IMG/VR virus record: IMGVR_UViG_3300021956_000030
Location: 1 to 36,742 of that record
Reading direction: 5' to 3' (one strand)
Length of the DNA stretch: 36,742 bases
DNA from: a virus
Part shown: positions 1 through 36,742 of the stretch, piece by piece
Layout: each line of letters opens with the position of its first letter
Position numbering within the stretch: position 1 is the stretch's first letter
Notes under the pieces: generated by a model
What the model was told of the DNA's origin: nothing
What the model saw: the letters and a program-made list of their open reading frames with translations, nothing else
Databases searched by the model: none
Made by a program: the position numbers and the translations under genes

Positions 1-13
1 GGTGTATGCGAAT
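1..13. repeat. Left copy of 13-bp terminal direct repeat (possible cos)
   Basis: The first 13 bases recur exactly as the last 13 bases of the window. The small terminase gene follows at once, as in cos phages. A dyad GCGA-A-TCGC at 8-16 straddles the inner edge. The repeat could be a filled-in cohesive end of about 13 nt, or only the overlap left by assembling a circular molecule. Confidence 0.6.
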
Positions 14-35
14 CGCGCCATCCCTCTAGCGTTAA

Positions 36-50
36 TGAGAATCATTCTCA
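36..50. promoter_or_regulatory. Fur-box-like perfect palindrome
   Basis: TGAGAATCATTCTCA is a perfect 7-1-7 inverted repeat. It matches the published Fur consensus TGATAATnATTATCA at all positions but one symmetrical pair. It lies about 100 bp before the small terminase gene. It may be a binding site for host FurA or for a phage protein, or part of the terminase-binding region. No binding is shown. Confidence 0.35.
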
Positions 51-70
51 AACGGGAACCAGCGTGAGAA

Positions 71-97
71 AAACGGCCATAGGATCCCCAGCCGTTT
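71..97. other. Stem-loop at left end (AAACGGC / GCCGTTT)
   Basis: Perfect 7-bp inverted repeat, arms 71-77 and 91-97, with a 13-nt spacer, between the genome end and the small terminase gene. In lambda-type genomes this stretch holds terminase-binding sites (cosB), so that is one reading. A transcriptional signal is another. No T-run follows. Confidence 0.35.
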
Positions 98-100
98 GAG

Positions 101-132
101 AGTTCAATAGTTCACTATGATTTTGGTGAACT
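101..132 (+). promoter_or_regulatory. Putative operator/promoter upstream of terminase genes
   Basis: AGTTCA occurs directly at 101-106 and 109-114 and inverted as TGAACT at 127-132. The inner pair forms a 7-bp dyad (109-115/126-132). Between the arms lies TATGAT at 116-121, a 5/6 match to a -10 hexamer; a start about 7 nt downstream would lie about 24 nt before the GTG at 152. The -35 match (TTGAGA, 96-101) is only 14 nt away, too close for a standard sigma-70 promoter. This is a repressible or activated late promoter candidate only. Confidence 0.35.
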
Positions 133-151
133 GTAAGAGCACGCAAAGCTA

Positions 152-694
152 GTGCTGGTCACGTTTAGCGAGTTTGCGTCGTTGAAAGGCTGCGCTAAGG
201 GGACCGTAACGGCAGCCACCAAAAGCCGCATTGCTGCTGCGGTGGTGGAGAAGGACGGCAAGCGGTGGCTTGATCGCGACCTGGCGCTGGAGCTGTGGAA
301 CCGAAACACCAAGGCGACCTACAACGCGAAGGTGAGCCAGCCGGATCCGATCGAGGCGCCGGCACCGCGGACGCCGGTGGAGTTGCGCCGTGCAATCGAG
401 GCGTTGCCGGATGACGCGATCCCTGAGCTGAATGAAAGCCGGGCACGGCGGGAGCACTATCAGGCGGAGCTGAGCAAGCTGCAGGTGGCGCAGCAACGGC
501 GCGAGCTGGTGCCGGCGGATGAGGTGAAGAAGGATGCCTTTCAGGTGGGCCGCAGCATCCGCGAGGCGCTGAGCAACCTGGCCGATCGGCTCAGCCACCA
601 GTTGGCGGGCGAGACTGACCCGGCGGTGATCCACCAGCTGCTGAGCGATGAGCACCGGGATGCGTTGCTGGCGCTGCAGGAGGTGGTGCAGTGA
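152..694 (+). CDS. terS: Terminase small subunit (Nu1-like)
   Basis: 180 aa, GTG start. It is the DNA-recognition subunit of the packaging motor, binding near cos and loading the large subunit. Residues about 1-55 read as a winged/helix-turn-helix DNA-binding domain (FSEFASLKGCAKGTVTAATK), as in lambda Nu1. The middle and C-terminal parts are charged and helix-rich, suited to oligomerisation and large-subunit contact. Its position as first gene from the left end, overlapping the large subunit by 4 bp (GTGA), matches the lambda Nu1-A order. The start lacks a clear Shine-Dalgarno sequence. The role is assigned from gene order and the N-terminal pattern; DNA-contact residues were not verified. 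Confidence 0.8.
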   Translation: MLVTFSEFASLKGCAKGTVTAATKSRIAAAVVEKDGKRWLDRDLALELWNRNTKATYNAKVSQPDPIEAPAPRTPVELRRAIEALPDDAIPELNESRARREHYQAELSKLQVAQQRRELVPADEVKKDAFQVGRSIREALSNLADRLSHQLAGETDPAVIHQLLSDEHRDALLALQEVVQ

Positions 695-2568
695 CCGTCT
701 GGCGCGCGGCATTCATGGACGGCCTGCGGCCGGAGCAGCCGCTGACGGTGAGCGAGTGGGCTGACAAGCACCGGCGGCTGAGCAGCAAAGCGAGCGCAGA
801 GCCAGGCCCGTGGCGCACCAACCGGACGCCGTACCTCAAAGAGCCAATGGACTGCCTGAGCACCACCAGCACGGTGCAGCGGGTGGTGATGATGTTCGCG
901 GCGCAGACCGGCAAGACCGAATGCGGCAGCAATTGGCTTGGCTACGTGATCGCGCACGCGCCGGGGCCGATGCTGCTGGTGCAGCCAACGGTGGAGATGG
1001 CGAAGCGGCTGAGCAAGCAGCGGCTTGAGAGTCTGATCAGCGAGACGCCATGCCTGAGCGAGCGCATCGCTCCGAGCCGCAGCCGGGACAGCGGCAACAC
1101 GATGTTCAGCAAGGAGTTTGCCGGCGGCATGATGCTGCTGACCGGAAGTAACAGCGCGGTGGGGCTGCGCTCGACACCGTGCCGGTACATCTTCTGCGAT
1201 GAAATCGACGCCTTCCCTGCTGACGTGGACGGTGAAGGCGACCCGGTGAGCCTGGCGGAGAAGCGGGCGACGACGTTCGCGCGGCGGAAGATCCTGCTCA
1301 CCAGCACGCCGACGGTGAAGGACTTCAGCCGGATCGAGGCGGAGTATGAGCGGAGCGATCAGCGGCGGTTCTATGTGCCGTGCCCCTGCTGCGATGCGAT
1401 GCAGTGGCTGAAGTGGCCGCAGCTGAAGTGGGAGAAGAACGACCCGGCCACCGCGTCGTATGAGTGCGAGGTGTGCCGTGAGCGGTTCGCTGAGATCCAC
1501 AAGCCGGCGATGCTGCGGCGCGGTGAGTGGCGCGCAACGGCACCAAGCGACGGCAAGACCGCAGGGTTCCAGCTGTCGGGTCTCTACAGCCCGCTCGGTT
1601 GGCTGAGCTGGGCAGACATGGTGGACGACTTCCTCAGGGCAAAGACCGACGCGCCGATGCTGAAGTCGTTCGTGAACACGCGGCTGGCCGAGACTTGGGA
1701 GGAAGACTTCGCCAGCAAGGTGAGCGCAGATGTGCTGCTGGAGCGGTGCGAGCCGTACAAGGCGGGCGTGTTGCCTGATGGTGCGCTGGCCGTCACGATC
1801 GGCGTTGACGTGCAGGGCGGCGGCGGCTCGGCCGGTGACCGGCTGGCGGTGAGCGTGTGGGCCTGGGGCCGCGATGAAGAAGGCTGGCTGATTGACCACC
1901 AAGAGATCCACGGTGACCCGTGCCGGCCTGAGGTGTGGAAGCAGCTGGACTTGCTGGTACTGCACGACTGGGAGCACGTGAGCGGCGGCAAGCTGCGCGC
2001 GGATGTGGTGGCGATCGACTCCGGCGGCCATGCGACGGCGGAGGTGTACCAGTACGCACGCGAGCGCGCTGGTGCTGGTGTGATTGCGATCAAGGGTCAG
2101 AGTCAGCGGGGCAAGCCGCCGATCGGCAAGGCCAGCAAGGTGGACATCAACGCGCAGGGCCGGACACTGAAGCGCGGCGCGGCCGTGTTCCCGGTGGGTG
2201 GTGACACGGTGAAGACCACGCTGTTCGGGCGGCTGAAGCACAATGAGCGCGGCCCGGGCTACCTGCACTTCCATGCGCAGACCGGCGCGGAGTATTTCGA
2301 GCAGCTGACGGCGGAGAAGCAGGCGCTGCGGTACGTGAAGGGTTTCCCGGTGCGCGAGTGGGTGAAGAAACCCAGCGCGCGGAATGAGGCGCTCGACTGC
2401 CTGGTCTACGCATACGCGGCGGTACATCGCCTCTATCAGCGGTACGACCGGAGAACGATCTGGGATCAGCTGGAAAAGCGCCTGCAGAATGGAAGTGCTG
2501 AGCCACGCAAGCCGCGCCTAAGATCGGAAGGAGCCGGCCAGCGTTCGGCATTCATCAACAACTGGTGA
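691..2568 (+). CDS. terL: Terminase large subunit (lambda GpA-like)
   Basis: 625 aa, close to lambda GpA (about 640 aa). This is the packaging ATPase and cos endonuclease. Visible features are a deviant Walker A AAQTGKTE (70-77), Walker B YIFCDEID (166-173), the LLTSTPT coupling motif (about 202-208), a CPCC...CEVC cysteine cluster (231-262) likely binding zinc, and the start of the RNase-H-like nuclease domain with Asp373 in GVDVQGG. The N-terminal motif PLTVSEWADKHR is typical of the GpA family. The GTG start overlaps terS by 4 bp, so the two are translationally coupled. The C-terminal end overlaps the next gene by 4 bp. I am confident of the family; it points to cos rather than headful packaging. 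Confidence 0.95.
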   Translation: MTVWRAAFMDGLRPEQPLTVSEWADKHRRLSSKASAEPGPWRTNRTPYLKEPMDCLSTTSTVQRVVMMFAAQTGKTECGSNWLGYVIAHAPGPMLLVQPTVEMAKRLSKQRLESLISETPCLSERIAPSRSRDSGNTMFSKEFAGGMMLLTGSNSAVGLRSTPCRYIFCDEIDAFPADVDGEGDPVSLAEKRATTFARRKILLTSTPTVKDFSRIEAEYERSDQRRFYVPCPCCDAMQWLKWPQLKWEKNDPATASYECEVCRERFAEIHKPAMLRRGEWRATAPSDGKTAGFQLSGLYSPLGWLSWADMVDDFLRAKTDAPMLKSFVNTRLAETWEEDFASKVSADVLLERCEPYKAGVLPDGALAVTIGVDVQGGGGSAGDRLAVSVWAWGRDEEGWLIDHQEIHGDPCRPEVWKQLDLLVLHDWEHVSGGKLRADVVAIDSGGHATAEVYQYARERAGAGVIAIKGQSQRGKPPIGKASKVDINAQGRTLKRGAAVFPVGGDTVKTTLFGRLKHNERGPGYLHFHAQTGAEYFEQLTAEKQALRYVKGFPVREWVKKPSARNEALDCLVYAYAAVHRLYQRYDRRTIWDQLEKRLQNGSAEPRKPRLRSEGAGQRSAFINNW

Positions 2569-3149
2569 GGCCAGTGAACTTCCCTGCGCGGATAACAGAG
2601 GGCGATACCGTCAGGTGGCGCGATGTGGCCAGCGCCGACACGCTGGGCAATCCGATCAGCAGCTCCGCAGGCTGGACGCTGACCTACTACTTCCGCTTCA
2701 ACCGCAACAACCACGGCGCCACCGCTACCGGCACGGCCTACGGCACCGGCTGGGAGTTCAGCCTGACGGCCGCAACGACCGAGGGCTTCCACGCAGACGA
2801 CACGGGTTATTGGCAGGCGGTCGCCACCAAAGCGGGCGAGACCGTGACGCTGGGCGCCGGCCAATTCGAGATCGACGCCAATCTGGCGTACACCGGCACC
2901 CCGGCAGCATTCGACAATCGCAGCCAGGCACAGAAGGATCTGGAGGCGGTGCAATCCGCGATCCGCTCGATGATCTCCGGCGGTGCGGTGGCTGAGTACA
3001 GCATCGGCAACCGGCGCCTGAAGAAGATGGACATGGCCGATCTGCTGGCGCTGGAATCTACGCTGAAGGCCAGCGTGAAGCGCGAACAAGCCGCGCAGCT
3101 GATGGCCAATGGCCTCGGCAATCCTCACAACCTCTTTGTGCGCTTCTGA
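2565..3149 (+). CDS. gpW-like head-tail joining protein with extra N-terminal domain
   Basis: 194 aa, GTG start overlapping the terminase stop; a second GTG lies at 2574. The C-terminal 75 residues or so (from SQAQKDLEAVQSAIRSMISG) resemble lambda gpW (68 aa): a helix, a short hairpin with VAEYSIGNRRLK, then MADLLALESTL and a second helix. gpW stabilises the packaged head. Order terL-W-portal is the lambda order. Residues about 1-115 are an added beta-rich domain (TEGDTVRWRD..., YYFRFNRNN, GYWQAV) that reads as an immunoglobulin-like sandwich, possibly capsid-decorating. The ATGG/TGATGG junction couples it to the portal. The W assignment is moderately sure; the function of the N-terminal domain is inference. 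Confidence 0.6.
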   Translation: MRPVNFPARITEGDTVRWRDVASADTLGNPISSSAGWTLTYYFRFNRNNHGATATGTAYGTGWEFSLTAATTEGFHADDTGYWQAVATKAGETVTLGAGQFEIDANLAYTGTPAAFDNRSQAQKDLEAVQSAIRSMISGGAVAEYSIGNRRLKKMDMADLLALESTLKASVKREQAAQLMANGLGNPHNLFVRF

Positions 3150-4771
3150 TGGGCATCCGATCCTCAATCCTCGGCTGGCTGCAACGTGGCACACAGCCGA
3201 TGCCAGCACCCCGGCGGCGGATGTATCAGGGTGCCATGGTTGGCCGCCTGACCAGCGACTGGGTGACGGGTGGCACCAGCGCCGACGCTGAGATCAAGGG
3301 GAGCTTGCCCCGACTGCGCAACCGATCACGCCAACTGGTGCGGGACAACGACTACGCACGGCAGGCGATCCGCGCGGTGAAGAACAACGTGATTGGCACC
3401 GGCATCAAGATGCAGGCGCAGGTGCGGATGGTCCGCGGTGCCGGTCGGCTGGATCAGACGGTCAACGACGCGATTGAGACTGCATGGACCATTTGGAGCA
3501 AGAAACAGTATTGCCACACCGGCGGCCGGCTGAGCTGGCACGATCTGGAGCGGCTGGTCATCGGCTCGATGGCCGAGTCGGGTGAGGTGTTCATCCGCAA
3601 GGTGCGGCAGCCGTTTGGCGGCAGCAAGGTGCCGTTCGCGCTGGAGGTGATCGAGTCGGATCTGCTGGACGACAGCTACACCGGTTCGAGCACGATCGAC
3701 GGCAACGAGTGGCGGATGGGCGTGGAGTGCGACCGCTGGGGCCGGCCGGTGCAGTATGCGTTCCTGCGGAAGCACCCCGGCGATGCGCCGTTTCAGGGAC
3801 AGCCCGGCGATCGCCACAAGCTGATTCCTGCCTCCGAGATCATCCATCTGTACCTGATGGACCGGCCGGGTCAGACGCGCGGCGTGCCGTGGCTGGCCAC
3901 TGCGATTCAGCGGCTGCACCACCTTCAGGGCTATGAGGAGGCGGAGGTGGTCCGCGCGCGGGCATCGAGCGCGCTGATGGGATTCATCGAGAGCCCCGAG
4001 GGCGAGCTGTTCGGCGATGAGGTGATGGACGGCGACCGGGTGAGCAACTTCGAGCCTGGCGTGTTCAAGTACCTGGCACCTGGTGAGAAGGTGACGGTGC
4101 CTGCGCTCGATGCGCCTGACGGTCAGTTCGAGCCGTTCCTCAGGGCGATGCTCCGGGCGTTGGCGGCCGGGCTTGGCTGCAGCTACGAGAGCGTGAGCCG
4201 CGACTTCAGCCAGACCAACTACAGCAGCAGCCGGTTGAGCCTGCTTGAGGACCGCGACCACTGGCGCGCGCTGCAGCAGTACCTGATCGAGAACTTCCAC
4301 CAGCCTGTCTTTGAGGCATGGCTGGAGATGGCGGTGCTTGGCGGTGCGATCGGGCTGCCGTTCTACGAGACCGACCCCGAGCGTTACCGGGCGATCCGCT
4401 GGATGCCACGCGGTTGGGCCTGGGTGGATCCGGCCAAGGAAGTGCAGGCGTACAAGGACGCGGTGCGCTGCGGCTTCAAAACTCAGGCTGATGTGGTGGC
4501 CGAGCAAGGCGGCGACCTTGAGGAGCTGATCCTCCAGCTTGAGCGCGAGCGCGAGCTGGCGGAGCAGCATGGCCTGGTCTTCGACATTGATCCTGGGAAG
4601 GTCAGCAACGCCGGCCTGACGCAGGCGCGACCAGCTGGTTCAATCATTCCTCAGGATCCTTTTATGCCTGAAGACACCATGGCCGAGCAGTCGGATCCGG
4701 CCAGTGATCCAGACTCAACCGACGATAATGGCGAAGACAACACCGAGGGCACCGATGGACCTATCGCGTGA
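3149..4771 (+). CDS. Portal protein (lambda family)
   Basis: 540 aa, the usual size for the lambda gpB portal family. It forms the dodecameric ring at the capsid vertex through which DNA enters and leaves. Family features: RLRNRSRQLVRDNDYARQAIRAVKNNVIGTGI near residues 52-85, LVIGSMAESGEVFIRK (about 132-147), and a central region around LYLMDRPGQTRGVPWLATA. The C-terminal 45 residues are acidic and low-complexity (DPASDPDSTDDNGEDNTEG), which may face the capsid lumen or scaffold. The start overlaps the gpW-like stop. The 3' end overlaps the protease-capsid gene by 17 bp. No anomalies seen. Confidence 0.93.
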   Translation: MGIRSSILGWLQRGTQPMPAPRRRMYQGAMVGRLTSDWVTGGTSADAEIKGSLPRLRNRSRQLVRDNDYARQAIRAVKNNVIGTGIKMQAQVRMVRGAGRLDQTVNDAIETAWTIWSKKQYCHTGGRLSWHDLERLVIGSMAESGEVFIRKVRQPFGGSKVPFALEVIESDLLDDSYTGSSTIDGNEWRMGVECDRWGRPVQYAFLRKHPGDAPFQGQPGDRHKLIPASEIIHLYLMDRPGQTRGVPWLATAIQRLHHLQGYEEAEVVRARASSALMGFIESPEGELFGDEVMDGDRVSNFEPGVFKYLAPGEKVTVPALDAPDGQFEPFLRAMLRALAAGLGCSYESVSRDFSQTNYSSSRLSLLEDRDHWRALQQYLIENFHQPVFEAWLEMAVLGGAIGLPFYETDPERYRAIRWMPRGWAWVDPAKEVQAYKDAVRCGFKTQADVVAEQGGDLEELILQLERERELAEQHGLVFDIDPGKVSNAGLTQARPAGSIIPQDPFMPEDTMAEQSDPASDPDSTDDNGEDNTEGTDGPIA

Positions 4772-6641
4772 TCTTGAAGGGCAGCTTCTGAAGCGCGCCG
4801 CTGCAGCTGACTTTCAGGTCGGCGAAGACGAGCGCACCATTGAGTTTCCGTTCAGTTCTGAGTTTCCTGTTGCCCGATATTTCGGCAACGAGATCCTGGA
4901 CCATACCCGCGAAGCCGTGGATCTTGCGCGGCTGAATGATGGCGCACCCCTGCTCTTCAATCACGATCCCGGAAAGGTGGTGGGCGTGGTTGAGCGTGCC
5001 TGGATCGATGGCCAGAAGAAACGCGGCTACGTGGCCGTCAAGTTCAGCCGCAACGCCTTTGCTCAGGAAGTCCTGGCGGATGTCAAGGACGGCGTGCTCC
5101 GCAACGTTTCAGTCGGCTATCAGATCGCCGACATGGAGCAGCGCGGTGAAGATTTCGTGGCGACTCGCTGGAGCCCCTACGAAGTGAGTGTGGTTAGCAT
5201 ACCCGCAGACCCAACGGTCGGCGTCGGGCGTGCTCTCGACGCTCAACCTGCGGCCACCGCCGCATCAACAACCCCCCAACCAGAACCAGAGGTTCCGATG
5301 GAAAACACCCCTGACATTTCAGCGGTGCGGGCTGAAGCGGCTGCTGAGGCTGCTAAGGCTGAGCGCTCCCGCATTGCCGGCATCACTGCCCTGACCGAGA
5401 AGCACGGCATGGTTGACCTTGGTCGCCAGCTGATCGACGGTGGCCGCAGCCTCGATGAGGCTCGCGCTGCTGTCCTCGACAAGCTGGGCATCAAGCCTGT
5501 CGAAACCGTTGCCCCCGTTGAGATGGCCGCCCAAGAGCGCGCCAGCTACAGCATCACCGCCGGCATCCGCGCGATGCTGACCGGCGACTGGTCCAGCCGT
5601 GAAGCTGGCTTGGTGCGTGATCTCTCCCGCGAAGTGGAGAAGTCCGGCGTTGCCAAGACCACCGAGCGTTCCTTCTTCGTGCCTTTCTCGGCACTGAATC
5701 AGCGCGCCACCTACGTGACCTCTGGCGCCACCACCGGTGGCAACTTGGTCGCAACTGACCTGATGGCCCAGGACTTCATCGAATTCCTGCGCAACAACGC
5801 CGTGATGCTGCAGCTGGGCGTCCGCACGATGCCCGGCCTGGTTGGCAACACGGCGATCCCCCGCCGCTCCGGTGTGGCTTCGACCTACTACCTGAGCACC
5901 CAGACAACCGCCATCACCCAGTCGGAGTCCACCTTTGATCAGGTGACCCTGGCGCCCAAGAACTTGGCAGCCCTGTCGAAGTACAGCCGCCAGACCCTGC
6001 TGCAGGGCACCCCTGGCATTGAGGAACTGGTCCGTCGTGATCTCACCGATGGCATCAACCTTGCCATCGACCTTGGCATCCTCAACGGCTCCGGTTCCTC
6101 CGGTCAGCCCACCGGCATCCTGCAGACCTCCGGCATCGGCTCGGTGGCCATGGGTACCAACGGTGGCGCGATCACCATGGAGAAGGTGGTCGATCTGGAA
6201 GCTGCGGTGATGAACGTTAACGGCGCCGTCAACCCCGGCAACGTGGCCTACCTCACCAACTACAAGGTGTTGGCTGCTCTCAAGAAGCTGCGCGCTGGCG
6301 GTTCCACCACCGGCGACGGTCCCTTCCTGTTCAACACCGATGGCGCCACCCTTGGCCGTGGTCCTACCCCCGGCACGCTGAACGGCTACCCTCTCGCCCC
6401 CACCAACCAGGTGCCTAGCAACCTGACCAAGGGCAGCAGCTCCGGCGTTTGCTCGGCTCTGCTGATGGGTGACTTCAGCCAGGCGATCGTCGGTTTCTGG
6501 GGCAACGGCCTGGAAATCACCGTCGGCGAAGATCAGGACGACTTCAGCAAGGCTCTGACCAGCGTCCGCGGCATCGTCACCTATGACGTGGCCGTGCGCG
6601 ATCCGAAGAGCTTCGCTGCCATCCTGGACATCACCACCTGA
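4755..6641 (+). CDS. Prohead protease-major capsid protein fusion (HK97 fold)
   Basis: 628 aa from ATG 4755, which has GAGGG 6 nt upstream. Residues about 15-165 form an HK97-type prohead protease: catalytic His70 in LLFNHDPGK, Ser119 in LRNVSVGY, then the SPYEVSVVSIPADP signature at 140-153. A Pro/Ala/Glu linker (about 165-181) leads to a major capsid protein: an Ala/Glu-rich scaffold-like segment (about 182-245) and the HK97 capsid domain, with TSGATTGGNLVATDL, GILNGSGSSGQPTGIL and a C-terminal GIVTYDVAVRDPKSFA. The protease presumably cleaves itself and the scaffold segment during maturation. Phages usually encode these as separate genes, though fusions are known. An internal ribosome-binding site and ATG at codon 182 could also give capsid protein alone. 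Confidence 0.9.
   Translation: MDLSRDLEGQLLKRAAAADFQVGEDERTIEFPFSSEFPVARYFGNEILDHTREAVDLARLNDGAPLLFNHDPGKVVGVVERAWIDGQKKRGYVAVKFSRNAFAQEVLADVKDGVLRNVSVGYQIADMEQRGEDFVATRWSPYEVSVVSIPADPTVGVGRALDAQPAATAASTTPQPEPEVPMENTPDISAVRAEAAAEAAKAERSRIAGITALTEKHGMVDLGRQLIDGGRSLDEARAAVLDKLGIKPVETVAPVEMAAQERASYSITAGIRAMLTGDWSSREAGLVRDLSREVEKSGVAKTTERSFFVPFSALNQRATYVTSGATTGGNLVATDLMAQDFIEFLRNNAVMLQLGVRTMPGLVGNTAIPRRSGVASTYYLSTQTTAITQSESTFDQVTLAPKNLAALSKYSRQTLLQGTPGIEELVRRDLTDGINLAIDLGILNGSGSSGQPTGILQTSGIGSVAMGTNGGAITMEKVVDLEAAVMNVNGAVNPGNVAYLTNYKVLAALKKLRAGGSTTGDGPFLFNTDGATLGRGPTPGTLNGYPLAPTNQVPSNLTKGSSSGVCSALLMGDFSQAIVGFWGNGLEITVGEDQDDFSKALTSVRGIVTYDVAVRDPKSFAAILDITT
5288..5300 (+). promoter_or_regulatory. 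Internal ribosome-binding site and start inside the fusion gene
   Basis: AGAGG at 5288-5292 lies 5 nt before an in-frame ATG at 5298-5300 (codon 182), exactly at the linker between the protease and capsid parts. Initiation here would give a 447-aa scaffold-plus-capsid protein free of protease. Many neighbouring genes lack so good a site. Confidence 0.55.
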
Positions 6642-6648
6642 TAGGAGC

Positions 6649-6673
6649 TGGGGCGGGCAACCGCCCCACTTTT
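6649..6673 (+). terminator. Stem-loop with T-tract after the capsid gene
   Basis: An 8-bp perfect stem (6649-6656/6661-6668, TGGGGCGG with CCGCCCCA) closes a GCAA tetraloop and is followed by CTTTT. This reads as an intrinsic terminator or attenuator that would make capsid transcripts exceed downstream ones. It sits between an AGGAG (6644-6648) and the next ATG at 6678, so it might also shape translation of that gene. Confidence 0.65.
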
Positions 6674-6677
6674 CCCC

Positions 6678-6857
6678 ATGAAGGTTTTGATCATCACAGA
6701 CTGCGCAGCACGGGGCGAATACCTCGCAGCTGGCACAGTCCACGAATTGGCAGCGGATGTGGCTGCCGAGCTGCTGCGCATTGGTCGCGCTGTTACAGCG
6801 CCGGCCGAGGAACCCAAGCCACGTGCCCGCAAGGTGAAGACCGATGGCGATCAGTGA
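6678..6857 (+). CDS. Small head-region protein
   Basis: 59 aa. The N-terminal pattern MKVLIITDCAARGEYLAAGTVHEL...AAELLRIGRA matches a widespread kind of small phage protein found just after capsid genes: a beta-strand, a (G/A)xxxxAG turn and a short helix. The C-terminus is Lys/Arg/Pro-rich. It overlaps the next gene by 14 bp in another frame. Its place between the capsid and head-completion genes suggests a minor head or capsid-associated role like lambda FI, but there is no direct sign of this. Its initiation may be affected by the hairpin immediately upstream. Confidence 0.65.
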   Translation: MKVLIITDCAARGEYLAAGTVHELAADVAAELLRIGRAVTAPAEEPKPRARKVKTDGDQ

Positions 6858-7122
6858 AGACCTGACGGTGTTCCTGAACGATTTTGGCGTCAGCTGCACG
6901 GCTGGCGCTGTTTCGGCATTGGGCATTCTCGACATGCCGTCGCAAGTGCTGGCCGGCGATATGGTGTTGAGCACCGACTACATGCTCACTGCTCGGTTCG
7001 CGGATTTTGGTGGCCTGCAATACGGCGACCCGATCACCGTGGCCGGCGTGAATTATCAGGTGCGCGAGACCCGTCAGATTGATGACGGCGCCTTTGTTGA
7101 GATCGGATTGCAGAAGACATGA
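6844..7122 (+). CDS. Head-tail attachment protein (lambda FII-like)
   Basis: 92 aa, against 117 aa in lambda gpFII. Such proteins sit below the portal and provide the docking surface for the tail. The sequence has an N-terminal helix (SEDLTVFLNDFG), then a series of beta-strands ending in DPITVAGVNYQVRETRQIDDGAFVEIGL, the usual C-terminal strand pair of this family, in which a ligand-like ...V.G..Y.V......DDG...I.L pattern is common. It lies between the small head protein and the tail terminator, as expected. The ATGA overlap with the next gene indicates coupled translation. Confidence 0.7.
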   Translation: MAISEDLTVFLNDFGVSCTAGAVSALGILDMPSQVLAGDMVLSTDYMLTARFADFGGLQYGDPITVAGVNYQVRETRQIDDGAFVEIGLQKT

Positions 7123-7547
7123 CGACACGGCGCGAGACAATCCTGGCTGCTGTTCGCACGGCATTGACCGGAACCACCGGCGTCGGCTCGCGGATCTATC
7201 GCAGTAGGGTGGAGCCGATGGCACGGGCTGAGAGTCCGGCGATCGTGGTCGAGCCGGTGAGCGACACCGCTCAACAGAACACCAGCTTGCCGACGCTCGA
7301 CTGGAGCCTCACGGTGCGGGTGGCGGTGATCGTGCGTGGCGCCATCCCGGACCAGATTGCGGACCCGGTGGTTGAGAGCTTGCACGCCAAGCTGATGGCC
7401 GATCTCACGCTGGGTGGTGTGGCGATCGACGTGCAGCCGCAGAGCGTGAACTTTGAAATGGTGGAAGCTGATCAGCCAGCTGGTGTCATCAGCTGCGACT
7501 TCCTGATCCGCTACCGCACCAGTGTGACTAATCTGGCAACAGCATGA
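7119..7547 (+). CDS. Tail terminator protein (gpU/gpZ-like)
   Basis: 142 aa. It starts with an amphipathic helix (RRETILAAVRTALTG), followed by IYRSRVEPMARAESPAIVVEPVSD and alternating strands (WSLTVRVAVIVRG), with a helix QIADPVVESLHAKLMAD. This alpha/beta arrangement is typical of the minor tail proteins that cap the tail tube and fix its length. Position just before the tail tube gene fits. Start chosen from the ATGA overlap with the attachment protein. gpU-like and gpZ-like functions cannot be told apart from sequence alone. Confidence 0.7.
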   Translation: MTTRRETILAAVRTALTGTTGVGSRIYRSRVEPMARAESPAIVVEPVSDTAQQNTSLPTLDWSLTVRVAVIVRGAIPDQIADPVVESLHAKLMADLTLGGVAIDVQPQSVNFEMVEADQPAGVISCDFLIRYRTSVTNLATA

Positions 7548-7714
7548 TGGCTACGATGGAAGACGAATACTGGGGACAAGGCGGCACCTACCTGCTGGAC
7601 CCCAAAACCGGCAAACGGAAGCTCATCGAGCGGACAGAGCCGGCCAATCCCTCCGAACCCCAAGCCGAGGAACTGAGCGATGGCTCTGACACGCAAGCGA
7701 CTGATCCAAGTTAA
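7544..7714 (+). CDS. Small hypothetical protein before tail tube gene
   Basis: 56 aa. N-terminal MMATMEDEYWGQGGTYLLDPKTGKRKLIERT, then an acidic, Pro/Ser/Glu-rich tail. It overlaps the tail terminator by 4 bp (ATGA) and runs 35 bp into the tail tube gene in another frame. Small proteins with a GGTYLxDPxTGxRxLxxRT core are common at this spot in lambda-like cyanobacterial and proteobacterial prophages. The function is unknown; a short tail-assembly accessory is plausible. Confidence 0.65.
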   Translation: MMATMEDEYWGQGGTYLLDPKTGKRKLIERTEPANPSEPQAEELSDGSDTQATDPS

Positions 7715-8609
7715 GAAGGAAAGCACCTACGGGACCGACAGCACACCAGCTGGAACCGATGCGCTGCTTGTCAAAAACCTGGAGATCACCCCGATCGAGG
7801 CTGATGTCGTCAGCCGCGACCTGATCCGCAACTATCTGGGCAACAGCCCCCAGCTGCTGGCCAACACCCGGGCAAGCATCACCTTCCAGGTTGAGCTGGC
7901 AGGCTCTGGCACTGCTGGCACGGCACCCCGCTATGGAGCCATCCTGCAGGCGTGCGGCCTGTCTGAGACGATCGTGGCAAGTACCAGCGTCACCTATGCG
8001 CCGGTCAGCAGCAGCTTCAGCTCCGCGACGATCTACTTCAACAACGACGGCATCCGCCACATCCTGACGGGTTGCCGCGGCACCTTCACGATGAACGCCG
8101 AGGTGGGTCAAATCCCTACCCTCGATTTCACGATGGTGGGCGTCTACAACGCACCAACTGATACGGCGCTGCCGACAACCACTTACAGCGCACAGGCAAG
8201 CCCCCTGATCTTCAAGCAAGGCAACACCTCGGCATTCCAGTTCTTCTCTTACGCGGGTTGTCTGCAGTCGGTGTCCTTCGACATTGGCAACACGACCGTT
8301 TACCGGGAGCTGGTCGGCTGCACCAAAGAGGTGATGATCACCAACCGCGCCTCAAGCGGAACGGTAATGCTTGAGGCTCCAGCCCTGGCAACCAAGGACT
8401 TCTTCAATCTTGCTCAGACCGAGACCACGGGCAACCTGACGTTCTTGCATGGCACCACTGCCGGCAACCGTGCCACCTTCACCGCCGGTCAGTGCGACAT
8501 CACCAATCCCACCTATGGGGATCAGGATGGCGTGCAGATGCTGAGCGTTCCGTACGTGGCCACACCGACCACAGCCGGAAATGATGAAGTCAGCCTAGTC
8601 TTCACCTGA
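7680..8609 (+). CDS. Major tail (tube) protein
   Basis: 309 aa. It polymerises around the tape measure to form the tail tube. The N-terminal pattern KRLIQVKKESTYGTDSTPAGTDALLV followed by beta-rich repeats (ASITFQVELAGSGTAGTAPRYGAILQACGLSE) is characteristic of lambda gpV-type or HK97-type tail tube proteins. The second half (QSVSFDIGNTTVYRELVGC...) repeats the tube-domain pattern. At 309 residues it is longer than lambda V (246). The gene ends with TGATAGGAGC, which supplies the ribosome-binding site for the chaperone gene. Function is clear from pattern and position. Confidence 0.88.
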   Translation: MALTRKRLIQVKKESTYGTDSTPAGTDALLVKNLEITPIEADVVSRDLIRNYLGNSPQLLANTRASITFQVELAGSGTAGTAPRYGAILQACGLSETIVASTSVTYAPVSSSFSSATIYFNNDGIRHILTGCRGTFTMNAEVGQIPTLDFTMVGVYNAPTDTALPTTTYSAQASPLIFKQGNTSAFQFFSYAGCLQSVSFDIGNTTVYRELVGCTKEVMITNRASSGTVMLEAPALATKDFFNLAQTETTGNLTFLHGTTAGNRATFTAGQCDITNPTYGDQDGVQMLSVPYVATPTTAGNDEVSLVFT

Positions 8610-8624
8610 TAGGAGCCCCCCTCT

Positions 8625-8984
8625 ATGGCGTTTGTTCTCAAGCAGTCCGACACCTACACCTGGCCGGTCACCTTTGACGTTCCCGTTGATGGTGGCCGCC
8701 ATGAACGGCAAACATTCGACGGCGAGTTCAAGCGCCTGCCCCAGAGCAAGGTCGGCCCAATGGTGGCTGAGCTGCAGAAGCTGGAGGATCTTGGCGACTT
8801 GGAGCGGGTCACCGAGATCGCGGCTGATGTGCTTGTGGGTTGGTCCGGCATCAATGGCGATGACGGGAAGGAGATCCCTTACAGCCAGAAGGCACTCGAT
8901 CAGCTGATGGAAGTCCCCTTCCTCGCAGTGGCGGTGCTGAAGGCGTACATGGACAGCATCAAGGGAGCCAAGAGAAAAAACTGA
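8625..8984 (+). CDS. Tail assembly chaperone G
   Basis: 119 aa, with AGGAG 9 nt upstream of the ATG. It corresponds to lambda gpG, which binds the tape measure during tube assembly. Visible are a beta-rich N-terminus (TYTWPVTFDVPVDGGRHERQTFDGEFKRL) and the pattern VLVGWSGINGDDGKEIPYSQKALDQLMEVPFLAVAVLKAYMDS, a hallmark of tail chaperones in tailed phages. The gene ends at a slippery heptamer whose -1 shift continues into the T region, so two products are expected. The stop codon directly follows the heptamer. Confidence 0.85.
   Translation: MAFVLKQSDTYTWPVTFDVPVDGGRHERQTFDGEFKRLPQSKVGPMVAELQKLEDLGDLERVTEIAADVLVGWSGINGDDGKEIPYSQKALDQLMEVPFLAVAVLKAYMDSIKGAKRKN
8975..8981 (+). promoter_or_regulatory. 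Programmed -1 frameshift site A-AAA-AAC
   Basis: The 0-frame codons are AGA AAA AAC TGA. Shifting back one base gives AAA AAA CTG and opens the downstream frame to 9301. It is a canonical X-XXY-YYZ heptamer abutting the 0-frame stop, at the place where lambda makes gpGT. A following GC-rich stretch (GAGGCCGCCGAGC, GGCCGGCGGCGGC) might form a stimulating structure. Confidence 0.88.
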
Positions 8985-9301
8985 TCGAGGCCGCCGAGCA
9001 TTGGGCCGGCGGCGGCGTGGTTGACGAAACCGATGCTGATGCAGCTGCTCTGGGAATTGTCATGCCCGAGCAGCCGCGCGAGGACTTCGAGCTGTTGGAG
9101 GAGAACTGGCCGGTGGTTGAGATGTTCCTGCGATGCCAGACGCAGTGGCGCACCACCCTGAGCGGCGTGTTGGGGCTTGACTATGGCGCCGTTGCTTGGC
9201 TCTTTAAGATGTACGCAGTGGAAGACCCGCGCGCGCTGCTGGAGGATCTGCAGATCATGGAAGCAGCCGCGATGATGGTCATCAACAGCCGGAGCAGCTG
9301 A
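8981..9301 (+). CDS. T region of the G-T frameshift product
   Basis: Read in the -1 frame after the slip at 8975-8981, this adds 106 residues to G, making a protein of about 225 aa over 8625-9301. Sequence starts LIEAAEHWAGGGVVDETDADAAALGIVMPEQPREDFELL and continues with helix-rich PVVEMFLRCQTQWRTTLSGVLGLDYGAVAWLFKMY, resembling the T domains of siphovirus chaperones, which recruit tail tube subunits. There is no ATG with a ribosome-binding site at its 5' end; only a GTG at 9017. Expression through frameshifting is therefore the simplest reading. Confidence 0.83.
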   Translation: MIEAAEHWAGGGVVDETDADAAALGIVMPEQPREDFELLEENWPVVEMFLRCQTQWRTTLSGVLGLDYGAVAWLFKMYAVEDPRALLEDLQIMEAAAMMVINSRSS

Positions 9302-9302
9302 C

Positions 9303-11567
9303 ATGGCGATGAACATGGACGCCCTGCTCCGCATCAAGGCGGATGTTCAAGGCGAAAACAACATCCGCCGGCTGGGCAATTCCCTGCAAGGACTCCAGGG
9401 CCAGACCAAGAACGCGGCCATGGCGTTCACCAGCCTCAAGGGTGCCATCGGTGGTTTTGCTGCTGCGATCGCTGGCAGCGCCATCGTTGGCGGGCTGACG
9501 GCGATCGTGAAGAAGTCGATCGATGCCGGCGACGAGCTGTTCAATTTGCAGGCAAAGACCGGTGTCGCGGCCAATGCGCTGATCGGCATTGGCAACGCGG
9601 CGAAGCTGGCCGACGTGGACGTGGGCACGTTGGGCAAGGGTCTGACCAAGCTCAACATCAACTTGGTCAAGGCGGCTGAAGGCAACGAAGACCTAGCTCG
9701 GAAATTTGCAGCGCTGGGCGTCAACGTCAAGGACGCCAATGGCCAGGTGGTTCCGGCTGATAAGGCGCTGAAGCAGATCGCCGATCGCTTCGCTGACATG
9801 CCTGATGGTGCGCAGAAGGCCGCTGCCGCGGTGGCACTGTTTGGTAAGTCCGGCGCCGATCTGATCCCGCTGCTGAATGAAGGCGCGGCCAGCATGGAAA
9901 AGTTCACCTACAAGGTGAGCGAAGATTTTGCGGCGCGTTCTGATCTGTTTAATGACACGATCACTGAGTTCGGCATCAAGACGCAGGGCTTTGGACTGGA
10001 GCTGACAGATGCTCTACTGCCTGCGCTGCAGTCAATCCTGGAAGTGTTCGGCGATCTATTTGACACAAAACAAGATTGGACCGCGCTCTTTGATGTGATC
10101 ATCGTTGGTGTTCGCAGCATCGCCACATTTGTTTATGCAACGATCAAGCTGGTTGATCAGTTCTTTAAGATCTGGGCGGTGCAGATCGATGTGATCAACA
10201 AAGTCTTCAAAGGTGATTTCGCTGGGGCTGGCGCAGCAATCACCCAAGGGATCACGAATCAGCTCGCCCAAGCTCAGCGCGACTTCGAGCAGATCCAGAA
10301 GCTCTGGACCGACGCCCCATCGCCCGGCACGGGACGCCGTACAGGTGGCACGCCGATGGGGCTTGACACATCCGCGACTGATGCAGCTGCCAACAGGGCC
10401 GCGGCAGAAGCAAAGCGCAGGTTGACTGAGCAACAGCAGCTAGAGGAGCGGCGCAATGCTCTGACGCAAAAGGCGGTCACGCTTCAGGAGCATTTGCGCA
10501 ACAGCATTGCCGACGTGACTGCTGCTTACGCTGGCGTTGGCGCATCACCGACTAACAAGCTGCTGCAAGACAAGAATGCCGCGCTGGAGGCCAACAGGCG
10601 GCAGATTCAGAACCTCACGCAAGATGTGGTCGAGCTGGCGCGAGAAGTGAACAAAGCCGGGGGATCGCTGGATGTGACACCCTTCAAAACCTTGATCGAC
10701 ACGCTGTCTGGCGTCAACATGGACCTAGCAGACAAGCAATATCTGCAAGGTCTCAAAGATTTGCTGCCAAGCCTTGATGAGTACAACGGCAAGATCGATG
10801 AGATCAAGCGCGGGAAAGTTGAGCTGACCGAGCTGGAGAAGCTGAACGCTCAGGTGAACCTGCTGCAGCTTGACATCCTTGCCCAGACCAACCCGGCATT
10901 GGCCGAGCATGTCCGACTTCTGCGCGAGCGTGCCGGCGCACTGGATCAGGCTACGGCCAAGCAGAAAGCCGATAGCGAGTCGATTGGCGCAGGCATCAAA
11001 GGCAAGCTTCAGGAGTACTACAACAGCATCAAGGATTTGGGCGGCGCCATTGGTGATGCCGTGGTTGGCGGCCTGAAGGGTCTTGAAGATCAGCTGACGG
11101 CGTTTGTCACCACCGGCAAGGCCAACTTTGCCGACTTGGCCAGCTCGATCCTCAGCGATCTCGCACGCATCGCATTGCGCGCGGCGATCATTGGACCGAT
11201 CATGCAGGCGTTGGGCGGCATGTTCCCCGGCTTCAAGTTTGCCAACGGCGGCGTCATGACCGGCGACGGCCCGGTGCCGCTGAAGAAGTACGCATCAGGT
11301 GGCATCGCCAGCTCGCCCCAGCTGGCGCTCTATGGCGAGGGCAGCAAGCCTGAGGCGTATGTGCCCCTACCCGATGGCCGGCGCATCCCGGTGGCGATGC
11401 AGGGCGGCGCAGGCGGCGGCACCAGCGTGGTCGTCAACGTGGACGCCAAGGGCACCAACGCGCAGGGCGACAGCAACAAGAGCGAGCAGCTCGGGCGCGT
11501 AATCACTCAGGCAGTCCAGAATGAGCTGATCCGCCAGAAGCGGCCCGGCGGACTGTTGGCGGCGTAA
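9303..11567 (+). CDS. Tail tape measure protein
   Basis: 754 aa. It sets tail length and takes part in DNA entry. Features: long Ala/Gly-rich and helical stretches; a hydrophobic segment near residues 40-70 (LKGAIGGFAAAIAGSAIVGGLTAIV); the central helical domain with EFGIKTQGFGLELTDALLPALQSILEVFG; coiled-coil stretches (RRLTEQQQLEERRNALTQKA); and the lambda-type C-terminal domain with DLASSILSDLARIALRAAI, GGVMTGDGPVPLKKYASGG and GEGSKPEAYVPLPDGRRIPV, the part that contacts tail-tip proteins. At about 0.15 nm per residue it predicts a tail of about 110 nm, shorter than lambda's. In-frame ATGs at 9312 and 9318 are alternative starts. Confidence 0.93.
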   Translation: MAMNMDALLRIKADVQGENNIRRLGNSLQGLQGQTKNAAMAFTSLKGAIGGFAAAIAGSAIVGGLTAIVKKSIDAGDELFNLQAKTGVAANALIGIGNAAKLADVDVGTLGKGLTKLNINLVKAAEGNEDLARKFAALGVNVKDANGQVVPADKALKQIADRFADMPDGAQKAAAAVALFGKSGADLIPLLNEGAASMEKFTYKVSEDFAARSDLFNDTITEFGIKTQGFGLELTDALLPALQSILEVFGDLFDTKQDWTALFDVIIVGVRSIATFVYATIKLVDQFFKIWAVQIDVINKVFKGDFAGAGAAITQGITNQLAQAQRDFEQIQKLWTDAPSPGTGRRTGGTPMGLDTSATDAAANRAAAEAKRRLTEQQQLEERRNALTQKAVTLQEHLRNSIADVTAAYAGVGASPTNKLLQDKNAALEANRRQIQNLTQDVVELAREVNKAGGSLDVTPFKTLIDTLSGVNMDLADKQYLQGLKDLLPSLDEYNGKIDEIKRGKVELTELEKLNAQVNLLQLDILAQTNPALAEHVRLLRERAGALDQATAKQKADSESIGAGIKGKLQEYYNSIKDLGGAIGDAVVGGLKGLEDQLTAFVTTGKANFADLASSILSDLARIALRAAIIGPIMQALGGMFPGFKFANGGVMTGDGPVPLKKYASGGIASSPQLALYGEGSKPEAYVPLPDGRRIPVAMQGGAGGGTSVVVNVDAKGTNAQGDSNKSEQLGRVITQAVQNELIRQKRPGGLLAA

Positions 11568-11570
11568 CCC

Positions 11571-11906
11571 ATGGCAACCTTCACCTATACCCCCAGCTTC
11601 GAGGCCACAGAGGCCAGCAAACCACGCGCCAGCACGTTCAAGGCGGGCGACGGGTATGAGCAGCGGGTCCGCTTTGGCCTGAACACCAACCCGAAGGAGT
11701 GGAACCTTCGCTTCGACAATCGCACCGACACCGAGCGGGACGCGATCGCCGCATTCCTTGATGCGCGCGCTGGCGTGGAAAGCTTTGACTGGACACCACC
11801 TCGCGGGACGGCCGGAAAATACATCTGTGAAGATTGGCAGATCACATTGAGCAACTGCAACAACAACCAGATTCAGGCCACCTTCCGCCAGGTGTTTGAG
11901 GCATGA
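11571..11906 (+). CDS. Minor tail protein M-like
   Basis: 111 aa, near lambda gpM (109 aa). It belongs to the distal-tail ring proteins between the tape-measure end and the tip complex. Recognisable family pattern: FEATEASKPRASTFKAGDGYEQRVRFGLN near the N-terminus, the central DTERDAIAAFLDARAGVESFDWTPP, and the C-terminal ATFRQVFE. The gene begins 3 bp after the tape measure stop and overlaps L by 4 bp (ATGA). The order H-M-L-K-I-J is exactly that of lambda. Confidence 0.9.
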   Translation: MATFTYTPSFEATEASKPRASTFKAGDGYEQRVRFGLNTNPKEWNLRFDNRTDTERDAIAAFLDARAGVESFDWTPPRGTAGKYICEDWQITLSNCNNNQIQATFRQVFEA

Positions 11907-12619
11907 CGGTTCCTGTCTCCGAGCTTCAGTCGATCGCGCCGAGTTCGATCATCGAGCTGTTCGAGCTGCAGCTCAGCGCCGCAATCCATGGCGCCACCAC
12001 GGTCTACCGATTCCACGCTGGCACCAACGCGACGGCCGCCAACGGGAATTTGGTCTGGGCTGGGAACACGTACCAAGCATTCCCCATCGAGGCTGAAGGC
12101 TTCGAGTACAACGGCAACGGCCAGCTGCCACGGCCGCGGATCCGGGTGTCCAACATCTTTGGCACCATCACGGCGATCATCTTGGCCACACCGCTTGAAG
12201 GCGCCAAAGTCACGCGCGTGCGCACCATGGCCCGGTACCTTGACGCGGTGAACTTCACTGGTGGCGTTAACCCCTACGGCACACCAGACCCGACCGCTGA
12301 GTTCCCGCGGGAGGTTTACGTGATCGACCGCAAGAGCGCCGAGAACCGGGACGTGGTTGAGTTCGAGCTGGCCGCGGCCTTCGACCTGGTGGGCGTGCGA
12401 GCACCCAAGCGGCAGTGCATCAGCAACGTTTGCCAGTGGGTCTACCGCTCGGCTGAGTGCTCCTACACCGGCACCAGCTATTTCACAGAGAACGACGTGG
12501 CCACCACCTTGGCCAATGATGTCTGCGGCAAGCGGTTGAGCAGCTGTAAGGCACGGTTCGGATCCACGGCACAGCTTCCCTTCGGATCCTTCCCTGGCGT
12601 TGGGGCCTACTTCACATGA
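11903..12619 (+). CDS. Minor tail protein L-like (Cys cluster)
   Basis: 238 aa, near lambda gpL (232 aa). The N-terminal domain (about 1-160) is the beta-rich L domain, with VYRFHAGTN and [29 protein letters not shown]. The C-terminal part has cysteines at 172, 177, 186, 208 and 215. Lambda gpL is known to bind an iron-sulphur cluster through four C-terminal Cys; the spacing of 177, 186, 208 and 215 fits that pattern, so a cluster is likely here too. It links the tail tube to the tip. ATGA overlaps join it to M and K. Confidence 0.88.
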
Positions 12620-13341
12620 ACGACGAGACCCGGGCGGCAGCACTGGAACACGCCAAGGCGGAGGACCCGCGCGAGGCGTGCGGCCTGGTGGTGGTCATCA
12701 AAGGCCGCGAGCGTTACTGGCCGTGCCAGAACCTATCCACCGGCAACGATCAGTTCATCATCAACCCCGACGACTACGCCGCGGCCGAGGATGCCGGCGA
12801 GATCGTCGCGGTCTTCCATAGTCACCCCGTCACCCCGCCAGCCCCCAGCGGCCCGGATCTGGTGGCGTGCGAGACCAGCGGCCTGCCGTGGCACATCGTC
12901 AATCCGAAGACAGAAGCTTGGGGCGGCTGCAAGCCAAGCGGCTACAAGGCGCCGCTCTATGGCCGCGAATGGGCGTGGGGCGTCACCGACTGCTGGACGC
13001 TGACGCGGGACTGGTACGCCGAGCATGGTCTACAGCTGCCGGACTGGGACCGGCCGCGATCGCTTGAGGAGTTCACCGCAGCGCCAATGTTTGATGGCTG
13101 CTGGCGCGCCGCTGGATTCCGCAAGCTTGAGGATGATGAAGATCTTCGGCCCGGTGATGCGCTGCTGTTCAGCATTGACGGCCCTGGCTTGAACCATTGC
13201 GGCGTCTACATCGGCGACCAGCTGGTGCTCCATCACGTTCGAGGCAGGCTCAGCAGCCGGGACATTTTGGGCGGCTGGCTCCAGAAAACCGTTGGCCGGC
13301 GGCTGCGTCATCCTGAGTTCACTACGATGGCGGGAGGCTGA
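12616..13341 (+). CDS. Tail tip protein K-like, JAMM plus NlpC/P60 domains
   Basis: 241 aa with two enzyme-like domains. Residues about 5-100 form a JAMM/MPN metalloprotease-like fold with Glu20, HSH at 68-70, Ser78 and Asp81. Residues about 108-240 form an NlpC/P60 Cys peptidase with Cys126 (GVTDCWTL), His194 ([11 protein letters not shown]) and a His at 206-207. All catalytic positions look intact, so it may cut cell-wall peptides during DNA entry as well as help tail assembly. It overlaps L by 4 bp and precedes I, as in lambda. Confidence 0.9.
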
Positions 13342-13349
13342 GCGGAGCC

Positions 13350-13943
13350 ATGCTGCGCAAAATCAAGGTTTACGGGCAGCTGGCAAAGTTCCTCGGCCAG
13401 CGCGTGTTTCAGGCTGAGGTGGCCAATGCTGCGGAGGCGGTGCGGTTTCTGGTCACCAACTTTCCGCAGCTTGAGAAGCACATGGCTGATCAGCGCTACC
13501 GGGTCAGCGTCGGCAGTTACGACCTGAGCCTCGATGAGCTGCACGACCCGGCCGGCCAGCAGCAGATCAAGATCGTGCCGGTTGTGGCTGGTGCAGGCTC
13601 CCTAACCCGTGTTCTGATCGGTGCCGCCTTGATTGCCGGCGCGTTCTTCACCGGGGGCGCAACCATCGGCCTGTTTGGCCTTGCGGCTCCGATCGCCGTC
13701 AGCTCGGTGATGCTGGGCCTTGGCGCTTCCTTGGTTCTTGGCGGTGTGGCTCAGATGCTTTCGCCGGTGCCGGACATGCCGACAGGCTCAGGGTCTGACA
13801 ACGATCCGCGCAAGTCCTACAGCTTCAGCTCAATTCAAAACACCAGCCGCCAAGGAACCCCGGTGCCAGTGATCTACGGCGAAACCATCGTGGGATCCGT
13901 GGTGATCAGCGCCGGCATTGACATCGCGCAGGTGGCGGCATGA
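13350..13943 (+). CDS. Tail assembly protein I-like
   Basis: 197 aa, near lambda gpI (223 aa). The N-terminal ubiquitin-like part (IKVYGQLAKFLGQRVFQAEVANAAEAVRFLVTNFPQLEKHM) and the central glycine-rich hydrophobic stretch (LTRVLIGAALIAGAFFTGGATIGLFGLAAPIAVSSVMLGLGASLVLGGVAQ, abbreviated here to its ends LTRVLIG...GGVAQ) are typical, followed by SYSFSSIQNTSRQGTPVPVIYGE, which is highly conserved in this family. It is needed for tail-tip assembly and is thought not to remain in the virion. The ATG follows CGGAGCC. The 3' end overlaps J by 4 bp. Confidence 0.88.
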   Translation: MLRKIKVYGQLAKFLGQRVFQAEVANAAEAVRFLVTNFPQLEKHMADQRYRVSVGSYDLSLDELHDPAGQQQIKIVPVVAGAGSLTRVLIGAALIAGAFFTGGATIGLFGLAAPIAVSSVMLGLGASLVLGGVAQMLSPVPDMPTGSGSDNDPRKSYSFSSIQNTSRQGTPVPVIYGETIVGSVVISAGIDIAQVAA

Positions 13944-16900
13944 CGGACCTGATCATTGGCGCTGGCGGCGGTGGTGACGGCAAAGGGGGCGGCGGTTCGC
14001 AGCACACGCCAACAGAAGCAGCCAACAGCCTGTTCTCCACCTCTTACGCCAAGCTGGTCGATTTGATCAGCGAAGGCGAGATCTATGGCCTCAAGGATGG
14101 ACTGAAGTCCATCTATGTGGACAACACTCCGCTGCAGAACGCGGACAACTCGTACAATTTCCAGAACGTCAGCGTCTACACCCGTACTGGCACACAGTCA
14201 CAGTCTTACATTCCCGGTTTTGATGATGTTGCCAATGAGGTGAGCGTTGGCGTCACAGTACAGAAGGCCACCCCTGTTGTCCGCAGCATCACCAACACGT
14301 CAGTGAATGCGGCACGGGTGACGATTACCGTGCCTGTCTTGCAAGTTATCCAAGACAATGGCGACATCAACGGAACCAGTTTTCAGTTGTCGATTGCCGT
14401 GCAATACAACGGCGGCGGTTATACCACCGTCATCAATGACACGATCAGCGGTCGGACTTCTCAGCAGTATCAGAAGCAGTATCTGATCAATTTCAGCGGC
14501 GCCTTTCCCGTTGACATCAAGGTGACCCGGGTGACTGCCGATAGCGGCAGCGCCAAGCTCAGCAATGCCTTCAGCTGGAGCAGCTACACCGAAGTCACCT
14601 ACGCAAAGCTGGCCTATCCCAACGCGGCGCTGATCGGCGTGCGCATCGACGCTGAGCAGTTCAACAGCATCCCCAGCCGGTCGTATCGGGTCCGCGGCAT
14701 CAAGGTCAAGATTCCCAGCAATGGCACGGTGAACAGCACCACCGGCGCCATCACGTACACCGGCACATGGAACGGCACCTTTGGCGCGGCGCAATGGACA
14801 TCAGATCCTGCCTGGTGCTTGTGGGATCTGCTGACCTCGACCCGGTACGGGTTCGGCAATCACATCGATGTCACTCAGCTCGACAAATGGGCGTTCTATT
14901 CCGCCAGCCAGTACTGCAGCGCCAGCGTCCCGGACGGGTTTGGCGGCACCGAGCCGCGCTTTAGCTGCAACGTCAACATTCAGACCGCTGAGGACGCCTA
15001 CAAGCTGATCAACGACATGTGCTCGGTCTTCCGCGCCATGCCTTACTGGAGCACCGGTGCGCTGACCGTGGCGCAGGACAAGCCAGCGGATCCAGCCTAC
15101 CTGTTCACTTTGGCCAACGTCAGCGAGGAAGGCTTCAGCTACAGCGGGTCCAGCCTCAAGACCCGGCCGAACGTGGCCGTGGTCCAGTACATGGACCTCG
15201 ATCTCAGAAACACTGCCTACGAGGTGGTCGAGAACGCGGCGGCCATCGGAAAGTATGGCGTCATCAAGTCCGAGATCACGGCCTTCGCCTGCACATCCCG
15301 CGGCCAGGCTCATCGCGTCGGTGACTGGCTGTTGTACACCGCCAACAATGAGGCCACCGAAACCGTCACCTTCACGGCCTCGATCGACGCCGGCGTGATC
15401 GTGCGACCCGGGCAGATCATTCAGATCAGCGATCCGGTGCGTGCCGGCAACCGACGCGGCGGGCGGATCACATCAGCAACGACCACGACGGTCACCGTTG
15501 ACGATGCCACCGGCCTCAGCACCATCAACGGCCCGACGCTCTCGGTGATCCTGAGCGATGGCACGGTGCAGACCCGCTCGGTCTCAGGGATCGCCGGCAA
15601 CGTGCTGACGGTCTCGGCAGCCTTCAGCTCGGCCCCGAACCCCAACAGCGTGTGGATCTACCAGACCACCGACCTAAAGACCACGACCTGGCGAGTGATG
15701 GGCGTGCAGGAGCAGGACCAGTGCCGCTATGCAATCACGGCGCTGGCCTACAACAGCGGGAAATATGACTACATCGAGCGCGGCGTGGCCTTGCAGGCTC
15801 GATCGGTCAGCAGCCTCAATAGCGTGCCGGCAGCACCGACCAACCTCAACCTCACCGAAGCGCTCTACAAGTACCGCGATCAGGTCAGCTCCAAGATCAT
15901 CGTGTCCTGGCAGGGCATCCAAGGCGTCAGCCAGTACCTGGTGAAGTGGCGCAAGGATTCCGGCAACTGGACCACCGTCACCCGGCAGCAGCAGGACTAC
16001 GAGATCCTTGACACCACGCCGGGGTTCTTTGAAGTCAACGTCTACAGCCTCAGCTCTGGCGGCCAGTCTTCCGCCACGGCGCTCTCTGGCAGCATCACGG
16101 CACTGGGCAAGACGGCACCACCGGCCAACGTGCCGGCGCTCTATGCCGTGCTGGATCCAGATGTGGGTGTCACCCTGAGTTGGGATCCGGTCGCTGATCT
16201 CGACCTGCAGGGTTATGAGATCTGGCAGGGGCCAGCTTGGGGCAGTGGCACAAAGCTTGGCGTGTTCGCGGCCACCAGCAAAAAGCTGGGGCTGCTGGCG
16301 GCAGGAACTACGACCTGGTGGATCAAGGCGCTCGACACCAGCAGCACCTACAGCACCACCGCAGCTAGCGCCTCGATCACGATCACAGCAGCTGGCGCGA
16401 CAACAGCCACCGGATTCTTCAGCAACGACAGCCTGATCCTCAAATGGACGGCCGTCTCCGGCAGCCTCAGCACCGCCTTCTATGAGGTGCGCTACGGCAC
16501 GGTGTCGGACACGTGGGCAACCGCCACGGTGCTCGGCACGGTGCAGGGCACCACCCTGTCAATCAAGGGCGCATGGTCTGGAACGCGGCGGTTCTTCATT
16601 GCAGCGGTGGACCTGAAGGGGAACTACGGCGCGGCCGGCACCTTTGATTCGGTGATCACGGTGCCTTCGCAGCCAACCATCACGCAGCAGGTGATTGACA
16701 ACAACGTGCTGCTCCAGTGGACCGACTCCACCCAGACGCTGCCGATCGTGGCGTATGAGCTGCGCAAGGGCGCCAGCTGGGGCGCGGCCACGGTGATCGG
16801 CACCAAGCAGGGCAAGTTCACCACTGTGTTCGAGTCCATCGCCGCCACCTACGTTTACTGGTTGGCGGGCATTGATTCGGCCGGCAACTACGGCACCCCG

Positions 16901-17647
16901 GGCAGCGTCTCTGCGCAAGTGAACCAGCCGCCGGACTACGTGCTGAAGTTCGACCAGAACAGCACCTTCGCCGGCACCAAGATTAACATGGTCGCCTTCG
17001 GGTCTGGGCTGCTGGCCAGTGCCAACACGACCGAGACCTGGCAAAGCCATTTCACCAGCCGCAGCTGGAACACGCCGCAGGATCAGATCAACGCGGGTTA
17101 CTCCTACTTCCTGATGCCATCGACCACGACGGCGCAATACTACGAGGACATCAACTACGGCACGGTGCTGGCCGGCACCAAGGTGACGGCAACGCTCACC
17201 TCAAACGTGATCGCTGGCAGCACCACCATCACGCCAACGATCAGCGTGAAGAAGCTGGTCGGCGACCCTTGGACCGTCTACGCCGGCGTCAGCTCGGTGT
17301 TTGCCACCAACTTCCAATACGTCCGGGTGCAGTACGACTTCACCAGCGCCGGTGGTGATGACCTGCTGCAAATAACCGGATTGAACACGCGGCTGGATTC
17401 CAAGCTCCGCAATGATTCCGGCAACGGAACCGCGAATTCGGGTGATGTCGGCGGAACAACCGTGACCTTCAACGTGGCTTTTGTGGATGTGGATTCAATT
17501 TCGGTCACGCCGCTGACTACCAGCGCCGTGATTGCGGTCTATGATTTTGTCGATGTTCCCTACCCGACAACCTTCAAGGTGCTGCTTTTCAACACCTCCG
17601 GCACTCGGGTCAGTGGCAGTTTCAGCTGGAGCGCACGAGGAGTCTGA
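13940..17647 (+). CDS. Central tail tip protein J-like (host specificity)
   Basis: 1235 aa, against 1132 aa in lambda J. It forms the tip hub and fibre and usually contacts the receptor. The N-terminus (GGGGDGKGGGGSQHTPTEAANSLFSTSYAKLVDLISEGEI, shown here as GGGGDGKGGGG...LISEGEI) is the typical J start. The hub domain continues through WDLLTSTRYGFGNHI and NDMCSVFRAMPYWSTGALTV to about residue 620. Three or more fibronectin-III-like domains follow, between about 625 and 985 (APTNLNLTEALY..., PPANVPALYAVLDPD...). The last 250 residues are beta-rich with no recognisable enzyme signature and probably vary between relatives, as receptor-facing ends do. The stop overlaps the next gene start (TGATG). 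Confidence 0.9.
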   Translation: MTDLIIGAGGGGDGKGGGGSQHTPTEAANSLFSTSYAKLVDLISEGEIYGLKDGLKSIYVDNTPLQNADNSYNFQNVSVYTRTGTQSQSYIPGFDDVANEVSVGVTVQKATPVVRSITNTSVNAARVTITVPVLQVIQDNGDINGTSFQLSIAVQYNGGGYTTVINDTISGRTSQQYQKQYLINFSGAFPVDIKVTRVTADSGSAKLSNAFSWSSYTEVTYAKLAYPNAALIGVRIDAEQFNSIPSRSYRVRGIKVKIPSNGTVNSTTGAITYTGTWNGTFGAAQWTSDPAWCLWDLLTSTRYGFGNHIDVTQLDKWAFYSASQYCSASVPDGFGGTEPRFSCNVNIQTAEDAYKLINDMCSVFRAMPYWSTGALTVAQDKPADPAYLFTLANVSEEGFSYSGSSLKTRPNVAVVQYMDLDLRNTAYEVVENAAAIGKYGVIKSEITAFACTSRGQAHRVGDWLLYTANNEATETVTFTASIDAGVIVRPGQIIQISDPVRAGNRRGGRITSATTTTVTVDDATGLSTINGPTLSVILSDGTVQTRSVSGIAGNVLTVSAAFSSAPNPNSVWIYQTTDLKTTTWRVMGVQEQDQCRYAITALAYNSGKYDYIERGVALQARSVSSLNSVPAAPTNLNLTEALYKYRDQVSSKIIVSWQGIQGVSQYLVKWRKDSGNWTTVTRQQQDYEILDTTPGFFEVNVYSLSSGGQSSATALSGSITALGKTAPPANVPALYAVLDPDVGVTLSWDPVADLDLQGYEIWQGPAWGSGTKLGVFAATSKKLGLLAAGTTTWWIKALDTSSTYSTTAASASITITAAGATTATGFFSNDSLILKWTAVSGSLSTAFYEVRYGTVSDTWATATVLGTVQGTTLSIKGAWSGTRRFFIAAVDLKGNYGAAGTFDSVITVPSQPTITQQVIDNNVLLQWTDSTQTLPIVAYELRKGASWGAATVIGTKQGKFTTVFESIAATYVYWLAGIDSAGNYGTPGSVSAQVNQPPDYVLKFDQNSTFAGTKINMVAFGSGLLASANTTETWQSHFTSRSWNTPQDQINAGYSYFLMPSTTTAQYYEDINYGTVLAGTKVTATLTSNVIAGSTTITPTISVKKLVGDPWTVYAGVSSVFATNFQYVRVQYDFTSAGGDDLLQITGLNTRLDSKLRNDSGNGTANSGDVGGTTVTFNVAFVDVDSISVTPLTTSAVIAVYDFVDVPYPTTFKVLLFNTSGTRVSGSFSWSARGV

Positions 17648-18543
17648 TGGCTGACTGGTCCCTTCCAACGCTGACGAGCACATACACCAACTTCCTGAGC
17701 CAGCTGCAGACCCGGGATACGGACCTGGCGCTGGGCTTTGATGGCACCACCACCAGCAACCAGCCAACGGGCACGATCCGCTGGGACAGCACCGCCAACC
17801 GGTGGAAGAAGTGGACAGGCTCAGCCTGGGGCGAGCTGGCCGCCACGTACGCACTGACGGCTCTGAGCACCACCGGCGCGGCGACGATCGGCACGACGCT
17901 TGGCGTCACGGGTGTGGCCACCCTCAGCGGCGGCGGCACCAGCACCACGCCAGCCACTGACAACAACAGCACCAACATCGCCACCACGGCGTTCGTGGTT
18001 GGCCAGGCCGCGGCGGTCGCGCCGGTGATGGATGGCACGGCAACGGTCGGCACGTCCTTGCGCTACGCCAGGCAGGACCACGTTCACCCCACCGACACCA
18101 GCCGGGCACCGCTGGCCAGCCCGACCTTCACGGGCACGGTGACGATCCCGGCCGGCGCCAGTATCTCAGGGTTCGCGCCACTGGCCAGCCCCAACTTCAC
18201 GGGCACCGCGTCGTTTGCCGGGGATGTGCAACTGACCGGCACCGGCTACCTCGATCTGCCGGCCGGCACCACGGCGCAACGGCCGGCGTCACCCACCTCG
18301 GGCATGATCCGGTTCAGCACCACGCTGGGCCAGTTCGAGGGCTACAACGGCACCGCATGGTCGCAGGTCGGCGGTGGTGCAACAGGCGGTGGATCCGATC
18401 AGGTGTTCCTGGAGAACGGGCAGACCATCACCACCAACTACACCCTGACCACCAACAAGAATGCTGTCTCCGCTGGGCCGGTTACGATCAACGCAGGCAT
18501 CACCGTCACCGTTCCATCCGGCGCCAGCTGGGTGATCGTCTAA
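17647..18543 (+). CDS. Tail fibre protein with cyanophage-type C-terminal module
   Basis: 298 aa. It begins MADWSLPTLTSTYTNFLSQLQ, followed by a RWDSTANRWKKWTGSAWGEL motif common at the base of phage fibres. The middle is Thr/Gly/Ala-rich, with two copies of LASPxFTGT (near residues 157 and 179) that look like fibre repeats, and HVHPTD (about 143-148), a His motif seen in trimeric fibres. The end, SDQVFLENGQTITTNYTLTT...SGASWVIV, is a beta-solenoid-like module that I associate with cyanophage structural proteins. It overlaps J by one base. Binding to the cyanobacterial surface is inferred. Confidence 0.78.
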   Translation: MADWSLPTLTSTYTNFLSQLQTRDTDLALGFDGTTTSNQPTGTIRWDSTANRWKKWTGSAWGELAATYALTALSTTGAATIGTTLGVTGVATLSGGGTSTTPATDNNSTNIATTAFVVGQAAAVAPVMDGTATVGTSLRYARQDHVHPTDTSRAPLASPTFTGTVTIPAGASISGFAPLASPNFTGTASFAGDVQLTGTGYLDLPAGTTAQRPASPTSGMIRFSTTLGQFEGYNGTAWSQVGGGATGGGSDQVFLENGQTITTNYTLTTNKNAVSAGPVTINAGITVTVPSGASWVIV

Positions 18544-18555
18544 CCCGAAAGGATC

Positions 18556-18993
18556 ATGCCAATCACGCTCGATGGATCAGGGACAATCACGGGGCTGAGC
18601 GCAGGCGGGCTGCCTGACTCTTCAGTAACGACTTCTGAGATTGCTGCTGCGGCGGTGACTGCTGCAAAGCTTGATGGCGCGCAGACCGGCACGGCGCCGA
18701 TCTATGGCGCTAGGGCGTGGGTGAACTTCAACGGCACTGGCACCATTGCAGTCAGGGCGTCTGGAAACGTCAGCAGCCTGACCGACAATGGCGTCGGACG
18801 CTATAGCGTCAACTTCACAACCGCATTGCCAAATGCAAACTATGCCATTTCTGTGACTGGCACGCGCAGTACAGGCTGGGCGCCAAACATTGATGACGCC
18901 ATCACACCAACAACATCCAGCGCGGCAGTATGCACAAACAATGGAAACGGCAACGCTGACAGCACTTATGTTTCCGTTGCTATTTTTGGCTAA
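18556..18993 (+). CDS. Small tail fibre / receptor-binding protein, copy A
   Basis: 145 aa. The N-terminal MPITLDGSGTITGLSAGGLPDSSVTTSEIAAAAVTAAKLDG is a typical fibre stem with short repeats. The C-terminal half, RAWVNFNGTGTIAVRASGNVSS...NFTTALPNANYAISV, is a globular beta module also present in the gene at 20066-20488. AAGGA lies 5 nt upstream of the ATG. This module is one I recognise from cyanophage fibres. Function as a receptor-binding knob is inferred from position and composition. Confidence 0.72.
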   Translation: MPITLDGSGTITGLSAGGLPDSSVTTSEIAAAAVTAAKLDGAQTGTAPIYGARAWVNFNGTGTIAVRASGNVSSLTDNGVGRYSVNFTTALPNANYAISVTGTRSTGWAPNIDDAITPTTSSAAVCTNNGNGNADSTYVSVAIFG

Positions 18994-19005
18994 GGAGCTG
19001 ACCCC

Positions 19006-19194
19006 ATGATCAACCAACGCATCCTCTATCTAACCCCAGACGGTGGCGTTGCCATCGTCATCCCCACCGGTGAGCTTTCCATCCAGGAAGTCGCCGCCAA
19101 GGATGTCCCCGAAGGTGTGCCCTACACCATCGTGGACGCCAGCGAGATCCCTGAGGATCGCACCTTCCGCGCAGCTTGGGAGTTCCAGCCATGA
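19006..19194 (+). CDS. Small fibre-associated protein
   Basis: 62 aa: INQRILYLTPDGGVAIVIPTGEL, then IQEVAAKDVPEGVPYTIVDASEIPEDRTFRAAWEF. Short proteins with (L/Y)xxPDGGVxxxxPTGEL...VPxGxPYxIVDxxxIPxDRTFRxAWxx are frequent next to fibre genes in prophages and cyanophages. They may help fibre assembly, but this has not been shown to my knowledge. AAGGAG lies 8 nt upstream of the ATG, and the gene overlaps the next by 4 bp. Confidence 0.7.
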   Translation: MINQRILYLTPDGGVAIVIPTGELSIQEVAAKDVPEGVPYTIVDASEIPEDRTFRAAWEFQP

Positions 19195-19433
19195 CCATCA
19201 AGATCAACATCGACAAGGCCAAGGCCATCGCGCACGACATCCGGCGCCAGCAACGCGCGGTGGAGTTTGCGCCACTGGATCAGGCCATCGCATCCCGCAT
19301 CCCTGGTGCTGATCCTGAGGTGATCGAGGAGGAACGCGCGGCCATCCGCGAGAAATATGCCACAGTTCAGGATGCCATCGAGGCTGCCAAGACGCCGGAT
19401 GAGATCAAAGCCGCGATTGCGGAGGTGATCTGA
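19191..19433 (+). CDS. Small helical protein of the fibre cluster
   Basis: 80 aa from ATG 19191 (ATGA overlap with the previous gene). The sequence is charged and helical: TIKINIDKAKAIAHDIRRQQR, a short loop (VEFAPLDQAIASRIPGAD), then EVIEEERAAIREKYATVQDAIEAAKTPDEIKAAIAEVI. No catalytic motif. It is usually found as a partner of the preceding 62-aa protein in fibre regions. It might be a chaperone or part of the fibre attachment. The gene ends in TGATG, which starts the next fibre gene. Confidence 0.68.
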   Translation: MTIKINIDKAKAIAHDIRRQQRAVEFAPLDQAIASRIPGADPEVIEEERAAIREKYATVQDAIEAAKTPDEIKAAIAEVI

Positions 19434-20062
19434 TGGCTTTGCGGATGAACGGCTCCACTTCGGGCTACTCCGAGCTGGCAGCCCCAGCCGTCGCCGGCAG
19501 CAACATCATCACCCTGCCAGCCAGCAACGGCAACGCCTATCAGGTGCTCCGCAATGGCGCCACCGCAGGCACCACCGAGTTTGTTGACAAGATCGTCAGC
19601 GGAACGGCGGTGGCCTCGACCAGCGGCACTTCGATCGACTTCACGGGGATTCCGGCTTGGGTGAAGCGGGTGACGGTGCTGCTCGCTGGTGTGAGCACGA
19701 ATAGCACCAGCCCTATACAGCTTCAGATCGGGACTGGATCGACAACTTATGTCACGTCTGGTTACACCTGCGGCTCCGGTATTTTTGGCGGTTCCAACAA
19801 CACCGGCATCAACAGTTACACAGCTGGCTTTGTGTTGCCTGCAGCTCTGGCGGCTGACCTTCACTACACTGAGTTTCGCCTGATGAACCTTTCAGGCAAC
19901 CAATGGGTCTGCCATGGAACAGGCTATTCGACTGGCAACCCCTACACAACCATCGTCAACGGGACGATCTCGCTTGCTGCAGTGCTGACGGCCGTACGCA
20001 TCACCACCATCGCCGGGACTAGCACCTTCGACGCTGGCACCATCAACATTCTCTACGAGTGA
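19433..20062 (+). CDS. Tail fibre protein with widespread prophage-type C-terminal domain
   Basis: 209 aa. Residues 1-60 form a fibre stem (MNGSTSGYSELAAPAVAGSNIITLPASNG). From about residue 65, FTGIPAWVKRVTVLLAGVSTN to the end, VRITTIAGTSTFDAGTINILYE, is a globular domain very common at the C-terminus of prophage and phage fibres in many bacteria, so this piece has moved widely between phages. It is probably a receptor-binding or capping domain. The gene sits between the two paralogous fibre genes. Confidence 0.78.
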   Translation: MALRMNGSTSGYSELAAPAVAGSNIITLPASNGNAYQVLRNGATAGTTEFVDKIVSGTAVASTSGTSIDFTGIPAWVKRVTVLLAGVSTNSTSPIQLQIGTGSTTYVTSGYTCGSGIFGGSNNTGINSYTAGFVLPAALAADLHYTEFRLMNLSGNQWVCHGTGYSTGNPYTTIVNGTISLAAVLTAVRITTIAGTSTFDAGTINILYE

Positions 20063-20065
20063 GCC

Positions 20066-20488
20066 ATGAGCACCCTAAGCGCCACCAACCTGAAGAACGC
20101 CAGCTCAGGCAGTAACAACATCGTCCTCAACACTGATGGCAGCATCGGCGGCGGGTGCCTGACGCAGACCTGTCGCGCCTGGGTGAACTTCAACGGTACC
20201 GGCACCGTTGCAATCCGCGCCAGTTATAACGTCAGCTCGATCACTGACAATGCCGTGGGTGATTATACGGTCAACTTTACGACGGCGTTGGCGGATGTAA
20301 ACTATTGCCTGACCGGATCGTCCAAAGAGACAGTTACTACCAACACTCGAATTAGTGTGTTGGGCGAAGAAAGCACATTTACGAGAACCACCAGCGCCGT
20401 CAGAATCCAGACAGGATGGTCCGGTGCATCATCTCAAACCGGCGCAACACAGGACTGTTCTCAGGTTTCTGTCGCCATCTTCCGGTAA
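20066..20488 (+). CDS. Small tail fibre / receptor-binding protein, copy B
   Basis: 140 aa. The stem (STLSATNLKNASSGSNNIVLNTDGSIGG) is followed by the module RAWVNFNGTGTVAIRASYNVSSI...VNFTTALADVNYCLTG, clearly paralogous to 18556-18993, with a diverged distal half (TRISVLGEESTFTRTTSAVRI...). Both end in QVSVAIFR or YVSVAIFG. A duplication followed by divergence of the distal face is the simplest reading. The stop overlaps the next ATG (TAATG). Confidence 0.72.
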   Translation: MSTLSATNLKNASSGSNNIVLNTDGSIGGGCLTQTCRAWVNFNGTGTVAIRASYNVSSITDNAVGDYTVNFTTALADVNYCLTGSSKETVTTNTRISVLGEESTFTRTTSAVRIQTGWSGASSQTGATQDCSQVSVAIFR

Positions 20489-20670
20489 TGGACCGCCAGA
20501 CCCGCGAAAACTGGCGACGCATCCGCGACACGCTGCAAGCCGCGGGAAAGACAAAGAACCACTACTATCGGCGCGCCCTTGCCATCTGCGCAGGGATGCC
20601 TGATCCCTTCGATCGTTACGATGGAAGAGACGCAGGGTGCCCCGATGGCGGATCAACCCAAGACCCTTAG
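20488..20670 (+). CDS. Small basic hypothetical protein
   Basis: 60 aa from ATG 20488, which overlaps the preceding stop (TAATG). DRQTRENWRRIRDTLQAAGKTKNHYYRRALAICAGMPDPFDRYD is basic and helical, then a Gly/Asp-rich tail. No motif identifies a function. It lies between the fibre cluster and the lysis genes and overlaps the next gene by 26 bp. I have a weak memory of similar proteins in cyanophages. A regulator or assembly helper are equally possible. Confidence 0.6.
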   Translation: MDRQTRENWRRIRDTLQAAGKTKNHYYRRALAICAGMPDPFDRYDGRDAGCPDGGSTQDP

Positions 20671-20878
20671 CGATGTGCTGGCCGCCGCTCTCCCGGCCAC
20701 GCTCGCGGCTGGGATGGTCGCCATCGGAGCGCTGTTGATCTCGGTGCAGGTCCAGTCCGCCAGGATCGAAGCCACCATCGTGCAGCTTGCCAAATCGGTC
20801 GATGAGCTAAAGACCGACGCCCGCGCGCAGCTGGCGGAATTGGACCGCCGCGTCCGCGTCCTTGAAATGAAGCCCTAG
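20645..20878 (+). CDS. Membrane protein with coiled coil, holin or spanin candidate
   Basis: 77 aa from ATG 20645; an ATG at 20621 would add 8 residues. Residues about 11-32 (VLAAALPATLAAGMVAIGALLISV) form one transmembrane helix. The rest (ARIEATIVQLAKSVDELKTDARAQLAELDRRVRVLEMK) is a heptad-patterned coiled coil. The layout of one membrane helix plus coiled coil, two genes before an endolysin, fits a holin-like or inner-membrane spanin-like lysis protein. No overlapping lipoprotein partner (Rz1-like) is seen. Function is inferred. Confidence 0.6.
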   Translation: MADQPKTLSDVLAAALPATLAAGMVAIGALLISVQVQSARIEATIVQLAKSVDELKTDARAQLAELDRRVRVLEMKP

Positions 20879-20893
20879 CCTTGGAGCAATTGA

Positions 20894-21043
20894 ATGCACG
20901 CAGTGTCGCCTGAAACCACCGCAGTCGTCGCCATCGTCGTTGCTGCCGGCTCTGAGCTGATCGCTCTCAGCCCCCTCAAGTCCAACAGCTGGGTGCAACT
21001 GCTGCTGCAGGCAGCTCAGCTGATGTTCCCCAAGCGCCGCTGA
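20894..21043 (+). CDS. Small hydrophobic protein before endolysin, holin candidate
   Basis: 49 aa with GGAG 7 nt upstream of the ATG. Residues 8-27 (TAVVAIVVAAGSELIALSPL) form a membrane-helix-like stretch, followed by SNSWVQLLLQAAQLMFPKRR, a second amphipathic helix with a basic end. Size, hydrophobicity and position directly before the endolysin make it a class II or III holin candidate. It is as good a candidate as the preceding coiled-coil protein; sequence alone does not say which one makes the hole. Confidence 0.6.
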   Translation: MHAVSPETTAVVAIVVAAGSELIALSPLKSNSWVQLLLQAAQLMFPKRR

Positions 21044-21046
21044 CTG

Positions 21047-21682
21047 ATGGCCAACCCTGCCCCGATCACGCTGGAGCAGCTCTTCAGGTTCTACCGCGGG
21101 CTCCCGCACCAGGCCGCCGCGATCGAGACTTTGGAGCAGGATCTAGCCGCCAACGGCTACACCGCAGCCATGCGCCGCGATCGGCCATGGTTCGCCACGT
21201 GGAGCCAGGACGGCAAACAGTCCGACTTGTCCGCAGCGCTGAAGATCATCAAGGAGTTTGAGGGCGTGCGCCTCACCGCATACCCGGATCCCGGCACCGG
21301 CGGCGATCCATGGACGATCGGCTACGGCAACACTCGCTACGGCGACGGCCGGCCGGTGAAGCCCGGCGACCGGATCACGCCGACCGAGGCAGACCAGCTG
21401 CTCCGCAATGAAGTCGATCGGATCGCGGCATCCTTCAGCAGGCAGATCCCCTATTGGGGCGAGCTGAGCAATGGCCAAAAATCAGCGCTGATCAGCTTTG
21501 GGTACAACGTCGGCACCGCCTTCTATGGCAACGCCGGGTTCACTTCAATCACCGCAGCCTTGAGGGAAAAGCGGTGGTCCTTTGTACCGACGGCCTTGAT
21601 GCTCTACGTGAACCCCGGCAGCAGCGTGGAGGCTGGCCTGAGGCGGCGCAGGATCGCGGAGGGTAAGCTCTGGGCGAGCTGA
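21047..21682 (+). CDS. Endolysin, GH24 lysozyme with N-terminal extra domain
   Basis: 211 aa. Residues about 63-210 form a T4-type lysozyme that cuts the glycan strand of peptidoglycan. The catalytic triad is visible: Glu72 (KEFEGVRL), Asp81 (YPDPG) and Thr90 (WTIGYG), with the same Glu-to-Asp spacing as T4 (11 to 20). Residues 1-60 (ITLEQLFRFYRGLPHQAAAIETLEQDL...DRPWFATWSQDG) form a separate helical domain of unknown role, possibly wall-binding. There is no signal peptide or SAR helix, so export needs a holin. It follows the two small membrane proteins. Confidence 0.92.
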   Translation: MANPAPITLEQLFRFYRGLPHQAAAIETLEQDLAANGYTAAMRRDRPWFATWSQDGKQSDLSAALKIIKEFEGVRLTAYPDPGTGGDPWTIGYGNTRYGDGRPVKPGDRITPTEADQLLRNEVDRIAASFSRQIPYWGELSNGQKSALISFGYNVGTAFYGNAGFTSITAALREKRWSFVPTALMLYVNPGSSVEAGLRRRRIAEGKLWAS

Positions 21683-21691
21683 TCGCGCCGA

Positions 21692-22207
21692 GTGCCCCTC
21701 CCCGACTACGAAATCCACCTGCTCTGCCGCCGGCACGCCATGGTCGTGCCTTTTGATCCTGAGCTGATCAACCCGGCCAGCATGGATGTGCTGCTGGGTG
21801 ATCGCATCATGATCGAGGTGCCGGACAGCCCAGAGCTTCAGCTCCAGAGCATCACCGGCCACACGGCTGAGAATCCCTACCTGCTGCAGCCTGGGGAGTT
21901 CTGCTTGGCCGAGACGCTGGAGATCTTCAACATCCCCGACACCGTGGCGGCTCAGTTCGTGCTGAAGTCCAGCCGCGCGCGGGAGGGCATCGAACACCTG
22001 CTGGCTGGCTGGTGCGACCCGGGCTGGCATGGCAGCCGCCTGACGCTGGAGCTGAGCAATGCGCGGCGGATGCACCCTGTCGCGATCTGGCCCGGGATGA
22101 AGATCGGCCAGATGGTGTTCCATCGGATGGATGCCGTGCCGAATCGGTCCTATGCGGTGACGGGGCGTTATTGCAACGATCGGATGGTGACGCCCAGCAA
22201 AGGCTGA
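21692..22207 (+). CDS. dcd: dCTP deaminase (Dcd/dUTPase family)
   Basis: 171 aa, GTG start. It converts dCTP to dUTP, feeding dUMP and dTMP synthesis. The family pattern is clear: SMDVLLGD near residue 30, LKSSRAREGI (91-100), and AGWCDPGWHGSRLTLELSN (105-123) with the catalytic Glu120 in LTLEL. The C-terminal WPGMKIGQMVF is also typical. A bifunctional dCTP deaminase-dUTPase cannot be excluded from sequence. Only one base separates its end from the end of the convergent integrase gene. It pairs functionally with ThyX at 25969-26595. Confidence 0.85.
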   Translation: MPLPDYEIHLLCRRHAMVVPFDPELINPASMDVLLGDRIMIEVPDSPELQLQSITGHTAENPYLLQPGEFCLAETLEIFNIPDTVAAQFVLKSSRAREGIEHLLAGWCDPGWHGSRLTLELSNARRMHPVAIWPGMKIGQMVFHRMDAVPNRSYAVTGRYCNDRMVTPSKG

Positions 22208-22208
22208 G

Positions 22209-23303
22209 CTATTTCCCGATCGCCGCAGCAACCTGCGCAGCCATCGCCGCGGCCGCTTCATCCATCAAGTGGGCGTACCGCGCGGTGGTGAGCGGGCTGG
22301 CGTGTCCAAGCAGTCCGCCGATCTGCGGCAGCGTCAGGCCGGCACTCACGGCTACTGAGGCGTAGCTATGGCGCAGGTCATGGACCAGCAGGTCGGACAG
22401 CTTGGCGGTGGTGCGCAGCTCCTGCCAGAGCTTCTGGTATCCGACCAGCGGATGATCGCCATCGCCTTGGATGATCCAATCACTGTTTGATCTGGCGCGC
22501 AGCTGCTCCAGCACCGCCAGCGCCGGCGGTGTCAGCTGAACCAGTCGCGGATGGCCATCGCGGCCGGTTTTGTGGCACTCCGGCGGCACCACCAGCACGT
22601 TTCCCTGCAGCCATTCCCAGCGCGCATCCTTGATCTCTGAGACCCGGCAGCCGGTCAGCAGCAGCAGCCGCACCAGCTGGGCAAACCGCCAGCGCACACC
22701 GGCAGCACCGAACCCATCGAGGGCTGCCATCAGCTGCTGCAGTTCCTCGCGCGTCAGATACCGGCGCCGCTTCCGCTCACCGTTGCCCGGCACCTTGGCG
22801 CAGGGATTGTCCGGCCGCAGCCCCCAGAGGATCGCCAAGTTGAACGCCTTCCGCAGCACCGCTAGGGTCCGGTTGGCTTGGGTGCCGCCGACCGATCGGA
22901 TCAGCTTCATCACCTGCGCGGTCGTCACCTGCTGCACTTTGGTGGTGCCCAGCTCCGGGATAATGTGCGCCTCCCAGATGCTCTTGTATCCGGCGCGCGT
23001 CGAGGCCCTCAGCGTGCCGTAGTGCTCCAGCTGAAGGCGGGCGTAAAGATCTGCCACCGATGGGCCGCGGCGCAGCTTCTGGCGCGCGCTGGTGGGCGCT
23101 TCCCCCTTGGCCACCGCAGCCAGCAGCTTGTGGGCTTCCTCCCGCGCCAGCGTGCGGCTGACGATCGGCAGCCGGCCGATCTTGTGGTGCTGCTGCTTGC
23201 CCCCCGGTTCCCTGAAGCGCAGGTACCAAGTCTCGACCCCGCTCGGCAGCTTCAGGATCCCCAGCCCGGGCACCTTTGTATCAGCGATCCACTCTCTTTT
23301 CAT
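22209..23303 (-). CDS. int: Tyrosine integrase
   Basis: 364 aa, starting at the ATG 23301-23303, which has GGGAGAGG upstream; an ATG 12 bp further out has no such site and overlaps an arm-type repeat. It catalyses site-specific recombination between attP and attB. The N-terminal domain (about 1-75) resembles an arm-binding domain (DTKVPGLGILKLPSGVETWYLRFREPGGK), then a core-binding SAM-like domain (about 83-165) and a catalytic domain with Arg220 (TGCRVSEIK), Lys245, His308-x-x-Arg311 (HDLRHSYAS), His334 and Tyr343 (ARYAHLMDE). All active-site residues are present. It reads away from the putative attP, which lies directly upstream. Confidence 0.95.
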   Translation of the reverse strand: MKREWIADTKVPGLGILKLPSGVETWYLRFREPGGKQQHHKIGRLPIVSRTLAREEAHKLLAAVAKGEAPTSARQKLRRGPSVADLYARLQLEHYGTLRASTRAGYKSIWEAHIIPELGTTKVQQVTTAQVMKLIRSVGGTQANRTLAVLRKAFNLAILWGLRPDNPCAKVPGNGERKRRRYLTREELQQLMAALDGFGAAGVRWRFAQLVRLLLLTGCRVSEIKDARWEWLQGNVLVVPPECHKTGRDGHPRLVQLTPPALAVLEQLRARSNSDWIIQGDGDHPLVGYQKLWQELRTTAKLSDLLVHDLRHSYASVAVSAGLTLPQIGGLLGHASPLTTARYAHLMDEAAAAMAAQVAAAIGK

Positions 23304-23311
23304 GGCCTCTC

Positions 23312-23541
23312 CCATTCGCGCACCATTCGCGCAGATTTGCGCGAATGGCCGTGATTCTGCGCGAACAGCCGTGAGAAGGCAAGGCGGAATCTAGTGGTTG
23401 AATCAGAGGCTTAGTGAGATTCCGTGAGATTCCGTGAGCTGTTCTTAGGCGACTTTTAATCGCTGATTCAATCCAAAAAGGATCTGTAAAAACAAAGACT
23501 TAGCGACCAGTTAGAAAGGCCATTCGCGCAGTATTCGCGCA
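23312..23541. other. Putative attP: arm-type repeats flanking an anticodon-arm-like core
   Basis: Copies or near-copies of CCATTCGCGCA occur at 23312-23322, 23323-23333, inverted at 23338-23348 and 23358-23368, and again at 23520-23530 and 23532-23541. A 10-bp tandem GTGAGATTCC lies at 23414-23433. The centre holds the core at 23449-23463. A core with four arm-type sites on the integrase side and two on the other side, directly upstream of int, is the plan of a lambda-type attP. The assignment is inferred from pattern. Confidence 0.7.
23449..23463. other. Putative attP core (anticodon-arm mimic)
   Basis: GCGA-CTTTTAA-TCGC is an inverted repeat with a 7-nt centre identical to the tRNA-Lys anticodon loop. 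Thirteen bases (23450-23462) are identical to 23574-23586 in the tRNA-Lys gene. Tyrosine integrases often exchange strands over a 7-bp overlap in an anticodon loop. Identity does not continue to the tRNA 3' end. Confidence 0.6.
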
Positions 23542-23546
23542 CTTGG

Positions 23547-23621
23547 GAGCCCGTAGCTCAGCGGTAGAGCGCTCGACTTTTAATCGAGATGCCGACAGTT
23601 CGAATCTGTCCGGGCTCACCA
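23547..23621 (+). tRNA. tRNA-Lys (anticodon UUU), CCA encoded
   Basis: Complete cloverleaf: acceptor GAGCCCG (23547-23553) pairs fully with CGGGCTC (23611-23617); D arm GCTC/GAGC; anticodon arm CTCGA-CTTTTAA-TCGAG (23572-23588) giving UUU; 5-nt variable loop ATGCC; T arm GACAG-TTCGAAT-CTGTC; discriminator A at 23618, then encoded CCA. It is immediately outside the attP-like repeats and has the same 13-bp core. It may replace a host tRNA-Lys split by integration, or supply a tRNA for AAA codons. The last 6 bases overlap the convergent HNH gene. Confidence 0.95.
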
Positions 23622-23960
23622 TTCTCCAGCAGCACGCTGCTGCGCTGTTCGCCTGCGGTGGCAGTTGGCGCACCTTACATCGCACTTGGCGATCTCCTCC
23701 TCGATCACTTGCCAACGCCAGGTCTTTCCAATGGCTTTGCCAATAGGGAAACTTTTTTCGGCTGGATCGCGGTGGTCAAACTCAAGCACCACGGGGTCAG
23801 CCTCGCCGCAGTCAACACAGGGATGCGTCGCCAAGTGCTCTCGGATCAATTCACGGTTCTTGTGGCGCCGCTTTTGATTGGAGGCAGCCGCCTGCTGCTT
23901 GACCTTCTCCCGGTTGCGCTCGTAGTAGGCGCGCTGATACTCGGAGCTATTGGAGGGCAC
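23616..23960 (-). CDS. HNH endonuclease
   Basis: 114 aa, GTG start. A basic helical N-terminus (EYQRAYYERNREKVKQQAAASNQKRR) leads into an HNH nuclease: CVDCG, then VLEFDHRD with the HNH Asp-His, and KCDVRCANCHRRRTA with the second Cys pair and the distal His. All zinc and catalytic positions look intact. The stop lies in the tRNA-Lys discriminator region on the other strand. Such free-standing HNH genes are common in cyanophages and may be homing enzymes; with its neighbour tRNA/attP it could also have entered with the integration locus. The target is unknown. Confidence 0.85.
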   Translation of the reverse strand: MPSNSSEYQRAYYERNREKVKQQAAASNQKRRHKNRELIREHLATHPCVDCGEADPVVLEFDHRDPAEKSFPIGKAIGKTWRWQVIEEEIAKCDVRCANCHRRRTAQQRAAGEW

Positions 23961-23984
23961 ATCCTTTCAACGGCAGCCGACATT

Positions 23985-24242
23985 CTAAGGGCTATCGCAC
24001 CGCATCCGATGGATCTTCCCGGGCGCCTCGGCCGGGTCATCCAACTCGATCATGCGGAAGTCATCGATGCCATGGGTCTCGGCGAAGTGCTGCGCCGCGG
24101 TGTGGGTGGGAAACGGCCCGACGTGCCATGGGCCGATGCTGAGGATGTAGGTCATGGGTGGATGAGCGCGACAGTCGGACAGGTGCTGTTTGATGGCAGC
24201 GGCCATGGCTGCCAGATCATCCTCGCTAAAGGTGACGGTCAT
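23985..24242 (-). CDS. Small hypothetical protein
   Basis: 85 aa; start chosen at 24242 because it overlaps the preceding stop by ATGA. The N-terminal helix TVTFSEDDLAAMAAAIKQHLSDC is followed by MTYILSIGPWHVGPFPTHTAAQHFAETHGIDDFRMIELDDPAEA, a compact alpha/beta pattern seen in small cyanophage proteins of unknown function. A second start at 24155 (MTYILS) would give this second part alone. No catalytic motif seen. Confidence 0.65.
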   Translation of the reverse strand: MTVTFSEDDLAAMAAAIKQHLSDCRAHPPMTYILSIGPWHVGPFPTHTAAQHFAETHGIDDFRMIELDDPAEAPGKIHRMRCDSP

Positions 24243-24454
24243 GCCGCCAGAGCCGCCAGAGCGGCCTTCACGTCGGCGGCTTTGTAGCCGTTGGCGGCCT
24301 CGGTCAGACTGCTGTAGTTGCGGCCCATGCCGGTGCCGGTGCCGACGAGGACGTTGACGGTGCCCCAGCTGAAGAAGGTCACTTGCACTTCGCGACCCTT
24401 GCCGGTGGTGAGCACGAAGGCGTTGTCGGCGACTTGCTGGATCATGGTGGTCAT
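24239..24454 (-). CDS. Small hypothetical protein
   Basis: 71 aa from ATG 24454; a longer form from 24484 would begin upstream of the promoter-like hexamer and is less likely. TTMIQQVADNAFVLTTGKGREVQVTFFSWGTVNVLVG is beta-rich, followed by TGTGMGRNYSSLTEAANGYKAADVKAALAAL. No known motif. It is first in a two-gene - strand unit with the next gene (ATGA overlap), driven from the promoter-like element at 24480-24500. Confidence 0.65.
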   Translation of the reverse strand: MTTMIQQVADNAFVLTTGKGREVQVTFFSWGTVNVLVGTGTGMGRNYSSLTEAANGYKAADVKAALAALAA

Positions 24455-24479
24455 CGGTCGAGTGGCTGTCGATGAATGA

Positions 24480-24500
24480 ATCATACCCCACCGGCAGCGC
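24480..24500 (-). promoter_or_regulatory. Promoter-like element 1 (shared with 28790-28810)
   Basis: On the - strand, GCGCTGCCGGTGGGGTATGAT: a GC-rich block ending in TATGAT, a 5/6 match to the -10 hexamer, about 25 nt before the ATG at 24454. Seventeen of 18 bases (24483-24500) recur at 28793-28810. No TTGACA-like -35 is evident, so an activator-dependent or phage-specific promoter is possible. Confidence 0.45.
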
Positions 24501-24568
24501 GAATCCCCGGATCAGGGTGGTCGGTTTACATCCCGTCACACTTGCAGCATGGTGCGCCCCGTTACCGT

Positions 24569-24775
24569 ATGGGCAGCCGTGCGGTTGCCGTGCCTGCCTT
24601 CATTGTCGAGATCACGGCGAAGGTCATCTACCGATCGGACACCGCAGCCGAGGACCTGCCAGCCGACATCTACAGCCAGCTGTCAGAGTTCATCCGCAAC
24701 GACGACGACATTGTCGATCTAAGCATTGAAGTGTTCCAGCTGCCGGCGGATCTCCGTGGAACGGCACCACATTGA
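24569..24775 (+). CDS. Small hypothetical protein before HNH gene
   Basis: 68 aa from ATG 24569; a GTG at 24590 would give 61 aa. VPAFIVEITAKVIYRSDTAAEDLPADIYSQLSEFIRNDDDIVDLSIEVFQLPADL has an alternating beta and amphipathic pattern and reads like a real folded protein. It overlaps the HNH gene on the same strand by 20 bp, so the two form a + strand pair inside a - strand block. No ribosome-binding site stands out. Function unknown; the start is uncertain. Confidence 0.5.
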   Translation: MGSRAVAVPAFIVEITAKVIYRSDTAAEDLPADIYSQLSEFIRNDDDIVDLSIEVFQLPADLRGTAPH

Positions 24776-25055
24776 CGAAACTCGGCTGGTCACCCGGCGA
24801 TCAGCCCGCGATCAGATACACCTGGCATGGGATCACCGCTGCGCCTACTGCGGCGACCAGCTGGGCCGCAGCCCCACCCTCGACCATGTGATCCCAAAGG
24901 TGCATGGCGGTCTCACCGTGCGGGAGAACCTGGTCAGCTGCTGCTTCATGTGCAACAGCCGCAAGGGCCACAAGCACTGGGTTGACTGGTTCCGGGCTCA
25001 GCCGTTCTGGACCGCGGCCCGGGAGTGGGCCGTCATCCAATGGCTGGCTCAGTAG
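24756..25055 (+). CDS. HNH endonuclease
   Basis: 99 aa from GTG 24756 (GGCGG 5-9 nt upstream); a TTG at 24726 would add 10 residues. It has an intact HNH core: CAYCGDQL, then TLDHVIPKVHGGLTVRENLVSCC with the conserved DHVIP and GG..NLV, and CNSRKG with the second Cys position. Free-standing enzymes of this type nick or cut DNA and are common near cyanophage accessory genes. This one differs from the HNH gene at 23616 in motif order and surrounding residues, so they are not recent duplicates. Target unknown. Confidence 0.85.
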   Translation: MERHHIDETRLVTRRSARDQIHLAWDHRCAYCGDQLGRSPTLDHVIPKVHGGLTVRENLVSCCFMCNSRKGHKHWVDWFRAQPFWTAAREWAVIQWLAQ

Positions 25056-25222
25056 TAGGTCACGTAAATCTCGGCCTGCCATAGGTCGATCGTGTACCGG
25101 CAGATCCCACCGCTTTGGCCGCAAGCGCGATACAGCGGCATCCCGTCGTCGTCGATCATCACGTCAATCCATCGCCCCTCGCCCCTCTCCAGCCGTTCGA
25201 TCACTTCCCGTTCCGTCGTCAT
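25049..25222 (-). CDS. Small hypothetical protein
   Basis: 57 aa from ATG 25222. TTEREVIERLERGEGRWIDVMIDDDGMPLYRACGQSGGICRYTIDLWQAEIYVTYY, cited here by its ends, has a helix then beta-strands. The 3' end overlaps the convergent HNH gene by 7 bp, and the 5' end overlaps the upstream - strand gene by 59 bp. The long overlap lowers confidence slightly. No function recognised. Confidence 0.55.
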   Translation of the reverse strand: MTTEREVIERLERGEGRWIDVMIDDDGMPLYRACGQSGGICRYTIDLWQAEIYVTYY

Positions 25223-25544
25223 ACAGATCACACCGCGCGGCAAACCTTCCACCAGTCTGGCGGGCTTCCGGGAACCCGAACGAGCACTCTCCCGCCAGCG
25301 GCAGCCACTGGCAGCAGCTCCAGCAGGCGACCTTCTTCCGGTATATCTCCTTCACTTCCTCGATCGGCTGCTTCATGCGAAGCGCCAGGTAGTGGTACTG
25401 CGCCCGAAGGTACGCCTCACGCATGTCAGGCGTGCCAAGGTCAATCTCGATCTGGTCCGATCGCGGCATTCTCACAATCGCCCGCCAGTTCTCGCACAGT
25501 GAGCGTCGATCGATCTGCAGGCGGCCGTGATAGAAGCTGATCAC
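25164..25544 (-). CDS. Cys-rich hypothetical protein
   Basis: 126 aa, GTG start overlapping the upstream stop (GTGA). The N-terminal part is helical (TPDMREAYLRAQYHYLALRMKQPIEEVKEIYRKK). From residue about 72, CWSCCQWLPLAGECSFGFPEAR...RFAARCDLY, four or five Cys with conserved-looking spacing suggest a zinc site. I recall similar 'GECSFGFPEAR..G.RFA..C' proteins in cyanophages, without known function. The C-terminus overlaps the next gene by 59 bp. Confidence 0.6.
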   Translation of the reverse strand: MISFYHGRLQIDRRSLCENWRAIVRMPRSDQIEIDLGTPDMREAYLRAQYHYLALRMKQPIEEVKEIYRKKVACWSCCQWLPLAGECSFGFPEARQTGGRFAARCDLYDDGTGSDRTAGEGRGAMD

Positions 25545-25777
25545 TTGTCTTCGCCGTATGCCGGCGCGTGAAACTGACGCTCTAACTGCAAGCTAGGTGG
25601 CTCCAGCTCATCGATCAACACGCTGAGCAGGTGCACGGCCTCGCGGTCAGTGCTGCGAGCGCGGCAAATGATGTCGTGGTTGTCGTGCATCTTGGCCACC
25701 AGCAAACCGATCCGCTTGCTGCGATACAGCACCGCCCAAGCGAGCCGCTCGATCAGGTTCAATCCCTTAGGCCTCAT
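25541..25777 (-). CDS. Small basic hypothetical protein
   Basis: 78 aa. RPKGLNLIERLAWAVLYRSKRIGLLVAKMHDNHDIICRARSTDREAVHLLSVLIDEL, cited by its ends, is helical with a central hydrophobic stretch but no clear membrane helix. It overlaps the downstream gene by GTGA and the upstream DUF3310 gene by 11 bp. Function unknown. Confidence 0.6.
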   Translation of the reverse strand: MRPKGLNLIERLAWAVLYRSKRIGLLVAKMHDNHDIICRARSTDREAVHLLSVLIDELEPPSLQLERQFHAPAYGEDK

Positions 25778-25976
25778 CGGTCAGCTTGCGAAGGTACCAG
25801 TTGGCCTTTTTGAGTGACTCTTCGCCACCTTTGTGACGCTCGCGCCAGATGTACTTCAGCGCGTTGCCTTTGCAGAATCCCCGGAATTCCTCAGGAGTCA
25901 GCGCCGCCTCGATGGCGTCGATGCACTCGATGCCCCCCTGGATGTAGTGCTCCGGGTTGTTGACTGGATCAATCAT
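25767..25976 (-). CDS. DUF3310-family protein
   Basis: 69 aa from ATG 25976. DPVNNPEHYIQGGIECIDAIEAAL...GFCKGNALKYIWRERHKGG..SLKKANWYL is the DUF3310 signature (NxPxHY...E.ID.I...F..GN..KYI.R...K......L.KA..YL). The family is widespread in phages, often beside nucleotide-metabolism genes, and is sometimes annotated as nucleotide-kinase-like without direct proof. Here it follows thyX, overlapping it by 8 bp, which agrees with a nucleotide-related role. Confidence 0.85.
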   Translation of the reverse strand: MIDPVNNPEHYIQGGIECIDAIEAALTPEEFRGFCKGNALKYIWRERHKGGEESLKKANWYLRKLTDEA

Positions 25977-26595
25977 GGAAAGCAGCCTCAGAAATGGTGG
26001 GGAACTGTTCGGCAAAGATCGCTTGGCAACCTTCAGCGATCAGCCGGTGCTCCAACTGGGTCTCAGGCCCGGTGCGAACCTCGATGTAGTGCAGCCAGCT
26101 GCGCAGCGTGCCGTGCATGTACAGCGTCGTGGGCGTGCAGAGCGGCAGGATCCGGCGAGCCGTCTCCTTGGCCACACCCTGCAGCAGCATGTTCTGGTAC
26201 GTCAGGAAGGCCGCGGCGATCACACCACCGGCATCCATCTGCAGGGCATCGACCACCTCAGGATCAAGGTCGTCGGTGCTGTTCTGCCGGTTGGCGGTGT
26301 CCTGCCGGCGCAATGCCGGGATCTCGGCCTGGCCGGTCTCGGCATACCGGGTGCTGAACTCTTGGAAGCTGAACGACCGGTGACGCAGGATCTGCGCAGC
26401 AATGTCACGCTCGGTGTCGATCTTGATGCACAAGCTGGCCATCTCAAATGGTGACCAGTGCCAATGCTTGATCAGGTACTGCAGCAGCTTCGGCGCTGTT
26501 GCCGTGTTGTCGGCGTTGGCAGGGTTGCTCACCCTGGCCATCTTGACAATGAGCTGCTCAGCGTTCGGCGTGCAGTGGATGAAGGTGGTGGTCAT
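25969..26595 (-). CDS. thyX: Flavin-dependent thymidylate synthase
   Basis: 208 aa, near the usual ThyX length. It makes dTMP from dUMP using FAD and methylenetetrahydrofolate. The signature RHRx7S is present at 71-81 (RHRSFSFQEFS), followed by TRY. The C-terminal half has ETARRILPL (144-152) and TLRSWLHYI...TQLEHR, the dUMP-binding helices. Picocyanobacterial hosts and cyanophages typically use ThyX. It overlaps the upstream gene by 4 bp (ATGA) and DUF3310 downstream. With dCTP deaminase (21692-22207) it would direct host dCTP into phage thymidine. Confidence 0.95.
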   Translation of the reverse strand: MTTTFIHCTPNAEQLIVKMARVSNPANADNTATAPKLLQYLIKHWHWSPFEMASLCIKIDTERDIAAQILRHRSFSFQEFSTRYAETGQAEIPALRRQDTANRQNSTDDLDPEVVDALQMDAGGVIAAAFLTYQNMLLQGVAKETARRILPLCTPTTLYMHGTLRSWLHYIEVRTGPETQLEHRLIAEGCQAIFAEQFPTISEAAFHD

Positions 26596-26804
26596 GCTTT
26601 GCGCTTCTGTTCAAGGGACTCGGCCATCCTTGCGGCAGACCGCAGGATTTCAGACAGTGGTGAAACACTGGCGCGTTCATCAGCAGCAAACCGCAGTGCA
26701 TAACGCACGCCTTGGCTGATGTTGCCGTTGCCAAGCCTGAGGGCAGTCGCTCGATCGCGTGCAGACAGCCGCACGCCAGCGACGCAGGAGCTGAATTCAG
26801 CCAT
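26592..26804 (-). CDS. Ribbon-helix-helix-like small protein
   Basis: 70 aa from ATG 26804. AGVRLSARDRATALRLGNGNISQGVRYALRFAADE has a beta-strand, a helix, a turn with GN(G)NxSxGxR, and a second helix, the layout of CopG/Arc-type DNA-binding proteins. The C-terminus is an amphipathic helix. Upstream residues to 26867 are Cys/Arg-rich and not likely translated. It could be a small regulator of the early block. Its position between thyX and a 150-aa protein, with short overlaps on both sides, indicates one operon. Confidence 0.6.
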   Translation of the reverse strand: MAEFSSCVAGVRLSARDRATALRLGNGNISQGVRYALRFAADERASVSPLSEILRSAARMAESLEQKRKA

Positions 26805-27249
26805 TGGAAACCTCCGACTTAGGCACCGGCAGCGCCCAGTGAGGCAAGCAGTGGGTGTAATCATCATGGGAGAAAGAGATCATGCGGGAATCAATAAACT
26901 CCCACCATCGGCAATTTCCTTCGTTCCAAACCCAGCATTTTTGGTTTGCATCACACCACCCCTCGCGCTCCCAGGGCCGCTTGCTCACCGAGATGGGGGT
27001 GATAGTAGGGCGGACAGCAGCCTGAGCGCACTCCCAGAACCTGGCCGCAGCAGCCGGGCCGTCCAGGCTTTCCCTAAGCCGCAACCAGGAATCCCACAGC
27101 TCCTCATCCGTCGGCCCCTGCGGCTCGGGCTGGGCCAGAGCGGCGCGGGCGGCCTTCATGGCGTTGTCCAGCCTCATGTAAGGATTCATGCCGGTGTACT
27201 CATCTGTAGCAGCCAGCAGCTCAGCGCACAGTGCGCGAAAGTCAGTCAT
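26797..27249 (-). CDS. Hypothetical protein (cyanophage small-protein family)
   Basis: 150 aa from ATG 27249. It begins TDFRALCAELLAATDEYTG, then a segment ending RAALAQPEPQGPTDEELWDSW, then PWEREGWCDANQKCWVWNEGNCRWWEFIDSRMIS, with a Trp/Cys-rich DUF551-like end (HCLPHWALPVP). The 'DFRALCAEL...ALAQPEPQGPTDEEL' leader recurs in many cyanophage proteins joined to different ends; the C-terminal module appears in phage proteins of unknown function. It overlaps both neighbours by a few bases. No activity predicted. Confidence 0.72.
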   Translation of the reverse strand: MTDFRALCAELLAATDEYTGMNPYMRLDNAMKAARAALAQPEPQGPTDEELWDSWLRLRESLDGPAAAARFWECAQAAVRPTITPISVSKRPWEREGWCDANQKCWVWNEGNCRWWEFIDSRMISFSHDDYTHCLPHWALPVPKSEVSNG

Positions 27250-27424
27250 TGGCCGGCTCCATTGCAACGCGGACGTCCCGACCGATGCCGCAGGTTCCCC
27301 AGCGGTACAGATCCATGTGAACATGGGCGCCAGCAAAGTTAAAGCCGACGCGGTGTGGTGACGGATCAGAGTTGATCCACCACAGCTCACCAATGCGGCC
27401 TTGGTCAGAGTCGATGTTGATCAT
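27242..27424 (-). CDS. Small hypothetical protein
   Basis: 60 aa. INIDSDQGRIGELWWINSDPSPHRVGFNFAGAHVHMDLYRWGTCGIGRDVRVAMEP, given by its ends, is beta-rich with several aromatics. It overlaps the downstream gene by 8 bp and starts with ATGA at the stop of the upstream micro-gene, supporting translation. No function recognised. Confidence 0.6.
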   Translation of the reverse strand: MINIDSDQGRIGELWWINSDPSPHRVGFNFAGAHVHMDLYRWGTCGIGRDVRVAMEPAND

Positions 27425-27528
27425 TCGGGCAGGGTCTCCAGGGCGCGGCGGGTGGCGATGTCACGCGGGTTATTACTGGCGCGTTCAACATGCGCCCAAA
27501 GCTCAGGCGTTGCTTTGTAGTCAGTCAT
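27421..27528 (-). CDS. Micro-protein
   Basis: 35 aa: TDYKATPELWAHVERASNN, then PRDIATRRALETLPE. It overlaps both neighbours by ATGA (27421-27424 and 27525-27528), so it is almost surely translated. TPELWxHVE is a recurring start in small cyanophage proteins. Too short to assign a role. Confidence 0.6.
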   Translation of the reverse strand: MTDYKATPELWAHVERASNNPRDIATRRALETLPE

Positions 27529-27794
27529 TCCCACCCCTTCACCAGCTCGGCGCGGATGGTGCGGATGCACGCCTCAGCGTGATGCTCGGCGAGGTGCGAG
27601 TCAGTGCCGCCGATCGCCTTCACGCAGGCGGCCTTGATGTCGGCCCAGTCCATGTCGCGGAGGTGGTTGGCCACATCCTTGGAAAACTCAGCCCAGAGGC
27701 CGGTGTAGGTGCCACAGGTACGGCCGCTGTTGCGGTACAGCGCCATCATCATGTCGGCGCGGCGCTGGTCAAGCTGGATTTGGTTCAGTGCCAT
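27525..27794 (-). CDS. Small hypothetical protein
   Basis: 89 aa from ATG 27794, within the longer open frame. ALNQIQLDQRRADMMMALYRNSGRTCGTYTGLWAEFSKDVANHLRDMDWADIKAACVKA, cited by its ends, is helical, and HLAEHHAEACIRTIRAELVKGW is a His-rich helix that could bind metal. ATGA overlap with the micro-gene downstream; 26-bp overlap with the gene upstream. Function unknown. Confidence 0.6.
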   Translation of the reverse strand: MALNQIQLDQRRADMMMALYRNSGRTCGTYTGLWAEFSKDVANHLRDMDWADIKAACVKAIGGTDSHLAEHHAEACIRTIRAELVKGWE

Positions 27795-27951
27795 CGGTGT
27801 TGAGGATTGTGTAGAGGTTGTTGGCTTCCTGCCATGCCGTGCAGTCTGGCGGAAGTTGGTCCATGCGAGCGCGCAGCATGTTGCAGATGCGCTCGCGTTC
27901 GTAGCAGCGGCCAAACTGATACAGGCTGGCCGCCGTCATCAGTTCAGGCAT
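27769..27951 (-). CDS. Small hypothetical protein
   Basis: 60 aa. PELMTAASLYQFGRCYERERICNMLRARMDQLPPDCTAWQEANNLYTILN, cited by its ends, is helix-rich with two Cys. It overlaps the upstream gene by 13 bp and the downstream one by 26 bp. The helix pattern reads as a real protein of unknown role. Confidence 0.55.
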   Translation of the reverse strand: MPELMTAASLYQFGRCYERERICNMLRARMDQLPPDCTAWQEANNLYTILNTDGTEPNPA

Positions 27952-28175
27952 TCGATCAGCTTCACAACGGCATCAGGCCAGCGGTTCTGGGCATACATCA
28001 CCGCCTCCTTCTTGCCTTCGGCGAACAGGATCATCCGCATCGGTGGAGCATATGGCGCGCGCACCAGCAGCCGGTACGCCTGAGTAGGGTTACCGGCGAC
28101 GGCACGGGTGACGCTTTCACCGCTGGGCGTTGTCTGAACTTCATCCCAGTTCAGTACGACATTTCCCATGCTCAT
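27939..28175 (-). CDS. Small hypothetical protein
   Basis: 78 aa; the ATG at 28173-28175 overlaps the upstream stop (ATGA), and a second ATG is two codons in. SMGNVVLNWDEVQTTPSGESVTRAVAGNPTQAYRLLVRAPYAPPMRMILFAEGKKEAVMYAQNRWP, cited by its ends, starts with beta-strands and ends in a helix-turn pattern. No known motif. Confidence 0.6.
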   Translation of the reverse strand: MSMGNVVLNWDEVQTTPSGESVTRAVAGNPTQAYRLLVRAPYAPPMRMILFAEGKKEAVMYAQNRWPDAVVKLIECLN

Positions 28176-28339
28176 TGTTCATCATCCATTGGTGTGAGCC
28201 ATTCGATCTCATTGGCGTTCCCGCAGTATTCGTGCTGCACGATGATGCGAGCCTCAGCAGCTGATGATGCGAACACGCATTCGTAAACGTTGCAGCTCGG
28301 GATGCGGAAATGGAAGCGGCGATCGGTAATGAGGGTCAT
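28172..28339 (-). CDS. Small hypothetical protein
   Basis: 55 aa, too short for usual gene callers. TLITDRRFHFRIPSCNVYECVFASSAAEARIIVQHEYCGNANEIEWLTPMDDE, cited by its ends, has a ferredoxin-like strand-helix-strand feel (FASSAAEARIIV.H). Both ends overlap their neighbours by ATGA (28172-28175 and 28336-28339), which is good evidence that it is real. Confidence 0.6.
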   Translation of the reverse strand: MTLITDRRFHFRIPSCNVYECVFASSAAEARIIVQHEYCGNANEIEWLTPMDDEQ

Positions 28340-28470
28340 CGTTGTTGTGTGGTGGGATGATCAATCTGGTACTGGTGCGTGCGGCCGTCGCGGACTCCGG
28401 CGCAGTAGGAACAGATCAACAGCGCTAACGCGGCGGTGCGCATGATCCAAGGTGCGGAAAGGTTGCTCAT
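28336..28470 (-). CDS. Micro membrane protein
   Basis: 44 aa. Residues 5-23 (SAPWIMRTAALALLICSYC) are hydrophobic and form a single probable membrane helix; the rest is polar (GRTHQYQIDHPTTQQR). ATGA overlaps on both sides. It immediately follows the membrane-anchored HTH gene in the same unit, so the two might work together at the membrane. This is inference. Confidence 0.55.
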   Translation of the reverse strand: MSNLSAPWIMRTAALALLICSYCAGVRDGRTHQYQIDHPTTQQR

Positions 28471-28658
28471 GCCAGTGCTTTGCGGACTTGGTAACGGGAA
28501 ACGTTGAGGCGATCGGCAATCTGCTGCTGGCTGAGGCCGGTGCGGCGCAGTAGCCGGGCGCGGCGATCGGTGGAAGCTGTGAGCCAGTCGATGATGGCGA
28601 GCAGAACCAGAAGCGGGAAAAACAGCTTCCAGACCAGAAAAAGGGTGGTGGTGATCAT
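28467..28658 (-). CDS. Membrane-anchored helix-turn-helix protein
   Basis: 63 aa from ATG 28658; upstream in-frame residues are low-complexity and unlikely to be coding. Residues 2-27 (ITTTLFLVWKLFFPLLVLLAIIDWLT) form one transmembrane helix. A basic linker (STDRRARLLRRTG) leads to LSQQQIADRLNVSRYQVRKAL, a helix-turn-helix of the resolvase/HTH_23 kind. The arrangement puts a minimal DNA-binding domain just under the cytoplasmic membrane. A role in tethering phage or host DNA, or in regulation, is inferred. ATGA overlap with the micro membrane protein. Confidence 0.7.
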   Translation of the reverse strand: MITTTLFLVWKLFFPLLVLLAIIDWLTASTDRRARLLRRTGLSQQQIADRLNVSRYQVRKALA

Positions 28659-28789
28659 GGGTGAAGCTTGAATTGGGTTGGCGGCTTTGCACCGCTTCGG
28701 CCTCGATTGGTGACGCGGTCGTGTGACTGTTCCCGCGGGAGGCTCCTTGTGGCTTGCGCCGGGGTGCTTCCGTCCGCCCCATGCCAATA

Positions 28790-28810
28790 ACAATACCCCG
28801 CCGGCAGCGC
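28790..28810 (-). promoter_or_regulatory. Promoter-like element 2 (shared with 24480-24500)
   Basis: On the - strand, GCGCTGCCGGCGGGGTATTGT; 17 of 18 bases in 28793-28810 equal those at 24483-24500. The end TATTGT is a weaker -10 match (4/6). It lies about 130 nt before the first gene of the - strand block at 28658, leaving a long leader that contains the palindrome TCCCGCGGGA (28731-28740). Confidence 0.4.
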
Positions 28811-28811
28811 A

Positions 28812-29138
28812 TCAGTCGATGGTCGTGTCACATTCCGTAACAGTCAGGTTGCGGCGTGCCTGGCGGACCTGGGTGGTCGCTCGGCACAGTGCCGTCCGAT
28901 CGACTTCCTCGATGTGCTGCAGCGTCACATCGATCGGCACGCGCAAGACCGGCTTACTCCCGCCTCCGCCGATCGCGGACCATCCCACCGCAAAGTCCGG
29001 CACGACAATCTCAACGCTGAACCATGCGTTGCCGCAGTCTTGGCACACACGCTTCCGCACGGTCTGGGTGGCGCTCCGGCTGTTGACGGACGGCGTTCGG
29101 GTCTTTGTGCTCTGGCATCGCTTGCATTGCATTGGCAT
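28812..29138 (-). CDS. Zinc-ribbon protein, NrdR-like N-terminus
   Basis: 108 aa from ATG 29138; a second ATG is two codons in. Cys5, Cys8, Cys32 and Cys35 make a CxxC-x23-CxxC zinc ribbon (MQCKRCQST...VRKRVCQDCGNAWFSVE). The spacing and the basic stretch before the second pair resemble the ribbon of NrdR, the repressor of ribonucleotide reductase, and also phage Ogr-type activators. NrdR's ATP-cone is absent; instead there are about 70 residues of unknown kind (PVLRVPIDVTLQHIEEVD...). A DNA-binding regulator is likely, target unknown. Confidence 0.68.
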   Translation of the reverse strand: MPMQCKRCQSTKTRTPSVNSRSATQTVRKRVCQDCGNAWFSVEIVVPDFAVGWSAIGGGGSKPVLRVPIDVTLQHIEEVDRTALCRATTQVRQARRNLTVTECDTTID

Positions 29139-29162
29139 GATGAGGCGGTGCGCCCCGGGCTG

Positions 29163-29360
29163 ATGAACTTCGGTGAATGGATGGCGGTGGAAATGCCCCT
29201 TGAGAAGCAGTTCCAACTGGAAACGGAAGTGAAGCGGCTGGAGCGTGGCGGAGAGATCGGCCAGCTTGCCGGCCAACTTCTCCGCCAGTGCTACTACCAG
29301 CAGGATCTGCTCCAGTCGGCCGTCAACGAGATCGCCCGGCTGGAGCTTCAGCTGATGTGA
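29163..29360 (+). CDS. Small helical protein on opposite strand
   Basis: 65 aa from ATG 29163. NFGEWMAVEMPLEKQFQLETEVKRLERGGEIGQLAGQLLRQCYYQQDLLQSAVNEIARLELQLM, cited by its ends, is almost entirely helix with heptad-like spacing. The (N)FxEWMAxEMPLEKQFQLExExxxLE start is one I recall from cyanophage proteins of unknown function. It is a single + strand gene in a - strand block, starting 25 bp from the divergent zinc-ribbon gene and ending 1 bp from the convergent SSB-like gene. Confidence 0.72.
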   Translation: MNFGEWMAVEMPLEKQFQLETEVKRLERGGEIGQLAGQLLRQCYYQQDLLQSAVNEIARLELQLM

Positions 29361-29741
29361 TCAGAACAGGTCGGCGTCGGTGACATCAAGCACCACGCCT
29401 CCGGTTGCCTGAGCCAAGCTGGCTGCAGCAGCAGGGACAGCCTGCGCATCCTCGATCGCCTTCTGGACTTTGTAGTCCGGCTTTGCGACAATGCTCAGAT
29501 ACTTCACCCCGCTGTTGGCAGTCTTTGCCCAGCCGCTGAGCCGCACCGGGATCTCTTGCCGATCACCCTGTGGGACCGCGTTCATCAGGTACTGCGCCAG
29601 CGCATACGCCTGGTCAGCCGGCACGTTCAGCACGCCGTCGAACTCTGGGTAATTCTTCCCGGCTTCATACTTGTCGCCCATCCGTTTTTGCCAGTCGGCT
29701 GCGGTTTGCTTGAACAGGGCACCATTCACGCTGAAGGTCAT
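29361..29741 (-). CDS. Possible single-strand DNA-binding protein
   Basis: 126 aa. An alpha/beta N-terminus (TFSVNGALFKQTAADWQKRMGDKYEAGKNYPEFDGVLNVPADQAYALAQYLMNAV, cited by its ends) precedes strands (QEIPVRLSGWAKTANSGVKYLSIVAKPD), a linker, and an acidic end DVTDADLF. An acidic tip finishing in Phe is the hallmark by which SSB-type proteins recruit partners. It is the last gene of the operon with RecT and an exonuclease, where phages often carry an SSB. No full OB-fold signature is evident, so the assignment is inference. Confidence 0.55.
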   Translation of the reverse strand: MTFSVNGALFKQTAADWQKRMGDKYEAGKNYPEFDGVLNVPADQAYALAQYLMNAVPQGDRQEIPVRLSGWAKTANSGVKYLSIVAKPDYKVQKAIEDAQAVPAAAASLAQATGGVVLDVTDADLF

Positions 29742-29968
29742 TGTCTGGGTTGAGTAGGTGGGTGGTTGGGCATCCCGCGCAGGTTACGCAGCTCATAGGC
29801 TTCGACCTCCGCAACGGGATATAGGACGCGGCCGCCGATCTTTACAAATCGCGGTCCGCGATTCTGGCTGCGCCAGTTGTCAAGCGTGCTGAGGGTGACG
29901 ACACCGCGCCACCGCTCCGCCAATTCCCTCGGCTGGAGATACCCAGCCTCAGAAGATTTCGTCATCAT
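29738..29968 (-). CDS. Helix-turn-helix protein, excisionase candidate
   Basis: 76 aa; ATGs at 29968 and 29965 are both possible starts. LQPRELAERWRGVVTLSTLDNWRSQNRGPRFVKIGGRVLYPVAEVEAYEL, cited by its ends, is the MerR-like winged helix found in AlpA and many excisionases (LAERW...TLxxWR....GPxFVKIGxRVxYPxxEVxAxE). It overlaps RecT by 20 bp and the SSB-like gene by ATGA. It could direct excision by Int or regulate early genes. No other Xis candidate is visible. Confidence 0.7.
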   Translation of the reverse strand: MMTKSSEAGYLQPRELAERWRGVVTLSTLDNWRSQNRGPRFVKIGGRVLYPVAEVEAYELRNLRGMPNHPPTQPRQ

Positions 29969-30620
29969 GCGTCTGCTCCCTCTCCTGTTTTGTCGCCGGT
30001 TGGGCGATCTTCTGGTTCAACTCTTCCACGGTGGTTTTTGGTGCCTCGGTGATGTCCACCGGCTCAATGTCGATCACTTCCTCCTGAGTCTGGATGCCGA
30101 CCAGCAGCTCGGGGATGTACAGGCGCCCCCAGAAGGCCGCGGCCCGATACCTGATCATCAGATCCGGCATGGTTGCCCACTTGCTGCCGGCCTTGGTTGC
30201 CCAGCCTTCACGCTTTGCCATGGCCATCGTCACCTCAGGGCCGCGCAGTTCCTCACCAGTGCGGATCTCGGTTGCCACCGCGGTGCAGGCCAGCGTGTCA
30301 CCCTTGCCGGTGATGTCATATCGCAGCGGGCTGAAGCGGCCGCAGCCGTTGATCAGACCGATGATGAACTGGCTGGACCAGCTCGGGCGACCGTGGATGA
30401 TATGCAGGTTTTGCATCACCATCAGCGGGTCCATGCCCATTCGGCGGCTGATGTTCAGCGCCACCAAGCAGTTGGCGTACCCCGCCTGCCCCTGGAACTG
30501 CTGGGGAATGAGCGTGCTGCTAGCCAGCGCCTTGGCGATCCGTTGAGCTTCCTCGAATGCCTGGATCCCCGAGAACACGCCGGGCTGGATGGTCGTCAGT
30601 GCGGTGGATTGGTCGGTCAT
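29949..30620 (-). CDS. recT: RecT-like single-strand annealing protein
   Basis: 223 aa. It anneals complementary single strands during phage recombination. The RecT pattern is seen in FEEAQRIAKALASSTLIPQQFQGQAGYANCLVALNISRRMGMDPLMVMQNLHIIHGRPSWSSQF (residues about 21-85, cited by its ends) and in MPDLMIRYRAAAFWGRLYIPELL (about 150-172). The C-terminus ends DDEIF, acidic with a terminal Phe, much like the neighbouring SSB-like protein. The stop of the exonuclease overlaps its start (TGATG), as expected for a RecE/RecT-type pair. Confidence 0.92.
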   Translation of the reverse strand: MTDQSTALTTIQPGVFSGIQAFEEAQRIAKALASSTLIPQQFQGQAGYANCLVALNISRRMGMDPLMVMQNLHIIHGRPSWSSQFIIGLINGCGRFSPLRYDITGKGDTLACTAVATEIRTGEELRGPEVTMAMAKREGWATKAGSKWATMPDLMIRYRAAAFWGRLYIPELLVGIQTQEEVIDIEPVDITEAPKTTVEELNQKIAQPATKQEREQTHDDEIF

Positions 30621-31498
30621 CAGTAGGTCTCGATTTCGGTGATGGTGGGCATGGTGCCGTCAGCTTTGGGCCGCATCCATGCAGGCAGGCTGATGGGCTC
30701 AATCTGGTCGCTGTAGCCAGGCCAGGCATCGGCGGCTTTGCAGACCGCCAAGGTGTCAAGATCCAGCCGTGCCTGCTTTGCACCGGCGTCGATCATCTCC
30801 GCGTCAGCGGCGTAAACGGCGACAGCGTGCGGGGCACGTTTCTCGACACAAACGAACAGGAACTGTTCTGGCCGGCGGCCGGTGGCGCGCTCAACGCCGT
30901 CCAGATACCAGGCCGCTTGCACGTGGTACCGAAAATTTGCGATCGACTTGCGGAACCCTGCCGGGCTTGCGTCCTCTGTGGTCTTCAGGTCCACGATCAG
31001 CCTGCCATCCGTAGTCAGCCAGTCCGGCCGGCATTTGCATTGGAGCCCGGTGGCCGCATCGTGCCACATCCATGTCGTCTCTGCTGCTCCGGGCAACTGG
31101 AGCAGCATCGCTGCCGCTGGGTGGTTCCGCACCGCACGGCCCATGGCCAGCACCAGGTCGGCGTCGTTGCGGCTGATCACCGTGCGGCCTGCAGCATCGG
31201 CCTCAAAGGCTGCCCATGCTTCCTTGCCGGCCTTGGTGCGCCGATCGATCGCCTCAGGGCCTGCGATGTAGCGCGCGCCCCATTCGCCGGGTTCAAGGAT
31301 GTGAGTGTGAACCGCGGTGCCCAGCAGCATGGCAGGCGTCGGCTCAGGCTCGACCCGTTTCGGATCCACATAGCGGGCCCAGTAATGCAGCGGGCTGCGC
31401 GCCACCAGGTCGAGATGGCTCTTCGAGACCGCCGCGTGGCGGTGATATTCGGTGTTGTCCAGTGGATCCCATTCATCAGGGCTCTCAGAACTTACCAT
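30620..31498 (-). CDS. PD-(D/E)XK exonuclease (RecE/YqaJ-like)
   Basis: 292 aa from ATG 31498, with GGAAGGGG 9 nt upstream; an open frame continues upstream to 31630 but would cross the divergent promoter region. It degrades one strand at DNA ends to give substrate for RecT. The nuclease core is visible: GTAVHTHILEPGEW (motif I helix), CKCRPDWL with the catalytic Asp, IVDLKTTEDA with the D-x-K, and FRYHVQAAWYLDG with Gln-x3-Tyr. The layout fits the DUF3799/PDDEXK type. It is first in the - strand recombination operon, and its stop overlaps the recT start. Confidence 0.92.
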   Translation of the reverse strand: MVSSESPDEWDPLDNTEYHRHAAVSKSHLDLVARSPLHYWARYVDPKRVEPEPTPAMLLGTAVHTHILEPGEWGARYIAGPEAIDRRTKAGKEAWAAFEADAAGRTVISRNDADLVLAMGRAVRNHPAAAMLLQLPGAAETTWMWHDAATGLQCKCRPDWLTTDGRLIVDLKTTEDASPAGFRKSIANFRYHVQAAWYLDGVERATGRRPEQFLFVCVEKRAPHAVAVYAADAEMIDAGAKQARLDLDTLAVCKAADAWPGYSDQIEPISLPAWMRPKADGTMPTITEIETY

Positions 31499-31600
31499 CG
31501 GCTCATTCCCCTTCCTGCTTTTTCCCGCTAACCCACTGATTTTATTTGGCTTTCCGGTCTCTGACTCGGATACCACTAAGCCAGTCGCGGGTCTAGTCCT
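31499..31600. promoter_or_regulatory. Divergent control region of the early operons
   Basis: 102 bp between the starts of the exonuclease (-) and helicase (+) genes. It is more AT-rich than its surroundings, with TAAAAT on the - strand (within 31535-31550) as a -10 candidate. It must hold promoters for both operons unless transcription enters from elsewhere. No clear repeats or operators were seen. Confidence 0.4.
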
Positions 31601-32971
31601 ATGAGTCTCACTCTCCGTACCTATCAGCACCGGGCCATCTCAGACCTTCGCCTCGCCTTCCGCGACGGTTTTCGCGCCCCCCTGCTCGTCATGCCGACCG
31701 GTGCCGGCAAAACGATCGTCATGGCCGAGATCATGCGAACCCTCGCCGATCGCGGCCGCAGCGCCATGGTGCTGGTCCATCGCCGAGAGCTGATCGCCCA
31801 GACCGCCGCAAAGCTGCAGCTGGCAGGCGTCAAGCACGGCATCATCGCCGCCGGTGTCGCAGAGACCCCCGCGTCTGTTCAGATCGCATCCGTACAAACG
31901 CTTGCGCGCCGGCTGGAGCGTGTCACCACGACCCCGGATCTGATCCTGATTGATGAGGCGCACCACGCCACCGCAGGCAGCTGGAGCGCCGTACTGGCCC
32001 ACTGGCCTGACGCCTTCCGCCTTGGAGTCACCGCCACACCCGCTCGATTGGATGGCCGCGGCCTATCTGCGGTCTTCGACCGCCTTGTTCTTGGCCCGTC
32101 TGTCGCGGACCTGATTTTTCTTGGCCATCTCAGCCAAACCCGCATCTACGCCCCGACCGTGCGGGCGGATCTTTCAGGTATGCAAAAACGTGCAGGTGAC
32201 TATGCCATTGGCGATGCTGCCAGCCGCATGGATCGGCCCACAGTCACCGGTGACGCCATCGATCACTACCAACGCTTGGCCGCCAATCAGCGCGCGATCG
32301 TGTTTTGCTGCACAGTTCAACACGCCGAAAATGTCGCCGCGTCATTCCGTGCAGCTGGCATCCCTGCCGCCACCCTGCTCGGGCAATCACGCAATCGCGA
32401 TCAGACCGTGGCTGATTTCGCGGCCGGTGACCTGCAGGTGCTGGTGACGGTTGACGTGGTCTCAGAGGGTTTCGACATCCCTGCCGCAGGTTGCGCCATC
32501 CTGCTTCGACCCACCGCCAGCCTCGGCCTTTACCTTCAGCAGGTCGGCCGTGTGCTCAGGCCAGCGCCAGGCAAGACGCAAGCCGTCATCCTTGATCACG
32601 TCGGCAACGTCCACCGCCACGGGTTCCCCGATGATCCGCGGGACTGGACCCTGGAGGATGGCATCCGCAAGACCCGCGGCGCCGGTGACGCTGCTCCATC
32701 GGTGCGGACCTGCCCCAGCTGCTATGCCGCGTTCAAGCCGGCGCCTGAGTGCCCGGTGTGCGGTGCAGCGTGTGCGCCGTCGCCCCGGGAGCTGAAGCAG
32801 GTGGAGGGTGAGCTGCAGGAGCTGAAGCGGGAGGGCATCCGCCAGCGTGTTGCCGAACGGAAGAAGGCCCGCACCTTTGAGGAACTGATCAAAGTCGGCA
32901 TCGCCCGCGGCATGAAGAACCCCGCCGGCTGGGCTCGGCACGTTTACTTTGCCCGGCAGCAGCGCCCGTGA
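31601..32971 (+). CDS. SF2 helicase, RadD-like
   Basis: 456 aa. A DEAD/DEAH-box helicase that unwinds DNA or remodels replication or recombination intermediates. Motif I MPTGAGKT (31-38), Ia VHRRELIAQ, II DEAH (118-121), III TATP (144-147), V TVDVVSEGFDIP and VI QQVGRVLRP are all present. The C-terminal region has a four-Cys zinc site (CPSC...CPVC, about residues 365-390) followed by a charged helix. Architecture is close to bacterial RadD. It is first in the + strand replication operon and overlaps the VRR-NUC gene by GTGA. Confidence 0.92.
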   Translation: MSLTLRTYQHRAISDLRLAFRDGFRAPLLVMPTGAGKTIVMAEIMRTLADRGRSAMVLVHRRELIAQTAAKLQLAGVKHGIIAAGVAETPASVQIASVQTLARRLERVTTTPDLILIDEAHHATAGSWSAVLAHWPDAFRLGVTATPARLDGRGLSAVFDRLVLGPSVADLIFLGHLSQTRIYAPTVRADLSGMQKRAGDYAIGDAASRMDRPTVTGDAIDHYQRLAANQRAIVFCCTVQHAENVAASFRAAGIPAATLLGQSRNRDQTVADFAAGDLQVLVTVDVVSEGFDIPAAGCAILLRPTASLGLYLQQVGRVLRPAPGKTQAVILDHVGNVHRHGFPDDPRDWTLEDGIRKTRGAGDAAPSVRTCPSCYAAFKPAPECPVCGAACAPSPRELKQVEGELQELKREGIRQRVAERKKARTFEELIKVGIARGMKNPAGWARHVYFARQQRP

Positions 32972-33360
32972 TCGTGCCCAACGCCGAGACCAACCTCCAG
33001 CAGCAGATCCGCTTGGCGGTTGGCACGCGGCCTGATGCGCGGCTGTTTCGGAACCAATGCGGTGCCCTCCCCGATCCTCGCACCGGCCGCCTGGTCACCT
33101 TCGGCCTGGCGCGCGGCTCAGCTGATCTGATTGGCTGGCGCACCGTGGTGGTCACCCCCGACATGGTTGGCCAGCGCCTGGCCGTGTTCACCTCGATCGA
33201 GATCAAGACCCCCACTGGCCGGCTACGGCCCGAGCAGCAGGCATGGCTTGGCGTAGTCCGAGGTGCTGGTGGCATCGCTGCTGTCGCTCGGTCTGTTGCA
33301 GATGCCGAAGCGGCACTGTCCAACCTGCCAACCTGTTCCCTAAACTCCGAGAGCGCATAG
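32968..33360 (+). CDS. VRR-NUC nuclease
   Basis: 130 aa, GTG start overlapping the helicase stop. The VRR-NUC fold is a small PD-(D/E)XK nuclease, often a Holliday-junction or flap resolvase in phages. Motifs: N-terminal E-x3-LQQQIRLAV, FRNQCGAL, GxxxGSADLIGW (the catalytic Asp), and TSIEIKTPTGRLRPEQQAWL with E-x-K. The conserved Gln in RPEQQAWL is present. Seven bases separate it from the primase-helicase gene. Location between a helicase and a primase fits processing of replication intermediates. Confidence 0.92.
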   Translation: MIVPNAETNLQQQIRLAVGTRPDARLFRNQCGALPDPRTGRLVTFGLARGSADLIGWRTVVVTPDMVGQRLAVFTSIEIKTPTGRLRPEQQAWLGVVRGAGGIAAVARSVADAEAALSNLPTCSLNSESA

Positions 33361-33367
33361 GCCATGC

Positions 33368-35413
33368 ATGACCACCCCACCACTCATCGATCACCTTGAC
33401 CTGCTCCCCGATCACTGGGGCCTGGTCGCAGTCGGCAACGACAAGCGCCCATACCAGCCCGAGTGGCAGAAGCACCCCCTCACCAAAGACCAGCTCGCCA
33501 CCGAGATCCACGCCGGCCGTGCCGTAGCCGTTGGCGTCGTCGCTGGTCCGCAGTCCGGCGGCCTGCTGTTTGTCGATCACGATGGTCTCGGCGCCTCCGA
33601 GGTGCTGGAGCAGATCGGCGCACCCCTGCGCGAGTTACCTAAGTCATGGGCCGTCACATCCGGCCGTGATGGCCGGCTTCAGATCATCTATCAGGTGCCC
33701 GAACCCTTCTGGGCCACCATCAAGACCACCAAGCTCCGCAGCTCGATCAAAGGCGAGCAGCTGGAACTGCGCTGGGCTGGCTGTCAGTCCGTCGTCGCAG
33801 GCGCTCACCCGATCACCGGCGCATACCGCTGGATCAAGGGCCGTAGCCCGGGCGATCTCCCCCTTGCCGAGGCGCCGTCGTTGTTGCTCCAGCAGATGCA
33901 ACGGCATCAACCTGAGCCGACACCTTTGCTCCGACTCCCAGAGCCAGACAGTCAACGCGCGCGTGATTTTCTTAGCCGCATCCCTGCCGCTGATGCCGAC
34001 GATTACGACACCTGGGTCAAGGTCGGAATGGCGCTGCACAGCGTCGGCGACGACAGCCTGTTGCAGGACTGGATCCACTGGTCAGCCGCCTCAGGCAAGT
34101 TCGAGCCCGGCGTCTGCGATGCGAAGTGGAAGACCTTCAACGCCTCAACCGGTGGCGTCAGCCTTGGCACCCTCGCGCACATGGCCGGCCATGAAAAAAG
34201 CCGCCCGGTCACCACATCCGAGCGGCAGTCGCAGCCATCCCCACCACAGGGACACGAGAAGCCTACTGCCAGGCCCGACAAGCTGCTGAAGCTGGAGTCC
34301 GACGAACTGCTCAGGCTGCTGCGCCAGCAGCTCGGGCAGAGCCTCCGCTGGAACATTTTCACCAAGGCGATCGAGCTGGATCAGAAGCCGATCGAGCACA
34401 TTGAGCACTTCTACCTCACGCTCTCGCAGCAGGGCGTCAAGGTCACCAAGGACCTGGCCGCCGATGCCGTCCATGTCGTTGCGCTGGAGAACCCTTACGA
34501 CCCGGTCCGCGAATACTTGGAGCACGTCGCCGATCACGTGCCACCGGCGCCGATCGACCACCTTTCAACGGCCTATCTCCGTCCCACCGACCAGCCCGGC
34601 AGCCTCTACGACGCCATGCTCAAGGCCACTCTCATCGCCGCCGTCCGGCGCGTCTTCGAGCCCGGCTGCAAGCATGACTCGGCCTGCGTCCTGATGGGGC
34701 CGCAGGGCTGCGGCAAGTCCACCTTCTGGCGCAACCTTGGCGGCCTCTGGTTCAGCGATGCACTCCGCGACATCGGCAGCAAAGATGACCTCATGGTGCT
34801 GCACCGCAGCTGGATCATGGAGTGGGCCGAGCTGGATCACATCACCGGCCGGAAGCACGCCGGCCAGATCAAGGCGTTCCTCACCCAGCAGACCGATCTT
34901 TTCCGCGCGCCGTACCAGCGCACCACCGAGTCCTTCCCTCGGCGCTCGATCATCGTTGGCAGCACCAATCGAGACACCGGCTTCTTGGTAGATGACACCG
35001 GCAACCGGCGGTTCTGGGTCATCCCCGTCACGGCATCCCCGCATGTCCCCGTCGATGGCCTGCTTCTGGAGCGTGACGCCATTTGGAGCGCAGCCGTCGC
35101 CGCATATCGCGCAGGTGAGCCCAACCACCTCGGACGCGAACACGCCGAGCAGGTGGACCAGGAAAACGAGACCTACCTAGTGGACAGCCCCTGGCAGTCG
35201 GCGATCGAGGAATGGCTTAGCAGCCATCGCCAGACCCTCAGACCTATCACCAGCGAACTGTTGTTGACCGAGGCGATCGGCAAGCCGGTCGAGCGCCAGG
35301 GGCGTGCCGATCAGATGCAGGTGGCCTCGATCCTGCGCGGGTTGGGCTACGAAAAGAAGCGCGCATGGTTGGAAGGTCGGAACAAATGGGTGTTTGTCCA
35401 ACCTCCAAAATGA
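33368..35413 (+). CDS. Primase-polymerase / VirE-type helicase
   Basis: 681 aa. The main replication protein: primes and unwinds phage DNA. Residues about 10-175 form a bifunctional primase-polymerase domain, with metal-binding VDHDG (69-73) and QLELRW (131-136). Residues about 195-275 form a PriCT-2-like domain (RDFLSRIPAADADDYDTWVKVGMAL). Residues about 410-600 form a VirE/D5-like ATPase, with Walker A GPQGCGKS (444-451), a Walker B-like IMEWAELD (483-490), GSTNRDTGFL (531-540) and NRRFWVIPV (547-555). The same order occurs in many phage and satellite replication proteins. An initiator and origin are not visible; a structured, repeat-bearing gap follows. Confidence 0.92.
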   Translation: MTTPPLIDHLDLLPDHWGLVAVGNDKRPYQPEWQKHPLTKDQLATEIHAGRAVAVGVVAGPQSGGLLFVDHDGLGASEVLEQIGAPLRELPKSWAVTSGRDGRLQIIYQVPEPFWATIKTTKLRSSIKGEQLELRWAGCQSVVAGAHPITGAYRWIKGRSPGDLPLAEAPSLLLQQMQRHQPEPTPLLRLPEPDSQRARDFLSRIPAADADDYDTWVKVGMALHSVGDDSLLQDWIHWSAASGKFEPGVCDAKWKTFNASTGGVSLGTLAHMAGHEKSRPVTTSERQSQPSPPQGHEKPTARPDKLLKLESDELLRLLRQQLGQSLRWNIFTKAIELDQKPIEHIEHFYLTLSQQGVKVTKDLAADAVHVVALENPYDPVREYLEHVADHVPPAPIDHLSTAYLRPTDQPGSLYDAMLKATLIAAVRRVFEPGCKHDSACVLMGPQGCGKSTFWRNLGGLWFSDALRDIGSKDDLMVLHRSWIMEWAELDHITGRKHAGQIKAFLTQQTDLFRAPYQRTTESFPRRSIIVGSTNRDTGFLVDDTGNRRFWVIPVTASPHVPVDGLLLERDAIWSAAVAAYRAGEPNHLGREHAEQVDQENETYLVDSPWQSAIEEWLSSHRQTLRPITSELLLTEAIGKPVERQGRADQMQVASILRGLGYEKKRAWLEGRNKWVFVQPPK

Positions 35414-35420
35414 GGTTGGA
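35397..35420. terminator. Stem-loop at the end of the replication gene
   Basis: Perfect 9-bp inverted repeat (35397-35405/35412-35420, TCCAACCTC and GAGGTTGGA) with a 6-nt CAAAAT loop, spanning the stop codon. There is no T-run, so it would be a non-classical terminator or an RNA-stabilising hairpin. AACCT recurs at 35455, 35464 and 35472, and small hairpins TAACC/GGTTA (35471-35484) and TTAC/GTAA (35482-35493) overlap. The rest of 35421-35613 shows no gene. Confidence 0.5.
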
Positions 35421-35613
35421 AGGCCGAGAACCCAGCTGCTGCAGTGCTTCTGCTAACCTTACCAACCTACTAACCTAAGGGTTACTTTAGTAAAGGGAAG
35501 GGGCTGCACAGAAAAAGCAGCTATAGGGCCAAGGTGGGCGAGGTCGGCAGGTTGACAGGTGTCGCCGACGCCAAGGATTGGAGGTATGCTTACAACGTCT
35601 CTATCTTTCCGAC

Positions 35614-35865
35614 GTGACCAACTACCCAGTGATCTCGCATCAAGCTGTTTTGCTGCGCCGCAACCGCTACCCGAAGCTGGAATGGCCCGCCGATCGCCTT
35701 GCGGTGGGTGAGGCGTTCATCGTCCCCCTCTTTGATGGCACTGATCCAGATGGCCGCTCGGAGGCTTACCTTCGCGTTTTGGCCGACAAGCTCGGTCGGC
35801 GCCTCGGTCGCAAGTTCTCTTGCAACAAGCTGGACGACGGCCTTGCTGTCTCACGCATTGCCTGA
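35614..35865 (+). CDS. Small hypothetical protein
   Basis: 83 aa from GTG 35614; a TTG at 35578 would add 12 residues but its AAGGA is directly adjacent. TNYPVISHQAVLLRRNRYPKLEW...RLAVGEAFIVPLFDGTDPDGRSEAYLRVLADKLGRRLGRKFSCNKLDDGLAVSRI is cited in part. A beta-rich start is followed by a basic helix and FxCxKLDDGLAVxRI, a pattern in small cyanophage proteins, perhaps nucleic-acid-binding. It stands alone, with structured gaps on both sides. Function unknown. Confidence 0.6.
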   Translation: MTNYPVISHQAVLLRRNRYPKLEWPADRLAVGEAFIVPLFDGTDPDGRSEAYLRVLADKLGRRLGRKFSCNKLDDGLAVSRIA

Positions 35866-35886
35866 TTCCCGATAGCTCACGCATCT

Positions 35887-35914
35887 GGGATGGCGCTCAC
35901 CTCGGCGCCGTCCC
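35887..35914. terminator. Strong hairpin between the last two genes
   Basis: A 10-bp stem (35887-35896/35905-35914, GGGATGGCGC and GCGCCGTCCC, with one G-U pair) closes an 8-nt loop, 21 bp after one stop and 13 bp before the next ATG. It has no T-run. It could terminate the preceding gene or insulate the last one; a regulatory role at the ATG is also possible. Confidence 0.5.
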
Positions 35915-35926
35915 TACCCTTGGCCC

Positions 35927-36703
35927 ATGGCATCCATCACCCTCGACATCCGATCAGAGCTGCCCAAGGCCATCCGTTGGACTGACGCCATGACCAAGCA
36001 GCTGCCATGGGCCATTGCCAAGGCCATGACCGAGAGCGCCAAGAAGTCTCAGGTGGCACTCAAGGCGCAGACCCCCCGTTACGTGGATCGGCCTACACCC
36101 TTCACGATGAACAGCACATTCGTCCGATACGCCAGCCCCAAGAACCTAGAGGCATGGGTGGGCTTCAAGGAGTTCGCCTCCAAGGGCACGCCAGCGGCCA
36201 AGTACCTGCAGGCCATGGCAGGTGGTGGTGTGCGGCGTCAGAAGGCGTCAGAGCGGCAGCTGGTTGCCTCTGGTGTGCTTCCTGCTGGCAGCTTCATCGT
36301 GCCCACCGGTGTCACCCCCCTTAAGCTCAACGCCTACGGCAACCTCAGCGGCTCGACCTACACGCAAGTCCTCTCACGCCTCAAGGCACTCGGGCAGCAG
36401 GGTTACACCGCCAACGTCTCAGGCAGTCAGCGCAGCCAGTCCAAGCGCAGTCAGCGCGACTACTTTGTCGGCCGTCCCGGTGGCCTGCCCCTCGGCATCT
36501 ACGCACGCCTCGGCAAGCGACCTAAGGGAGGCGGCCTACCCCGTGGCTTTCACACGGTCTTTTACGTCACGCGCCAGCCGCGCTATGAGGCGACCTTCCC
36601 GATCCAGAAGATCCTCGACAACACATACCGCAACACGTTCGGCCCACACCTCCGGGCAGCACTGGAGCGGGAGCTGGCCTACCAGGCCGCGCGGGGGCGT
36701 TGA
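35927..36703 (+). CDS. Hypothetical, possibly virion structural protein
   Basis: 258 aa. ITLDIRSELPKAIRWTDAMTKQLPWAIAKAMTESAKKSQVALKAQTPRYVDRPTPFTMNSTFVRYAS, cited by its ends, is like the N-terminus of a family of phage proteins of unknown function (helix with LPxAIAxAMT, then DRPTPFTxN). The middle has FKEFASKGTPAAKYLQ and GSFIVPTG; the C-terminal part is basic (RLGKRPKGGGLPRGF). I remember similar proteins near phage head genes. On a circular map it would lie just before the terminase, so a late gene for a head or packaging role is plausible. Confidence 0.6.
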   Translation: MASITLDIRSELPKAIRWTDAMTKQLPWAIAKAMTESAKKSQVALKAQTPRYVDRPTPFTMNSTFVRYASPKNLEAWVGFKEFASKGTPAAKYLQAMAGGGVRRQKASERQLVASGVLPAGSFIVPTGVTPLKLNAYGNLSGSTYTQVLSRLKALGQQGYTANVSGSQRSQSKRSQRDYFVGRPGGLPLGIYARLGKRPKGGGLPRGFHTVFYVTRQPRYEATFPIQKILDNTYRNTFGPHLRAALERELAYQAARGR

Positions 36704-36729
36704 TGGGTCCTCCCTCACCCTGTAATACG
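36704..36729. other. Right-end dyad next to terminal repeat
   Basis: CACCC at 36716-36720 and GGGTG at 36729-36733 form a 5-bp dyad over the left boundary of the repeat at 36730. Hyphenated symmetry at a terminase cutting site is known from cos phages, so this dyad and the one at 8-16 could be cosN. Nothing else is seen in this stretch. Confidence 0.35.
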
Positions 36730-36742
36730 GGTGTATGCGAAT
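36730..36742. repeat. Right copy of 13-bp terminal direct repeat (possible cos)
   Basis: GGTGTATGCGAAT, identical to bases 1-13. See the left copy. Fused at this sequence, the molecule would be a circle of 36,729 bp. Confidence 0.6.

Follow-up and report, generated by a model that had tools for sequence, protein, structure and literature searches.

The window analysed here is a stretch of viral DNA of 36,742 nucleotides (IMG/VR record IMGVR_UViG_3300021956_000030, positions 1 to 36,742). It encodes an intact tyrosine integrase of 368 amino acids on the minus strand (22209..23315) with arm-binding, core-binding and catalytic domains (Pfam PF00589, PF13356 and PF14659, including Arm-DNA-bind_3 and SAM-like domains). 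Next to this gene lies an attP bearing arm-type sites. In the P arm (23312..23365) TTCGCGCA occurs at 23315 and 23326 and TGCGCGAA at 23338 and 23358; the P' arm (23520..23540) holds a direct pair of TTCGCGCA at 23523 and 23534. The arm-type direct pairs have the form GCGCGAAT..TGCGCGAATGG at 23312-23332 and 23520-23540 with the core in between, and pairs like those of the P arm are also seen upstream of the integrase gene in relatives. A preliminary description, made from the letters of the window, had likewise placed the core between arm-type repeats directly upstream of an intact tyrosine integrase.

The attP core is GCGA-CTTTTAA-TCGC (GCGACTTTTAATCGC, 23449..23463, plus strand) and contains a predicted 7-bp overlap, CTTTTAA (23453-23459, plus strand). 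Thirteen of its bases (CGACTTTTAATCG) are found again in the anticodon arm of a phage tRNA-Lys(UUU), as had been described; with up to two mismatches the 15-mer occurs at only two sites in the window, the core and the tRNA, against 0.02 expected in shuffles. The core takes the place of the anticodon loop in classic tRNA 3' halves, and its position relative to the integrase gene is the loop position in at least 40 relatives bearing such halves, so that its status as the attP core does not depend on the argument in the preliminary description. The 13-bp match, treated there as the unit, is present in the window, but phages of the same layout keep a shorter stretch: the part common to 11 of them is only GACTTTTAATC (11 bp, 23451-23461, plus strand), and one (L139) keeps less. 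RNA stems around the core are not kept in the comparison of attP sequences. Most matches of the bare core in viral_contigs were in unrelated sequence or in tRNA-Lys genes that other phages carry; the only match from the family (L069) belongs to a second record (L020/L069) that is 99.95% identical over window positions 22670-36742 (14 kb), attP region included.

Two IHF-like sites were recognised at the level of sequence pattern. The first, AATCAGAGGCTTA (23401..23413, plus strand), lies 52 bp before the overlap and recurs there in nearly all attP; across 48 attP the mean score at this offset is 7.0 of 9, the median over offsets being 2.6. The second, AAACAAAGACTTA (23490..23502, plus strand), lies in the interval between the core and the P' arm; a site at -32/-33 from the P' arm is present in 10/10 of the tabulated attP with the window's layout. 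This lambda-like anatomy, in which the IHF-like sites are putative, speaks for a working attP in the window.

Just outside the P' arm, on the same strand as the core, is a complete tRNA-Lys(UUU) (23547..23621, plus strand, encoded CCA to 23622; ARAGORN), which scores 91.5 bits with a covariance model. Neither a promoter nor a terminator was recognised in the attP of the window. The end of a small open reading frame on the minus strand (23616-23960) overlaps the 3' end of the tRNA; its product contains the Cys-pair motifs CVDC and CANC and has no Pfam match, and a similar sequence adjoins the attP in two relatives (L029 and L030).

A search of viral_contigs (IMG/VR) gave 31 relatives of the integrase, most of them 58-90% identical, and with the relatives added by an arm-pair scan there were 101 loci with an integrase match, representing 53 distinct near-full-length integrases. 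Nearly all relatives carry a tRNA 3' half, from the anticodon loop to the CCA, at an equal distance upstream of the integrase gene (half type), and the isotype of this half is Lys, Phe, fMet, Asn, Thr, Arg or Gly. The window and ten further phages (L086, L092, L104, L108, L112, L136, L137, L139, L146 and L156) have no 3' half (replace type), so the window attP lacks the stretch from overlap to CCA that marks classic restoring systems. All 11 of these phages contain a complete tRNA-Lys(UUU) on the same strand, 91-97 bp after the overlap start and just outside the P' arm. A full tRNA-Lys of 90-100 bits was found in 11/11 core-only records and the 17 whole records of the half type reach at most 29.2 bits; as these 11 tRNAs also served to build the covariance model, the contrast rests on the absence from half-type records, with which ARAGORN agrees. 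Among unique integrases the association between layout and tRNA is 10/0 versus 0/41 (p 8e-11, ignoring kinship). In the alignment of the 11 tRNA-Lys genes 99.6% of the cloverleaf pair cells are kept and 12 pairs covary with both sides changed; because the tRNAs diverge and yet keep these pairs, they are kept functional. Loop and P' arm are 69-70 apart in replace-type attP, whereas half-type attP show 91, 101 or, in most, ~112; the differences between these spacings (~11, 21 and 43 bp) come close to whole helical turns.

To model attL, tRNA-Lys 5' halves (two alphaproteobacterial, one cyanobacterial) were joined in silico to each attP. With the alphaproteobacterial 5' halves a tRNA-Lys was rebuilt in all half-type phages with enough sequence (L006, which is truncated, was left out). 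In the replace type it was rebuilt in none, and ARAGORN found only the downstream phage tRNA at ~122-202. The 11-bp core of the window gave no tRNA-Lys with any of these three sampled 5' halves; this agrees with the earlier proposal that the attP does not restore the host tRNA.

We therefore favour, with a probability of about 0.82, a reading in which the window phage practises tRNA-dependent lysogeny, the host tRNA-Lys(UUU) gene being split without rebuilding and replaced by the phage tRNA-Lys. Strand exchange by the integrase would join the short core of attP, through its overlap CTTTTAA, to the anticodon loop of the host gene; we infer that attB overlaps a host tRNA gene from the 3' halves that relatives carry at the same position. 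The host gene would be split and, since the attP has no tRNA 3' half, would not be rebuilt, and the complete phage tRNA-Lys would then supply the UUU tRNA of the lysogen. The predicted attL consists of the host 5' half and phage DNA, the tRNA ending after CTTTTAATC, with the phage tRNA-Lys ~94 bp further on. In the lysogen the broken gene would start ~125 bp upstream of the phage tRNA-Lys, which points the same way, so the host tRNA promoter could drive the phage gene; it is the fixed position beside attP that would place it behind this promoter. The preliminary description had proposed such a destroy-and-replace strategy, and the relatives support it strongly, through the strict swap of layouts, the presence of the structurally conserved cognate tRNA only where the half is lost and the in-silico attL. 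Strand exchange at attB, disruption of the host gene, expression of the phage tRNA and its essentiality are predictions of this reading. If it is true, the lysogen needs viral DNA to decode AAA and would resist loss of the prophage. The phage tRNA-Lys, 124 bp away and with the same loop as the core, could also serve as a target for recombination.

Breaking and replacing a host tRNA was already known in mycobacterial viruses. Guerrero-Bustamante and Hatfull (2024) showed tRNA-dependent lysogeny in actinobacteriophages, mostly at tRNA-Lys-TTT and with cores of 8-17 bp (PMC10865867). The strategy is not novel; here it appears in a whole unrelated family of aquatic viruses, with the tRNA built into the attP module. 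Among 18 papers retrieved for tRNA-dependent lysogeny, no title or opening part of an abstract describes this phage family. The window resembles the actinobacteriophages Fionnbharth K4, LeBron L1 and BrutonGaster CQ2 in its tyrosine integrase, its arm-flanked attP, a short core that is presumably used at a tRNA gene, the predicted lack of reconstruction, a phage tRNA of the same isotype (often Lys-TTT) and sisters with a restoring half (PMC10865867). This precedent is experimental and agrees with the window in isotype and core size, and so counts for tRNA-dependent lysogeny in the window, which matches in all features checked here, attB and the requirement for the tRNA being presumed. The window differs in belonging to another phage family, known from sequence, whose host is probably proteobacterial; actinophage integrases are only ~26% identical among the matches listed. 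Its family has the tRNA 91-97 bp from the overlap in 11/11 phages, whereas the Fionnbharth tRNA overlaps gene 37 and has its own promoter (PMC10865867). A rhizobial case has also been reported, in prophages of Sinorhizobium meliloti like Mesorhizobium phage Lo5R7ANS; these use tRNA-Leu(UAG) and were described from lysogens, whereas here only the attP is seen (PMC11476347). Classic anticodon-loop integrases with a restoring half include Boilgate and the relatives L003-L012 and L152. These relatives have the same integrase family, arms and core position as the window, which lacks their 3' half, so that the host tRNA would not be rebuilt.

The 2024 study left open the frequency of tRNA-dependent lysogeny outside actinobacteriophages and its relation to classic restoring systems (PMC10865867). 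The present family adds eleven candidate phages, and its sister phages of different mode open the switch between layouts to study. The integrase tree calls for four or more changes of layout, each required by well-supported branches, and it rejects a grouping of the replace type in one clade (p 9e-64). The sister integrases of L137 (replace) and L152 (half) differ in mode, and between these two phages identity breaks at the core and resumes after the tRNA. In the pairs L086/L108 and L136/L156 the flanks are nearly identical and the tRNA-Lys genes differ, which looks like exchange as a cassette. Swapping of the right side of attP, and not repeated invention, may lie behind the changes of layout. 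Within these pairs the tRNA-Lys acceptors read GAGCC.G or GGGCCCA, and one gene has an extra downstream stretch (TTGTTCGTAC..). A tentative extension, which we think somewhat doubtful as a whole, is that the tRNA-Lys lacks its own promoter and becomes active only after correct integration, through a captured host promoter that would serve as a built-in check of insertion, and that the side from core to tRNA is a cassette exchanged by crossover at the core, converting restoring phages into replacing ones and back.

Phage tRNAs often have roles in lytic translation or in resistance to anticodon nucleases of the PrrC type, which cut tRNA-Lys. The study of actinobacteriophages itself brings up PrrC (PMC10865867). 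The tRNA-Lys could have such a role here, the short core being a separate matter of a decaying attP or of secondary sites; the different tRNA-Lys genes between near-identical flanks would fit exchange under selection. We regard this as improbable, as the tRNA is found only in phages without a half, always 91-97 bp from the core and on the same strand, AAA accounts for only 17% of the Lys codons of the phage, and the coupling of half loss to tRNA presence over at least four changes on the tree would be left unexplained. It is less probable still that the full tRNA-Lys is the real attP core and 23449-23463 a decoy or relic: the tRNA has the same CTTTTAA loop and the 13-bp match, but it lies outside the P' arm, and 23449-23463 is the centre of the arm and IHF-like sites, with the spacing seen around the cores of relatives.

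The structural genes are nearest to those of Synechococcus phages; the nearest isolates are the siphoviruses S-LBS1, S-CBS1 and S-CBS3 (terminase 47%, capsid 39%, primase 50%), none of which is among the integrase best matches listed, and for S-LBS1 the att sites are reported to lie within the portal and helicase genes (PMC6157547). A cyanobacterial host, as first supposed, is not supported. The sampled cyanobacterial tRNA-Lys(UUU) closes its anticodon loop with GG..CC, and the classic halves of the family rebuild a tRNA-Lys with alphaproteobacterial 5' halves and not with the cyanobacterial one. In 386 genomes of the cyanobacterial phylum a search for the L010-type tRNA-Lys half came up empty, as did searches for two further tRNA patterns in 38 and 50 of them. 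Agreement of the Phe and Lys halves with alphaproteobacterial tRNAs is 43/45 and as high as 44/45, compared with 32-33/45; the Asn, Arg and fMet halves do not tell hosts apart. These comparisons make an alphaproteobacterial host more likely than a cyanobacterial one. Two sampled alphaproteobacterial genomes have one tRNA-Lys(UUU) each among the loci read, whose arm contains GACTTTTAATC, and both also gave a CUU tRNA. A CUU tRNA should not read AAA. That the host has several tRNA-Lys(UUU) genes, tolerates the disruption and carries the phage tRNA as a dispensable passenger is very improbable given these single copies and a phage tRNA kept functional over wide divergence.

The search for prophages called for in the preliminary description gave no lysogen of the family: an integrase search of genome_contigs found none, a profile search of the 386 cyanobacterial genomes gave nothing but distant integrases, neither 385 genomes from the alphaproteobacterial class nor 10 from one order contained a lysogen, and attL patterns matched no lysogen or attL/attR junction in viral_contigs. 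This absence is weak evidence.

Some relatives depart from these layouts. In a sub-clade (L099, L132, L109, L111, L121 and L123) Arg, Gly or Thr tRNA 3' halves are reversed between the arms, and ARAGORN calls a whole tRNA-Arg or tRNA-Gly in some members. The distant integrase of L100 has arm-like sites upstream of its gene, with no recognisable tRNA half or core there. In fMet-type attP (L021, L030, L079, L081, L088, L090, L091 and others) a strong hairpin (GCCCGCTAGGTCA..TGACTTAGCGGGC) with a T-rich tail follows right after the 3' half, as if to serve as a terminator for transcription of the rebuilt host tRNA.
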